Below are positions 1-64,000 of a stretch of DNA of 64,000 nucleotides, one piece after another; within the stretch, counting starts at the first letter, position 1, and the number at the start of each line of letters is the position of its first letter. The notes under the pieces are model-generated. The model was not told where the DNA came from. It saw nothing but the letters and a program-made list of their open reading frames with translations, and did not search any database. The position numbers were made by a program, and so were the translations under genes. Source of the DNA: Chrysophaeum taylorii (Eukaryota; Sar; Pelagophyceae; Pelagomonadales; Pelagomonadaceae); the NCBI GenBank assembly GCA_029834535.1, contig JAQMWT010000439.1:1-64000 (forward strand), read 5' to 3'.

Positions 1-800
1 CGGAGGCGATGAAACCGATGGCAGACTCAACTTCAAAGTTAAAGTGGTGCATGTACGGCGGGAAGGCAATGAGTTGAATGCCCTTATCGACGCGGTACGG
101 GGAGGTAATGTGCTGGCTAAAGTAAGGCTTGAATGCATCGGAGTAGAGGGTGCGCATGTGCACATTGAGTTGTGTACGACAGAAGTCATACACAAAATCC
201 AGAGCTTGAGTGAACTCCGTGGCGTTGGTGGTGCGTGTAAAGTACACCAAGAGAAATTTCGAAATGAGTTCCTTGAAGACGATGATATGTGTGAAGCCTC
301 CCATTCGGATGGGATGGTCACATAGCCGCCGTCGCACGCCCAGACTTCACCGGCTTTGTGGGTTTGCTCAAAAGAAGGCTTGGTCGCATTGAAATGCTTG
401 TGCGGGTGGCGCTTGTTGTGTGCGATGCAGTCGGTGCATAAGTCGCGATATGGTATGTCAGAAGCAGAGAATCCAGGGCGAGCAAGTACGTTGGGGGCCT
501 TGGCAGCGACGTTGTCGGGGCAGTGATGCACCCGGTGAAAGCGATTAGCACGTTCTTTGGCATTGAGATATTCGGTGGATCCGTGTGCGAGGGACTTACG
601 AGGAATTGGATGAGCGGGAATGTGCCGTTTGCGCCGAACATCGAACTTGAGTTCGGTGTCTAAGGCAGGGGAAGGCGGTGCGTCGTCATCCTGGTGCACA
701 GCAGGGTCACTTGGAGGTGCATCCTCATTATCACGAGTAGCGAGAGTATCTTCGTAGGACGACGATATATAGTTTAACGACATTTCGGTCAAGCAGTTGC
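1..800 (-). mobile_element. Element A: integrase N-terminal region (partial at edge)
   Basis: The minus-strand translation shows a zinc-binding HHCC-type region, with a C-T-D-C pair followed by a His-rich stretch, and then the first catalytic Asp in W-A-C-D-G-G-Y-V. Element B has the closely similar W-A-C-D-G-G-Y-V-Y-V. This identifies a copia-type integrase. The remaining catalytic residues run towards the left edge. It is part of a broken retroelement. Confidence 0.8.
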
Positions 801-939
801 TGGAAATAGACATCATAAAAGATTGTGCCAAAGACAAGGTATCTGTGCTGCACGTGGTGGAGGCTTGGTCAACGGTCATGAAATTGGATACATAGGATTT
901 CGTCATTGTTGGAAGGTAGGGTCCAACATAAGGGATTTA

Positions 940-2650
940 ACGGCGACGATGAGCGAAAGGTGCTTGTACAGAGTGCTGTACGTACCGGCAGGCAGAGCAT
1001 TGCTGAGCATGTCACAGCAAAGGTCATGGCGTAGAGACAAGAGGAAAGATTCCTGTTGTTTGGTGTGGTTGTTAGCACGAATCAACTCCGGTCGAGTGGG
1101 GTAGCGTAATTTCCCGTTGCGAGGGTCGAGTAAAATAATATTGGCATACCCTCGGACGGTTGGCAATGGAGCAAGCATTGAGTGGATTTTAGAGCCGAGT
1201 TTGCGGTCACTTCCACGAAGGTACCCTATATAGCGACTATGAGATAGGTGATGATCTTCCAGAGCAAAAAGAGAATCCTTGTAATCGAAAGAGTTGTCGG
1301 TGGCCTTGTAGGTAAGGCAGCCAGGCATCACGAGAGCGCATCTGGACACGAGGTTTTGTATGGCGGTGCCATAGGTGGTAGCGGAGCCAACTTGGGGAAG
1401 GGCTTGGACTATCCACAAGTAACCCATAAACGGCTCCAGATATATGGACCTGTCCCGGTCGCGGGGGATGTCGGAAGCAGTGAACGTATACGTGCTCCCA
1501 AAGGCGTTGATGGGCATGATATTTGGTGGTGGCGTTCTCTATGGTGAGGTTGCCGTCGGAATGGTGGCCACCAGTTAAGAAGTAGGAGTTGTGTGATGTT
1601 GATGAGGTTGTAAGTAATAACCTGTGTGACGGTTGGTTAGTTTCGAAAACGGTTATGTAATAGGACACAGGAGTGGGTGAGTTAGTATGTAAGCTTGCAA
1701 ACACGTTATAGAGGATTGTAAAAATCTTGACGTGTATAGGATGTGTTGCATTGGGTAATGGCTCCATAGAGGAGCGTTTAAAGCACAACTGATGGTAAGT
1801 ACACTCGGATTGAACAGAGTGAGTACGTTGCTCGTGAGCCTGTTGTGAGTGAAGGCGAAGTAGTAACATATTGAGGGATTCAAGGTCAGCCATAGTAAGC
1901 TGAGCAGAACCTGTGCGAGAGTAAGGTGCAAACGTTTTAGGAACGGATATATATGGAGGATCGGGGAACAACGGATCCAGTCTTTGGATATGTGGTTAGG
2001 TAGCCAAAGGCGCTTGGGAATAGCTTGTAGATCATCCACGATCTTTAGGAAGGGGCGTGGATGGAGGATGGGCCACGATGATAGTTTAATTGGTCCAGTA
2101 GAATATCTGCGTGCGATGCATATCCACCTTTCTCTAGATTGGTAGTCGCCACATAGGTAGGTCGGGAACCTATCAACAACATCGACACAGTAATCAAGGG
2201 TAGTATAGATAAGGTTGGCCACTGTGATGTGGTCTTGATGACAGTACTTATGCGGAGGCGTCATCTCAGCCAGTAGTACCAAGGGCTGGAGTAGCTTGAT
2301 GACAGACAGCATGCTGTCGAAAAGAGAATCGTCCAGCAGGCTGTGTAAGTCTTCTGACTTTTGTTGTTTTAGTAAATTCCTGTTTGTGCAGGGAGGAGTG
2401 ATCTCAATTATATCACAATAGAATGTGCGCCTTTCCTCTGGTGAGATTAGGTGAAGATGGTTAATAAAGGCGGGAGAGATTCAAATAATAGTACAGTAGG
2501 AAAACGGTGGCGTAACATACGAACAAGCGTATCATCAGACTCAACAACAACTTTTACATTGATATTTAAGCCTAAGTCATTAGTGGCTTGAGACAGGAAC
2601 GCCGGAGTTGACAAACCAGAACAAAGTAACATGACAGAGGGTTTGCGGAG
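940..2650 (-). mobile_element. Element A: C5 cytosine DNA methyltransferase-like domain
   Basis: Read on the minus strand from about 2.63 kb to 0.95 kb, the conserved C5-MTase motifs appear in order. There is a motif I-like L-L-C-S-G-L-S-T-P-A-F-L, an acidic motif II (V-V-E-S-D-D), and motif IV I-T-P-P-C-T-N-R-N, whose Pro-Cys would hold the catalytic cysteine. Motif VI follows as L-L-A-E-M-T-P-P, then motif VIII Y-Q-S-R-E-R-W, a Pro-Thr/Arg-Gly target-recognition-like stretch, and motif X S-N-A-L-P. Known C5-MTases transfer methyl from S-adenosylmethionine to cytosine. That the retroelement used it on its own DNA is inference. It is part of a broken element, and element C carries the same domain. 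Confidence 0.75.
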
Positions 2651-2689
2651 ATTGGACTCTTGTGAGAGAAAAACTGGCCGTGCGAGTAG

Positions 2690-5598
2690 TCAACTTAATG
2701 GCTGCGTATTTTGCTGAACAAATTTGTTCTGTTTCCGAAGATTGAGAACCAAAGGGCGAATCCACGGTCGATCTGGTAAAACTCGTTGGAGTAGGTAATT
2801 GTAGTATGCCAGTAGATCCCTGTTTTCATGGTATCGCTTGAGGGGAAATGCAAGGGAGCGAAGTTCCAGCCGCTTGTCGCGCGCGATGTTGTAAGTGATA
2901 CAAGGGAGAGCGGGTAAATTAGCTGCTACATAGTGTATGGGTATACGTACATCTTTGTCTATGCGGCTCGTGACAGCGCTGAGCTTTGGCTCAGCTCGAT
3001 CGTTGAACACGGTGGTAAGATTGGTCTGGTTCCATTCGAGCATGCTCAGGATAGCGAGATGTCGGTCATGCACTGGTTGAAGACATAAAGCGAAGTCGAT
3101 CTTAACGTAGCCAACTTGTGGATGATCTGGTAGGGGAATAACGATGTTGCGTGTTAACATCATGTGTGATGCCCGTTGTTGTCCTGTTGCCGTCTGAATA
3201 ACAATCGGAGCGTACTTAGAGTCCAATGGTATTATATGATTGGGTATAGCGAAATCGTAGGTGGACATCAATGAGATGGTAGCACAAGAGTCAAAATATA
3301 GGAAAGAGCAATGTGGAGGGACACTGTTTACCTTCATGTAGTTGGTGAGGAAGGCGCTTTCCGAATGTGGGCAAGTAGTGGAGAGGCTGGCTGTAAAGAA
3401 GTTCTTCAGCAATAACAGATTCGTTGGAATAATGATCGGTTGAACAGGTGGTGATGGTTCGTCAGCCTCATCAGCCATGCCGTGCTTTTCGTCAAATGAC
3501 GATAGAGAAATATGATCGGCATCCCTTTTGGTTTCGGCTTGTGATGGTAGGTTGAGGGCAGATTGGACCTGTGAAGATAGCGAGGACAATAATGCTGGTG
3601 GTAAAGCCGAGATGGCGGAAGCGGTAAAGAGGTTAGACACAGTATTGGAAGGATTACCCTGTGTGTTTGTAGTAGGAGGAGTTGTTGTTGGGGTGGGAGC
3701 AGTAACGACAGTATGGTGTTGTGGCTCCACGTAGTTTAACGACTTTTCGGTCGAGGATAGATGAACGTCTACATCATAAATGATGTCTTCTGCAAACATG
3801 AGCTGTTCGTTTAGACGAAGTAAACTACTGTTGTCCTCAGTAGATGTTGTTGACAGGATATCGGCTGATTGTAGCAAGGTCTCAAATAACTTGTTGATAT
3901 TCTGTTGTAGCTGAGCCGTGGTATCATTATCTGTCACATGCTTCGTGAGTTCGCTACACTGTTCTCGCAGGGTGTTTAAGGTGTGGTTTGTTCGATCTAA
4001 TAATTTCATGTTAGACCGAGAGGACCTGTCAAAAGTGCGGGGGTAAATTGGACGGTCATGGGACTGTCCGGCAGTTTTCTTGGTGACGTAAGAATCACCA
4101 GGACGATAATACGATAAATCGCTGCGAGAGAAAGGCTGGCGAGCATCATTAGAGTTACGCAAGCGTCTAGCATTAAACGTGGAAGATGTACCAGGTTGGG
4201 ACGAAGTGATGAAGGCGAGTGTGTTAGCAGTTTGAGTCAGACTTTTGTCCGATGAGTCCAAAGTATGTGTAAGTAGTAACTTTGGCTTTGGTTGAGATGA
4301 TAAACCTTCGACATAGGGTTGCCAAGAAACAGGGCGTTCTAAGCGTCTTTTGTTCGACCCATTTGATACGACATTGTAAAGGTCTAATGCGTATTCTAAA
4401 ATGTAGCTTGGGTTGGTAGGGTGACACAATCGTTCAGCTTCTGGCACAGGTCGAGATGAAGATCGGGTTTCGTACATATAACACCAATCTACCCAACCAC
4501 GATCGTAACGGTTGTTGCTGGTATTATCGGCATAATGCCGATGTATCTCTTCATAGATTTTTCTGCAAAGAGTGCCAAAGTCGAATTGAAGGTCAGTCTC
4601 TTCCTGGTTAAGTTGGTAAGAGATTTGCCTAAATGCTAGGACAGCTTCGATAAATACATGGACATACCAGTTAGGATTATAAACAACAGAGTTAAATTGC
4701 TGTTTCAAATAAGACACATCAGTAGTCGTAACAGACTCGTAGTGACTAAAGGCGATGAGCATAATAGCTCGAGCCTTGTTGGGTAAATAGCTTTTGTTGT
4801 ATATCTCATTGATGGCGGGCCAGGCCGCAAGTGCCGGTTTTCCAACACTTTCAAGATTGAAGTAAGTATGCAAGAATGTAGCGTACGTGTTCTGGTAAGT
4901 GTGCCAGTCAGCTGCAGTTAACGAAAACATGGTAACCGGGGCACGAACACGAGTGTCGAAAGCTAGTGCCTTCGGGTGCGCGCGATTTAAGATTCGTTCC
5001 TCTTCTAAGAAACGAGCGTTGATTTCAGGACGTAATGCCTTGACTTCATAGTCGTAACAGACGGTAGTTAGCTGAGCTACTTCTGCATCAGGTAAGTGGG
5101 GGAAAGCTTCGTTGGTGAAATGCCATTCCTGATACTCATTGGAAACTCATCAACAGCTAAACGGAGATCAGCAGCCCTATCGGTCTTCCATTCCAGGAAA
5201 ACGCGATCGAGAATTTGATTCCGGAGGATTTCGTAGTCCTTGCATGACCGAGTATATGCTTCATACGAGTCGTACTCGAGGAAAGCATCGGCATGACTGG
5301 ACCGTAGTAATTGCTTGATATGCTTGATTTGCAAGGATACCTTGCGGTTCTGAAGCTGAAAGCGGTTGCCCTCATTAAGAAACTCAACTACAGGAGCTTC
5401 GAGCTTCAATATATCCGCACCTGTGATCGCCTTAGGTGCGGCTCGTGCTGCGTGTTCTGCCATAGCAGTTGACGGGGAACCGGTGGGTTCAGTCACGCAG
5501 TTGACACTGTCTAGACATTCTAAGGGGGTCTGCCTATCGGTGTCTATGTACACTCGTCGATTTTCGATGGAAAATGTGTCTATATGACGACTGTGCAA
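2690..5598 (-). mobile_element. Element A: gag and aspartic-protease-like region
   Basis: The long minus-strand coding region is gag-like. It has a helical N-terminal half whose sequence is recognisably shared with element C (D-S-Y-E-A-Y-T-R; F-N-L-E-S then K-P-A-L-A), followed by a low-complexity Ser/Thr-rich linker. Near 3.2-3.3 kb comes a D-S-C-A-T-I-type motif in an aspartic-protease-like setting, and then the methyltransferase. Gag builds the intracellular particle and the protease matures it. It belongs to a broken retroelement. Confidence 0.75.
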
Positions 5599-5969
5599 GC
5601 TGTGAGTCCAGAGTAGTGTCGCTAAGCGTAGTCACTCAGGCAGCTGGTTAGTTTTGGTGCTCTCAAGGAGCTTGTTAAGTGCATTGCCATGGAATGTACG
5701 AGTGGACGTACCCAAAATATTCCATAACATGTGTGCAAGAGTACAGGTTAGCCAATTACACACACATCAACATTGACATGACAATACGATGCTATGAACA
5801 GGTGCACACAAGGTTACACGATCACGTGTGCAAAAAGATATTATATACAGCCCAATGGTAATGGCGATATATTGACAAGCGTGTCACATGTCGAGGCTGA
5901 GCTGGCGCGGTAACAGCCCAATACCCATAGGTTACGTGCATGTTGACACATGGTTTCTCAGGGACCCGC

Positions 5970-5983
5970 CTGGGCCCATAACC
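5970..5983 (-). promoter_or_regulatory. Element A primer-binding site (initiator tRNA-Met anticodon arm)
   Basis: The plus strand reads CTGGGCCCATAACC, the anticodon arm of eukaryotic initiator tRNA-Met. It sits directly inside the 5' LTR, so in element orientation the primer site pairs with the middle of the tRNA and not its 3' end. Drosophila copia is known to prime this way with a half-tRNA. Confidence 0.85.
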
Positions 5984-6295
5984 TGCAGAGCATTTAGCAA
6001 GCAGTGGTAAGTCACCTGGGAAACCATCCCGTCTCATCGTGTACGTCTGGAAGGTTAATTCGGGGAATGAAGGTTATGTTCCCTATATCCTCAGAACACG
6101 ACAGGCGGCATCTAGAACTACACGAGAAAGGTTAAGTGTATAGTGCTACATACCTCGGGACGCGCTAGACCATGATGATGAGCGTAGGCACAAATCAGAG
6201 GACTATTTGATTGTGTAGAAAGGAAGAAGAAGGGTAAGGAAGAGATCACGTTCTCAACGGACGGATAAGGGTAAGAGGCAGCAGATTTCTCTGCA
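5984..6295 (-). repeat. Element A 5' LTR
   Basis: This 312-bp segment is bounded by the inverted ends TGCAGAG and CTCTGCA and lies immediately outside the primer-binding site. Its right end is followed at once by the interior of element B. No partner LTR is in the window, so it cannot be dated by LTR divergence. Confidence 0.75.
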
Positions 6296-6349
6296 AATCC
6301 TGCCTCTAACCACGAACTTCCATCTTTTCATCTCGATTCAGTAGCTCAT

Positions 6350-7480
6350 GTCTTCCTCTCTAACACCTCCTCCGCAGATATATCATCTCCTACTAAAGAA
6401 AAGCACATTCCTCTTACAACGCCAAGACAGCTCCATGAGAAGCATGCGCCCTTCGATAAGAAAGTTCATGCCAGAGGCACCCTTGCATTTCGAGATGCGC
6501 AACAACGAGCCATCAATTTTCACAACATCCACCATTCTAGTGATTCTCAAGCTATAAATGCTGTTCAGGTTATTGCCAGTCCTGGACACCACCCATCTGA
6601 CGTACCCTACCGTAAGTTCTGTGTGGATTGTACGATTCATAAAAAACGCTTTCCTCATCCACATCACCTTACCAAGCAACCATCATTCGAAAAAGTTTTT
6701 CAACCTGGTGAAGCCTGGGCATGTGACGGTGGTTACGTATATGTGCTCTCGGAATGGGGATCCTTTCGACATATCATTGTTTTCAAGTGCCTCATTTCTA
6801 AATTTCTGTTAGTGTACTTTTGTCGTAGCACTAACTCCAGCGAATTTTGTAACGCCCTTGAGTTTGTCCGCAATTTTTGCTCTACTTATGTGCATGTACA
6901 ACTAAAACAAATCTATTGTGATTCCTTTAAACCCTATTTATCTCAGCATGTTACAACCCCCTTTCGTGTGGAACATGGTATTAACATGTCCGCGTTCCCC
7001 CCTTACTTACATGTCTTTAATCATGAAGTAGAAGCCGCTGTTGGTCACATAGCCACTGCCGCGTCTACACGACTCCGGCATATGCCTAATGTATCCTATA
7101 AAGGTCACCCCCTAACAGATCCGGAAACACACTACCCGTGGGCTGTTATACATGCTGTCCAATCGTATAATCTCCCTCCTAACGTTTCTCTCGAACGTAT
7201 TTATAATAAAGTCCTAAGCCCCCAACAAGTTTTGTTAGACCAATGTAATGTTCCCCAACAGGACTACCTCAAACCTTTTGGTTCTGTTTGTTATCTGCAA
7301 TTGGAACCTAACGAATTTCATAAATATGAACCCCGATGTCGTCCCTACATCTACTTATGTGGTGCTAACGTTATAAACCCTTTAATAACACCCCATGTTA
7401 ATCATTTAGCCGATGTTGTCCTTAATCCCGAGAATGGTCAAGTCCGTGTTTCCTCTAAACTGACTTTTCCTCATCTTATC
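6350..7480 (+). mobile_element. Element B: integrase region
   Basis: The region opens with a pre-integrase segment alignable to element A and a zinc-binding-type Cys pair (C-V-D-C) with flanking His residues. The catalytic core follows, with A-W-A-C-D-G-G-Y at its start and a downstream acidic residue in the context H-E-V-E-A-A-V-G. The family inserts element cDNA into the host genome. The region runs directly into the SINE-like insertion. Confidence 0.8.
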
Positions 7481-7481
7481 T

Positions 7482-7732
7482 GGGCCGGTTGGCAGCCAGA
7501 ACGTTCGCAGTGGGACGGGGTATGGCCGGGGGGCGCAGACGGAAGGTTATCGACGAGTTGGTTGTCAGTCACATCGCGGTCTCCTCGCCGCATGGCGACA
7601 AGCTTGATGGTCATTCTCCGCCGACCGTCCTTTCGGCGCTCCTCGTCTACAGGCCCGTGATTCCGGACTGGCTCCTGTCGGTCCGGCCTGGCTCCCATGC
7701 TCGGGAGAGGTCTGAAGTTAGTTAGTTAGTTA
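7482..7732 (+). mobile_element. SINE-like repeat with (GTTA)n tail, copy 1
   Basis: About 250 bp, nearly identical to 18.5-18.75 kb. It begins GGGCCGGTTGGCAGCC and ends in a hairpin-forming CTCCC-ATGCTC-GGGAG, then GAGGTCTGAAG and a (GTTA)4 tail. It lies inside element B, so it is younger than B. No clean target-site duplication was seen. The conserved 3' hairpin and simple tail are typical of retroposons mobilised by a LINE. It could be a SINE or the 3' end of a LINE. Both long copies stay open in a short frame, but I recognise no protein in it. Confidence 0.75.
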
Positions 7733-8699
7733 TTTCTAAATCTCCTCCTGATTATGAACAGCATCCACCTCCCGCACCTTCACCCGACATTCCCTTCTCT
7801 GTTCACAGCACCCCCAATGATGCGGCGCAGAGGGGGAATGCTATGCCTACCGACACTGACCATGAGAGGGGGGCTTCTTCTTCTCATTTCCATGCTCCCT
7901 CTCCCGCTCCCGCATGTGCTCCAGCTGCTTCTGCACCCGCTACTTCCGCCACCACACCTACATCTGACGTGTCTTCCAACACTTTGCCACTTTTACCATC
8001 TTATCGGTCTCTCTATTCCCAGGATGTCCTACGTCTCACCCGTGGTCCTCATCACCCTCAGCCTCGTCGCAAAACCAATCTCAAGGATGTTCTTACTCGT
8101 ATTGCCTCGCCTACTGTTGCCGCTTATAAACAAGCCGGTGGTACGCTTGCCGACTTCAAGTATGACCTCTCCAAGCAGTACATAACCTTCTGCGACCCCA
8201 CCCTCCACTCCCTTCATCTTGCTCATGGCATCCACTGGACGGCTATACCTCCAGAGGGGGAATTTACACCATCCCTTCATCACCATGTGCACCAAGCGAT
8301 CTCACAGTCCTCTTCAGTTATGTGTCATAGGAGCCATAGCCACCCATCGCCTGATGCTCCTCATGTTCACTTCTGCGACGACACCAACCTTGCAGACTTT
8401 CACCTCCCTCAAGCTCTCGTTCATTTAATTTCTGAACATGCTCACGCCTTTCAAGTTCCTCCCGCTCAATATGTTTATGCTTTGTTCACGCCCCACTCCA
8501 TTTTGGATCATAATGACGCTTCTTATGGTGCCTCCGAGCCTCACCTCTCCGCCATCGAAGACTGTATCACCGTGCAATCGCATTACATTGAGGCCCACCT
8601 TGGTGATGCTCCTCTACTAGTTGTTCAACTCGTCGAAGATCCCGATCACGCTCATCTGCACGATAATGTCGCTTCTTACGCAATTACTCATCTGACGAC

Positions 8700-10551
8700 G
8701 ACTCATGACCCCAGCACGGTTGGTTCGGACGAATACAAGATTCAAGCCAAAGATATCAAAATTGATGAATATGAGTTGAACTGCCTCAAAGGTCTCTCAG
8801 ACGCTGATCGCAAAGCTTATGTTGCTGCCATCTCCAAAGAGATTTTTGACATTGTTAAGTTTGGCTGCTTTAAACTAGCGCTGCCAATGGCCAACTCAAA
8901 GCCTATTGACACCCGCCTCGTCCTACGTATAAAAACCAACGCTGCTCGTCAGTACATTAAACATAAAGCACGCTTGGTCCTACGAGGATTCTTAGCCTCT
9001 GGGCACCGATTTCTTCAACACATTCAGCCCTATGGCACAGCTTACCGGCATCCGTTGTGTTTTGGCGCTAGCAGCTCATCTGCGACTTCCCGTCTACCAT
9101 GTCGACGTCCCTAACGCTTTTGTTCAAGCTCCCATCGATTCTCATGTCTATGTCAAACTGCCACAAGGCATTTACCTTCTCGATCCCGAAGATACTAAAT
9201 ACCAAGGCCGCCGTCTCCCAAAGCTACTTAAATCTCTATGGATTGCGTCAGAGCCCTGCCCTTTGGAATCAAACCATAAACGGCTTCTTTGATTCATTAG
9301 GCTATACACGATTTCGAACAGACACATGCATTTACGCTAAAGTCCAAGCTGACGCTACATTTCTAATTTGCACGCTCTCAGTAGACGACGTCGTCATTAC
9401 TTGCACTTCGGAAACTCTACGTCGTGAGTTCCAGCAAGCCCTGAAAAAGGAATACTCAGTCGACACCTTCGAGGAAGTCCATACTCTCCTAGGCATGCGC
9501 ATAACGCGTACAACTGATGGTTCTATATCACTGGACTGTCAGGCTAAACTTGATGCATTGTTCGAAGAGTACCCCATTTTAATGCAGTTACGTCCCACTT
9601 CCACACCGATGTCACCATCAACCACGTATAAAACTGGAGAGCCATCTTCTGATATGGACAAGTTCATCCTTCACACCTTCTCTACTCTACTCGGCAAGCT
9701 CACGTTTGTCCAATTGGCCTGTCGCCCGATCTATCACAAAGTCTTAGTCGTTGCTCTCGAGGAATGCATAATCCAGCATTTCTACATGTTCAAGTACTAA
9801 CAGGAACGCTCCGCTACTTGCGCAAGCCCGAAAATCGTAATCTTCGCCTCTGGTACTACTCTGGTTCTTCCGCTCTAATGGACCATCTTCGACTTCTTAT
9901 CGGTAATCGTACTGACATGGCCACCATGTTGGATTACACTAAAGAACAAGTTAATTCAGGTAATTTTGATCCACTGGTCGCGTTCGTTGATGCCGATAAT
10001 GCACCCTCTTATGAACAAGACCGCAAATCTACAACCGGTTACGCTATCTTTTTTTGGTTCTCTCATCACTTGGAAGTCTAAGTTGCAGCCTATTACAGCT
10101 ACTTCTACGCATGAGTGAACTTATCGCCCTTAATATGTGTGCCGATGATGTGGTCTGGTTACGCAAATTGTTAACGGAAATGGCATTCGCTATAAATCCT
10201 CACTTCTATCTCCGCCAACCTTCAGGGAAAGACTTGCTACTAGATTATGATGCTCACGACAATCCCCTCCCATCGGACATGTCGTTCATACGTAACAGTC
10301 CTATACTTGGAGACTCTGCCTCTGCTATTCATCTTTCCAATAATCCCGACAGTGCGACTAAGGCCAAAGCTATCAGCACACGCTGGTTCCGTATTCGCGA
10401 CTACGTACAGTTAAAACGTATACGTCTACATCATGTTTCCGGTACCCAAAATATCGCCGATGGATTTACTAAACCCTTTGGAGCTCCGCTCTTCAGCAGA
10501 TTTCGCACGTTACTCGGCTTACAACAACCCATAGCTCAACAAGATGGTTAA
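8700..10551 (+). mobile_element. Element B: reverse transcriptase and RNase H region
   Basis: Clear copia-type signatures run in order: A-R-L-V-L-R-G-F, then Y-H-V-D-V-P-N-A-F-V-Q-A-P, K-L-P-Q-G-I-Y, G-L-R-Q-S-P-A-L-W, the S-V-D-D catalytic box, and L-L-G-M-R-I. RNase H shows F-V-D-A-D, D-R-K-S-T-T-G-Y and A-T-S-T-H-E. It ends with I-A-D-G-F-T-K-P, the usual copia finish. It copies element RNA to DNA and removes the RNA strand. It is part of a broken copy. Confidence 0.9.
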
Positions 10552-10778
10552 TCCTTACCCTTCATTATGTCCGAAATGACTTTAAACTAACCCTGCTATG
10601 CAAAGGAATACTGGCTCGCTAAAATGTGAAATGCAATGAAAGATGTGATGTGGATATTCTTTTTACGATGAATCCCACAAAAACAAAGATGCTGCGAGCC
10701 GACGCCACTCCACCCCGAACCGTGGTCGTGGTGGTGCACCGTCACTATCCCCACCTTTTAATGCTCTAACTCCAAGCG

Positions 10779-12676
10779 TTGCACCGACTAGTTCCCCTAA
10801 TCGGAAGCATCAAACCTATTTGTCGGTGGCTCAAGGACATCAATCTACGCCCGTTACGCCTAAGGCACCCAAGGCAACTGTCCAACAACCGTCTAAATCG
10901 CAACCATCAAAGTCTGAGTATTTCCTGCTTAAACATTGCAAATTTGACGCACTTGCGATGATGTCAGGGAACACATCCGCCCTTGGTGCATCCCCGCCGA
11001 ACTTCCTCATCCCTCAGCATAAGAATCCTCAGTGTTGGCTTAAGTCTGTGCAGCAGCTGCTTACCGAAGCACAACAGACAGACTTTGTGGACGACATCCA
11101 ATATCTTAGTTCATTGCTGTGCGTCAAAGCAAAGCGCATTCGGAATGCCCCCGCTATATCTCCTAATGAAGGTATTCGCTTTCACCGCTTTCCACCCATA
11201 AAAGGGGTTGTCAAAGTACATGTGGCGTGTACAAAGTGCTATAATAAAACTGAGACGCCGGGCACACCCCTCGTGCTCATCATCTGTACTGAAGATGAGC
11301 TTAAAACTGACAGGACTCGCCAAATTATTGAGGATCATCTCGCGTCTGAGCAACATGCATCGCACTGCTTCGATGTACCGCGCCCTTTCTTTTTGTTGAT
11401 TCGTGTGGTGTGTAACTTGTCGAACCACGGGATAGCGTTAATTCGCAACAACCAGCACCCCTTCCAACTCTCTTGATATAATGATCCAGCTGCCCACATA
11501 AGAGCTATAATCCTCCGCCTTGGAAAGTCCATTGCTATTAACAAGCTGCTCAAAGAGGCAATCATGCAGACTGCAACATCCCGTAACGTTGATGCTTCTA
11601 AAATTCTCGTCAACCCTGACGCTAACACCATGCTCTTACTGCAGCTGCCCTTCATTTCGAGTGTAAATCTTGAGATTCTTGTAGCAGCTTGGTCTTTGTT
11701 ACAATCTGTGGAAGATAAAACCTGCGTAGTTACCAATCCTGAGGAGTTACTTAACGTGCTCATCGAACGCTTTGTTAACGATGTTTCTCATCAACTTGAC
11801 GCAACTTCTTCCGAGACGGTACCGCCAATGCTACACTACTTTTGCCAACTTCCACCTAATCAACAACTAGCATTTAAAAACGTGTTAATCCAAGTTGGCT
11901 ACCCATCCCATATCATTGATACCTTTAATAATAATACCCCTTCTGAAGATGTGTCACCAGCGCCGATCGATAATCCACCCGCTGAGCCCACGCCAGATAA
12001 AGCTAACGACAATATGGCTGAATCCTTACACCAATTAAAAGAAGAGATTCGGTCTTTATCTCTACGTCTCACTAACACCGAACAGCAATTGATGGCACGA
12101 GAACATCAACTATCGCTTGCTCTAACTTCTCTCACACAGATGCAAGAAACCTACGAAACTCTTAATACCCAAGTGACCGAGAACATCAAACATGTTTCCT
12201 TGTTAGATAACATTTTGTCAAGTCTTCAAATGCATCAGAACACCATAATCCCGACCTCTGCTGTATTTGTCCATATCATTTCTCGGTCGCTTATCTCGTC
12301 TATTGGACAGCTCCCTCCAGATACGTATAATGAGGCACAGCGAGTTCTAATCGACGCAGCAGCTCATCACCTCCACACAGCTATGTCTGATGCACATGAT
12401 CGTGTTATTCCTGCATTGGATCTACACGCTCTTACACCAGATGCTGCTATGTCTTTCCTTTCGTCTGTCATGTCACCCTTGGTCACCTTGAGTGATGCAA
12501 TGACTACGCACAATACCAACACTGCTAACGACCTATCCTCTGATGATCATAATTCGTCTTCTCCAGAGTTAAAGGAACTGGACGATAATAGCGAGGGTGA
12601 ATTGGACCACACATCTGATGTTGTGGATACCGATACAGCTTCTTTGCGCAACATCACAACACGCTCGACATCATAA
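10779..12676 (+). mobile_element. Element B: extra reading frame downstream of RNase H, function unknown
   Basis: Between RNase H and the 3' LTR lies about 1.9 kb of further coding sequence. The second and larger open stretch (11,564-12,676) is rich in Gln, Thr and Leu, with a probable coiled coil around its middle (L-H-Q-L-K-E-E-I-R-S-L-S) and an acidic Ser/Asp-rich tail. I recognise no domain. The position is where some LTR elements carry an envelope or accessory gene, but I see no signal peptide or membrane segment, so an envelope is not supported. A transferred host gene or an accessory protein are alternatives. Confidence 0.6.
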
Positions 12677-12795
12677 TTAATTTGTCCTGTTCTGTTGTTG
12701 TTTGTTCCACTGTTCACTGTTCTCATGTATATTGCACAAGTTCCGCTTCAAGAACGTCTGAAATGCATAAACCGTTTTCACACGTTGAGGGGGTC

Positions 12796-13195
12796 CAGAG
12801 AGCTACACTATTATGTGTGCGACACTGGAACATTTCACACCTATCTCTACACGAGGGTTTTCTCTCCGTAATACGGCTTTCCCTCGTTCCTCCTGTCCTT
12901 CCTTACCCTTCCGCAATTATTTATTCATGACTATGAAGAACCCAGTCTGAAGCTCTTTTCCAACATGGAGTAGGCCTCCAGGTGCGTACCGTCAGGTACG
13001 GGGTTTTCTGTTTAATTAACAGAGGCTTCGTTCCTCGTTGTCAGTGTAAACGCTTCTATGGGACCTAATGTCCTTAAGGAGTTAGGGCTTAAATCCCTAC
13101 CTTGTGTAGTAGCATGTGACAAGCGGAATGGTCTGTACACGCCTAAGACTGCACACAGTCTCTACCATGTACCCGGAGAGGGTCAAATCTCTCCA
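12796..13195 (+). repeat. Element B 3' LTR with preceding polypurine tract
   Basis: A 400-bp block repeated in inverted orientation at 16,895-17,290, about 95% identical by eye. It follows the purine run TTGAGGGGG (12,787-12,795), the expected plus-strand primer. It runs from TCCAGAGAG to CTCTCCA. Its right end is followed at once by the methyltransferase sequence of element C. Confidence 0.85.
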
Positions 13196-13643
13196 CATAC
13201 GATGCGGAGTGTGGTGGTGTCATTTCCTCGAAAAGAACAAGCGGCTTTAAAAGCTCAAGTACACTTAGAGCACTTGGAAACAAGGAATCGTCCATATCAC
13301 GCTCGAAGGTGGAAATGGATCTCCCATAGACTATGTTGCGATTTGTGCATGGTGATGTCAGTTCCACTATATCGGTGTAATATCGTGCACGTTCAGCGTC
13401 CGATGCTCGATGGAGATATGTCAGAAACTTGGGTAGGGATGGGAAAACTTCGATGGAAGTACCAAAACGTCTTCGCAGCATGTGCGTGAGATTGTCGTCG
13501 CTCTCAACAAGAACTTTAACGTTTATGTTGATTTGCAAGTCATTAGAAGCGCAAGCCAAGAAGGCAGGAGTGGACATCCCAGAGCAAAGTAGAGTTACAG
13601 TAGGTGTTCGTGAGCTAGAAGACGTAGTTACTGTGTGAAGCAA
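13196..13643 (-). mobile_element. Element C: first half of the C5-methyltransferase-like domain
   Basis: On the minus strand the segment shows the motif I-like L-L-C-S-G-M-S-T-P-A-F-L, motif II V-L-V-E-S-D-D, motif IV L-T-S-P-C-T-N-R-N and motif VI L-F-E-E-M-T-P-P-H. Each aligns one-to-one with element A, although the LTRs differ. The domain was therefore present in the common ancestor of the two families and is not a chance fusion in one copy. Confidence 0.75.
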
Positions 13644-13661
13644 ACGTGTGGTAACCTTGCG

Positions 13662-16404
13662 TCATACGGGAGGTGGGAAATGCTTGCGTATGTAAGGCAA
13701 CTGCGAATGCGTTGACTCCAAGATGGTTTTGAGCCATGGGACGTAAATTACGCGTTCCATGAGGGTGGAATATAGTTTAAGCATTTCGCGTTGTTCATTA
13801 AAAGTACATAGTCTGAACTGTAGTAAGCGAAGTTCCATTTTACGCGCTTTTGCTTGTTGTAGCGAATAAATTGGTAGAGTAGGCAACAGGTTATTAAGCC
13901 TAAACAAAGTAATCTGACATTATCATCAATTTAACTCTGGATAGATGATTGTCCTTTAAATTCAACTCCATAAAGATGTATACCAAGTTTATCTTCTCTC
14001 ATTGAGTCATGCTGATGATGTGCAGATCGGGATCGTTATCGTCGTTTTGCTTGGGTAGAAAAAGCGCAACGTCTAGCTTTACATATCCCACATTTGGATG
14101 CTTTGGGAGAGCGGGAATGACAGTCCTTATAATCATAGCATGTGTGATACTCTGCGTATCCGTAGCAGTCTGGATAGCAGGTGATAAGGACTCGGGTAGC
14201 TTTGCGGTGTGGATAGGATCAGCGCAACGTTTAAAGTTAATTACATGTTGAGAAGCACATGTGTCAGCATATCCTGGCGTAGTCATTAGCGGCAAATTGT
14301 ACTCGTTGTACAGTTTAAGCATTGTTGCATAACAGGCATGTGTTGAGCTTTGACCAAACACGTACTGTGTCATGAAACTTTGCGTTTGTTCGGAAGGCAC
14401 AACGACGAGTGTAAAACCAATGTTTAATTTTGGTAGCAATACAGGGGGATCTGTGCCATCTTCATTATCTTCGTTGGGTAGATTATTGGGGAGCTCAGAG
14501 TGCGAGGAAGTTAGTTTCCTGAGCTTGACGACGAACGATAGCATTCTGAGCTTTAGCGTTTATGTGCTGCAATAGCGGCTGAGGGATGTTATCGATTTCA
14601 TCATCTTTAATGGACAGAAAAGTGTGGAACATTTTCTCTGTATCAGCAGTCCCCCGCTGCTCCGCATCACTGGGGGACGCTTCAGGAGCAGATGTTTCAG
14701 CTTGATACTTTTCTTCTGAAGCATGAGATTCCTTATCGGCTTCTAAGAGGATTGCTATGGTATTGGACATAGTATCAACTCGAGATAAGTACAGATAAAC
14801 TTGGGTGGCTTCATCAGGATCTAAGGACTGTGTCGAAGCTTGAGAAGCGGTTGTCCAGAGGGTACTCAGTAAGCTTTTCATTTCCTCCTGTACCACTTTA
14901 GAGTCGTTAGAGGGGTTGGGATTCGCTTCCTGTAGTTTGCCAAACAGGTGGCGAAGACGATCAACTTGAAAAGTAGCCCGGTCCATAAGAGACATATTAG
15001 AGCGTGCATTACGGTTAGAAGAGTGTGAGTAGACAGGACGATCGAAGCTGGTACCTTTGACGTTATAATTTGAAGGTGGACGATAGTACGACGTGTCACG
15101 AGGCGAAATTGTCGATGCTTTATCTTTTGCATTATGAAGCTTACGAGCGTTGAAGCCAGACTGTCCAGCCACAGTAGCTAACAACGAGTAAGCATTGTTT
15201 AGAGAGTCGAGGGATTGATGAATAGTATCCATCAATAATACCTTAGGTGGCTTGGTAGCGGTAGTACCAGGGATGTAAGGATCCATGAAGCGGGTTTATC
15301 CAAGCGTCAGTTAGAGGAAAACTTTGTTTCATTGTACACCTTTAACAGGAACTCCAATAACGGACGAACGTCGTTAGGATCAGCTAGCTTTAACAATTCC
15401 GGATCGTGAGTCGAGTTGTTCCCAGAGCGTGTCTTGTAGAGTTTACACCATTCCAATAAAGATTGAGAATAGCGCTCGTGATCCGAGGGATTAGCATATA
15501 GACGATAGATCTCCTCGTGAGCTTTGAGAGTGATTATGGAATCATTAAATTGGATTGATGCGTCATCATTATTTAAATGCTTTACCGGAGATTGGAAAGC
15601 AAGGAGTTGTTCGACAAATACATGGGCATACCAATTAACATTTAAAGACATTCGATTAAACTGAGATTTAAGCTCAGTGACATCTGTACAAGACACTGTC
15701 TCATAGTAATGGTAAGCTAAAAGCATTACTGCACGTAGTTTATTAGGATGTGCAGTAAGTGCATATATCTTCTTTAATTGAGGCCACATAGCGAGTGCGG
15801 GTTTTTCTTGTGATTCCAGATTAAAGAATGTGTACACGAAACCAGCATAAGTTTCGCAGTGTTTGATCCAGTCGGCATTAGAGAGACCTGTAAAGGATAT
15901 GTTAGTTAGAGATGAATCATACACAATTGATTTAGGGAGTCGGGTGTCTAATAGATTGAGGACACGTTTAACATCCTCACTTAATTCGGGACGAACGAGA
16001 TTATAGGACTCTTGGTAATAAAGTCGTTCGAGATTGTTACGGACATCAACTGATAGTTGATGTGATGAATTGACGTGCCAAGTTTTAAGATGATCAGGCA
16101 AGGCATCTTCATCAGGTAAGTGTAAATCATTTACTTGTTCAGCTTTCCATTGAGCAAAGATGATATCTACTTCTGGTTCAAGAAGTTGGTTATACTCCGG
16201 AGCATTCCGGGTGTAAGCTTCATATGAATCGAAGCAGAATAACGCGTCCGCGTATGGACTTGTCATATGCCTGCGAAGCACCTCAATTTGCAAGCTCACC
16301 TTGGTTGAGTTGTCTTGGAAACGCAATCCTGCGTTGATTGTATCAACGAGGATTTGTTCTTGTTTGTAGATATCCGTAGTGGATATTGGTTTTTGTTTTG
16401 ACAT
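13662..16404 (-). mobile_element. Element C: gag and aspartic-protease-like region
   Basis: The gag-like N-terminal coding stretch begins at 16,404 and shares its sequence pattern with element A (D-S-Y-E-A-Y-T-R, F-N-L-E-S, Y-E-T-V-S-C-T-D-V). A Ser/Asn-rich linker follows, and then a D-T-C-A-S-Q-H-V protease-like motif near 14.25 kb. Its role is as in A. It is part of a broken element. Confidence 0.75.
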
Positions 16405-16880
16405 GGTTGTGACCTATTAAAGAATAGGTTATAGGATTGATAGACATATTCGACACATAAGAATGAAGGGTTTCTCGAGTGCGGGTCATATGTACAGTAC
16501 GCTATTTTATTTTAAGCGTGGGCTTATTTACAAGACCAAACAAATCAACATGCTATTTAAAAACAGGATGACTTGAGACTGAAGAATGGATTAATTCTCG
16601 AGCAGACAGTCTTTTGTTGGGGAATAGGAGGAAAAACCCGTACAAGTTTCCGCGGCTTGTGTAGGAAAAATTTTAATTTTATTGGTTATGCGAGTGCATA
16701 TGACCAGTGACCGACCCAACTCGGTCACAAACCAAATTAACTGGTGGGCACATACCGTCACACAACAAATATGTACAGTAGACCACCGCCAAACACATTG
16801 TCGCATTGTACTCGTGATCAGGCGTAAATTGATCACTCCATTTATACGTACAACACAGTTGGGCTGACACACCTACGCAT

Positions 16881-16894
16881 CTGGGCCCATAACC
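16881..16894 (-). promoter_or_regulatory. Element C primer-binding site (initiator tRNA-Met anticodon arm)
   Basis: The plus strand again reads CTGGGCCCATAACC, immediately inside the LTR end. It matches the A site perfectly although the LTRs differ, which shows a conserved half-tRNA priming mode. Confidence 0.85.
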
Positions 16895-17290
16895 TGGAGA
16901 GATTTGACCCTCTCCGGGTACATGGTAGAGACTGCGTGCAGTCTTAGGCGTGTACAGACCATTCCGCTTGTCACATGCTACTACACAAGGTAGGGATTTA
17001 AGCCCTAACTCCTTAAGGACATTAGGTCCCATAGAAGCGTTTACACTGACAACGAGGAACGAAGTCTCTGTTAATTAAACAGACAACCCCGTACCTGACG
17101 GTACGCACCTGGAGGCCTACTCCATGTTGGAAAAGAGCTTTAGACTGGGTTCTTCAGAGTCGTGAAAATGTATAATTGCGGAAGGGTAAGGAAGGGAAGA
17201 GGGAAAGCCGTATTACGGAGAGAAAAACCTCTTGTAGAGATAGGTGTGAAATGTTCCAGTGTCGCACACATAATAGTGTAGCTCTCTGGA
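16895..17290 (-). repeat. Element C 5' LTR
   Basis: A 396-bp inverted copy of 12,796-13,195, starting TGGAGAG next to the primer site. The few differences from the B LTR include single-base changes and one short indel. The outer end abuts unique host-type sequence, so 17,290/17,291 is the right border of the whole nest. Confidence 0.85.
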
Positions 17291-18483
17291 GGAAATTGAT
17301 GGGGGTGATGCGAAGAGTGCAGCGATGGGAATCTCGTTGAATCCCTGTTTTCGGCTACCCCCTTCGCGCGACTCTCATTCGCGCGCACCATCATCCGTAT
17401 TGCGTGTCGTGGCACTCTTGTCAGCCGAGAGCCCCAACCTCAGTAATGAACCCGCGTTGGTCGACCAATTAATCCTCTATTTGGGTGTCGCACGCGCATT
17501 GCTGTTCAGCTAAAGCTCTCCGACGCGCGGGCGAGATTGTCCTCGAAAGTTTTTTTTTCGCCATTTTCGAAAACTCCGCGGGCTGCGCGTGTCTAGTGCC
17601 TACTCGCCTTGAATCCTCCTGTTATTGTCGCTCGTCGCCTCCGACCATTTGACGTGGCAGTGGCCGTCGCGGCACTTGAGAACCTGCCGTGCGCGACAAG
17701 GCGGCGGCGGTGGTGGCTTTCGGTGAGGCCGCGGGCCTGGCACGCGTGGGGCGCGCCCAAGATCTGCCCCACTGGCCTTTGGCAAAAAGAAGTTTACGGC
17801 AGCAAAATTATCGACACCGCCAATGAGCGCGCTAGTGCGCCAGAGGAGGCTCTCGCGATCCGCGTTCGAGGCGGGCGACAGAACTTCATCGAGGCAACCA
17901 ATGAGTTGACACGCCTTGTGGCGACATGAAGAGAGGAGTTCCGGAGCCGGCATGCACTTCGTCAAGCTACGGCGGACCAAGCACCACTCTGAGGCGCAAA
18001 AGTGCAGCGCCAGCCGGCCCAGGGACAGTCGCCACTGGGCCCGTCGCGAACGGCGACGGTCGTTTTCGTGAATTTGGCGCGACAAACGTCTAGGCGGCGT
18101 CGGTACTCTGGGCCCATTTGGTCAACGTTATTGTTGTTGGTGCTGTTGTTGTTTGACCTCCGCCTTAACTAATTGCCATTTTGCTTCTGCTATGATTCAC
18201 GGCGCTCGACGACGTCGTTTAGACTATGCATCGTCAGGTTTTGACAATCATCGGCCTACTGCGACACCGCCGCACCTACGGCTTCATGAGTCCTACTGTT
18301 CTCCAATCACATGTAGCAGGAAGTTTTGATAGAAGCGGCCGTAAAACGAGGTGAGGAATGAGGCAACAAGCGAATCGGGATGGAAACGGAAACGGACTAG
18401 CGGCCCTTGTATGATCAGCTTGATTTTTTTTTGCAGAACCCCGGCTCTACTGGACCGTGGTTTATCCATACGAGTTCAGGCAC
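17291..18483. other. Gene-poor stretch with no recognised gene
   Basis: GC rises back to host level. Short open frames exist on both strands: minus 17,600-18,085 (161 codons, basic and Pro-rich) and plus 17,609-17,929. I recognise no family, and the two overlap each other, so neither is called. A run of TTG/GTT triplets occurs near 18,130-18,160. Confidence 0.5.
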
Positions 18484-18754
18484 CTATTCGCCTCCCGGGC
18501 GGGCCGGTTGGCAGCCGGAACGTTCGCAGTGGGACGGGGTATGGCCGGGGGGCGAAGACGGAAGGTTATCGACGAGGTGGTTGTCAGTCACATCGCGGTC
18601 TCCTCGTCGCATGGCGACAAGCTTGATGGTCACTCTCCGCCGACCGACCTTTCGGCGCTCCTCGTCTACAGGCCCGTGATTCCGGACTGGCACCTGTCGG
18701 TCCGGCCTGGCTCCCATGCTCGGGAGAGGTCTGAAGTTAGTTAGTTAGTTAGTT
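18484..18754 (+). mobile_element. SINE-like repeat with (GTTA)n tail, copy 2
   Basis: Nearly identical to copy 1 from GGGCCGGTTGGCAG onward, ending with the CTCCC/GGGAG hairpin and five GTTA units. It is flanked by AGTTCAGGCAC (18,473-18,483) and AGTTCAGGGAC (18,755-18,765), a probable 11-bp target-site duplication with one mismatch. On that reading the element starts about 18 bp before the shared core. A flanking duplication plus a simple tail supports retroposition. Confidence 0.75.
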
Positions 18755-19177
18755 AGTTCAGGGACGAAGGATGCCGGGTTTGGTCTCGCGATCGCCGTTT
18801 GATGTGCCTGTCGCGGCCTCTGACCTAAAGGATAGGCGCGTGGTTCTGCGAACAGAGACAAACAAGACGGCGCTCGCGGCTCCTGCGTGTGTTTCTATTC
18901 AGATATCGTTGGTCCGAATAAGACATTGAGGGCAACTCCTTTTACACTCATGGCGGGCTCTTTCCGTCATTAATGTCTCCGTTCGCGAGTTTAAAAGGTT
19001 TCACATAGAGTTTCCAGCAGCGGAACACCGCAAAGACGATATCCGACTTAGCTCTGTACAAGGCCATGAGCACCGAAATGGCGGTCACGACGAATCGAAA
19101 GATAATGCGATTTTGTTCGGTGAGAGTAAAGCCCGCAGACAACGTGTTCGCCTGTTGGGCTCAGTCTGTCTAAGCTG

Positions 19178-19770
19178 GTGGATCACGAAAAAAAAGGCGG
19201 CTATAAAACGCAACTACACGATCTTCAAGATGATCCTATCGTGCAGATATACGAGTGCAAGTGCGTCGCTGGGGTCAAGTTTCTCGATAGCACTACTGGT
19301 GGAGCAGTACGGCCCGATGAACCACAGCGGGCCGACGAGAGTCCCCATGAGCGCCATCGACTCCGTCTCGTCAGCGCAAAAGGAAAGAACCGACGTTGAG
19401 CTCCTCCACATGGATGGTGATACCTACGTCAAGCTCAGCGCCATCTGTGGCATCTGTATCCCTCATCTAGTTTTCGATAAGGCCTATCCGACTATGGAGT
19501 GGTCGGTGGCCTCTCGTCGACCAGCTATGCCGGATTGACGCTCGACCACGCCGACACCGCTCTCGTCGCCGAGTTCTCCCAGCAGACGCGCGCAGCTCTT
19601 GTGATATTGCACCAGGCGGGTAAATTGCGTGGCAATGTCGCCTTGCGCAACAGTCTAGTCCCGGACAGCCAGGTTTCGCTCATTGATTTGGGCAGGGTGC
19701 GGCGCACCGACACGCACGCGACTTTGCGGTGGAGCTTGCGGTGCTGGAAGCCCTCAGACCAGGCCTGAGG
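19178..19770 (+). pseudogene. Kinase-like gene remnant (FunK1/APH-like fold)
   Basis: Pieces in different frames resemble the lobes of a small atypical kinase. An early piece has Y-K-T-Q-L-H-D-L-Q followed by P-I-V-Q-I-Y, like the 'LQG..IP' segment of fungal-type kinases. A later piece (from 19,499) has L-H-Q-A-G-K-L-R-G-N-V-A-L-R-N, in the position of an H-G-D-x-x-x-x-N loop, and then L-I-D-L-G-R, like a DFG loop. The catalytic-loop His and Asp are replaced (R-G-N where H-G-D is expected) and the frame changes between the pieces, so it looks inactive. An intron-containing live gene is possible but less likely given the altered loop. Confidence 0.4.
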
Positions 19771-20955
19771 ATCTTAGAACGTCGGGTGTCCCAGTTTCCT
19801 GCCCGCTGGCTTGCTGTCGGTCGACGTCTGCCCGCGCTGATGAACCGTCATTGTCTCGCGGTGGAAATCGGCCCGCTTTTGAAAGCAACAGGTCATCATC
19901 ACAACGACGTCGGCTAAATACCCAAAGAGGGCGGTGCCATGTCGCCGAGAAGTCATGCGCCAACCGTGCAGGTTGACGGCTATTCATTTCAGGATAGACG
20001 TTCGCATGGTATCGAGTCGACATTCTCGCATGTTTTGACTTCGAAAAAGATGGTCATTTTGTTTGGGGTCTGGAGTTGTTTATGCGCGGAAAATGCTTTG
20101 TGATACGCGTGCGACCGATCGACTTCTCCCAATTTGACTTTGCTCGATGGTATCCCGTGGACGTTGCCGTCAAGTTACCCACTTTGCGCTTTCTCGTGAT
20201 CTACTTGTAGACGGTTTTTGTGGTTGTTTTGTTTTCTTGTGGCTTGGTCGGTTTGGGTGACGCAGTCCGAGGAGATTGACATGGGTGATGCCGAGGTGCA
20301 TCCGTGCGGGCATTATTGGAGTTTTCGTCGTCAGGAAAATCGCCGCGACACGCGAAGCTTATGGTGGGGAGGTGATGGAAAGGATAGGGGAGAGGGCTCA
20401 GATCCAAGCACGGTTGCCTGGGTGTGTTCCGCATACTCGTCCCAAGTTAAAACAGGAGACTCCAGACCACAACAATATCATTACTCGTCTTTTTTTAATG
20501 TGCGTGATCAGGTTTCTAGGAATGTGACGAGCGAAAAGGGGAATCTTGAGAGGAGGACCTACGCTGGTAAACCACTAGATGTGGTCAGCACAGAAGCCAA
20601 CTCGTGACGGCGAAGACGTAGACTCCCCCCCCGCCCCCAAGTTCATGTGCCGGTTGCACATCGAGGCGGGTCCAGGTGACAGACTTGGGGAAGTCACCTA
20701 CCTCACCGCGAGAGTCGTCGAGCCGGATAGCACGTCGTTGGTGACGACAAAACACCAGGTGATTATGTAGTGGGCATTCAAGTCGACACGTTTTTTTTTG
20801 TGTATTCACGCGGGGGCGAGGATAAAGAAGACAAGGCGAGGACGAAGCACGGGCCCGAAAAAAGGGGAAGAGACGCCGCTCGCTCTTCCTCTCGAAATAA
20901 GGTCTCTTCTCGATAGCAGAGGGCACCCTCGTCGAGCCCGAGTTTACAACTGGTG
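19771..20955. other. Intergenic stretch, nothing recognised
   Basis: Short frames on both strands show no recognisable domain. It lies between the kinase-like remnant and the 3' end of the transporter. A C-run and a T-run occur near 20,627 and 20,792. Confidence 0.5.
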
Positions 20956-22144
20956 CTAGGCGCGAGCGGGGCCGTCAGAGGAGGGCAATTTCGGCGGGGG
21001 AATCGCCGGCGCGGTGTTGGTGGATTTGGTTGCCTTTTTGGCCTGGCGTTTGATGCGATGAAAAATGGCCGCGAAGACAGCGAGAGCGCCAAAGCAGGCG
21101 GTGATCGTAATGGTGTGTCCGAAGATAATCGTGGAGAGGACGATGGAGAAGACCTGGCGCGTGGTCATCATGATGGTGAAGACGACGGGGCCGAAGGTCT
21201 TGATGGTGTAGAAGATGAAGAGTTGGCCGGTGGCGGAGGTGATCGCGATCGTAAGGTTGTCCAAGGCGGCCACGGGGTTGTTCTTGAGGAAGACGAGCGT
21301 CGTCCAGAGCTCGCCCGAGGTGACGAGCGCGAAGAGAGTCATCAGGATCGCCCAGGTGTTGACGGCGAACATCATCTGGAATTGGTCGACTTTAGGGTGG
21401 TTCTGGTAGACTTTCGATTGCCACTGGCTCGTGAATGAATGAATCCGAGACGACGTACAGCGCGAGCATCGAAATGCCGAGGAAAACAGAGGCTTCGTCG
21501 TCTGCGGCCGTCTGGAGCGTGTCGGCGGCGTTGGCGAGCGAGAAGAGGGAGACGCCCGCCGAAATGACGAGGGCCTCGACGTAGTCGACGTAGGGGTATT
21601 TTTTTCGATTGAGGAGCTTGCCCACGAGCATCACTGGGATGACCTTGGTGGACTTGGAGATCGTCTGGAGTGGGAAGCTGACGTAGCGGAGTGCCTGGTA
21701 CTGGCCGAACGAGGAGAGGGAGTTGGATAAAGCGCAGGGCGCGAAGGCGTAGAGGGGCGCGGGAAGCGCGAGCTCGCCTTTGTGGTGGACCACGGTCATC
21801 GCCATCGCGACGAGGACGGCGAGGACGCGGTTGCTAAAGACGCAGAACGTTGCGCTCGGAAAGCGGCCCGTCTCGTATTCGCGCGTCATGACCTTCTCCT
21901 GGACGTAGCCCCAGGTCAAATAGGAGGCCTGGAGGCCAACGAAGCAAAAGACGAGCTGCGACGCGCCGACGTCGTTCGCGACTTCTTGCGTCTGCGGTAT
22001 GCTCTGTTTCTTCTCTGCGTCCTCGGCGTCCTCGGACCTTTCGATCAGTGGCTCCTCGCTTTCTTCCTTGCCCTCGATAACGTTGTCGGAGTCCCCATCC
22101 TCCCGCAGCGTCGCGTCGTCGTCTGCGGTGCGTCGTGACGTCAT
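20956..22144 (-). CDS. SLC35B-like nucleotide-sugar/PAPS transporter, frame broken by a 4-base duplication
   Basis: The polytopic membrane protein of the UAA/SLC35B family moves UDP-sugars or PAPS from cytosol into Golgi or ER lumen. Visible family marks are T-W-G-Y-V-Q-E-K-V-M-T near the first helix, S-K-V-I-P-V-M-L-V-G-K, Y-V-E-A-L-V-I-S-A-G-V, the S-D-S-F..S-Q-W-Q-S-K-V-Y loop and M-M-F-A-V-N-T-W. The ATG at 22,144 is the first in frame; upstream codons lack one. At 21,433-21,444 the motif GAAT is present three times in tandem, and one extra unit shifts the frame between S-D-S-F and S-Q-W-Q. Without it the frame is 394 codons, a normal length. The extra unit may be a sequencing error, a polymorphism or a real lesion. 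PAPS versus UDP-sugar specificity cannot be decided here. Confidence 0.8.
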
Positions 22145-22584
22145 GATTATTTTTGCACCCACGCGTTGCGCCCGGCTTGGAGTCTCGCTTCGTTTATTCT
22201 GTCTCCGCGAGGAGACCCGAGTCGTTGCGTCAGCCGTCGGGGCTTCGGAAGCGCTGCGACGACGACGATCGATCGTGCTCGACGACGACGACGACGACGA
22301 CAACGACCGTTGCGTCTCCAGAACACAGAAACCACCACCAATAAATACTAAGGGGTTACTATTAATAATGTCCCCTTGCCACCAGAAGAGACATCGATCC
22401 CAGGGGTAACTATAATTAATTAAAGCGAGAACGCGAATGACCGGTTAGACATTGTTGTTTCCGGGCCAGTGGACCGTTGAAATCAGTAACAACATTGAAG
22501 TGCGCAGCAGTGTGTCGAGTAAAATTCTCCCTCGCCCCAGGCGCAGCAGCAGCAGCTGTGTAAAGCAGAGCAGCCATCGCTGCG
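22145..22584. promoter_or_regulatory. Shared upstream region between the transporter and the trehalose-type gene
   Basis: A 440-bp stretch lies between two divergently transcribed genes. It contains a GAC triplet run at 22,279-22,303 and AT-rich patches near 22,340-22,425. It probably holds both promoters. No specific box can be assigned. Confidence 0.4.
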
Positions 22585-25500
22585 ATGGAGGCAGCGGCGC
22601 GCAAGGTGCCTCGCGGGCAGGGTCGGTTGGAGTTCAAGGTGTACGCGCCGTTGAACTTCGGCGAGACCCTCCGCGTGTGCGGATCGACGCTGGTGCTGGG
22701 GTCGATGGACCACGCCAAGGGGGTGGAGCTGTACACGAGTTCGTCGACGTTTCCGGTGTGGACGACTCGCGAGGCGGTGGCCGTGTTTGCGGAGGAGAAA
22801 ATCGAGTATCGGTACGCGGTGTACTGCGCGGGGACGTTCGCGCGGTGGGAGGACGTCGTCGATGGGGAGGAGCACCGGAACGCGACGGTGCGTCCCGACG
22901 AGGCGCAGCCAGAGGCTGGCGCGACGGTCGTCTTGGCCGATCGGTTGATGACGTCTGGATTGTTGGCGTGGACGGAGGAGGACGCCGCCGATCTCGCCGC
23001 CGCCGACACGTCGGTGCAGGCTGTCGCGGCGGCGTCGGTGGACGTCGAGGCGCGGCTGGCGTCCGATCCAGAGTATCGACCAGAAATGCCGGCGGTCGCG
23101 GAAGTCGCGCCGTCGGGGTCGTTGGACGTTGGGGGGGTGCGGTTTTTGACGGTGCGCGACCGGGTGGCGGAAAGCGCGGCGCAGGAGGCGGCTGCTGTGC
23201 GGCGGCACGAGGAGGCGCGGCGGGCCGAGGAGCAGCAGGAGCGGAGGCGTCAGGTGCGCGTGTCGACGACCCCGGCGCCGGGGTTGTTGAACCTCAAGGG
23301 GTTTTTGGAGGAGCCGCGGGCGCCCCCGCCCCCGCACATGCCGCGGTCCCCGAGGTCGGCGGCGCGGCAGACGGCCGCGAGCGCTGCGCTCCAGGCGTTC
23401 CTCGCCGAGGAAGCGCCGCCGAGCGAGGCGGGCGAGCGCGAGCGCGCTCCACCGCTCGACTCGTCGGACGGGATCGTGCTGGTGTCTTTGTTTCTGCCCG
23501 TGTTGATCCGGCGCAAGCGGCATCCCGACAAGGCGTCCTGCGAGTGGAAGATCGAGTGGGATTTGGAAAATTTGCTGTCGCTCCAGGCGCCGCTGCGAGT
23601 GACGCGGGTCGGGGTCGCGCGAGTGCCCGACGACGCGACGGCCGAAGACAAGCAGAGACTCGCGGCGACGCTGCGGCGCGCGCCGTGGTCGTGCATCGCA
23701 ATATTCCTCGACCGCGACACGTACGACCTGTACTACCACGTGTTTTGCAAGGGCGTATTGTGGCCCGTCTTCCACAACTCGCTCGAGGTGTACGGCGAGA
23801 AGGCGACGCCTTCGCTCGAGTTCGACGACGCGCCGTTCGGGACCGACGACGGCGACGGCGTCCGCGGCGACCGCGAGTCGAGCTGCGACTACGAATACGC
23901 GGAGAGCCTGGCCATGGGTGACTCGTACCAGTCGAAAGCCGACATCAAGACGGAGCACTTCCTCGCGGCCGTCGAGTCGGTGAAGAAGCTCGACGCGGCC
24001 GTCAAGCGCGACCAGAGCGCGACCAACTTCTCCGAGCTCGACGAGGACGAGGCGGCGACCGTCCACGCGGCGGCCGGAACAGTTCCGGCGACGCCCGAGT
24101 CGCCGCCGGCGACTCCGTCCTCGGTGGCGGCGGTACCCCACAAGCGACTCACGCGCACTGAGCGCGCGTGGCGCGCGTACAAGCGCGTCAACCAAATCTT
24201 CCGCGAGCACGTCGTCGAGGCGTACAACGAGGGCGACCTCGTATGGATCCACGGGTTTCAGCTCGCGCTGCTGCCGGCCTTCGTGAGTCGGCGGCTGACG
24301 GTGGCCAAGCTGGGTCTCTTCATGCACACTCCCTTTCCCTCTTCGGAGATTTTCCGGACCCTCTCGATGCGGTCCGAGCTGCTTCGGGGCATCCTGAGCG
24401 CCGACCAGGTGGGCTTTCACATGTACGAGTACGCGCGCCACTTCCTCACGACGTGTCGGCGGCTCCTGGGGGCGCGGTACGACTTCGACGCGCGCGGACC
24501 CGTCATTACGGTCGACGGTCGGGACGTCGTCATCGCCTGCATCCACGCCGGGGTCGAGCCGGCCGACCTTGCCGACGTCGCGTCCACGCCGGCGGGCGTC
24601 CGCGCCGTCGACCGCCTGCGCCGCGAGCTCCGGCTCGACGACGACGACAACCCTACCACTTTCTCGGCCGACGACGTCTCGGGCACGCAGCACACCCGGA
24701 TCATCGCTGGGATCGACAAGCTCGAGAGGCTCCGAGGATTGCCGTTGAAGCTCCTCGCGTACGAGCGCTTCTTGGACGCGCGCCGCGCGCGCCGCGCCAA
24801 GGGCGAGGAAGCAGCCAAGGGCGAGGAAGCAGCCAAGGGCGAGGAAGCAGCCAAGGGCGAGGAAGCAGCCAAGGGCGAGGAAGCAGCCAAGGACGAGGAA
24901 GAAGCCAAGGGCGAGGAAGCAGCCAAGGGCGAGGAAGCAGCCAAGGGCGAGGAAGAAGCCAAGGGCGAGGAAGAAGCCAAGGGCGAGGAAAAAGCCAAGG
25001 GCGAGGAAAAAGCCAAGGAAAAAGCCGAGGAAGAAGCCGAGGCGGCGGCAACAAAGAGCATGCCGGGCGACGAGGTCCGGATCGTGTTGGTCCAGTACGT
25101 GTTGTCGTCGTTCGAGCGCAACGAGGATTGCGAGCGGACGCGGCGCGACTCGCGGTTCCTGGTGGACCGGATCCGAGAGAAGCACGGCGAGGACGCGATC
25201 GTCTGGAAGGAGATGGGCGAGCTGAAGATCGTGGACCGGCTCGCTTTGTTGAAGGTCGCCGACGTGTTCTGGGTGTCGTCGGTGCGCGACGGGCTGAACC
25301 GGTGGCCGCTCGAGTACGTGGCGATGCAGTCGGACGTGTTGCTCGGGACCGAGCGGCACGCGGCTGCGCTCGCGCGCACGCCCATCGGCAATTTCGGCGC
25401 CGACCGCGAAATGCCCGGTCCCGCCGTCGCGCCATATTTCGACGACGTGATCGAGCGCATGATGGGGGCCTGCGGAGGCTCGGGCTACCCGTGCGAAGAC

Positions 25501-27844
25501 CCGTGCTCGTTCTTCGCGCCCAAGCGACGAGTGAGGCGGACGGAGACGGGCGAGGTCGAGGAGGTCGACCCCGAGGTCGACGACGTCCGCGACCTCGCCG
25601 ACGAAATTTTCCCGTCTCTCGAAGCGATCGCGCGCGACGAGCGCGACGAGCTCGAGAACGACGCGTGGGCGGCGACCGAGGTGGGCGCGCCGCTCGAGCG
25701 GCACGACACGGACACGGAGGACGAGGACGAGGACTACCTCCTCGACCCCGAGGGTCGCAAGTACGTCGTCGTGGATCTCAGCACGCTCTCGCTCTCAAAG
25801 AAGTCGCGGCGGCGCCTTCGGTCGTACCTGCGTTCCGGCGAGGACTTTGTCGCGCGTCACGCGGCGAGGCACGCGCGGTGTCGCAGCCGGCGCCTCGGCG
25901 CGCTCCTCTTGTCGGAAAACGCGTCGGCTGCCCGCGTCCTCCTCGGTGCCGTTTCCGTCAATCCGTGGCGCATCGAGGACTCGGCCTCGGCAATCGCCGA
26001 CATCCTCGCGATGAAGTCGCGGGAGCGCATGGCGAGGCACGCGATGGACGCCGACTTTTTGGCGAGGTCCACCACCTCCAAGTGGGCCTACCGCGTCCTC
26101 AACGACCTCAAGGCGATGCGCAAGGACGACAACCGCATGAACGCGACGCACGCGGGTCTCGGGCTCAACTTTCGGGTCTTGGGCATGCGTTCGGGCTTCG
26201 ACGCGCTCCAGGTCGATCGCGTCGCGCGCCAGTTCCGCGCCTTGGCGCGCCGAGCCGAGGCCCCCGCGGCGGCGGCGGCGGTGAAATCCCACGAAGAGGC
26301 ACGTCCCACCCACGAGAAGAAGCGCGGCGGACCCGCCGGGAAATCGCCGACGAGGGTCATCGTCCTCGACTACGGCGGCACGCTCGTTCCCGACGCGGCG
26401 CTCACGAGCCTCGACAGCGTCGCCGCCTACGCGATCGCGCACGGCGAGCGCCGCAGCCCGACCCCCTCGGCCGAGGTCAAGCAGATTCTCGCGTCGCTGG
26501 CGGCCGACCCGCGCAACGTGGTCTTCGTGATTTCCGGACGGGAAAGGGCCGATCTCCTCGACAGCCTCGGCGACCTCCTCCGCGCCTCGCCCGACCTCGG
26601 CCTCTGCGCCGAACACGGCTTTTTCGTCCGGTGGCCCCGGGCCCTCCGGACCCTCGGAGCTTTCCGGGGAAAATTCTCTCCGGTGCGTCCCGTCGTCTCC
26701 GGGTCGCACGACGAAATCGACTACCGAGGCTCCGACGAGGGCCGCGGCCGCGCCCTCTCGAGCGACGCCGTCCTCTCGAGCCTCGAGCAAGAGCAGCAGG
26801 AGGCCACCGCCGCCGCCGCCACCTCTGGCGTAGAGACCGAGGCGCCCGCCTCGGCCGTGCCCGACGACGAGCACAACTGGGAACGACTCTTTCCGCTCGA
26901 CGAGAAAGCGACGCAGACTATGGCGTGGCGCGCGGCAGTCCTCGGGACGATGGACATGTTCGCGCAGCGCACGCAGGGCACCTACGTCGAGAAGCACGAG
27001 TCCTCCCTCGTCTGGCAGTACCGCGACGCCGACCCCGACTACGGCGAGATGCAGGCCAAGGAACTCGAGCACCAGCTCGCGGCCGTCCTGGCGCCCTTCG
27101 CCGCGGCCACGCAAATCCTCCGCGGCGAAAACCCGAGCCGCGGCGGCTACGTCGAGGTCCGTCCCGCCGGCGTCGACAAGGGCGCCTTCCTCAGCCACCT
27201 CCTCCTCACCCTCGCGGCCGCAAACCGACCCGCAGAATTCGCGCTCGTCGTCGGCGACGACGAGAGCGACGAGCCCATGTTTCGCGCCCTCTCGGCCTGG
27301 ACGAAGCAGGCCTCCCCCGACGGACCGCTCGCGGCGACCGACGCCTTCTTCTCCGTCTGCATCGGGAAGAAACCCTCCGAGGCCGAGTCCTACGTCGACT
27401 CGCACGACAATCTCGTCGAGCTCCTCCAGGCCCTCGCGCGCGTCTCGAACCGCGTCGCCCGCCACTACTCGTCCGTCGATCTCGTCCAGCCGGGACCCGC
27501 CGCCGTCGCGACCGATGCTGGCGGCGCCTTTCTCGTCGTCGAGGACCACGGAAACAACGTCGAGGACGACGATGCCCTCGCGCGACGTGACAACGGCGCC
27601 GCCGCCCACGCCGCCGCCGCCGCCAACATGGGTCGCTCCTTCTCGATGCCCGTTATCGCCCAGCCCGAGTACCACCAAAGGAGCCAGTCCGACCACAAAA
27701 AGGTCCCCAGCTGGATGTCCTTCCAGGAAGCGACCGGCAGTGAGTCTTGTCCATCCCTCTTTTCTCCTCCTCACCTCTGCTCTCGCAGCCGCGGAGGTCT
27801 CGCCCGACGATCCCGAAGGAGACGACGCCGCCATGTTCTTCTGA
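22585..27844 (+). CDS. CBM20-TPS-TPP fusion: trehalose-6-phosphate synthase/phosphatase-like protein (1,736 aa)
   Basis: An N-terminal starch-binding CBM20 (about residues 10-100; F-K-V-Y-A-P, V-C-G-S..L-G-S-M-D, E-Y-R-Y-A-V) is followed by a GT20 trehalose-phosphate synthase domain (about 300-1,200; F-M-H-T-P-F-P-S-S-E-I-F, D-G-L-N-R-W-P-L-E-Y-V-A). A HAD-type phosphatase domain follows (about 1,250-1,620; I-S-G-R-E, G-D-D-E-S-D-E). Several GT20 substrate residues are changed (W-I-H-G where W-V-H-D is usual; G-I-D-K-L for V-D-R-L), and the HAD motif reads D-Y-G-G-T in place of D-x-D-G-T. Catalysis is therefore doubtful and a class II, regulatory role is possible. A repeat tract sits inside GT20. 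A 49-bp intron (27,740-27,788, GTGAGT...CAG) gives a natural end at TGA 27,842-27,844; unspliced, the frame runs on into low-complexity sequence. Confidence 0.88.
24799..25040 (+). repeat. 18-bp coding tandem repeat (K-G-E-E-A-A units) inside the synthase domain
   Basis: About thirteen near-perfect units AAGGGCGAGGAAGCAGCC, degenerating at the right end to AAGGAAAAAGCC-type units. They encode K-G-E-E-A-A/K-G-E-E-E-A. The tract separates the G-I-D-K-L-E-R segment from the next GT20 strand. The unit is a multiple of three, so copy number can vary without frame loss. Confidence 0.95.
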
Positions 27845-28240
27845 CGCGACCGACGTCGTCGAGCGAACTGACTCGAGCGAGACGACGACGACGCGAGCGA
27901 CTTGTTTTTTTTTTCTTTCTTTCTCTCTCTCTCTCTCTAGGAGGAATCTCGATCGATACACCGGCGGCGATGCTTCGCTCCGTTTCTACGAGTATAGACA
28001 GAAAGAACGATCGCTCCGTTTCTACGAGTATAGACAGAAAGAACGGACAAAGGCGCGCGTTCTCTCCGTCGCGGCGGCGGCGGCGGCGGAATGTATTCGG
28101 CTGGCGCGCACCTCTCTCGACTTGATTAATATTCGCGTCGCACAGTAATAATTATTTAATTTGCGGCCGCACATCGTTGCATCGTATGTGTAGCAGCAGC
28201 ACCTAGGAGGAGTAGTAATAAATTACGAGAAATAAAGAAA
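27845..28240. other. Intergenic stretch with a 36-bp tandem duplication
   Basis: A pyrimidine-rich CT run at 27,920-27,940 is followed by two near-identical 36-bp units (27,976-28,045; core CTACGAGTATAGACAGAAAG). No gene is seen. It holds the 3' end of the trehalose-type gene and the 5' region of the cyclase-family gene. Confidence 0.6.
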
Positions 28241-29161
28241 ATGCGCGAGGAGATCGAGGCGGCCCTGGGGCGATTGAAAGCGCGGTGCTGGGTGCACGGG
28301 GAGGAGGACGAGCTGGGGACACTTAACTACATAAGCGTCGAGACGCGAATCAGAGCTGCGAAGGAGATCAGAGATGGGGATTCGGTGTCGCTGTCGCGGC
28401 CTTTGATCGTCGACGATGAACCCGCGGCCTTTGGGCACAAGCCGGCGCGGCAGATGGTGATGACGGCGCACGACAAGGCCGACGAGGGCGCGGTGCCGTG
28501 GAGCATCGAGAACTGGAACTTCACCTACCACGGCTTCGTCGTGTCGCACATCGATTCGTGGTGTCATTGCGCGTGGCGAGGAGAAACCTACAACGGCCAT
28601 CTGGCAACCGAGCTCGTCTCGGTCGACAAGGGCGCGATCAAGGGCTCGATCCCATCGGACGCCGGGATCTTTGTACGCGGCGTCCTCCTCGACGCGGCTC
28701 CAGAAAACGGCTGGCTCGAGCCCGGGTCTGCCGTCACCAAGCGCGACCTCGCCCAACTCGAAAAAAACAAGCTCGACCGACCCATCGCCAGGGGCGACGT
28801 CGTCCTCGTCCGAACCGGCCACACGCGCGCGATGCGCGAGGCCGTCGGCGGCTTCGCGACCAGCCGTGGCATGCCCGCCTGTCATTGGGACGTCTGCGAG
28901 TGGCTCTCGGAGAAGCGCGTCGCGGCTCTCGGCGCCGACTCGGCCAACGACTGCCAGCCCGCCCTCGATCGCACCTTCCAGAATCCCGTCCATGTCCTCT
29001 CCCTCGTCGGGATGGGGATGCCCCTCCTCGATAACCTCGACCTCGAGGCCCTCGCCACCGCCTGTCGCAAAAAGAACCGATACACCTTCGCCCTCGCCAT
29101 CTGCCCCCTCGCCCTCCAGGGGAACACGGGCTCGCCCGTCAACGCGATGGCCCTCTTTTAG
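28241..29161 (+). CDS. Cyclase-family / kynurenine-formamidase-like hydrolase (306 aa)
   Basis: A single-exon gene matching the Pfam Cyclase family. Marks are L-G-T-L-N-Y near the start, the S-H-I-D-S-W-C-H metal-binding motif (family pattern H-x-D-x-x-x-H) around residue 110, G-D-V-V-L-V-R-T-G near 190, and C-H-W-D-V-C-E-W-L. Members hydrolyse amide or ester bonds at a metal centre; kynurenine formamidase of tryptophan breakdown is the best-known member. The substrate here is unknown. The ATG at 28,241 gives the full conserved N-terminus and follows an A-rich leader. Confidence 0.8.
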   Translation: MREEIEAALGRLKARCWVHGEEDELGTLNYISVETRIRAAKEIRDGDSVSLSRPLIVDDEPAAFGHKPARQMVMTAHDKADEGAVPWSIENWNFTYHGFVVSHIDSWCHCAWRGETYNGHLATELVSVDKGAIKGSIPSDAGIFVRGVLLDAAPENGWLEPGSAVTKRDLAQLEKNKLDRPIARGDVVLVRTGHTRAMREAVGGFATSRGMPACHWDVCEWLSEKRVAALGADSANDCQPALDRTFQNPVHVLSLVGMGMPLLDNLDLEALATACRKKNRYTFALAICPLALQGNTGSPVNAMALF

Positions 29162-29247
29162 TAGTTCTCTTGTATTACCTCCTTCGCACTCGACTCGCGA
29201 CCGCACTAGGCCCTTGTCGAGTACTGCTGCGACGTACTACTATTATT

Positions 29248-29738
29248 CTAGTTGACCCCCCAGAGGCGGTCAATCAATGCTCGCTGGTCGGATTCGGCCT
29301 GCAGGAGGGAATTGCGCTGCTTTTGGTGGCGCTCGAACTCGACGGTCTTCTCGGCGATCAATGCCTGCATCGCACGCCGGGTCTGGTCCCGGTTCTCGCG
29401 CGCGGCGAGGACCTTGTTCCGCATGCCGATGGCCTGCTTATGGGGTGCGTGTCGACGACGACGAGGAAGCAAACGGACCTTGAGCTTGGCGCGCTCGATG
29501 CGCTGGGCGTTGGCGTCCAACACCTCGACGATGCCGGCGACGAGTTTTCCAAACTCGTTGTTCTCTGTGATCAGCGGCGCCTTCATCAAGGGGCGGGCGG
29601 GCACATTTCGACCTCACTCGAAACAAAGGAGGCGCAGGTCTCGGCGAGCTCCTCGGTGTGCTGGAACTTCTCGATGTCGAGGACCCGAACGCGGCACTTG
29701 TCGTCGAAGCTCACTTTCACCTCGTCGTCGTCCATCAT
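29248..29738 (-). CDS. IFT20: Intraflagellar transport protein 20 (130 aa, three exons)
   Basis: IFT20 is a small coiled-coil IFT-B subunit that carries cargo from the Golgi to the cilium. Exons at 29,738-29,618, 29,564-29,479 and 29,433-29,248 join in frame across 53-bp and 45-bp introns (GTGAGG...CACAG; GTCCGT...GCAG). The spliced protein aligns along its whole length with human IFT20: R-V-L-D near the N-terminus, F-V-S-K-N-N-E-F-G-K-L-V, K-L-K-A-I-G-M-R-N, Q-A-L-I-A-E-K, and D-Q-R-A-L-I-D-R-L at the end. Length (130 versus 132 aa) fits. It shows that the organism builds flagella. It starts head-to-head with the next gene. Confidence 0.92.
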
Positions 29739-29791
29739 CGTCGCGCGTTGTTGTCAAAGAAAGGAAGGGTAAGGCTTTTTCTTCTTGTGTC
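29739..29791. promoter_or_regulatory. Bidirectional promoter, IFT20 / coiled-coil gene
   Basis: Only 53 bp separate the two start codons. Any core promoter must be shared or overlap the coding ends, so co-expression of the two genes is likely (inference). Confidence 0.6.
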
Positions 29792-30511
29792 ATGGCCACC
29801 CCGTTATGGTTCTGGCGTGAGAGCCGTCGCCCGCGGCACGTCGACCAACGAACAAGCCGGGAGGTGCAGCTGGACGCGAATGAGTTGTCGAAGCGGTTTC
29901 GGCACTACCTGAGCTACGAGTCGTGGGCGACGCGGGAGGCGGCGCGGCGCGAGGCCGCGTCGGCCGCGACCGTTGCTGCCGAGCAGCATGCCGAGGCGGC
30001 GCGGCGGTCCCGAGCTCGGCGGAGCCACGAGGCGTACGAGGCATGGCTCGCTGAGAAGCGACCTGCCAAGGTTGAGGTGCCGGCCGAGGAGACGCGGCGG
30101 AATGATTGTTGGCGGAGTAGGACCTGGCGCGCCGACCTCGACGTGTCGTTTCATCGCGAAGCCCCCCCCCAGAGACAGAGAAAAGACGTCGAGCACCGCG
30201 CCAACGTCATGCTCCGTTGGTACTTTCTGCGCCTCCGGCGCTACTGCGCGTGGCGCAGGTGGCTCCGCCGCAAGCACCGAGAGCGGCAACTAGTCGCCGA
30301 GGACCGACCCGCGTCGGCGGCCCGCGCGGCGAGGGCCCGGCGGGAGAAGGACAAGTGGCGCCGACCCGAGTGGCGCCGCGTCCAGGGCCTCGAGGGCCGC
30401 CTCGGGGCGACCCGCGCGACCCGCCGCGAGCAGCGACGCCAGAAAGAAGCCACCCAGCGCCAGATCACCCGCGAAATTTCGCGCGAACGGGGCTGGACCA
30501 ACGTGTTTTGA
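29792..30511 (+). CDS. Arg/Ala-rich coiled-coil protein, possibly CCDC34-like (239 aa)
   Basis: The ATG at 29,792 opens a 239-codon frame. It is strongly basic and helical, with Y-E-S-W-A-T-R-E-A-A-R-R-E near residue 50, A-Y-E-A-W-L-A-E-K-R near 90, then W-R-R/K-W-rich helices to the C-terminus. The repeated W..K helices recall CCDC34-type ciliary proteins, and the shared promoter with IFT20 points the same way. The match is weak and a plain low-complexity helical protein is an alternative. Its stop lies 21 bp from the convergent ureohydrolase stop. Confidence 0.55.
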   Translation: MATPLWFWRESRRPRHVDQRTSREVQLDANELSKRFRHYLSYESWATREAARREAASAATVAAEQHAEAARRSRARRSHEAYEAWLAEKRPAKVEVPAEETRRNDCWRSRTWRADLDVSFHREAPPQRQRKDVEHRANVMLRWYFLRLRRYCAWRRWLRRKHRERQLVAEDRPASAARAARARREKDKWRRPEWRRVQGLEGRLGATRATRREQRRQKEATQRQITREISRERGWTNVF

Positions 30512-30532
30512 ACACCACCAAAAAAAATAGTG

Positions 30533-30534
30533 TT

Positions 30535-30569
<35 letters not shown>

Positions 30570-31612
30570 AATGATGATGATGATGATGATGAAGCGGCGG
30601 CTCGGGAGCGCGACAGGATGCGGAGGAGGTCGTAGAGGATGGTGGCGCCCGAGAGTGCGGTGATGTAGCCCGAGCACCACGGGGGGGCCACCTCGACGAG
30701 GTCGGCGCCGATAACTCCCGGAAGGTCGAGACTATCGATGGCGCGCAGCAGACAGAGCGCCTGGCGGGTGGAGAGGCCGCCGGCCTCGGGAGTCCCGGTG
30801 CCGGGCGCGTAGGCGGGGTCCAAAACGTCGATGTCGAAGGAGATGTAGGTCTTTCCGGTGCCCACGACTCTTCCCACCTCCCTCGCCAATCCTGCGAGCG
30901 ACGGGTCTCGGGCCCAAAAGGCGTCGAATTCGTCGACGCCGACGACGCGCATACCCGAGTCGTAGGAGAAGGCCCAGGCGTCGGGGTCGCCGAGAGTGCC
31001 GCGGATTCCGATTTGGATCGTGCGGCGCGGATCGATGCAGCCCTCTTCGGCCGCGCGGCGGAAGGGCGCGCCGTGGTGGAACCGGGAGCCGAGGTAATCG
31101 TCTCCGGTATCCGCGTGAGCGTCGATGTGGACGAGCGATAGGGGTTCTCCGTGGTGCGCCGAAAGCGCGCGCAAGATGGGAAGCGTGATGGAGTGGTCTC
31201 CACCCACGGCGAGGGGGGCCATCCGCGGGCACAAGGCAGCGAACGCCTGCTGGATCTCGGCGTGCGCGCCGACGAGCTCGAAAGGCGACGTCACGACGAC
31301 GTCCCCAACGTCTCGCACGACGGCGGTCGTGTGCGCGCAGAAGCCGTCCTGAGCAAAGGCGCGGATGTGCTCGGCGCTCTGTTCCCGCACGCCGCGCGGA
31401 CCGTGCCGGGACCCGGGCCGCGAGGTTACCCCGCCGTCGAAGGGGACGCCCACGATACCGACGTCGCACGCGGCGCCTTGCGGCGGCGTGTACTCGCACC
31501 GGAAGAACGTCGCGGGACCACTCGCGTACCGCGGCCCTGCGTTCACCGTCGCCAACGCCTCGGGTTGCGCGCCGTAGGCGCCGCCGCCGAGCCGCGCGAG
31601 ACCCCGACGCAT
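30533..31612 (-). CDS. Agmatinase/arginase-family ureohydrolase (359 aa)
   Basis: A binuclear-manganese ureohydrolase with all core motifs: G-V-P-F-D-G-G-V-T-S-R-P-G near residue 60, G-G-D-H-S, D-A-H-A-D, H-H-G-A-P-F, S-F-D-I-D-V-L-D-P and G-T-G-T-P-E. It would hydrolyse agmatine, guanidinobutyrate or a related guanidino compound to urea; the exact substrate is not determinable. I start it at ATG 31,612 because codons before it contain only a TTG. The basic N-terminus (M-R-R-G-L-A-R-L-G-G-G) could be a mitochondrial presequence. The C-terminus is a poly-Ser tail encoded by a triplet microsatellite, so its length may vary between strains. Confidence 0.88.
30536..30592. repeat. (ATG)n triplet microsatellite in coding sequence
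   Basis: About nineteen ATG units with one interruption (ATA). On the minus strand they encode the poly-Ser tail of the ureohydrolase. Confidence 0.9.
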
Positions 31613-31736
31613 AAAACTGGGACTCAACGGATAGCGGGGGGGGTATGCAAGAAGACGCCGTTGTTCATTTTATTAGGTTTCCGTCATCAACGAGTCCTCG
31701 TCCCTCGCCTCAGCCCCAACTGTGTGATTTTCCTCT

Positions 31737-31822
31737 GTGATTCCGGATCGGCTCCTGCCTGTCCGGCCTGGGTCCCATGCTCGGGAGAGGTCTGAAGTTA
31801 GTTATTTAGTTAGTTAGTTAGT
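31737..31822 (+). mobile_element. SINE-like repeat with (GTTA)n tail, copy 3 (5'-truncated)
   Basis: Only the last about 85 bp are present: GTGATTCCGGA onward, the CCCATGCTCGGGAG hairpin, GAGGTCTGAAG, then a GTTA/TTTA tail. Loss of the 5' part with an intact 3' end and tail is the classic mark of incomplete reverse transcription by a LINE. It lies upstream of the ureohydrolase and beyond the 3' end of the phosphoesterase gene. Confidence 0.75.
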
Positions 31823-31937
31823 AGGTTTCTCGGACAATTATTAGGCGTCCTACATCCTGGAGGCGATCACGGAAGTGGAGCTGCGCAGCGCCGGAGCATG
31901 CGGCAGATCGTGTGATGATACATCTGAATAAAATAAG

Positions 31938-34259
31938 TTAGACGGGCGGGGCGAAGTGGGCGTCCCAGATGAGGATGGGGTGAGTGTCTGGCTCGGCGCC
32001 GTCGGCCGTGTGGCCGACGGCGTTTTGGAGATAGCGGGTGTTGTCGTCGAGGACCGCGTCGACGTTGAGGTGGGAGTGGCCGAAGACGTGGGCCCTCGCG
32101 TCGAGGCGACGGACGTCGTCGGCGATGGCGGCGTCGCCCATGGTGTGGCCGAGGAAATGGACGCCGCCGAGGCCCTCGTAGAGAACCTTGTCCGGGACAA
32201 AGTGAGAGAAGGAAAGGACGATGGGGGGCTGGTCCCGTCGTTGGATATCGTCGATGACGGCGTCGATCGCCGGGCGATTGAGGCGGCGAAAAAAGGTGGC
32301 GATGCCGGGATCGAGGGAGTTGGTCGCGCACGAGACCCCGTCGATGACTACGGGGGCAGCCGGCGGCGGCAGGCGTTCTGCGGAAAGAAAGTCGGGCCAC
32401 TTGCACGCGGCGTCGAAGAACCTTAGCTTGTGGCGGTCGGCTTGGGTGCCGTCGACGAAGAGAGGGTCGTACCACGAGAAAAGGGGGACGACGTAGACCC
32501 CGTCCCCGAGATGTGCCGGATAGGTCTTGACACCGAGGCGGTCGCAGACGACCAAGAGCTCGAAAAATTTGCCCAAGGAGTGCTGGAGGTCCGCCTTGGC
32601 GACCCAGAGGTCGTGGTTTCCCGGACAGAAGAAGACGTGCCGGTACTTTGAAACGAGCGAGGCCATCACCTCCTCAAACACGTGGAGGGCCGGCGCGACG
32701 TCGCCGGCCACGATGATGGCGTCCTCGGGGTGGGCCACGTACGACAGCACGAGGCGCCTGTTCTCCTCGACGTCGACGTGAAGGTCGGAGATGGCCCAGA
32801 CCCGCCGCGTCGGCGCTAGGTCGGCGACGAGGCCGCGCGACGAGCAGACGCGCGCGTACCTCGCGACGATCGCGTCTTGGATGCTCGTCCCGGGCTTGGC
32901 GGCAGCCTCCCGCACCGCCACCGAGACGCACGTCAGGAGGGCCGCGCGGACGACCGCGCGCTTAGCCGGCGGCTTCGTCTCGGACGACGACGACGCCGCC
33001 TCGGGCTCGACTCTCCGGCGGCGATCGCGCGCGGCCAACCAGGTCGCGCAGGCGGGGTGTTGCAGCATCTCGTCGGTGCTCGCCCACCGCGCGAGCACCA
33101 GAATCTGCGAGCCGGAGAGCGTCGGGAGGCGCGCGACGGCCGAAACGACGAGCCCGGGCGAAACCGCCTTTGGATCGGGAATTTCGACCAAGCCGGCGCC
33201 GTGGAGGGCCCTCGCGAGGCGTCCGCTCCACCACGGCTTCTCGTCGACGACAATAATCATGGCGCGCTCGAGCCGCGCGGCGATTTTCGCTTCCTGGTGC
33301 CGGCGCCACGCGACGCCGCGCGCGCCGAGCAACGCCTCGCGGAGCCTCGCGCGTTCGTCGATCGAGAGCGCGTCCATCTTCTTCTCGAGCTCGCGGAGGG
33401 CCCCCGCGACGTCGTCCTCGTCCAGCAACGCGAGGGTCTCCCTCAAGTGCGAGTACCGCGCCTCGTCGAAGGCGTCCAAAAACCGCAAGTTCCCCGACAG
33501 CAGCCTGGCCGAGTTGTGGTTGCGCCGCATCGTGTTGGCCGTCGCGAGCGACGCCCACGACGTCGACGACCCCGCGTCGCGGATCGGTCGCTCTGGATAG
33601 TCTTCCGACGACAGCCGCCGCGCCAGCTCGAGCGTCTCGAGCGCCTCGGAAGACTCGCTCCGCAGCCAGTCGACCCAGTCGGTCCACCGGGCCGACTCGG
33701 GCGCGCGCTCGTCCTCGTCGACCGGCGCGGCGAGCCGCTTGGCGCTCACCCACCCGGCCGCGCCGTCGCCCCACCTCACGTTGATCCGCTCCGTCCCGCA
33801 CTCGAGGATCCGCCGCCCGCGACCCCGCACCACCACCCCCGCCTCGATCTTACCGAGCTTGCGCGAGCTCAGGCTCGACGACTCCCGCACGATAGCGCCC
33901 GGACCCGTCACCTCCAACACCTCCTCGACCGGCTTCTCGGCGCGCCGCCGCCGCTTCTCGATCAACGCCACGAGCGCCGACCACTCAGACGCGTCCACCA
34001 CGCCGCGTCCCGACGCGTCCACGGCCGCCCACAACGCGTCCAGCTCCTCCTCGAGCTCGATATCCTTCGTAAGGCACGTGTATCCCCGCGCCTTGCACAG
34101 GTGAAGCACGCTGCGCTTGAACTCGGACTTGGCGATCGTACCCGACATGTCGTCGTCCAATGCGTCGAACACCTCCCACGGGTCCACGGCGCCCACCATC
34201 GCCGCCTTCCCCTGGAACATCGCGCCCGTCCGCGCGTCGTCGGACGGAATGTTACCCAT
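31938..34259 (-). CDS. EF-hand / SH3-like / calcineurin-like metallophosphoesterase (773 aa)
   Basis: It begins M-G-N-I-P-S, a plausible N-myristoylation signal. Residues 25-105 hold two EF-hands (D-D-D-M-S-G-T-I..E and D-A-S-G-R-G-V-V..E). About 115-185 is an SH3b-like stretch with G-W-V-S. A helical middle follows. The C-terminal third has the five metallophosphoesterase motifs: I-S-D-L-H, G-D-V, P-G-N-H-D, S-F-S-H and G-H-S-H. This suggests a calcium-responsive, membrane-tethered phosphoesterase. The substrate is unknown. The frame is uninterrupted over 2.3 kb. Confidence 0.82.
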   Translation of the reverse strand: MGNIPSDDARTGAMFQGKAAMVGAVDPWEVFDALDDDMSGTIAKSEFKRSVLHLCKARGYTCLTKDIELEEELDALWAAVDASGRGVVDASEWSALVALIEKRRRRAEKPVEEVLEVTGPGAIVRESSSLSSRKLGKIEAGVVVRGRGRRILECGTERINVRWGDGAAGWVSAKRLAAPVDEDERAPESARWTDWVDWLRSESSEALETLELARRLSSEDYPERPIRDAGSSTSWASLATANTMRRNHNSARLLSGNLRFLDAFDEARYSHLRETLALLDEDDVAGALRELEKKMDALSIDERARLREALLGARGVAWRRHQEAKIAARLERAMIIVVDEKPWWSGRLARALHGAGLVEIPDPKAVSPGLVVSAVARLPTLSGSQILVLARWASTDEMLQHPACATWLAARDRRRRVEPEAASSSSETKPPAKRAVVRAALLTCVSVAVREAAAKPGTSIQDAIVARYARVCSSRGLVADLAPTRRVWAISDLHVDVEENRRLVLSYVAHPEDAIIVAGDVAPALHVFEEVMASLVSKYRHVFFCPGNHDLWVAKADLQHSLGKFFELLVVCDRLGVKTYPAHLGDGVYVVPLFSWYDPLFVDGTQADRHKLRFFDAACKWPDFLSAERLPPPAAPVVIDGVSCATNSLDPGIATFFRRLNRPAIDAVIDDIQRRDQPPIVLSFSHFVPDKVLYEGLGGVHFLGHTMGDAAIADDVRRLDARAHVFGHSHLNVDAVLDDNTRYLQNAVGHTADGAEPDTHPILIWDAHFAPPV

Positions 34260-35312
34260 GACAACAACAACAACAACAACAACAAAACGCCTTTTCTTTC
34301 GCCACCACTTGCACTTCCTTGCTTACCCACGCGCCGCCGCCGCCGCCGCCGCCGATACCAACAATAACAACAACTACAACATTAATTAACCTGCCGTCGT
34401 CGTCGCACCTCCGCGACGACGCCGTCGTCGCGCTCCCATTTTTTAGCAACTCACGCAACTTTGTGTGGACGTTAACGTCCTGCTATTTCTATTTGGACAG
34501 ACCTATCTCTGGCGTGGTTAAGCCGTTAAACGGATCGTTAGACACTCAAAATGTTGACATTTTCGCGTTCGGAGTGTTCGGAGTGCCAGGAGTGACGTCG
34601 GAGGAGAAGAAGAAGATTTCTTCTGCTTCGGTGCCTCTCGAATTACATACAGACAGACAATCGTTTTTTTTTCACCCGAACCGCTCCTTTCGCCTTGTGC
34701 TCCTCTGCGCGGGCGTGACGACCACCCTCGCCTCGCTTCTCATCGGACGTCGTCCCCTGCGGCGTTTAGTCTCCGACCAACCACGATACTGTCCAAGGAC
34801 TACTGCGCTCTATCGTTGTCTCGACGCGCTCCGGTCGGTCGTCTCGGCGAGCCCCACCCCCTCTCGCAGCGGGAGGAGGTCGAAAAACTGAGGAGGGAAG
34901 GAAGAAATCGCCCGAGTCGAGATGCGGATTATGAGTCGCGTTGAGATGTTTCCCAGCCTCGAGATCGCCCGCCGCCTGCGTTTGGACGGCAGGCGACACT
35001 CCCGGGTCGCCCGAGCTGCGAACCTGCTCCTTTATTTTTTGGCAATTTCGCCCGTGTTAAAACTTAAATGGCCGCCATATCGCGATTGGCGTCAACACTA
35101 GCCTCCGGGGGCGGGTTCAGTCGCTCTCGGCAGCCACGGCGGCACACGCGCATCGTCTCTACCGCGGTCTCTCTATAACGGCACACCGCGGGAGGGGGCC
35201 CGTCTCATCATCTCCAGCCTAGAGGACGTCGAGAGCCGTCCACCTCCACGCAGGCGGGTTTTTGTGATCGCCGCCTACGTCTCCCGGCTGGCGGGTTTCT
35301 GGCGGCGCTCTA

Positions 35313-35334
35313 ATTGCTAGGCAAGCGCTCTACC
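35313..35334 (-). other. tRNA-Ala(AGC)-like fragment
   Basis: The minus strand reads GGTAGAGCGCTTGCCTAGCA, matching the D-arm to anticodon region of tRNA-Ala(AGC). The expected T-arm with a GGTTCGA box is not seen downstream, so this is not a complete tRNA gene. It may be a tRNA remnant or the head of a tRNA-derived SINE. Confidence 0.4.
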
Positions 35335-35787
35335 GTCGCCTACCGCGCGCCCGTTAGATGGCTCGGCTCGCGCTATGTTGCGAACGGCCTGCGTCCCCGT
35401 CTGCTTGTCCCCTCTCCCTTGTCTCCGTCTTCTTGCTCACCCTGCTCTTCTCGCCTCGCTCAGCGCTCTGATCTGCTGATTGTCATATCACTGGATGTCG
35501 TGTCTCGTGTGGATACCGAGGTCACACCACTGGTCTCACGAGCCGAGCCGATCGAACATACTTTTGTCAAAAAAGTGCAAGTTCGGTTTTTCGTTGGAGC
35601 TTTTGACACAAGTCTCCGCGGGCAGTTGAATGGGTTGAAATATCAACACGGCGCGACGCTTCTCCTTTTTTATTCTTTCTCTTCGCCGACCGACGCCGCT
35701 TTTTTTTTTTTTTTGGTTTTTGGTTTGATTCTCTCTCTTCCGACGCAGGCTATTTTTTTTGTCTCTTCGCCGACATATTCCTGAACC

Positions 35788-36014
35788 ATGGACGACACAA
35801 CTCGAGCCGCGCGCCGGGCGGAGTTGAAGCATTTGAAGGGCCTGCTCGACGAGAAGTAGCACAGATCCAGGAGAGGTACGACGCTTCCGTCGAGGAAATC
35901 CTAAAGAAATACGCTGCGGAGCCTGCGCCGCCACACGCGCAAGCACCGGCACCAGCGACGACAACGGCGGCCGCGGCTCCGGCTGAAGCCGCTGCGCCGT
36001 TTACAACGAAGTGA
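35788..36014 (+). other. Possible small helical Ala/Pro-rich protein, frame unclear
   Basis: The ATG at 35,788 opens M-D-D-T-T-R-A-A-R-R-A-E-L-K-H-L-K-G and meets TAG after 23 codons. Just beyond it, in another frame, I-Q-E-R-Y-D-A-S-V-E-E-I-L-K-K-Y continues to a Pro/Ala-rich tail ending at TGA 36,012-36,014. The helical character continues across the break, so this could be a small gene with a frameshift or a missed intron. No family is recognised. Confidence 0.25.
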
Positions 36015-36344
36015 CATGCAAAACTGTCGATTGAGTCTCCCTTTAACCCCAGGGCGGCTGCTAGAGCGCCGGCTGCGCCAAGCCGCCTTACGATTGGGAG
36101 AAGGAGCTCAGCTCGAAACGTGTCCGTCAGCCCCATGCCAAAAATTGGCCACAACGCTGCGCGTCGCTCTGAATGGATGGTGTACGTGTCTCGCGGGCCC
36201 CAAAAGACGACGCGACCAGGAACGCTTAATGTTGGTTTTGGTTGGTTTAATGGTTGGGCTGGTTGGTTTGCTCAGGTTGGTTGCGTTCGCCTGGTTGGTT
36301 TAGGAGTGAGCTCAAAGGATAAAGGGCGGAGCGTGCGCTGAATA

Positions 36345-36408
36345 AAAGCAGCTTAGATTGGCGGGAGTCCGAGCGTCGAGCGGAAAGGAGAACTGGGGTG
36401 AGTAGAAG
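36345..36408 (+). repeat. Dispersed repeat unit, copy 1
   Basis: The segment starting AAAGCAGCTTAGATTGGCGG and ending GGGGTGAGT recurs at 59,503-59,564 with about 80% identity by eye over 60 bp. Both lie in non-coding DNA. No coding potential is evident. Confidence 0.7.
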
Positions 36409-37552
36409 GAAGGACGTTGACGCAATCCGAATATAGGGGACGGCCAAATGCTAGCCTAACCGTCCGGGCGCCGCCAGGGACCCGGCGGCCGGGAGACGTA
36501 GGGGCCGCTGGCGTTCCTGTAGGCACCCCGGCGATCACAGAAATACGCCTGTGCGCAATGCCGTAGCCGAAGGTGGGGGGTGGACCTCGACATAAAGGAG
36601 GCCCGCTAGGAGGAGACGGTCACGCTCACGGTGCACCGTGATGGGGAGACGCCGGTAGAGGCCAATGTCTGAGCCGCCGTGGCTGCTGCGAGGAAAGGAG
36701 CACTCTCCTTGAGGCCAGTATTGATAATTAACGAGCAACACGGTTGGTTGAGAAGGCCATATGTACGTTGTCACTACTCTCCATGACATTGCCAACAACA
36801 AACCCCAGCACGGGCCCAAACCTCTCCGCGATGCGGTCTCGGAACGGGCCCCGCGAGGTTGCCGGGTCGACCCCGCAAATTTTCCTGTCGTTGAGGTTTG
36901 ATTTTCTGGGGGAAAAAAATTCGCTCGGTTGTACAAGGGTTTGATTTTCTGGGGTCTTTTTTTTTTTTTTTTCGGGACGTTCGAACTGCCTTGTTCAGAA
37001 CGGCTCGCCAATGCTGGTAGATTATTACAGACTGACCGTTGATCACTTTTTTTTGAGCAATGGTGACGCCCCATCCGACCCCAACCGGGCATTGCAGCAC
37101 GCGGGAAGTATATTTCTGTCAGTTATTATATCGACCGCGTGCGACCGCGACTCGAGTTCTCTCACCCTTTGCGCGCGCGGTGGAAGCATAGGACACAACA
37201 TGGCTGGACCTCGGGTCTCCACCGACGTGTGGCACAGTATTGGAAAGCGGACCCCTCCTCTTCCGAGGCAAACGACCGCGGCCGCATGTTTCCCATCGTA
37301 GGGCCACAAGCGCCAGGGGAGCTTGGTTTCGTTTGAATTAACGCCCCTTAAGGAATGGGGGGAATTCAACGTCCCCAGCAGCATATGCGTCTGGAGACTG
37401 GGTTGAACACGGGTGGGCACTCTGATCGTAGTAAAAGCACGCACCCTCGTTGAAAAAAAAAATCCCCGGTTGAAGGGGCATTCGTGCGATGCGCGAATGG
37501 CGCGAACAAGCAAGCCTATAACGACGAGAACAGGCGCGGCGATGTGCGCGTC

Positions 37553-38008
37553 TCAGCTGATTAGACAGAAACTCGGCGATGATTTTTCTGACGGGCAGCG
37601 AACGAGACGACCGATTTTGTGGTTAGCCCAGAGTTTCTGAGCCTTTGCCGAGTGGAACGAGAAGTCTTCGGCACAATCCCGGCCGCCGGCGTGTCTCACG
37701 ATCGACATGGTCCCGGCAGGATGGCGGCGGAGGAAGGAGGTGACGTCGTAGACGGTCGTGCCAGCGACGAGCCAGCACGAGTCGACGGTGGTATGGCGTC
37801 GTACCTCGCACATAGTGTATCGAGTTCGTCTCGTGGTCTTCTTGGCGGCACACGCCGCGCACGCAGGATCGCCGCAGACGTCGTCGCAAAACGGACAGGC
37901 GTCGCACGTTGCGGACCGCTCCTCGACGGGTGGCTTGTCAATGTCGCCGCCGGTGCGGCTCACAAGCCCCATCGTCGCGGTGATCAGCACGGGCTTTGGC
38001 AAAGACAT
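37553..38008 (-). CDS. Cytochrome b5-like heme-binding domain protein with Cys-rich N-terminus (151 aa)
   Basis: The C-terminal two thirds are a cytochrome b5 domain: Y-T-M-C-E-V-R-R-H, D-S-C-W-L-V-A-G, V-Y-D-V-T-S-F-L-R-R-H-P-A-G with the first heme His, and F-S-F-H-S with the second. The N-terminal part has closely spaced cysteines (C-D-A-C-P-F-C-D-D-V-C and C-A-A-C), which suggests a metal site. Such proteins carry electrons to desaturases or other oxidases. I use the ATG at 38,008 because the frame extends upstream only into the divergent LSM1 gene. That leaves an 80-bp shared promoter. Confidence 0.8.
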   Translation of the reverse strand: MSLPKPVLITATMGLVSRTGGDIDKPPVEERSATCDACPFCDDVCGDPACAACAAKKTTRRTRYTMCEVRRHTTVDSCWLVAGTTVYDVTSFLRRHPAGTMSIVRHAGGRDCAEDFSFHSAKAQKLWANHKIGRLVRCPSEKSSPSFCLIS

Positions 38009-38088
38009 TGACGTCAGCCAGAGGTAGCGTTTGCCATATTTGGGCCCCTGGACGACGGGCGATAGAGTTCCGTTCCGTTGGGTACGAA
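38009..38088. promoter_or_regulatory. Bidirectional promoter, cytochrome-b5-domain gene / LSM1
   Basis: Eighty base pairs lie between the two divergent ATGs. It includes a GGGCCC palindrome near 38,042. No TATA-like box is visible. Confidence 0.5.
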
Positions 38089-38582
38089 ATGATCCTCTCG
38101 GCCGCGGCGTCGCTTGTCGACCAACTAGACAAGAAAGTTCTGGTGCGACGATTATCGGTCCGATGACGCCGTGCAGATCCTGATGCGAGACGGCAAGCAC
38201 ATCGTCGGCATCATGCGCTCCTTTGACCAGTTCGCCAACTTGGTGCTCGAAGACACCTACGAGCGCCGCGTCGTCGTCCCGGAATCGGGTACGCCGGTAC
38301 AATCCGGTTCCCACTCAAGCCTCGCAGGCCGCGCCTCCTACGGCGACGTCAGAGTCGGACTCTACGTCGTCCGCGGCGACGCGATCGTCCTACTCGGTAT
38401 CGTTGAAGACGAAATTTGCAGTCTGTTTGTCCACCGTGCCTCGTCGTCGTTCAGGTGAAGTCGATCCCGACCTCGAGGAGACAGAAACCTACCCAGAGGA
38501 AGTCTCCGCAACCGACATCATGGATTTGGAACACGCGTCAGAGACAGACGTCCAAGCCGACTTGCGAGTAGACGACGACTAG
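38089..38582 (+). CDS. LSM1: U6 snRNA-associated Sm-like protein LSm1 (133 aa, three exons)
   Basis: LSm1 is a subunit of the cytoplasmic LSm1-7 ring that binds deadenylated mRNA and promotes decapping. Exons 38,089-38,142, 38,177-38,396 and 38,455-38,582 join in frame across introns of 34 bp and 58 bp. The spliced protein shows Sm1 (L-M-R-D-G-K..G..R-S-F-D-Q-F-A-N-L-V-L) and Sm2 (Y-G-D-V-R-V-G, V-V-R-G-D-A-I-V-L-L-G-E-V). F-D-Q-F-A-N-L-V-L closely matches LSm1 over other LSm proteins. The 34-bp first intron is exceptionally short. The acidic tail differs from animals. Confidence 0.9.
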
Positions 38583-38980
38583 AAGCGGCGGCGGTGGTGG
38601 TGGTCTAGGAGAGAGATCTAGGAACCCCACCTAGTGCAGCACCAGCAGATCCCCGCCTGAAACTTGATTTTTTGAGTTGTTTATTATTATTACAGAGTGC
38701 GGGGCTGCTCCTGGTAATGCCCGCGCGACCCTAGTGAGTCCGGAGTGCTCGAGGGCAGCAGCGGCATCTGAGAAATTGCTTGTTCTGTTCCGACAGGCGC
38801 TGTAGACCTTAAAACTTGCCGGACTTCACCTATGCGGCGGCGCGGCGACCGACCCCCACTCGGATTTGCGTCGCCCACTTGGATCCACTTGACTGTCCCG
38901 AGGTCATGTTGCTCTTGCGCGTGCGCGCGCGCGCGTGCAAAACTATGTTCGAGTATTTGGATGATGTATGCGCCCAAGGA

Positions 38981-39934
38981 TCATCGTGCATTCGATGACT
39001 GTGGTGGAATGTCGTGCTGTTGTGCTGGATGATGATGATTGGTGTCATCAACTCGCCGGCCCTTCTTTTCGTGCGACTGATAATGAACTTCTCCTTCAAT
39101 GTCGCGGCGGCGAGTGCCAGCGGGGGATGTGCGAAGCGAGCGAAAAAAATCAACAAGGTTGACGAGAAACAGTCCGACGAACGCAATACCGATGATTGAG
39201 CACCACAACTCGCAGCGCTTTGCTGTACGCTCTTCCGCCGCCGACGAGGAAACCGTCAACGCGTTGACGGTGGCTTGCCACCTTTGAGGACGGGTCGCGT
39301 GCCACCACCCTGGTGGCGCGTCGCGCCTGACGTCTTCGGCGAAATCTCGCTCGGGTGATGCCAAAATGTTCTGGCTCGCGTCGTCGTCGTCGTACCATTC
39401 CTCATCTGCGTATTCAAACCACGCGTCGGCGTAGTTGCAGTCGGTGCAGTCAGTGCCGGGCACCTGCGATTCGCGCGAGAATTTAAAAGGAAGACGTGGA
39501 ATGAACGTACGCAGCCGTACGCAAACGGATCTTCGTAATAAAAGGCAGGAAACTGCGGGTGATCGCATTTTCCGTCGAGTGCTGACGCGCAGGTGTCGTC
39601 GCATCGTTCCTCTGGGTCCATGCAGTCGGAACAGTCGGTGCCCGGGTCTATGGTGAGGGCGCTCGCGCCCACGATTGTTCATACGATACACACGCACCAC
39701 AAAATGGCGTCAATTCGGGCGCGTGCCAAGCATCCTCGAAGTTCGAAGACGATGGATCGTCGCCTGCGTTGTCCAGGACTGTGACACATTTCGAGACAGC
39801 GTTGTTGTTGGACGCCGTTGTTTGCAAACGAGATCGTTCGCCCACGCGCACGCGTCGGAACACTCGTAGAGAGGTTGCCCCGTGGCGAACCCGATAAGGA
39901 GCAAGCACGCGCTACGAGTTGTTGTCACACACAT
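38981..39934 (-). CDS. Secreted Cys-rich type I membrane protein (268 aa, four exons)
   Basis: A signal peptide (M-C-V-T-T-T-R-S-A-C-L-L-L-I-G-F-A) is followed by two copies of a Cys module common in algal and oomycete surface proteins (C-S-D-A-C-A-W-A-N-D and C-D-D-T-C-A-S-A-L-D-G-K-C-D, each ending G-T-D-C-x-D-C). Then come an acidic linker, one membrane helix (C-S-I-I-G-I-A-F-V-G-L-F-L-V-N-L-V) and a basic His-rich cytoplasmic tail. Introns at 39,764-39,813, 39,648-39,697 and 39,464-39,510 (50, 50, 47 bp) all give GT-AG and consistent phase; the first is the least certain. The role is unknown. Confidence 0.7.
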
Positions 39935-40097
39935 CTTTGGCACATTACCAAGGATTACCCGCTTTTAGGTGTTTTTACGTGGCTGTAAAATCCTTCATTG
40001 TAGATACTATATCTTTACGAAATCTTCGGGCTGTCAACACCTGCAACGATGGATGGGGGCGCCGCGGTGAACTCTTGATTGTAGTAATAACGCAAAA

Positions 40098-41558
40098 ATG
40101 ATAGATGCGGCGGCCGACATCGAGCTGCCGCCCGAGGTACTCAAGTTGACGCAGCACTTGGAGCAACAAAAGTACGAGGATCTTCATCGCCGCTACGACG
40201 TGGTGCGGAAAGAGAACGAATTGCTCAAGGCGCGGCTAGAAAAGAGCGAAAGGGATACCCACGAGTTTGTGTCGTATTTTCAGAGGGAACTCGAAACGAA
40301 GGACGTTCGGATTCACTCGTTAAACGAGGTCATCGCGCAGCAGGACCTCGAGCGCAAGCAAGAGCACGAGGCACTCAAAAAGCAACACCGAGAGCAGTTG
40401 AGCGCTCTCGAGTCGCAGCTGGCGAACTCAGAGAGTTCGCTGACGACGCGCGTCAAAACACTCGAGGACGAGCTGGCGAAGGTCGAGTCCTTTCGGGAAA
40501 TGAAGCGGAGTATGGAACAAAAGATCGAGTCGCTCGAGGTGCAGGTCAAGCATTCGGACGAGAAGCTAATGGCCGAGTCGACGGCGAACGAGCGAAAGTA
40601 CCTCGCGGAAAAAAGCAAGATGCAAAAGGAGCTCGAGCGCCGAACGAGCGAGATCCGACGACAAGCCAAGCAGGAGATGCAGAACGGCCTCGACGCCGAC
40701 ACGCTTAAGGTAATCGCCGACAATCGACGAATGGCCGAGGAGCTGCGGTTCCAGCAGCAGATGACGACCGAGCTGCAGGACGAAAAGAAGCGAGTCGAAG
40801 GCGAGCTCAAGGTCGTCCGTCGCGACCTCGAACTCGCGACCCAGAAGGAGGGCGAGTACGCGCGCCAGGCGCACTCTCGCAAGCGCGAGATTGCCAAGCT
40901 CGAGGCCAAGGTCGAGGAACTCAACGCGCTGCTTCGCGAGGCTCGCGTCAAATTCCAGGCCGACAAGGTCAACCTCCGCAAAGGGCTCCAGGCAAATCTC
41001 GAGGAGCAGACGCTCGACGCGGCCGGCTTGCGCCAGATGCTCCGCCTGAAAAATCGAGAGCTCCGCCAGCTCCAGCGGCTCGCCAAACTCGTCCTCGAAC
41101 AGCGAACCGAGGTCGAGCAATTTTTCCTCGACTCCCTCGCCGACGTCAAGGCGCAAATTAGGCTGAAGCGACAGGCCCAATACCGTTCCGACGTGGCCGA
41201 CTACCGCGCCAAGATCAGGCAGGCGACGCTCGAACCCGGCGCCGCGACCTTCCCTAAAATTCGCGCGCTCCAGGCCGGCAAACCCGTCGACACGTCCGTC
41301 CCGAATACGACCCTGCCCCAAGCCGCCGGCTCCAAGGTCTATCTCAAGGACCTCACCCTCGAGGACCGCGAGCACGTTCTCCGCCTCCTGTTTGCTAAAA
41401 TCAACGCTGTCCACAGCGGGGGCGACAGGAGTCCGAATGTGCCGCCTCACGAACTCGAGAGGGACCGCACCTTCGTCACTACCTCGGCGCCCACCTCCTT
41501 CGAGGCGGCGGCGGCGGCCGCCGCCGCCTCCATTCCTCCTCGCCACCTCCCAGATTGA
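40098..41558 (+). CDS. BBOF1/DUF4515-like coiled-coil basal-body protein (486 aa)
   Basis: The protein is almost entirely coiled coil. Near the N-terminus is F-V-S-Y-F-Q-R-E-L-E, and near residue 330 is R-T-E-V-E-Q-F-F-L-D-S-L-A-D-V-K, a segment typical of the DUF4515 family that includes basal body orientation factor 1. BBOF1 acts at basal bodies and axonemes of motile cilia. The family call rests on these motifs only; a generic coiled-coil protein remains possible. The single exon is convergent with RPB4, the stops being 36 bp apart. A polyadenylation-like AATAAA lies at about 41,565. Confidence 0.65.
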   Translation: MIDAAADIELPPEVLKLTQHLEQQKYEDLHRRYDVVRKENELLKARLEKSERDTHEFVSYFQRELETKDVRIHSLNEVIAQQDLERKQEHEALKKQHREQLSALESQLANSESSLTTRVKTLEDELAKVESFREMKRSMEQKIESLEVQVKHSDEKLMAESTANERKYLAEKSKMQKELERRTSEIRRQAKQEMQNGLDADTLKVIADNRRMAEELRFQQQMTTELQDEKKRVEGELKVVRRDLELATQKEGEYARQAHSRKREIAKLEAKVEELNALLREARVKFQADKVNLRKGLQANLEEQTLDAAGLRQMLRLKNRELRQLQRLAKLVLEQRTEVEQFFLDSLADVKAQIRLKRQAQYRSDVADYRAKIRQATLEPGAATFPKIRALQAGKPVDTSVPNTTLPQAAGSKVYLKDLTLEDREHVLRLLFAKINAVHSGGDRSPNVPPHELERDRTFVTTSAPTSFEAAAAAAAASIPPRHLPD

Positions 41559-41594
41559 CCGACCCAATAAATACTACACTTAAAGGAAGCGTCG

Positions 41595-42014
41595 TCATTC
41601 CTGCCGAGCCTCTGCCATGACGCTCAATATCTCGGCGAGGGCCTGGTCGCTGAACCGGCGGAGGCTGGGAATGAGGGCACGAGCCTCCTCTGGTTCCGAG
41701 TCCTTACTCATCAGGTTGGCGAGCGAGGCGATTTCGAACGTATGAAGTTTGTCGTCGTCGAAGCGAAGGTCGAGCAGAGCTTCTCGCAAGTGAATCGACT
41801 CCTTCCGCATGCTGTCCACGTCGCGCCGGCCAAGACTCCGCTTCACGTAATCGTACGTTTGTCTTAGCTGCTCGTTCCACGGCCGCGCGTCCCCTCCGAC
41901 CTTACGCTTGTCGAGGATAGCCGTCACTTCGGCGTCCGAAAGGCACTCGATTTGCCCGCTAAACTCGGGGCCGAAGCTCAGGTTGGCGGCGTCCTCCTCT
42001 GCGCTGTCTTCCAT
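41595..42014 (-). CDS. RPB4: RNA polymerase II subunit RPB4 (139 aa)
   Basis: RPB4 with RPB7 forms the Pol II stalk. The protein aligns along its length: N-terminal acidic stretch, L-S-F-G-P-E-F, L-S-D-A-E-V, a variable middle, L-H-T-F-E-I-A-S-L-A-N-L near residue 90, and A-R-A-L-I-P-S-L-R-R-F followed by L-A-E-I-L. Human POLR2D has L-H-K-F-E-L-A-C-L-A-N-L and A-L-I-P-S-L. The length, 139 against 142 aa, fits. Single exon. Confidence 0.93.
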   Translation of the reverse strand: MEDSAEEDAANLSFGPEFSGQIECLSDAEVTAILDKRKVGGDARPWNEQLRQTYDYVKRSLGRRDVDSMRKESIHLREALLDLRFDDDKLHTFEIASLANLMSKDSEPEEARALIPSLRRFSDQALAEILSVMAEARQE

Positions 42015-42159
42015 GTGTCGTTCGGCGTCTGCGTCCGGACCTCTAGGGTTTTGAAATGTCGACTGCTAAGAGAGCTAGCAGGGGCCAGAGGGTCTTAAAA
42101 ACTGAACTCTAGGCTTTTTAAAGCCTTTAATAAAGGGCGTCTTCTAAGAGGTGGTCAGG

Positions 42160-42690
42160 GGCTTGAGGGTTTTGTTGCGTTGTGAACGGACAGAGGGATG
42201 TGCCTGGAAGGTGGGTATACCGTTCAAGTGTTGAGGGTAAAGACGCGCGGCAGCCTGAAAGGCGGAGCCTAGTCGGGGTCATCGCCGAGCCGCGGGGCAG
42301 GCGAAGAGAGGACGAGCCGCGCCCGTAAGTCGTACGCATGCTACCTCCGGACGTATAGGGTTTTCTAAAGGCTAAGTAAAGCCGACTGCTTAGAGGAGGG
42401 AGTTGTGCGAAGGCGAGCACGCAGGTGCGTCGAGGGTTTTGGCGGTTTTGTGGGGACGTGAGTGGTGCCTGGAAGGCAAGTGCATCCCGAGGCCTTGTCT
42501 GGGTCATCGCCGAGCCGCGAGCCAATCGTAGAAAGTAAGCGCCCCGCCAGGAGGTCGTACGCATGCTGCCGCCGGACGTATGTGGGATAACGTGCGAAGC
42601 CCGGCTGGGCGGGTGGGGCTGCCCATGGCGGCGCTCTAGAGTTTTTGTTTGAAAAGTTGACTTGGAGTGCGGTGGTGAGCGCAAGGGGGG
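42160..42690. repeat. Two tandem non-coding repeat units of about 250 bp
   Basis: Each unit carries GTGCCTGGAAGG, then GGGTCATCGCCGAGCCGCG, then GTCGTACGCATGCT followed by CCGGACGTAT, in that order and similar spacing (first unit about 42,200-42,360, second about 42,465-42,590). A shorter third relative follows near 42,775-42,840 (GTGCCTGTATAGG, GCATGCTATATGC). It lies between RPB4 and TMEM107. No coding potential is evident; a structural RNA or a degenerate transposon is possible. Confidence 0.65.
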
Positions 42691-42935
42691 TTTTAATAAG
42701 CCGACGGCTGATGAATGGATTGCGGGAGTGCGCTTAATAAATTCAACAAGGGATTTGGAAAGTGTGAGCGGACCCGTGCCTGTATAGGTAAAGGCACCGC
42801 CGAGTGGGCATTTACATGTCGCATGCTATATGCATAGGGGAGTTCGGTGGTGTGCGCAAGCTACCATCTAGTGGGCTATAACAAGTGCCAAAAGGTACGC
42901 CAGAAAAACGCGGGGCGGTTAGGCTAGGAGTCGCG

Positions 42936-43721
42936 TTACCGACTGTCGTCGTCGTCGTCGTCGTCGTCGCTGTTGAGGGGTCGCTGAGTTTCGCTGTCTT
43001 GGCGGCGCAGCATCTTTGCACGCGCCGATTGAAATGAGTCCAAGAAGCCAAGTTTCTGGTTGGCGACGATGGTAAGGAGGAGGGGCGAGATGATGGAGAA
43101 GATGAGGCCGAACCAGCCTCCGACGCCAAGAAGGCGGCCTGTTTTGAGCGAGCGATGAACGAAGCGCGCGGCGAGGGGCAAGCCGACGAGGCCGAGGACA
43201 AGTGCGGCGAGGACGATGAAGAGCTGGGCGTCGTCGAGGACGAGTTTGCTCGGCGTGCCCGGTGGATCGCCGTTGAAGGCAGCGAGCTCTCTCCGGTGTG
43301 CCCTCGCGGTCCAGGCGACGACGCAAAGCTCGAGGATCGCTGGGAAAAAAGTAAAGAGGACGAAATTGTACTCGGATGCGACGTAGGACCAAGCGTCGAG
43401 TTGCGACCAGAGGGCTAGCAAGGTCCCGCAGGCGTGGCACACGACGTTGTAGAGGGTGAGCCGTGGCCACGAGAGCGAGTAGGCGCTCCACAATCCAACG
43501 TACTCGACGACCATGCACGCCCAAGACCAGAAAATCACGACATCGACGCGGTCAACCGCGTGGCGATAGGCCTTGTTGATCTCAGCCTGCGAGGTGCGCC
43601 GACTCGCAGGTTCGAGCGTCACCTCGATCGCGTCTACCTTCAAGTAGTAGTACGACACGAGCATGACGCCGTGGAACGTGAGAAGCACGAATCGCGTCGG
43701 GACAAGTTCGGAGACAATCAT
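42936..43721 (-). CDS. TMEM107: TMEM107 homologue with a C-terminal two-helix extension (261 aa)
   Basis: The first about 150 residues match TMEM107, a four-helix protein of the ciliary transition zone (MKS module): L-V-P-T-R-F-V-L-L-T-F-H near the start, then helices with V-E-Y-V-G-L-W-S, H-A-C-G-T-L-L-A-L-W and F-F-P-A-I-L-E-L. Animal TMEM107 ends there. Here a linker leads to two more hydrophobic helices (L-F-I-V-L-A-A-L-V-L-G-L-V-G-L and F-G-L-I-F-S-I-I-S-P-L-L-L) and an acidic Asp-repeat tail. The ATG at 43,721 fits the family start. Single exon, divergent from the LRR gene. Confidence 0.82.
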   Translation of the reverse strand: MIVSELVPTRFVLLTFHGVMLVSYYYLKVDAIEVTLEPASRRTSQAEINKAYRHAVDRVDVVIFWSWACMVVEYVGLWSAYSLSWPRLTLYNVVCHACGTLLALWSQLDAWSYVASEYNFVLFTFFPAILELCVVAWTARAHRRELAAFNGDPPGTPSKLVLDDAQLFIVLAALVLGLVGLPLAARFVHRSLKTGRLLGVGGWFGLIFSIISPLLLTIVANQKLGFLDSFQSARAKMLRRQDSETQRPLNSDDDDDDDDSR

Positions 43722-44018
43722 CGACGAAGATCAAACGACAGAGAACGGCACTCCGAAACCACCGGACCGAGAAACGGATTGAAGACAAGCCCAGGTTGAA
43801 TTTGAAGTACAAACGTCACAAGGCCCGAAATAATTATGAGCGACGCACGAGTGTTTTAATATTCAAGGCCAAGGGAAGCGCAGAACGTAATGAATCTCTA
43901 TGTCGAGCGTGTTGTTTTTTTTTTTTAATTAAAAGTTGCGCTTTCTCATGCAACAACATACAAACAGTTTTGCGCGCTGCTCGTCGTCGTGTGCAGTAAC
44001 GTAAATAGGTGGTGCGTG

Positions 44019-46433
44019 ATGTGCGGCGGCCAGCACCAAAGCGAAGCGCCCTATGTCGGGGCGCGGCTGCTTGAGCAGAACACGATAATCGAGGGGAGCA
44101 AGTCAGGGACAAGAGGGACGTGCCCAAGATGCGGTCGGTCGTTTAACTTGACGCGCGGTGGCGCGCTCCGGCGTCACAAATGCAACGCCGCCTCGCCGCT
44201 CTCGGTGCCACCTGAATGGAACGCGGCGACGACGACGACGACCACGGTGGTGCCCAGCGTGGTCGGATCGGGGGGTATCGGCGTCTCGGCGCCGAGCGCG
44301 ACGGCGCGGGAGCGGTTCGCGCTTGGCGGGCAGCACGGGGATGAGGACAGCCAGGCTCGCGTGTGGGCGAACGTGAGCTGGAGCTTGCTGCGAGTGCACA
44401 GAGACGGGCTCGCGGCGGCGTTCGAGGTGCGCGTGGCGACGGACTCGACGTTGACCGGGCTGCGGCTCGCGAACGGCGGCCAGCGCGAGAATCGGTTTCC
44501 GCCGACCGAGTGCGGGAAGGTCGTGTCGACGTGTACCGAGCTCGGGGAGGTCCGCGAGGGGAGCGTCATCCTGGGCATTGGGGACTGCGTGTTGAACCAG
44601 CCGCCCCTCGAGCGCGTTCCGTTCGCTTGCGACGCGGCGGCCTGGCTCCGCGAACGCCTCGTCGCGTACTCGCGCGTCGGCTGGGATCGCGTCCCCGTGC
44701 TCGTCCACGGGCCCGTGCCGAGCTCTTTGCGCCGCAGACTGGAGACCATCGAGCGAAAATTGGGTCCCTTCAGTAGCGGGCCCGCGGCCCAGCGCCTCGC
44801 GCGCGACGAGACGCTCTTGGTGCAGCGCACGCTCGTCACGGTGACCGACGCCTCGCTCGAGGCCTTCGAGTCCTCCGAGCGCGCCGCCGCGCTCCGGCTC
44901 GCCCGTAGCCGCCGCGTTCGGGCGCTCGCAAGGTGGCGACCCCTCCCGCGCCCCACCGACGACGACGGCGACGACGCGAGCAACAACGCTAGGCGGCCCG
45001 ATCTCTCGCGCAGCCTCCTCGCGCGCGCCGTCGAGGCCGTCGGCAACGCGGGCTGGCTCTCGGGGGGCGGGAGTCACTTCCTCGACGCGTTGTGCGTGCT
45101 GCGCGCGACGGCCAAGTCGACAGCGCGCGCGCTTTCGGCGGCGATGCGCGAGCTCCGAGCGAGCGACCTCAGGCGCGACACGCTCGACCCGGCGCGACTC
45201 GCGCGGCGCGCGGCCGCGGTCGACGACCGCCGCGAGCTCTTCCTCGTCGCGCGCGAAAATGCCGAGCGCTTCTTCGAGGGTGCGGGCGTGCGGTTGCCCC
45301 CGACTTTCCAGGGAACGCCCTCGTCCGACCGCCTCTACGACTTGGTCGCGACCCGCCTCTGCAACCTCTCGCGACTCGAGCTCCCCATTCTGCCCGGCTC
45401 GACCGAACTTGGCGTGCGCGCCATTGCGACCGCCCTCGGATCGAGACTCCACGTCCTCAAGCTCCTCAACTGGCACTGGGAGGACCGCGCCTCGTATCCC
45501 GGAGGCGATCGCGCGATCGACGGCCTCGCCGGCGGCGACGACGGCGCGCTCGACAAGCTCACGTCAGAGTGCGAGAACCTCCGCGAACTCGTCGTCCACG
45601 CGTCCCCGAACCCCGACCTCCCCCCCGCGCCTCGCGCCTGGTTCGAGCAGCGCCTAGGTTGTCTCCGCGTCCTCGACGTCGGTCGCCTCGCCGTCGACGC
45701 CCCCATACGCGTCGCCGAGCTTCCCCACCTCCACGCGCTCGGCTGCGCGCACCTTCCCGACCTCCGCGCGCTCGTACCCCGGCCCGACGGCCCGACAGGC
45801 CCGCCCACCACCACCCTCCGCATCTACGACTCGGCCTACGGCGACGCCGCCGTCCGCGACTGGGCCCTTAGCGCCTCGGATGCCCCTTTCGCTAAATCCC
45901 TCAAACGCCTCGCGCTCAACGCCGATCTCGCCGTCGTCCGCGACGACGACACCGATCGCCTCTTCGCCGACGATGCGATCCGCGCCATCTGCGCCGCCTT
46001 CCCCGGCCTCACCGCCCTCGACCTCGTCGGCTCGGCCGCGGCCTTCGAACCCGACACCATGGCCGCCTTCCGACGCCTCAACCTCCGCCACCTCTCCCTC
46101 GCCGACTCGCCCTTCCTGCCCGCCGTCAGCCTCCCCCTCTTCCCCGTCACCCTCACTTCCCTCGATCTCTCGGGATGCAAGAGCCTCCTCAAGCGCGCGC
46201 ACAACGAGGACCTCTACCAGCTCCCCGCCCCCATCGCCGCCAACCGCTTTGCCAGGGAACTCGTCGCCCCGCTCCAGCGCACCTGCCCCCGGGCAAAGCT
46301 CCGCGCCCACATCGAACTCTCCTACCACGTCGTCCTCTGCACCGATTTCCAAACCCAGACCGCGCGACCTTTCGACTTTGTGTGTCCCCAGTGCTTCTGG
46401 CGCATCGGCGATGTCTCCCGCCCCACGCGCTAA
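44019..46433 (+). CDS. Zinc-finger plus leucine-rich-repeat protein (804 aa)
   Basis: I take the ATG at 44,019; the frame opens slightly earlier but only with GTG. An N-terminal zinc-finger-like element (C-P-R-C-G-R-S-F..R-R-H-K-C) is followed by a Ser/Thr-rich linker, an unrecognised middle, and from about residue 460 irregular leucine-rich repeats (L-C-N-L-S-R-L-E-L, L-R-E-L-V-V, L-T-A-L-D-L-V, L-R-H-L-S-L, L-T-S-L-D-L-S-G-C). The C-terminus has a C-P-Q-C pair. The repeats resemble F-box/AMN1-type LRRs but no F-box is evident. Function unknown, possibly a protein-interaction scaffold. Confidence 0.7.
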   Translation: MCGGQHQSEAPYVGARLLEQNTIIEGSKSGTRGTCPRCGRSFNLTRGGALRRHKCNAASPLSVPPEWNAATTTTTTVVPSVVGSGGIGVSAPSATARERFALGGQHGDEDSQARVWANVSWSLLRVHRDGLAAAFEVRVATDSTLTGLRLANGGQRENRFPPTECGKVVSTCTELGEVREGSVILGIGDCVLNQPPLERVPFACDAAAWLRERLVAYSRVGWDRVPVLVHGPVPSSLRRRLETIERKLGPFSSGPAAQRLARDETLLVQRTLVTVTDASLEAFESSERAAALRLARSRRVRALARWRPLPRPTDDDGDDASNNARRPDLSRSLLARAVEAVGNAGWLSGGGSHFLDALCVLRATAKSTARALSAAMRELRASDLRRDTLDPARLARRAAAVDDRRELFLVARENAERFFEGAGVRLPPTFQGTPSSDRLYDLVATRLCNLSRLELPILPGSTELGVRAIATALGSRLHVLKLLNWHWEDRASYPGGDRAIDGLAGGDDGALDKLTSECENLRELVVHASPNPDLPPAPRAWFEQRLGCLRVLDVGRLAVDAPIRVAELPHLHALGCAHLPDLRALVPRPDGPTGPPTTTLRIYDSAYGDAAVRDWALSASDAPFAKSLKRLALNADLAVVRDDDTDRLFADDAIRAICAAFPGLTALDLVGSAAAFEPDTMAAFRRLNLRHLSLADSPFLPAVSLPLFPVTLTSLDLSGCKSLLKRAHNEDLYQLPAPIAANRFARELVAPLQRTCPRAKLRAHIELSYHVVLCTDFQTQTARPFDFVCPQCFWRIGDVSRPTR

Positions 46434-47554
46434 CGGTAGGAAGACGACTCGCCGTCGTTGCATCCACCATCATCACTAATTGAACTGTGTTGGATATATG
46501 AACCCCGCGCTCATTACAATTCAACCCCACGTTTTTTTTTTTCCCGATCGATCGATCGATCGATCGTTCGATCGTTCGTTCGTTCGTTCGTTCGTTTGTC
46601 GGAAAAAAAAAAAAAAAAATCCGACCGACCGATCGACCGACCTCTGGACGCTCACTCCCCGTCATTCCGGGGCCCGACGACCTCGAGCCGCGCCACCCTG
46701 TACTTCGCGTTTCACTTCCCCGCTCGCTCGCTATTACTGTATAGGATATAGCCCCCATCCTCCTTTCGAGACACGGCGTCGCCTCCTCGCCGACGCGACG
46801 CACCCACGGAGCCCACCACCATCTCGACTCCGCGCCGTTATGTCCCCTTCCGCTTTAGCTCGCGTGCGTCCTTCCTCCGTTGCCAACAACCACGCTGACC
46901 GCTTCCCGGCGACGCCCGTTTCCTAGCAATCATAATCCTCATCCATACTGGCTCTTCGAGCCTGGGAGTTAGTTGCACACCATAATAAAAGTAATAATAA
47001 TGCAACAATACCCCGTTCCTGCGATCGCGCGTCTTCGTCTTTGGTGTTCTGGCATGTAGTTATACAAGTCGACCCTCGTTTGTGGTGTGGCGGAGGTCAG
47101 CCTACCCACATCCCTATAGCGACGAAGAAGAAGAAAAAACCTTAATTATTTCCCCGCGGAGACCCCGACTCCTTGCCTTTCTGGGGTGCCAACCGAAGCA
47201 ACAGGGGAAAGCGGTGGCGAAACGGCAGTGCTTGAAGCCACGTCCGACGTCGCAATCCACCCCCCTCGCAGTGTCGAGGAGGCACACTGCGAGCGACGCA
47301 GCGCGACGCGTCTGGCGCGAAGGGCGGGGGCGAGAAAACGACGAGGAGTGCGGATCAACCGAAACCTAATAAAAATCTGCAAACTGCTGCTGCTGCTGCT
47401 GCTGCAATTCTATTAGAGACGACGGCACCCCACGAAAGCCGGAGCACCCACTTCGGCACGCGCAATCTCCGCGTTTATGAATGTTCCTTCGATTATGTGC
47501 GGACCACACGGGCCAGAGTCGCGCCGTCGGTCGGCGATTCTATATTTATCTATA
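46434..47554. other. Intergenic region with GATC/GTTC simple repeats
   Basis: No gene recognised. A tetranucleotide tract of GATC passing into GTTC units lies at about 46,544-46,597, followed by an A-run at 46,602-46,618. A CTG run is at 47,388-47,405. A/T-rich patches near 46,980 may be 3' signals of the LRR gene. Confidence 0.6.
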
Positions 47555-48229
47555 TTAGCCGAAGCACTCCCGTTTGCGACCGCGCGCTCGGACGGCCTCG
47601 AGGCGCTGCAGGGTGGCTGCTGCCGCCTTGGAATGTCGCTCGTAGGCGGCGAGGATGGCGTCGAGGAGGTCCTGGGAGTCGAGATGGGTCGAGACGAGTG
47701 CGCGCTCGAGGACGTAAAGATCGACCGCTTTCTCTTCGGGCTGCGGCCGGAGACTCCCGAGTCCAAAGTCGATGAGGACGAGCTGGTCCACGACGTCGTC
47801 GCCGGTGGACTGGCGGCACATGAAGTTGGATGTCGTGAGATCGCCGTGAGCGACGCCGGCGTCGTGAATCTTGGCGATCATCTCGCCTATCGCGGTCGCG
47901 AGCGCCTTCACCGCCCCCGAGTCGCGGTGCGCGTCGATAAACGTCTTGGCCGTGACGCCAAGCACGCGTTCCGAGTAGATCATGTAACGAGCCGTGTCGA
48001 CCATCAGAACCGCGGGAACAGCGACGCCCGCTTGCCGGGATTTGGCCATGCAACGGACTTCCTGGATGGTCCGCTCTTTGCGGAGTCGCGCGTCGAGCGC
48101 AGGTGCTCGATAACGCTTTGAAAACCGGTGCTTGGCCACTGCGGGCATCCCAAACAGCTCGAGCGCGAACACTCGCGCTTCCGCTCCCTGCGAGACGAGC
48201 TCCCAGCAATCGGGATTGTTGTCATCCAT
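47555..48229 (-). CDS. BUD32: Bud32/PRPK atypical kinase of the KEOPS complex (224 aa)
   Basis: Bud32 is the small kinase/ATPase subunit of KEOPS, needed for t6A modification of tRNA. Marks are Q-G-A-E-A-R-V-F near residue 15, K-H-R-F-S-K-R-Y-R, L-D-x-R-L-R-K-E-R-T, H-D-A-G-V-A-H-G-D-L-T-T-S-N-F (catalytic loop) and L-I-D-F-G-L-G-S (DFG). The C-terminus is basic, as in the family. The ATG at 48,229 gives the normal 220-250 aa; the longer open frame runs into the divergent ClpS gene. Confidence 0.93.
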   Translation of the reverse strand: MDDNNPDCWELVSQGAEARVFALELFGMPAVAKHRFSKRYRAPALDARLRKERTIQEVRCMAKSRQAGVAVPAVLMVDTARYMIYSERVLGVTAKTFIDAHRDSGAVKALATAIGEMIAKIHDAGVAHGDLTTSNFMCRQSTGDDVVDQLVLIDFGLGSLRPQPEEKAVDLYVLERALVSTHLDSQDLLDAILAAYERHSKAAAATLQRLEAVRARGRKRECFG

Positions 48230-48322
48230 GGGCGAAAACTCAACAAAACCCGGGGTACAACAAACACTTACCCTCAGGGATCGCCTTCTTCGTCGTCGTC
48301 GTGGACGTTGCACCCTGGCGAG
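48230..48322. promoter_or_regulatory. Bidirectional promoter, BUD32 / ClpS
   Basis: A 93-bp gap lies between divergent ATGs. It holds no recognisable box. Confidence 0.5.
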
Positions 48323-48862
48323 ATGACTCGAGCTCGGTGGATTCTCCTGTTGTGCACGCAGGCGGTGGCGCTCGTCCCGACAACTCTGCGACGAGACGGC
48401 GCCCTGAGCTCGGCCCTGCCCCGAAGAACTCCGACTGTAGGCTTGCCAACGATGATGGCCGAAGAGAAAGAGCGAAAGACCAAGAAGGGAAAGGTTGCGG
48501 TCATCACCAAGGAAAAGACCGGCGAGGCCGTCCAGGTCAAGCCTAAGGAACAACTCGACCAGGAAGGCTACTGGAGACTGCTATTGCATAACGACGACGT
48601 TCACACCTTCGAGTACGTCACCTGGCTCATCATGACGACCGTCCCCAACGTCTCGCGCTCCAAAGCCTTTCACCTCACCATGATCACCCACACCGAGGGC
48701 GTCTCGACCGTCACCCAGACGGCCAAGCCCATGGCCATGAAGTACTGCATGCAGCTGCAAAAAGGTGGCCTCACCGCCTCTATCTCCCCCGACGGTGCAT
48801 TTCGGGACAATCGAGAGAGCGGCGACGGCGGTGGCGGCGACGGACCGCCGCCGACAGCGTAA
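48323..48862 (+). CDS. clpS: Plastid-targeted ClpS-type Clp protease adaptor (179 aa)
   Basis: ClpS delivers N-degron substrates to the Clp protease. The core reads W-R-L-L-L-H-N-D-D-V-H-T-F-E-Y-V, then H-T-E-G, and A-M-K-Y-C-M-Q-L-Q-K-G-G-L-T-A-S-I. It is preceded by a signal-peptide-like helix (W-I-L-L-L-C-T-Q-A-V-A-L-V-P) and a basic transit-like stretch, the bipartite leader of secondary red plastids. Start ATG 48,323. A Gly/Pro-rich tail follows the core. Confidence 0.85.
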   Translation: MTRARWILLLCTQAVALVPTTLRRDGALSSALPRRTPTVGLPTMMAEEKERKTKKGKVAVITKEKTGEAVQVKPKEQLDQEGYWRLLLHNDDVHTFEYVTWLIMTTVPNVSRSKAFHLTMITHTEGVSTVTQTAKPMAMKYCMQLQKGGLTASISPDGAFRDNRESGDGGGGDGPPPTA

Positions 48863-49348
48863 TTTTCTGTGTAGCGTTGATTTCGCGGGCTCTGAACGTC
48901 GAAATTCTCGACGAGGCCTGCTAAAATCCCCCATTCCTTTCGAATTATCATTAATCGCCGTACGAACGAACATCCAAGGTGCATCTGCCCGAGTGAATGA
49001 ATTGAGGCGTGGTTTTTATTTATCGCCCGTCTTCTCTGCGATCGACTTTTCAAGTGCTGTTGTCGGACTCCAACAAACCGGTCAGTCGGCTCGCTCCCGG
49101 AAAATTTAATAGGACGCTCCCGTCGCGCATCTTCCCCGAGACAACATAAAAGGGGCCACTTTCGCTTCGGCGGCGAGTTCGACCTCCGGCCGCTCGTTAT
49201 ATGGCGCTTGACTAGTTAGTTTTCGGATCAGTTCGCTCAATGACAACGCCCAAACACGCATTTTGTTGAATCGGCTGCTCTTTTTCAAAGAAAAGAGGCG
49301 CGCTTGGAGCCCAAATATATCGAAAGAAAAAATCAAGCGACCAAAGAC

Positions 49349-49380
<32 letters not shown>

Positions 49381-50332
49381 GCTTGAAAAGTGAGGAAATG
49401 GGAAGTGTGGTAAGGAGAGCGAAAGTAGCTCGGCCGTAGATGGCGAAATGGCAGCGTCTGCCTACCTGATTCGTGACATCACGCTCATCGTCTTTGGTAG
49501 TCTCGGTTGTGGTGTGTGGATGGGCTCCGGGGATATTCGTGGTTGTATGTTTGGAAACAAGAGTCGGGAACCCCCCGAGCAAATTCGTCAAATTCAGCGG
49601 CTTCGGAGCCATTGGCGAAAGAGGGAACTGCATTATGGTGACTCCTACCGAAGTCCGATCAACGATGGAGGTCGTCGAGGACCGTTCTTTCAACAAAAGG
49701 CACTTTCGACAAGCAGAAAAGACGGGGAGCGAGACTGGTAAAGACACCATTGTGACGATTTAAACAAAAAAAGGCCTCTAAAGTTTTGTAACGGGATCAT
49801 GGCGCGCGCAGAAATCGCAAAAAAAAAAACATTGCGCGTTGTGCTGTGACTACAACAGTTGCATTGCTTTCAAATTCAAAAAAAATCATAAGACTCTCGG
49901 AAGATTATCAAGAGCACTCACGGTTCGAAGGTGGGACGCGCAAAGGTATCTTTGATCCAAAGCTCGCTTGAATTCGTGGCGTCGAGAGGTTCCTTGCGCG
50001 CACCAAGGTGGCGCGTGGCGACATGCTTATCTTTCAATTCCACCCCTTGTTGGCATCGCGGCGATGTGCGGGCTCCTCAGCTGGCTCAAGCTACAAATAG
50101 GTGAATCGTGGTTCTAGAGTTTGTCGCGGTCGGCAAAAGAGTTGTCATGAGTTGTTTTAAGTTGGGCCGATTTTGCTCGCGAGTTGTTCTTGCAGCACAA
50201 TCATTTACAGCGTCGAGACTGTTTCGGTTGCCGCAGGAGGGGTATTAGCAAGCAAAGGTTTGCGGGCTGGTGTTTGGTGGAAAATCCTAGGACCGGAACG
50301 CGCAATCTCTACAGGCTACACCCGTCGCAAAA
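48863..50332. other. 1.5-kb intergenic region
   Basis: No gene recognised. An (ATG)n microsatellite is at 49,349-49,381. AT-rich patches and an A-run (49,817-49,828) are present. It holds the 3' end of ClpS and the promoter of the PRXL2-like gene. Confidence 0.55.
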
Positions 50333-51016
50333 ATGAGGTGGCGCGGATTGGGGACCACCGCGTTCGCCGTGAGCGCCGTCGGATTTGCGGTCCAGCGATT
50401 CCAACGGGGACCTCCTCCGCGCATGATCTCGACGTTGGGCGATGTCGTGCTGCGGCCAGTGTCGTCGGAGGGCGCGCTCGAGGGCGCTGCCCTCAAGGCG
50501 TCGAGCCTCTGGACGTCGACGGGCGCTGTCATCTTCGTCGTGCGGCGACCTGGGTGACCCTTGTGTCGCGAAGAAGCCAGGGACTTAAACACGCTGATGG
50601 CGTCCCGCGGCTTCTCGACGCCTTTGTTTGGTGTGATCAAGGAGGTCGCGCCGACGAAACAGGCGGCCAACGACACAGTCCTCGGCGTGGGCGAGTTCCA
50701 GCGCGATTACTTCAAGAACGATCTCTTTCTCGACGAAGAACGGGATTTTTACGCCTATCTCGGGAACCGTAAGCTCATCACTCTACGCTCGGCTCTTGGC
50801 GCGCTGCTGAGACCTGACAAGTTCTATCGCGGACTACGAGCCGTGAACCAGCGAGTCGAGGCCAAGGGTATCGATGGCAACATGGTCGGTGAAGGTCTCA
50901 CCCAGGGCGGCGTACTCGTGGTCGCTCCCGACGGCCAAGTGCGATACACGTATCTTGAAAAAACTGGCCAAGAAATCCCAGTTGACGAAATCAACGCCGC
51001 GCTCGACGATCTCTAG
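50333..51016 (+). CDS. PRXL2-like thioredoxin-fold peroxiredoxin-like selenoprotein, TGA = Sec at 50,555-50,557 (227 aa)
   Basis: The frame is continuous from ATG 50,333 to TAG 51,014-51,016 if one TGA is read through. That TGA falls at the first position of the redox motif: V-V-R-R-P-G-(TGA)-P-L-C-R-E-E-A. Human PRXL2A (FAM213A) has R-R-P-G-C-F-L-C-R-E-E-A, so the codon replaces exactly the catalytic Cys. Conservation continues after it (V-G-E-F-Q, L-F-L-D-E-E-R-D-F-Y, G-E-G-L-T-Q-G-G-V-L-V-V), which argues against a nonsense lesion. The N-terminus has one hydrophobic segment (anchor or signal). Members are thiol-dependent antioxidant enzymes. A pseudogene is the alternative. Confidence 0.8.
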
Positions 51017-51483
51017 AGCGTCGTTCTGCGTCGGTGGAGCGTGCGAGCGTGCGGTGATAGAGGAACCGACCTTTATGACAACAAGGCTTTTCGCTCTTTG
51101 ATGCTCTTGTTCGAAACTCCCACGGTAGGTTTCTGCTCCCACTTCGCGTCAGTACAAAAGAACTCGCGCTTGACTGACTGACTGTCTGCCTGTCTGTCTG
51201 TCTGCCTGTCTCTCGGGTTTCGACATTCGTTACTTCGAATGTGACGAAGGAGAGGAGGGGGGGGGGGTACGCTGGTCTGGGGAGTAGGGCGTATGGGGGT
51301 CGACAACTCGAAGGGCGCAAGAAGACAGGCGCAAAGAAGGACACGAGAGATGAAGCTCTGGACAGTTCTCTACCGTCCCCTTCTTAACCCCTGCAGTCAT
51401 CATCGAGGGCGAATAGATTTCCCGTTGGGTATTGCTAACGGACACCATTTCCCTCCCCTTAAAATTAACCCTGAATAGAATAC
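51017..51483 (+). promoter_or_regulatory. 3' region of the selenoprotein with a weak SECIS candidate; DRG1 upstream region
   Basis: A SECIS element should lie here if TGA encodes Sec. The only candidate seen is about 51,070-51,120: ATGA, AACAAG pairing with CTTGTT, and GA after the 3' arm. The stem is shorter than usual and the apical AA is not obvious, so this is tentative. A GACT/CTGT simple repeat at 51,172-51,211 and a G-run near 51,260 follow. Confidence 0.25.
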
Positions 51484-52683
51484 ATGTCGACGACCGAGGC
51501 GAAGATCGCCGAGCTCGAGGCCGAGTACGCTCGGACGCAGAAGAACAAGGCGACCGAAGGTCATCTCGGTCTGATCAAAGCAAAGCTCGCGAAGCTGCGT
51601 CGCGAGCAGGAGGCGCAACAGAGCAGGGGTGGCGGCGGGGGCGGGGGCGAGGGTTTCGACGTAAAGAAAGTGGGAGACACGCGCGTCGGGCTCGTCGGGT
51701 TTCCCTCAGTCGGGAAAAGCACGCTGTTGACGACACTGACAGGCACGAAGAGCGAGGCGGCGGCGTACGAGTTCACGACGCTGACGGCTATACCCGGAAC
51801 GATGCGGTATCGCGGCGCGAGGATCCAGATATTGGATCTGCCAGGAATCATCGAGGGCGCTGCGACCGGCAAGGGCCGCGGGCGTCAGGTGATCTCGGCC
51901 GCGCGTACGTGCGATCTCATCATGATTGTGCTCGACGCTGCCAAACCCGTAACGCACAAGTTCCTCATCGAGCGAGAACTCATCAATTTTGGGATTCGGC
52001 TCAACGAGGAGCCGCCCCAGGTATTGATCAAGCGCAAGGACAAGGGCGGCATCGATATCCAGGAAATCGTGCCGCAGACAAAGGGTCTTACCAAAGAGAT
52101 GGCTACGAGAATTCTCAAGGAGTACAAAATGTCTTCGGTTACCGTGACGCTTCGCGAGGACTGCACCATCGACCGCTTCATCGACGTCGTCGACGGAAAG
52201 CGCACCTACATCCCCGCGCTCTACGGTGCGTGCAACTCGCGCCACGCGTCGTGATTGTTCTAGCGCGCAGTCATGAACAAGATCGATCAGCTAACGATAG
52301 AGGAACTCGACATCATCGACCAGATGCCCAACTACGTCCCAATCTCTTCGAGAGATCAGTGGAACATCGACGACCTCATGTCGGCGATTTGGGACAAGTG
52401 CAACATGCTCAGGATATACACGAAGCCCAAGGGCCAGATCCCGGACTACGACGAACCGGTCGTCCTCCACGCCACGAACCCGACCGTCGAGCAGTTCTGC
52501 AATCGCCTCCACAAGGCCATCATGCCGCTCTTCAAGTACGCCGCGTGCCTCGTCCAAACTATAACACTACGCCGCAGGTATGCCTGGGTCTGGGGTTCCT
52601 CGGTGCGACATCAGCCCCAAAAAGTCGGCAAAGACCACATCCTAAACGACGAAGATATCATCCAGATTGTCAAGCGAGTTTGA
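51484..52683 (+). CDS. DRG1: Developmentally regulated GTP-binding protein 1 (370 aa, three exons)
   Basis: DRG1 is a conserved translation-associated GTPase that partners DFRP1 at ribosomes. The N-terminus A-R-T-Q-K-N-K-A-T matches DRG1 over DRG2. G1 is [10 protein letters not shown]3 is [10 protein letters not shown]4 is N-K-I-D, and a TGS domain is at the end ([25 protein letters not shown]). Exons 51,484-52,225, 52,271-52,535 and 52,578-52,683 join in frame across 45-bp and 42-bp introns; the joins recreate Y-V-M-N-K-I-D and F-K-Y-A-W-V-W-G. Length equals the family norm. Confidence 0.95.
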
Positions 52684-53401
52684 TTCTCTTTATCATGAGG
52701 TCGCGCACGTAACTATATAAGAGTCCCCACCACCGCCACTTCTCGACGCTGCCATCCGGCGCTATCGGCGCAATCCTACGTGGTAGGTACCTCGTCGTAA
52801 ATTAATTCTTGCCGCGTCGGCTTTCGTCGTCGTCGTCGTCGTCGTAAATAACACCACCACCCTCAAGTTCCGTAGAGGTCTACCGGGGCACGCCCTCGGT
52901 CGATATCTCGACCTGGCTGCCGGTGGCTTTTGGGTGAACCACAAACACGGCGAACAACGAGGTGCGCCACTCTCCCAATATCTTTCGCGCGCTCAATTGG
53001 AGAGTGGAAGAATCGGTGGCGCCGAGTCGATCATAAAAGAAAGCGCGTGCCCTTGGCGAACGAACAACTTGTGTGCGGACGTAACGTTTTCAACGCTGGT
53101 GGTCGTCATGAGCATGTTTCTTCTTCTCGGAGCAAAGTGTGTTACGGGGCTCGACATCCGCTCGTGGGAGACAAAAAAAAATCCCGTGGCCTGCGTGTCG
53201 ACCCCACGTCGCACGAAAACCTCTCGCGGGAAGCGTATGGGTTAAATGAGTGCTCGTCGGTCGCAGATGATGATGATGAATGATGATGACCAACGTCGCG
53301 GTGGTGAAGAAATATCACGCGCGAGTTCGAATTTATTTCCACGCTAGCATCATGCATAATCGTCTGGGGGCCGTCCATTCCCTCGTCGGCGCCCTTTCGT
53401 A
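52684..53401. other. Intergenic region, nothing recognised
   Basis: Lies between the convergent DRG1 and oxygenase genes. It contains a CGT triplet run (52,825-52,846) and an ATG-rich patch at 53,266-53,290. No gene. Confidence 0.5.
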
Positions 53402-54337
53402 TTATACACTATGTTCCTTGTCGTGTTGTTTCTGTTTGTGAAGTTTGAGGAAGAGGACCATGGCATACCTCGTGCCCGCGGTGATTGGGAGAGCCTGGTG
53501 CCAGACGCGAGCGTCGAGGAGGATAGCATCGCCTGGGCGCATGTCCGGATAGTGGAACTCGCGCTTGGGTCGGTCGTCCCAGACCTTGAGGGCACCGCCG
53601 TCGAAGGGGTCGTCGGTCGGGAGGGCAAGTATGACGCTGCCGTCGACGTTGGCGCCGTCGACGTGCTTTTCGAGTTGGTCCTCGTCGGCGTGCGGTCGGT
53701 AGCGCGTGACAAAGCAGTTCATGACGGATGCCTTTGCCGGTTGCGCGTGGGCGGCATACCAGGCTTCGAAGAGGGCGACGCAGGCGCGCATGACGTCGTC
53801 CATGCAGTCGACCATCGGTCGGTGCGGCTGGATCTTGGGCTTCCATCGCTCGAGAACGACGAGGTAGCACGAGATCCGCCATTTGTTGCCGTACCGCGAG
53901 TGTTGGCCGTAGTCGAGGGGCTGTTGGGCGTACGCGGCTTGCATCGCGTCAAACTTGGCACGGAGCGTCGCGCCGTCGAGCGCGCCGCGGACGAGCGCGT
54001 GCCGGAGGCGCGCTCGCTTGGGCGCGCAGGTCTCGAGGGGGGTGTGGCGGCTCTCGAGCCACGCGACGAGGGCTTTGGCCCGCGCGAGGGTCGTCGTCGC
54101 GGCGACGAGCCCTCGCTGCCTGGCGACCGACGCGAGCCCGCGCTCGCTGAACCTCAGCCCCTGGGCATCGCTCACGGCGTAGTAGGTCGCCTTGCACAAA
54201 CCCTTGATGATGATGAGCAAGACCTCCTCCTCGGCGGCGGCGGCCTCCCGGGCGCGCCGCCGTCTCGTGGCGACCCCCAGGGCGGCGGCGGCGGCGGCGA
54301 TGGCCAGCGCGGCTGCGGCGCTGGCGGAGTGGCGCAT
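53402..54337 (-). CDS. 2-oxoglutarate/Fe(II) oxygenase, prolyl-4-hydroxylase-like fold (311 aa)
   Basis: The C-terminal double-stranded beta-helix shows the iron ligands H-V-D (in E-K-H-V-D-G-A-N-V-D) and a distal His in R-V-W-H-Q-A-L-P, with a following R-Y that would bind 2-oxoglutarate. G-G-A-L-K-V-W and R-P-G-D-A-I-L-L-D are typical connecting segments. The Ala-rich N-terminal hydrophobic stretch after ATG 54,337 could be a signal anchor. The substrate is unknown. It is divergent from NDC80, with 117 bp between starts. Confidence 0.8.
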   Translation of the reverse strand: MRHSASAAAALAIAAAAAALGVATRRRRAREAAAAEEEVLLIIIKGLCKATYYAVSDAQGLRFSERGLASVARQRGLVAATTTLARAKALVAWLESRHTPLETCAPKRARLRHALVRGALDGATLRAKFDAMQAAYAQQPLDYGQHSRYGNKWRISCYLVVLERWKPKIQPHRPMVDCMDDVMRACVALFEAWYAAHAQPAKASVMNCFVTRYRPHADEDQLEKHVDGANVDGSVILALPTDDPFDGGALKVWDDRPKREFHYPDMRPGDAILLDARVWHQALPITAGTRYAMVLFLKLHKQKQHDKEHSV

Positions 54338-54454
54338 CGTGATTATTATCCAACGGACTGACTGACTATAAAGGAGGGGGTTTTTGAACCTACCTCTTTT
54401 ATAAAAAAAAAAAGAAACAAACAAACAACCGTTAGTTCGTTCGTAGGGCGCGAG

Positions 54455-56425
54455 ATGGTTCGACAACAACATCAACGGGCCTCGCGCGTCTCGTCTAGCG
54501 CGACGCCGCGGCGCGCGACGTCGAGCGCCTCGTGGACGGTGGCGACGCCCGTGACGTCGTCGGTGAAGCGATGGTCGCTGCGGTCGGCGACGGGTCGTCG
54601 CGTCCCGTCGACGACGACGACGAGCGCGAGGAAGCGGACGATGAGCGAGCCGCGGCCTATCGGTGACAAGGCGTTCACCAGGGCGTCGCTCGCGCGGCTG
54701 TCGGGGTTTCTGCGGGACGCGGGGTTCGCCGCGCCCGCCCGGTCGCTCCAGCGGCCGACGAGCCGGGACTTCGAGGACGTAGCGACGTTTTTGTTCACGC
54801 GGCTCGACCCGACGTGGAAGCCCGCCGAGCACCGCAAGTTCGAGGACGACTTCGTGGAGACCTTCAAGGCGCTGCGCTACCCGTTTGCGATCTCGCGCAC
54901 CGCGCTCGCGGCCGTGGGGACGAGCCACACGTGGCCGCCGTTGCTGGCCGCGCTCGCGTGGCTCGTCGAGCTCGTCGACGCGTCGCCCGTCGTGCCGCCC
55001 CGGACCGAGGATCACGAGGGGTTCTACGAGCACGTGGGCGGGGCCTACGCGTTGTTCCTGGCGGGAGACGACGACGCCTGCGCCGAGCTCCGCGGCCGGC
55101 TCGAGGCGGCGTTCGAGGCTCGCGGAAAAGACGCGGCGCGCGAGGCCGAGGCGGCGGTCGCGCGCCGCGACGAGGCCCGCGCCGCGACGCGCCGGCTGCG
55201 CGAGGAGGCGAGCCGGCTGCCCGAGCGCCTCGAGCGCCGCGCGGCCCTGCGCGAGACGAAGGCGTCGCTCGCGGCGCGCGTCGAGGCAGCGCGCGCGCGC
55301 GTCGAAAACGCCGATCGGTCGGCCGCGGCGGCCGTCGCGCGCGCGGCCGTCGCGCGCCGCCACCGCGACGAGGTCGAGGCCGAAGCCCGCGACGCCGAAG
55401 ACCGCCGAGCCCGCGTCGCCTCGGACCTCGCCGCCCGCCGCAGACTATCCGACGAGCGGGATGGTCTCGAAGCCGAGGTCGCGGCGATAACCGCGCGCCG
55501 CGCCTCGTTGGCGGCGGCGACCGCCGGCGCCGCGAGCGCCGTCGTCGGGGAAATCGCCGAGGCCGCCGAGGCCGCCAGGGCCTACGAGCGCGTCGCGACG
55601 AGGCTCCAGCTCGTGCCCGCGACGGCGAAAAACGCCGACGGCGTCGACCTCTCGCTCGTCGTCGAAACCCCCGTCGCGACGGACTCGCTCGAGGTCGCGA
55701 CCGCCGCTCGCGCCAAAGCCGCCCTGGTCGCGCGCAGGGCCCGCGACGCCGTCAAGCCAAAGCTCGCCGACTTGATCGAGTCGGTGCGCCTCCGCAACCT
55801 CGACGTAAAGCGAGGCCTCGCCGAGGCTCGACGCGACCTCGAGCGCGCGGGCCTCGAGCGAGACAGGACGACCGACGCCCTCGCGACCGCTGCCGCGACT
55901 CTCGAGGCCGCCGAGCACAAATACGCCCGCGATCTCGAGCGCACCGACCGCTCCAAGGCATCGGCAGCCCACGACGCGCGCGCTCTCCGCGCCGAGGCCG
56001 ACGATCTCGTCGACCGCGTCGACGCCGCGAGAGACCGCCTCGACCAGCGCCGCGCGCACCTCCACGGTATCGAGTCCCGCACGGCCGCCGACCTCGCCTC
56101 GCGGGCGACGGTGGTCGCGCGCGTTCGTGCCGACCTCGCCTGCCTCGCGGACCAGTGCCTCATTCTCGCCGAAGCTCGCGCGGCCGCCAAGAACCGCCTC
56201 GACACCAAGATCGCAGACACGCGCGCCCGCCTCCACCAGGACGCCGCCTTCGTCGACCGTGCCCACAACACCCCCAAACTTCTCTCTTTACCTCCACCAG
56301 CAGGAGGAACCCACGCGACGCCAAAAGAAAGCGACGACGGCGGCATCCCGTGCCTCTCGCCCCGCGAGACGACCACCACCACCACCACCACCATGGTCTT
56401 GGCCGAGCACGCGCCGATCACCTAG
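54455..56425 (+). CDS. NDC80: Kinetochore protein Ndc80/Hec1 (656 aa)
   Basis: Ndc80 couples kinetochores to spindle microtubules. A basic Ser/Thr-rich tail (about 60 residues) precedes the calponin-homology domain, which begins R-P-I-G-D-K-A-F and contains R-D-F-E-D-V-A-T-F-L-F-T-R-L-D-P, F-K-A-L-R-Y-P-F-A-I-S and T-W-P-P-L-L-A-A-L-A-W-L. This is the pattern of human HEC1 (F-K-A-L-G-Y-P-F, H-T-W-P). The remainder is a long Ala/Arg/Glu coiled coil. The first ATG keeps the positively charged tail; a second Met directly before S-E-P-R-P would shorten it. The end after about residue 610 is low-complexity and may be altered by an unseen intron. Confidence 0.9.
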   Translation: MVRQQHQRASRVSSSATPRRATSSASWTVATPVTSSVKRWSLRSATGRRVPSTTTTSARKRTMSEPRPIGDKAFTRASLARLSGFLRDAGFAAPARSLQRPTSRDFEDVATFLFTRLDPTWKPAEHRKFEDDFVETFKALRYPFAISRTALAAVGTSHTWPPLLAALAWLVELVDASPVVPPRTEDHEGFYEHVGGAYALFLAGDDDACAELRGRLEAAFEARGKDAAREAEAAVARRDEARAATRRLREEASRLPERLERRAALRETKASLAARVEAARARVENADRSAAAAVARAAVARRHRDEVEAEARDAEDRRARVASDLAARRRLSDERDGLEAEVAAITARRASLAAATAGAASAVVGEIAEAAEAARAYERVATRLQLVPATAKNADGVDLSLVVETPVATDSLEVATAARAKAALVARRARDAVKPKLADLIESVRLRNLDVKRGLAEARRDLERAGLERDRTTDALATAAATLEAAEHKYARDLERTDRSKASAAHDARALRAEADDLVDRVDAARDRLDQRRAHLHGIESRTAADLASRATVVARVRADLACLADQCLILAEARAAAKNRLDTKIADTRARLHQDAAFVDRAHNTPKLLSLPPPAGGTHATPKESDDGGIPCLSPRETTTTTTTTMVLAEHAPIT

Positions 56426-57058
56426 TAGAGGTAATTGCAATAACCCCCCCCAACAATAGGCGCGCCGTGTCGGTCGGCGGCGACTCGCGGAAGTTCCTTC
56501 CGAACATGGCGTATCTATCATCTCGAGCGAGGAGGAGGAGGAGACGGGGGTGGCGGCGTTTGTGCCATCGCCGTACGCCATCTCAAACAAACATCCAAGT
56601 CGACGCGACGACTAACATGGAGTCGTCGTCGTCGTCGCTTGAGTCGCTCGCGCCGCCGCCGCCAACAACAACAAAAAAAAAAAACAACCTGATCCGCGCA
56701 GCCGCAGGTGACGTGGCGCAGGACCTTGGTCGACTGGAGCGAGTGTTCCGGTACCTTTAAACTTAACGGTAGTAGGAGGCAGCACCATCATATGTTATCA
56801 GATTTCTGAAGTCTTTGTGTCGTCGTCTGTCGTGTGTTGAGGCTAGGAGGAGAACTTTAATCTGTTCTCCGAACCTAATTCGCCAGACGACGACGATGCA
56901 CTCAATGAGGCGGGACGCTTCCTTCGTTCCCTTATTATTTATTACCAGTCCACTTCAGAATCGTCTGGAGTTCTGATACACCACACAGCACAATCAAAAT
57001 TCCACGACTACACACTCCCCGATCCGCTCGAAGAAAGAATAAATCGAAAAATTTCGTA
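56426..57058. other. Intergenic region, nothing recognised
   Basis: Lies between the convergent NDC80 and CorA-type genes. Short frames are Arg/Ser-rich without family features. A GTC run at 56,617-56,640 is the only structure noted. Confidence 0.5.
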
Positions 57059-58630
57059 CTACTCGGATTTTCCGACGGTGGTCGGCGGTGCGAAGAGGAG
57101 GCCGCGAGCGAACCAAGAATAGGGCGAGAAGAGGAAGTGGGCGCGGATGGCGATGGTGACGGCGACGAAATAGGCGACCGCCATGCCGAGGAAGATATAG
57201 TAGCCGTAGCGATATCGAGTGTCGGGCATGACGGCAAAATTCATGCCAAAGACGCCCGTGAGGAACTGGAGCGGGAGGAAGATCGCCGTGACGACCGTGA
57301 GAGCGAAGATAGTCTTGTCCTGGCGCAGCGCGAAGTACTTTTCGACCTCGAACTCGATGGCCGCCGTCATCTCCAGCAAGGCCTGAAGGTCCTCCTCGAG
57401 TTCGAAGACGTTGTCCCTGACGTCCCGGAGCTCGACGACAACCTCCGCGAGGACCTCGTCATCCTCGATGATGTGGTTGACGACTCTCAAAAGAGGCCTC
57501 GAGATTCGCACCACGTGCTCGAGGTCGGCCTTAATCAGGCTCAAGGCCAACAACTCGCGCGAATAGCCCGATTCGCGTATTAGTCTACGCTCCGCGACGA
57601 GCGCGGCGCGATAGGCGCGCACGGCCGGGAAAACCGAGTCGACGAGGGCATCGAGGACCTCGTACGTCAGGTGCGTCGCGTCGGCCTCGCGGAGCTTGGT
57701 GTAGGACTTGCTGAGGAGTTTGTTCCGGACGCGACGGCTCCACCACGCCTCGGCGGGCGCGTCGTCGTCGTCCTCCTTCTCCGGAGAGAACGTGACGACC
57801 GTGTCGAGCGTGAGCGTCAAGAATATGCATACGTTAGTGGTCGCAAAGTAGGGCACGTGCGCAATCGTGGTTCCCGAAGAGGCGTCCGCCGTCTCCCAGC
57901 GTCGTCGCGACGCGCACGAGAAGTGAGCGGGGAGCTCGTCGCCGATCGCTCTCGTGAATTGTGGCAAGACGAAGAGGATGTGGTTGGGAAAGCGCTCGAC
58001 CTTTGGTCGCTGGTGGGGCGATAGCGCATCTTCGAGGGCGAGGGGGTGGAACCCGAACTTTATGGCGAGACACTTGAGCACAAGCTCGCCGTGCGCGTCG
58101 ACCCAGCGGCACCGGACCCACGGCTCGGACGACCGGGGCGAGATGTCGGCCGCTTCTCGCGCGCCGTCGACCTGCCGCCTCTCGCACCTCGCGTCGCTGT
58201 ATTCGACCACCTCGACGCCCCCCTTCGTCGTCGACTCGGGCGTGGCACGCGAGAACAGCCTCTCCAACATCATGGCGCGCACCGCGTCTACGAACTCCGT
58301 CTCGTCGAGATCGTTCGACGCGTCCGCGTCGAGCCGAGAACACAAGTTCGCGAAACTCGGTCCGCCAGCCTTCATGCCGTATCGCCTCAGCGACGCGCTC
58401 ACGGCCTCGAACGATATCTTTCCGTCTTGGTCGAGGTCCAGCCCTTTGAAGATCCTTCTCACGCGGTCGTCAGTAAGGCTCCACCACTCCTCCAACGGAA
58501 CGGTCTGCGTCTCGTCCGCCACCACTTCCTCTTCCTCATCCTCGTCGAATCGACGCGACCACACCCCGTGCCGCGAACCCTGCTCCATCCCGTGCCGCGA
58601 GCCCTCCTCCAACTCCATCACGACCATCAT
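57059..58630 (-). CDS. EF-hand-CorA magnesium transporter (523 aa)
   Basis: The C-terminal part is a CorA/MRS2-superfamily channel. A long helix (L-E-E-D-L-Q-A-L-L-E-M) leads to the first membrane helix with the signature G-V-F-G-M-N-F, and a second helix follows (Y-I-F-L-G-M-A-V-A-Y-F-V-A-V). Before the CorA domain, residues about 55-125 hold a pair of EF-hands (D-L-D-Q-D-G-K-I-S-F-E and D-A-D-A-S-N-D-L-D-E-T-E). Direct calcium control of Mg2+ flux is an inference from this fusion. An acidic low-complexity N-terminus precedes it. Single exon; ATG 58,630. Confidence 0.88.
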   Translation of the reverse strand: MMVVMELEEGSRHGMEQGSRHGVWSRRFDEDEEEEVVADETQTVPLEEWWSLTDDRVRRIFKGLDLDQDGKISFEAVSASLRRYGMKAGGPSFANLCSRLDADASNDLDETEFVDAVRAMMLERLFSRATPESTTKGGVEVVEYSDARCERRQVDGAREAADISPRSSEPWVRCRWVDAHGELVLKCLAIKFGFHPLALEDALSPHQRPKVERFPNHILFVLPQFTRAIGDELPAHFSCASRRRWETADASSGTTIAHVPYFATTNVCIFLTLTLDTVVTFSPEKEDDDDAPAEAWWSRRVRNKLLSKSYTKLREADATHLTYEVLDALVDSVFPAVRAYRAALVAERRLIRESGYSRELLALSLIKADLEHVVRISRPLLRVVNHIIEDDEVLAEVVVELRDVRDNVFELEEDLQALLEMTAAIEFEVEKYFALRQDKTIFALTVVTAIFLPLQFLTGVFGMNFAVMPDTRYRYGYYIFLGMAVAYFVAVTIAIRAHFLFSPYSWFARGLLFAPPTTVGKSE

Positions 58631-58739
58631 CCCTTCATGCTTTTTCTTCTTTCCTAACTACTAATCGACAGATGTTTGTCTGTCTGTCTGTCTGTTTGTC
58701 CCTCGATTTAGGGTAAGGATCATGTAGGCGCGAGAGTAA

Positions 58740-59300
58740 GCATCAGGTAGGCGCGAGAGCCAGAAAGTGATCCTCCAAGCCGTCTACGGCGACCTCGCAG
58801 ACTATTTCCACGACCCGCGGCGGCTCTTTCAGCGCGCCATTCTCACGCCCCGTCGAAACGATGTTGTCGATGCGGACAACGCGCGCATGACCGCGGCCTT
58901 TTTTTCCCGGAGACGAGGCGTCGGAGTTCTTTTCGGCTGACTAGGCTGGGTCGGAAGACGACGCCTCGCTCTTTACAGTAGAGTTTTCAACTCCCTGACA
59001 ACCAACGGCATGCTGACTTTGATCGCGAGCTTAATGTCTTCGCAACCTCGACCCGTCGCACGGCCACTGCAACGGTACCAGATACATGATCGATCGTGTC
59101 GTTGTCACCGAGGCTCCTCCAACCTGTATCCCGTAAGGCCCGCCGACGCCAAACGATCACCAAGAGCCAGGGCCAGACGCCCCGCGAGGTCGGCGTCCTC
59201 TTTCCCAAGCCCGTCTTCTGCCACGTCCAGCTCTACGTGGCTCTCTGTCGATCGGCAACCCCGAGGAGATATACTCATCTGGGTCGACGACTCCACCCTA
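58740..59300 (+). pseudogene. Decayed Helitron-type Pif1 helicase fragment
   Basis: Pieces in successive plus-strand frames match the C-terminal half of the Pif1-like helicase carried by Helitrons: V-Y-G-D-L-A-D-Y-F-H-D-P-R-R-L and R-A-I-L-T-P-R-R-N near 58,770-58,850, F-N-S-L-T-T-N-G-M near 59,000, R-N-L-D-P-S-H-G-H-C-N-G-T-R near 59,045, and T-K-S-Q-G-Q-T-P-R-E-V-G-V and H-V-Q-L-Y-V-A-L-C near 59,160-59,240. The frame changes at least twice and a stop follows the first piece, so it is dead. The Rep domain and the ends were not found. Confidence 0.72.
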
Positions 59301-59359
59301 CCCCACACGTGCTGCGCAATACCGATAAGCCCCCTCCCGGCGTCTACACGCGCACGGTA

Positions 59360-59640
59360 GGTGAACTTACTGGGACCACGTGAACTTACTGAGGTTTGAG
59401 ATTGGGACTAGGTGAACTAAGTGACCAGTTGAACTTACTGGGACCAAGTGAACTTACTGGGGTTTTTAGAGTGAACGCAAGGGCTAGCGGCGTGTACGGA
59501 TCAAAGCAGCTTAGATTGGCGGAGGTGAGAGCGACGAGCTCGAAGGAGAGTGGGGTGAGTGGATGTGAGCACGAGTGGGCTTACGCCGAACTTACTGGGG
59601 TTAGAGATTGGGACCAGGTGAACTTACTGGCGTACTTACT
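59360..59640 (+). repeat. Short tandem/dispersed motif array, AACTTACTGG
   Basis: About seven copies of (T)GAACTTACTGG, often extended to GTGAACTTACTGGGACCA, at irregular spacing, with a dispersed repeat unit (59,503-59,564) between copies four and five. It starts just after the Helitron remnant. Non-coding. Confidence 0.8.
59503..59564 (+). repeat. Dispersed repeat unit, copy 2
   Basis: Starts AAAGCAGCTTAGATTGGCGG and ends GGGGTGAGT, as at 36,345-36,408. Here it is embedded in the AACTTACTGG array. Confidence 0.7.
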
Positions 59641-60124
59641 GGCCTGCACTTGTAACCCTATAAACCCTACATGATCAGGTCTCCTCGTAGACACGCTCGT
59701 GGCAATGATTATTATTCTTCGAAGAGAAGGGCTCGAGATCTGCGCGCCAATGATGGCTAGCCCGGCGCTCGACGACGACAAAATACGCTGAGGCACCCAC
59801 TCTTATTATCTCTCACCCCGGCGCGCGACAAAATACAAGAACCCCAAGGCACCCACTCTTATTCCATCTCAATTTTGTAGAAAGAGCATATTGATGATAC
59901 CCAACCATCACACGTCCGTCAATAAATTTTCGAGAAACTACAGTAGTCGAGTAGGGCCGCAGAGTCCAGCAGCAATTGGGGGGAACGCCCTCGATTCGCT
60001 CCACCCAGCGTGAGGATGAAGATCACTGGCGTCTCCATGTATATATGGCGCCGTGCCTAAATGGTTGGTCCTGGCCTGGACTTTCAGCGGCGGCGGCGGC
60101 GGCGGCGGAAGCGGCAAGGAGCGC
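59641..60124. other. Intergenic region, nothing recognised
   Basis: Contains a partial direct repeat, GACAAAATAC with nearby AGGCACCCACTCTTATT, at 59,775-59,805 and 59,827-59,865. A GGC triplet run is at 60,089-60,109. No gene seen. Confidence 0.5.
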
Positions 60125-60894
60125 TCAATAGTAGCCGCCGTCGGCCTTGCCCTGCGCGTCGAGGATCCCCTTCCAGTAGCCCGACTCGAAGTTGGTCTTG
60201 GCGTTGATATCGACCTCAACACTGACAGCGTTGCCGCCAGTCTTGCACTTGAAAACAGGGAGGCCCGCGGGCTCGATGAGCGAGAAGAGGATGCTGAAGG
60301 GGAAGTTCGGGCACCAGTCGCCAACGACCTCGCCGGTCTTGAGGTTGAAGCTCGTGCCGGTGAGCGGGTCCTTGATCTTGCCGGCCTTGACAGGCCCGAG
60401 CGCCATGGGCTGTGCTCGGCATCGTCGGTCGCGCGGGCATACATCAGCACACACTCACCGTGCCGAGGACGGGGGACTTGTTGCCGAGGGCGTACACCGA
60501 GCCGTCCGTGTCGACGGCAATGCAGATGTCGAGGCCAGAGCAGATTGCGCTCACGGCGGAGCCTGACGCGTCGCTCGTCAACTCGCCGACAAAAAAAAAA
60601 CACTCTCTCACCGGGCTTGAGCTCGCTCTGGGCGACAGCCGGTACGAATTGTTTTCGCGACTCCTTCGTCCGCCCGAAGACCATGCTTACGGCGACGTTC
60701 CGCCCCTGGCGACAACAAAAACGGCGACGTCAAGAGAGGATTCGGCGAGCAGCGCACCACTTTTCCGACGGTTCGCGTCGGTTGGAGCTGGGTCTGGGGC
60801 ACCAACGCGCTGACGGCGCCGAGCATGAGGGCGAGGACGACTGCGCGCTTCGTCACGACGAGGACACGGACATAGAGAACTCACCGCGAGCCAT
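60125..60894 (-). CDS. Plastid-targeted Rieske-like-fold protein (191 aa, five exons)
   Basis: Exons at 60,894-60,885, 60,840-60,758, 60,705-60,612, 60,562-60,459 and 60,409-60,125 join in frame with GT-AG introns of 44, 52, 49 and 49 bp. The spliced leader M-A-R-V-V-L-A-L-M-L-G-A-V-S-A-L-V-P is a signal peptide with an ALVP junction, followed by a Thr/Arg transit-like stretch. The mature part (Q-F-V-P-A-V-A-Q-S-E-L; Y-A-L-G-N-K-S-P; D-P-L-T-G-T-S-F-N-L-K-T-G-E-V) resembles the small Rieske-like proteins of algal plastids. I do not see the C-x-H ligand pairs, so a cluster-free role is likely. Family assignment is tentative, the gene model firm. Confidence 0.7.
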
Positions 60895-61082
60895 CTCTGC
60901 TTACTTCAAGCTCCGATCTACGTGAGTTCCCCCAAATCAACAAAAGTGCGGACACGTACCCGGGGTGCCAAGATTCACAGGTCCGTTAAGAACGGCTCGT
61001 CCCCAAACTATCTCGACTTTTTCTACAAGCGAAGAACACGCGCGATGGTGGCCCCTTGAGGCGCTCACACGCCTGCTCACCC

Positions 61083-64000
61083 ATGTCTGTCAAGTGTGGG
61101 GACGCCCCCCCGGAGTTGGGGTCGTTCGACGAGCTCATCACGCCCTTCTTAATGGACAGCGGCGAGAATTTCGAGTTTGACGAGCACGGGACGACCTCGG
61201 GCGTCCCTGAAGCCACCCAGATGATGTCGTTCGACGGCCTTGGTGTCGAGGACTTGGGCTTGTTCACGCAGAGCAACCTCGAGGCCATGTCGGAACACAG
61301 TCTTGCGGGGCCTCTTGCCCTCGGGTTGAGCGCCTCGGGGTTGAGCGCGTCGCAGCTCGCGCCGCTCGCCGAGGGGAGTTTCTCGTTGCACAAGCGGCGC
61401 AGGCTCGCGGACCCGTTTTCGAGCCTTACGAGCGAGCTGGTGGCATCGACCACCATCGTTCCGCCGCAGGAGGCGATCAACGCCCCCTCGCCGCTCGTGG
61501 AGGAGGAGGAAGACGACGCCAAGGGAAAGAAGCGCGGACGCAAGCGGCGCGCCAAAGAGCAGCAGCAGCAACAGCAGCGCGCGCCCGCGCCACCGGCGGT
61601 CGACCGCGCTGCTCGCCAGCGCGAGCAAACGCAGAGCGCGCAACGCCGCAAGAAGATGTACGTCGACTATCTCAAGCAACACGTCGGGGGTGCCCTCGAC
61701 GAGCCCGACCTCCCGACGGCGCCGACGGTGGTGTGCGAGTCGTCGTCGTCGTCGTCGTCGCAGCCCCGCCGCTCGTCGCGCCGCGCGCGAGACGACGACG
61801 ACGCCGACCATCAAAACCGCCTCAACGGGTTGCCGCAGGACGACGGCGACGGCGGTCGAGCTCCCCCTCTGGGCACGCGGAGTAGCTCGCGACGCAAGAG
61901 GAGTGCGAAGGACGACGCCTTGGAGCGGTCGCCGCAGCGCCGCCGTCGCCAGACGCACCAACACAAGGGCGATTCGAGAACAGAGGACTGGGGCGTCGAC
62001 ACCGAGCCGGACGCCCACGACGCCTCGCTCCAGCGGGCCATCGCGCTCCAGTTCCTCAAGTACCGCACCTCGAGCGTCCTCGACCCTGACTGCTGGCGCG
62101 ACATAGTCGACGATAACTTCGAGCTCGTGTTGCCGCGCGAGCCCTACCGTGTCAACTACGGCACGCCCGCCGACCGAAACACGCACCGCATCGCTGGCGT
62201 CGACAACATCATACGCGACACGCGCTCCATGGGCGCGCTCGTCGAGATGATACGCGCTCGATGCTGGCGTATCAAACAGCTCGACCTGCGCGCGCGCCTC
62301 GCCGTACGCAACGCGCAGGCCAAGCCCCTCGGCAAGGCCGAAGCCGACGCGAGTCATCTCCCGGGCGGCGATGCTGCGGTCGCCGTGGCCACCGCCGTCA
62401 ACGGGGGGAGGACCGAGGACCTCCCAAATGGTCACGTCGAAGACACCTCGGACGTAGCCAATACGCAGCAGCAGAGTTCCGAAGAGCAACGCCGCCGCCA
62501 GCTCGCCGCGTTGTCGGAGAACGCGCCGCGCGCGGCTGCGTTCGCGAAGATTGGCGTCCGGTACGTTGCCGACGCGCACGAGATACTTGTCGCCGACCGG
62601 CTTCTCATGTGCTCGTGGACGTTCGAAACGGTCGGCCTCGTCGAGGTCGGCTTTACGAGCGAGGTCGCTGTTGACGGCATGCTCAAGGCGGTCTTCACCG
62701 AGGGCGGCACACGCAAGCTCGAAAAGGCGACCCTGTCGTTTGATTGCATGGCCTTCATGCAGCAGCTCAACGCGCACGGCTTGCTCGACATGGCTGCGAT
62801 TGCGGCCGCCGCGTCGTCCGTCTCGCGTGGCGTGGCGACGCCCACCGCTGCGAGGCCAGCCGCTGACACCCCCCGACGAAACGCCGCGCCCACCGCGCTA
62901 AACAACAACCCGACAACGCTTTCGAATTTGGCCTCCGCGTCGCCGAACTTGATCTCGTCGCTCGCGGCCGCGACCCAAGCCGTGGGCCCAGAAGCCGCCG
63001 CGCGAGCGCGACAACTACTCGCCAACCTCCAAGCGGCTCAGCAAGCGGCGGCGGCCGCGGCCGCTGGCGGCGTCACTTCCGCCGGGCAGCAACCGCCCTC
63101 GGTGAGACGCCGATCCGACAGCAACGACGCTCCGGCGCCGGCGGCGTCGACGGCCCCGTCGCAAACAACCGCCCAGCCCGCTACCCCGCTCAACATCAAC
63201 GCGAGTACTGCAGCGAAGTTCCCTGCCAGCGAAGTCTCAACGGAGTTTGCACGCAATGCCGTCGCCGGGCAGTACCTCCGAGCTTTGGCTGCCGCATCCA
63301 AGAGCGGCACAGCCGCGGGCGTTGGGGCTGTGTTGGGGGATTCGAACGCCACGAGCAACAATAACAAGACCAACAACTCGACCCCGGTTACGGCTGCGGC
63401 CTCAATGGTGCAAAAGCAGCGCCAGCAGCAGCAGCAAATGCTCATGCAGTGCATGCCCTATCTGGCGAACTACTCGTGGAACATGGCCCTACTGCGCCAG
63501 CAACAGCAGAAGGCCGCGTCTGCGACGGGGACCCAGCAGCAGCAGAGCGCCTCAACGGCTTCGCAGCAACAGGCGCAGCAACCAACGCAGCCGCAGCAGC
63601 AACTCAACGTGCAGCAGATGCAACAGCAGGCACAACAGCTTCAGCAGCAACTACTGCAGCAGCAGATCGCGCAACAACAGCAGCAGCAACAACAAAATCA
63701 ACAACAACAACAACAACAACAGGGTCAACACGGTCACCTGTCGCACCATAAACAACTCTCGCCGCAGCATCAGCGACAACAACAACTCGCGCATCAACAA
63801 CTCTCTCCTTTCGTGGTTCAGTCCCAGCCGCAGCAGCAACAGCTGCAACAACTCGCCCAACAGCTGAGCGCAGCACAGAGCCACGGGCAGCCGCACGCGA
63901 CGGCGTCCTCGCAGCAGCAGTCGACTCTACGTACGCAGGAGCAACAACGTCACGAGGACGAGGAGAAAGCGTCCCCGACAACGTTGCGGGAAGCGGCGCA
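61083..64000 (+). CDS. bZIP-like stramenopile transcription regulator with poly-Gln region (partial, runs off right edge)
   Basis: One frame stays open from ATG 61,083 to the window end (over 970 codons). It has an acidic N-terminus, a basic region (K-G-K-K-R-G-R-K-R-R-A-K), and a bZIP-like element Q-S-A-Q-R-R-K-K-M-Y-V-D-Y-L-K near residue 190 that lacks the canonical N-x7-R. Next is a conserved module F-L-K-Y-R-T-S-S-V-L-D-P-D-C-W-R-D-I-V..F-E-L-V-L-P followed by V-D-N-I-I-R-D-T, and later W-T-F-E-T..G-M-L-K-A-V-F and K-A-T-L-S-F-D. From about 63,415 on it is Gln-rich. I associate this module with nuclear bZIP-type proteins of diatoms and relatives; that is from memory. Confidence 0.7.
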   Translation, partial: MSVKCGDAPPELGSFDELITPFLMDSGENFEFDEHGTTSGVPEATQMMSFDGLGVEDLGLFTQSNLEAMSEHSLAGPLALGLSASGLSASQLAPLAEGSFSLHKRRRLADPFSSLTSELVASTTIVPPQEAINAPSPLVEEEEDDAKGKKRGRKRRAKEQQQQQQRAPAPPAVDRAARQREQTQSAQRRKKMYVDYLKQHVGGALDEPDLPTAPTVVCESSSSSSSQPRRSSRRARDDDDADHQNRLNGLPQDDGDGGRAPPLGTRSSSRRKRSAKDDALERSPQRRRRQTHQHKGDSRTEDWGVDTEPDAHDASLQRAIALQFLKYRTSSVLDPDCWRDIVDDNFELVLPREPYRVNYGTPADRNTHRIAGVDNIIRDTRSMGALVEMIRARCWRIKQLDLRARLAVRNAQAKPLGKAEADASHLPGGDAAVAVATAVNGGRTEDLPNGHVEDTSDVANTQQQSSEEQRRRQLAALSENAPRAAAFAKIGVRYVADAHEILVADRLLMCSWTFETVGLVEVGFTSEVAVDGMLKAVFTEGGTRKLEKATLSFDCMAFMQQLNAHGLLDMAAIAAAASSVSRGVATPTAARPAADTPRRNAAPTALNNNPTTLSNLASASPNLISSLAAATQAVGPEAAARARQLLANLQAAQQAAAAAAAGGVTSAGQQPPSVRRRSDSNDAPAPAASTAPSQTTAQPATPLNINASTAAKFPASEVSTEFARNAVAGQYLRALAAASKSGTAAGVGAVLGDSNATSNNNKTNNSTPVTAAASMVQKQRQQQQQMLMQCMPYLANYSWNMALLRQQQQKAASATGTQQQQSASTASQQQAQQPTQPQQQLNVQQMQQQAQQLQQQLLQQQIAQQQQQQQQNQQQQQQQQGQHGHLSHHKQLSPQHQRQQQLAHQQLSPFVVQSQPQQQQLQQLAQQLSAAQSHGQPHATASSQQQSTLRTQEQQRHEDEEKASPTTLREAA

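Follow-up and report, generated by a model that had tools for sequence, protein, structure and literature searches.

Copia retrotransposons with a putative C5 cytosine methyltransferase domain in the pelagophyte Chrysophaeum taylorii

A decayed Copia retrotransposon copy lies on the minus strand at positions 1-5631 of the DNA analyzed here, the first 64 kb of contig C439 of Chrysophaeum taylorii (the window), and its remnants carry the motifs of a C5 cytosine DNA methyltransferase (C5-MTase) between protease and integrase. A search of the genome (70.8 Mb in 697 contigs; 71 Mbp and 702 contigs in the main text of the genome paper, PMC10366177) shows, at the level of sequence, that this MTase-bearing order is common to three Copia families, which we call A, B, and C, and to hundreds of copies. 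The predicted polyprotein runs gag, protease, C5-MTase, integrase, RT, and RNase H, the layout of a Ty1/Copia LTR retrotransposon. Taken whole, our reading is that the window holds a decayed copy of an element whose MTase would methylate new cDNA at a dose limited by an in-frame UGA; we consider this reading rather probable, and its activity part is the one that we infer.

The window copy belongs to family A and is truncated by the contig end at position 1 (Table 1). An earlier note, made from the letters of this DNA, had placed motifs I, II, IV, VI, VIII, and X in order on the minus strand between protease-like and integrase regions in a stramenopile-type host. All of these motifs were located, motif IX joins them as one absent from that list, and the host, a member of the Pelagophyceae, does belong to the Stramenopiles. 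The window copy is broken, since its MTase motifs sit in separate frames (the four ORFs that span 903-2689), and in one genome copy, L034 on contig C42, the stretch broken here is one open frame. A broken copy taken alone could look like a gene caught by chance beside, or inserted in, single element copies, an explanation to which we give next to no credence. Pieces of families A and C are each present in at least 150 genome copies (79-100% and 81-100% identity, respectively), and single ORFs span the domain junctions. Together with family B, these are the related copies for which the earlier note had suggested a genome search.

Table 1. Features of the Copia copies in the window
Feature	Position	Strand	Remarks
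Family A upstream gag piece, 184 aa	5077-5631	-	different frame; from ORF list
Family A gag-protease ORF, 818 aa	2690-5146	-	protease-like DSCATIS 3272-3295; terminates at in-frame TGA 2690-2692, then CTA
Family A MTase piece, motifs I and II	2447-2689	-	frame of gag-protease, immediately past UGA
Family A MTase piece, motifs IV (PPC), VI (EMTPP), and VIII (QSRERW)	1653-2480	-	shifted frame
Family A piece of long target-recognition region	1237-1995	-	third frame; ORF and homology to L034
Family A target-recognition end, motif IX (1071-1106), and motif X (984-1004)	903-1538	-	at least 150 genome copies
Family A linker, HHCC zinc binding, and integrase start (WACDGGY 322-342)	1-936	-	split over two frames; ends at contig end
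Protease-like FDSCATIS	3272-3295	-	family A copy
Motif I LLCSGLSTPAF	2597-2629	-	family A copy
Motif II VVVESDD	2531-2551	-	family A copy
Motif IV DIIEITPPC	2388-2414	-	family A copy
Motif VI AEMTPP	2253-2270	-	family A copy
Motif VIII DYQSRERW	2124-2147	-	family A copy
Motif IX RYPTRPELIRAN	1071-1106	-	family A copy
Motif X SNALPAG	984-1004	-	family A copy
Integrase HHCC pieces	511-543 and 427-444	-	family A copy
Integrase WACDGGY	322-342	-	family A copy
Family C MTase piece, motifs I, II, IV (SPC), and VI	13143-13661	-	one frame, after TGA; at least 150 genome copies
Family C gag-protease pieces	13999-16413	-	ORFs 13999-14559, 14495-15295, and 15307-16413; protease-like ADTCASQH 14245-14268
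Second family C copy, integrase (WACDGGY 6716-6736), RT (SVDD 9378-9401), and RNase H	6275-10551	+	opposite strand; broken frames

The polyprotein order can be read from intact frames. The family B copy L025 is a single 1,952-aa ORF with a protease-like LIDGGAS, PF00145 (1.1e-7; 32.1 bits, cut-off 22), rve (0.0061, short of its cut-off), and RVT_2 (E = 1.6e-38). In family C, a 1,081-aa ORF of L043 is common to MTase and integrase, and the integrase end, RT, and RNase H region of L009 lie within one 1,056 aa (RVT_2, 2.7e-43). With RVT_2 found downstream of the integrase in L025, L009, and the family A copy L010, the Copia type given in the earlier note is borne out. A full MTase in one frame is present in five loci that were read: L034 (A), L020, L025, and L030 (B), and L043 (C). 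A same-strand MTase piece lies upstream in at least 82 of the best 150 RVT_2 matches (56 family A, 26 family C); the other 68 have no nearby family A or C piece among those listed, which does not show that they are MTase-free Copia elements, because the comparison covered 150 listed pieces each of families A and C, each of which has at least that many copies, and none of family B. Among the 20 family B loci that were fetched, three have LTR pairs of ∼200 bp (L012, L025, and L026), with CTCAC at both outer LTR ends in L025 only, and a pattern search of the 20 located the RT motif in 8 copies, as SVDD in seven and as SVDG in the eighth (L025). We note a 607-bp direct repeat (98%) within the family B locus L019 (7622-8228 and 8437-9043, oriented coordinates). 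One candidate for a new family, L044 on contig C344, was rejected; over the stretch that was read, it belongs to family C and lacks the part with motifs I-VI.

The window contains relatives of its family A copy. A tblastn search with the L034 protein finds a second relative, 45% identical, at 13886-13209, which is family C, and no MTase match was found next to the second, plus-strand family C copy (Table 1). The truncated family C copy is flanked by an inverted repeat (12794-13195 and 16895-17290; 272 nt at 98% and 98 nt at 96%), which suggests LTR-like ends in inverted order; no LTR pair was seen within positions 1-18000. Two ORFs on the plus strand (275 and 399 aa; 10649-12676) are perhaps the gag of another element. 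Composition changes sharply along the window: the stretch of nested elements (1-17000) has 46% GC and a CpG observed/expected ratio of 0.90, as compared with 62% and 1.35 in the host part (18000-64000). The latter includes a 1,846-aa ORF with starch-binding, glycosyltransferase family 20, and trehalose-phosphatase domains (22585-28125), an Ndc80/HEC1 kinetochore protein (54455-56425, 1.1e-30) in antisense overlap with a long ORF containing a 2OG-Fe(II) oxygenase domain (53402-55363), and a Mg2+ transporter of the CorA type with EF-hand matches toward its N terminus (57059-58630).

The assignment of the domain differs in strength between the families. For family B, an element-borne, predicted C5-MTase is clear, with all 20 element copies examined over the PF00145 cut-off. 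The PF00145 search of the genome gave 57 matches, among them family B, and the 22 that we examined are these 20 copies and two single genes (L001 and L002). For families A and C, we hold a C5-MTase identity to be very probable on the basis of motif order, homology to family B, and a PDB profile test, the three lines through which the claim of the earlier note is supported. Motifs I, II, IV, VI, VIII, IX, and X occur in order in all three families with the catalytic Pro-Cys and the motif VI Glu; the columns that all five full domains share are G13, F19, E38, D81, P88-C89, E130, R176, E524, N553-A554, and P556. The usual C5-MTase forms are GxGG in motif I, ENV in motif VI, and QxR in motif VIII. 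Families A and C depart from them with EMT in motif VI and a motif I without GxGG, and family B has ISK where QxR would precede the final R of motif VIII. When residues were shuffled, the order and spacing of motifs IV, VI, and VIII recurred in 0 of 200,000 cases for L034 and 1 of 200,000 for L043, with a pattern that was drawn from the usual motif forms and set after seeing the sequence.

Profile searches are the place to weigh a competing explanation, in which A and C carry another Rossmann-like or unrelated domain, the C5-MTase is in B only, and the motif order in the window is coincidental. In its favor, PF00145 gives no match for L036 (A), the full L034 domain, or any family C sequence; a Pfam search with single-frame window pieces returns no PF00145; the family B model scores family A rows among shuffled decoys; and PDB profiles built from A and C only find no MTase (best SRP54, 0.67; uL16, 2). 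Four of the five family A N-halves do align with PF00145 in register (residues 37-184 on profile positions 28-163), at E of 0.13-0.18. The earlier note had named the lack of a significant PF00145 match as refuting its claim. Taken literally, this holds for the window pieces and for families A and C alone, and only family B, phrog_116, and the controls outweigh it. In the PHROG search, phrog_116 (DNA methyltransferase) is the sole entry matched, by 5 of 5 family A N-halves (E 0.0036-0.12) and by the full L043 domain of family C (9.5e-4), with no match for the L043 N-half or the window family C piece. TIGR00675 (dcm) matches three of the five full domains (best 2.5e-8), a set in which three rows are family B.

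Direct comparison of A and C with B argues further against an unrelated domain. Over the whole domain, the comparison gives z of 6.7 (A) and 6.9 (C), with 0 of 1000 shuffles reaching either score; the signal is strong in motifs IX-X (z 7.5 and 5.9), weak in the N-half alone (2.3 and 2.2), and low in the middle region (0.5 and 2.1). A PDB profile of seven B rows has 14 of 14 matches to C5-MTases, with a best E of 0.0077; when four A/C rows are added, 50 of 51 matches are C5-MTases and the best, to M.HhaI, reaches 6e-6. This roughly 1000-fold gain over B alone indicates that the A/C rows help. Four shuffled A/C rows in their place destroy the match (0 of 3 matches to an MTase), a control that was aligned by the aligner and in which the shuffled rows degrade the B columns too, such that it shows the harm done by unrelated rows. 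The profile of the five full domains (A1) also matches only C5-MTases (10 of 10), but at E of 0.018-2, and the family B full domains alone give one match (0.044). A profile-profile comparison of A+C with B places 463 columns in register (probability 3.9, E 0.011), but with too few sequences. Taken with the same polyprotein position in A, B, and C, these results make an unrelated domain in A and C very unlikely. Searches of a protein database returned 0 of 7,382 candidates for family B residues 300-720 and 0 of 6,712 for family C residues 1-1040 at E ≤ 0.001, none of 26 pattern matches in viral contigs was confirmed, and the AlphaFold model of the window family C piece (pLDDT 38.9) is useless.

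Sequence comparison shows purifying selection on the predicted MTase domain. Nei-Gojobori dN/dS, computed from in-frame copies only and hence biased toward conserved copies, has a median in the MTase N-half of 0.21 for family A (5 copies) and 0.16 for family B (13 copies). Values from family B HSPs are 0.12 for the protease (16 copies), 0.17 for the MTase N part (20), 0.24 for the target-recognition region (16), 0.22 for the MTase C part (15; ratio of sums 0.35), 0.19 for the integrase (12), and 0.23 for RT (8), so that the MTase is under about the same constraint as the parts on which transposition depends. These numbers bear on the proposal that the domain is a non-methylating DNA- or chromatin-reading module that steers integration, like the chromodomains of some Gypsy elements. 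Such a module would suit the position directly ahead of the integrase, the consensus departures in motifs I, VI, and VIII, and the long target-recognition region (∼260-295 residues; that of bacterial C5-MTases is much shorter). However, all 11 aligned rows, drawn from three families, keep the catalytic Pro-Cys and the Glu of motif VI, and purifying selection on the domain is comparable in strength to that on RT and integrase; we regard a pure reader as unlikely. Base composition fits past methylation of the elements: CpG observed/expected is 0.84-1.05 across 11 element loci (flanks included in some) versus 1.35 in the window at 18-64 kb, and TpG/CpA is raised (1.10-1.23 versus 0.84), a difference that is confounded by GC content and silent on which enzyme was responsible.

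A stop codon separates gag-protease from the MTase-pol part in families A and C. Of 11 distinct family A loci, 8 (window/L031, L032, L034, L035, L036, L037, L040, and L042) have TGA and then CTA in frame, with the TGA 21 codons upstream of motif I; L033, L038, and L039 are rearranged or frame-shifted at this site, and L041 has no motif I pattern match. A genome-wide search with the flanks of the window site (2679-2704) held fixed finds 91 sites, 89 of them with TGA and the others with TTA and GGA; the preceding codon varies, and with the flanks fixed the 89 count TGA and not CTA. Family C has TGA-CGC in 2 of 2. UGA then CUA is a known leaky stop context. We suggest that the conserved UGA-CUA of family A, and UGA-CGC in family C, is likely a programmed readthrough site, although reinitiation may operate instead. 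In the three family B copies shown (L017, L025, and L026), gag and pol instead overlap by 37 nt in the -1 frame, and no slippery heptamer of standard form was found at this overlap.

The mechanism that we favor would start at this codon. In families A and C, ribosomes would mostly halt at the UGA after the protease and occasionally read through; because most would stop, the MTase would be made only within the pol product, at a low level, and would be packaged together with RT and integrase. It would most likely methylate cytosines of the new double-stranded cDNA, before or at integration, and the methylated copy could then resemble host chromatin DNA or enter a state less harmful to the host. 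The step from domain to cDNA methylation leans by analogy on SymbioDIRS-Dnmt3, whose enzymes have CG-methylating activity in yeast (PMC5890265); in the same text, yeast tests of the LINE and Gypsy enzymes yielded no methylation, a result that its authors call inconclusive.

RNA is another conceivable substrate. Some C5-MTase families act on RNA, DNMT2 on tRNA, and the domain could similarly act on the element's own RNA, affecting packaging, stability, or priming. The MTase would be within a product packed with genomic RNA, and RNA methylation was proposed for LINE elements in the text of de Mendoza 2018 (PMC5890265). Three observations weigh against this, and we think it improbable: the motif IV contexts (TPPCTNRN and LPCQHLS) differ from that of host DNMT2 (SPPCQPHTRQ), the PDB matches are led by DNA enzymes (M.HhaI and DNMT1) with DNMT2 lowest (E 0.55), and pairwise comparison with host DNMT2 shows no significant similarity. 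Methylation of cDNA remains our preferred reading.

The origin of the domain was sought among the host genes. The only nonelement PF00145 matches among the 22 of 57 examined are DNMT2 (L001, contig C634; 100% identity to CTAYLR_008533 across 360 aa) and a large gene resembling DNMT5 (L002), a single gene that is part of a 2,086-aa frame and that we take for DNMT5 from its layout. In 12 pairwise comparisons of the element MTases with these two genes, the best p is 0.02, not significant after multiplicity, so we name no host donor. In PDB, the combined B and A/C profile matches bacterial enzymes and DNMT1 best; plant DRM2, which PMC5890265 relates to Dnmt3, lies lower, and no animal DNMT3 chain is among the 51. 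A single capture of the MTase before the three families split would be the simplest history, given the position and the motif IX-X-to-integrase stretch common to them. We also entertain, as a doubtful extension, that an entire pelagophyte Copia clade keeps an ancient MTase as standard equipment, with which each family would mark its own cDNA sequence-specifically, in a manner like restriction-modification, for self/non-self recognition or integration steering; the divergence of target-recognition regions between families, which would be almost beyond recognition, is part of this idea and shares its low standing.

DNA methylation normally silences transposons; elements that carry their own enzyme would reverse the usual roles. 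A self-encoded putative C5-MTase could let new Copia copies mark their own DNA, the conserved UGA ahead of it suggests how enzyme dose may stay low, and hundreds of MTase-Copia copies in a 71-Mb algal genome make a small, laboratory-cultivated system for testing element self-marking. As far as the literature that we searched goes, a Copia clade with a divergent C5-MTase in a stramenopile is an undescribed version of a known phenomenon. No report on Copia or LTR elements with a methyltransferase in stramenopiles, pelagophytes, Aureococcus, or Chrysophaeum appeared in the titles and abstract starts of open-licence papers, and the main text of the genome paper (PMC10366177) has no "retrotransposon", "transpos", or "repeat". 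One sentence in Sarre et al. 2025 (PMC12344493) mentions streptophyte and dinoflagellate elements of the LTR Copia and DIRS types as having DNMT3; the mention of Copia may be a slip, since it cites the 2018 paper, whose text says Gypsy. The words "pelagophyte" and "Aureococcus" are absent from its main text.

The dinoflagellate and charophyte reports mentioned in the earlier note are real, although of other element classes: the 2018 text (PMC5890265) describes DNMT-bearing LINE and DIRS elements in Symbiodinium and Gypsy elements in Klebsormidium, and the Copia elements of Symbiodinium as without DNMT. In what that text relates, KnitGypsy-Dnmt3 of Klebsormidium nitens, intronless and with low Ka/Ks, resembles the Chrysophaeum elements in being a multicopy LTR element with a C5-MTase inside the pol polyprotein; it is a Gypsy element of a charophyte with an enzyme of the Dnmt3 clade, whereas those described here are Copia elements of a pelagophyte with a divergent MTase. 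SymbioDIRS-Dnmt3 and SymbioLINE-Dnmt, from the same source, are likewise retrotransposon C5-MTases in hundreds of copies, but in DIRS (tyrosine recombinase) and LINE elements as opposed to Copia. The CoDi elements of diatoms share the Copia class in stramenopile algae, and "methyltransferase" and "methylase" are absent from the main text of their paper (PMC2806351). The bacterial and phage C5-MTases (dcm, M.HhaI, and phrog_116) give the best profile matches and have motifs I-X, but are not part of a retroelement.
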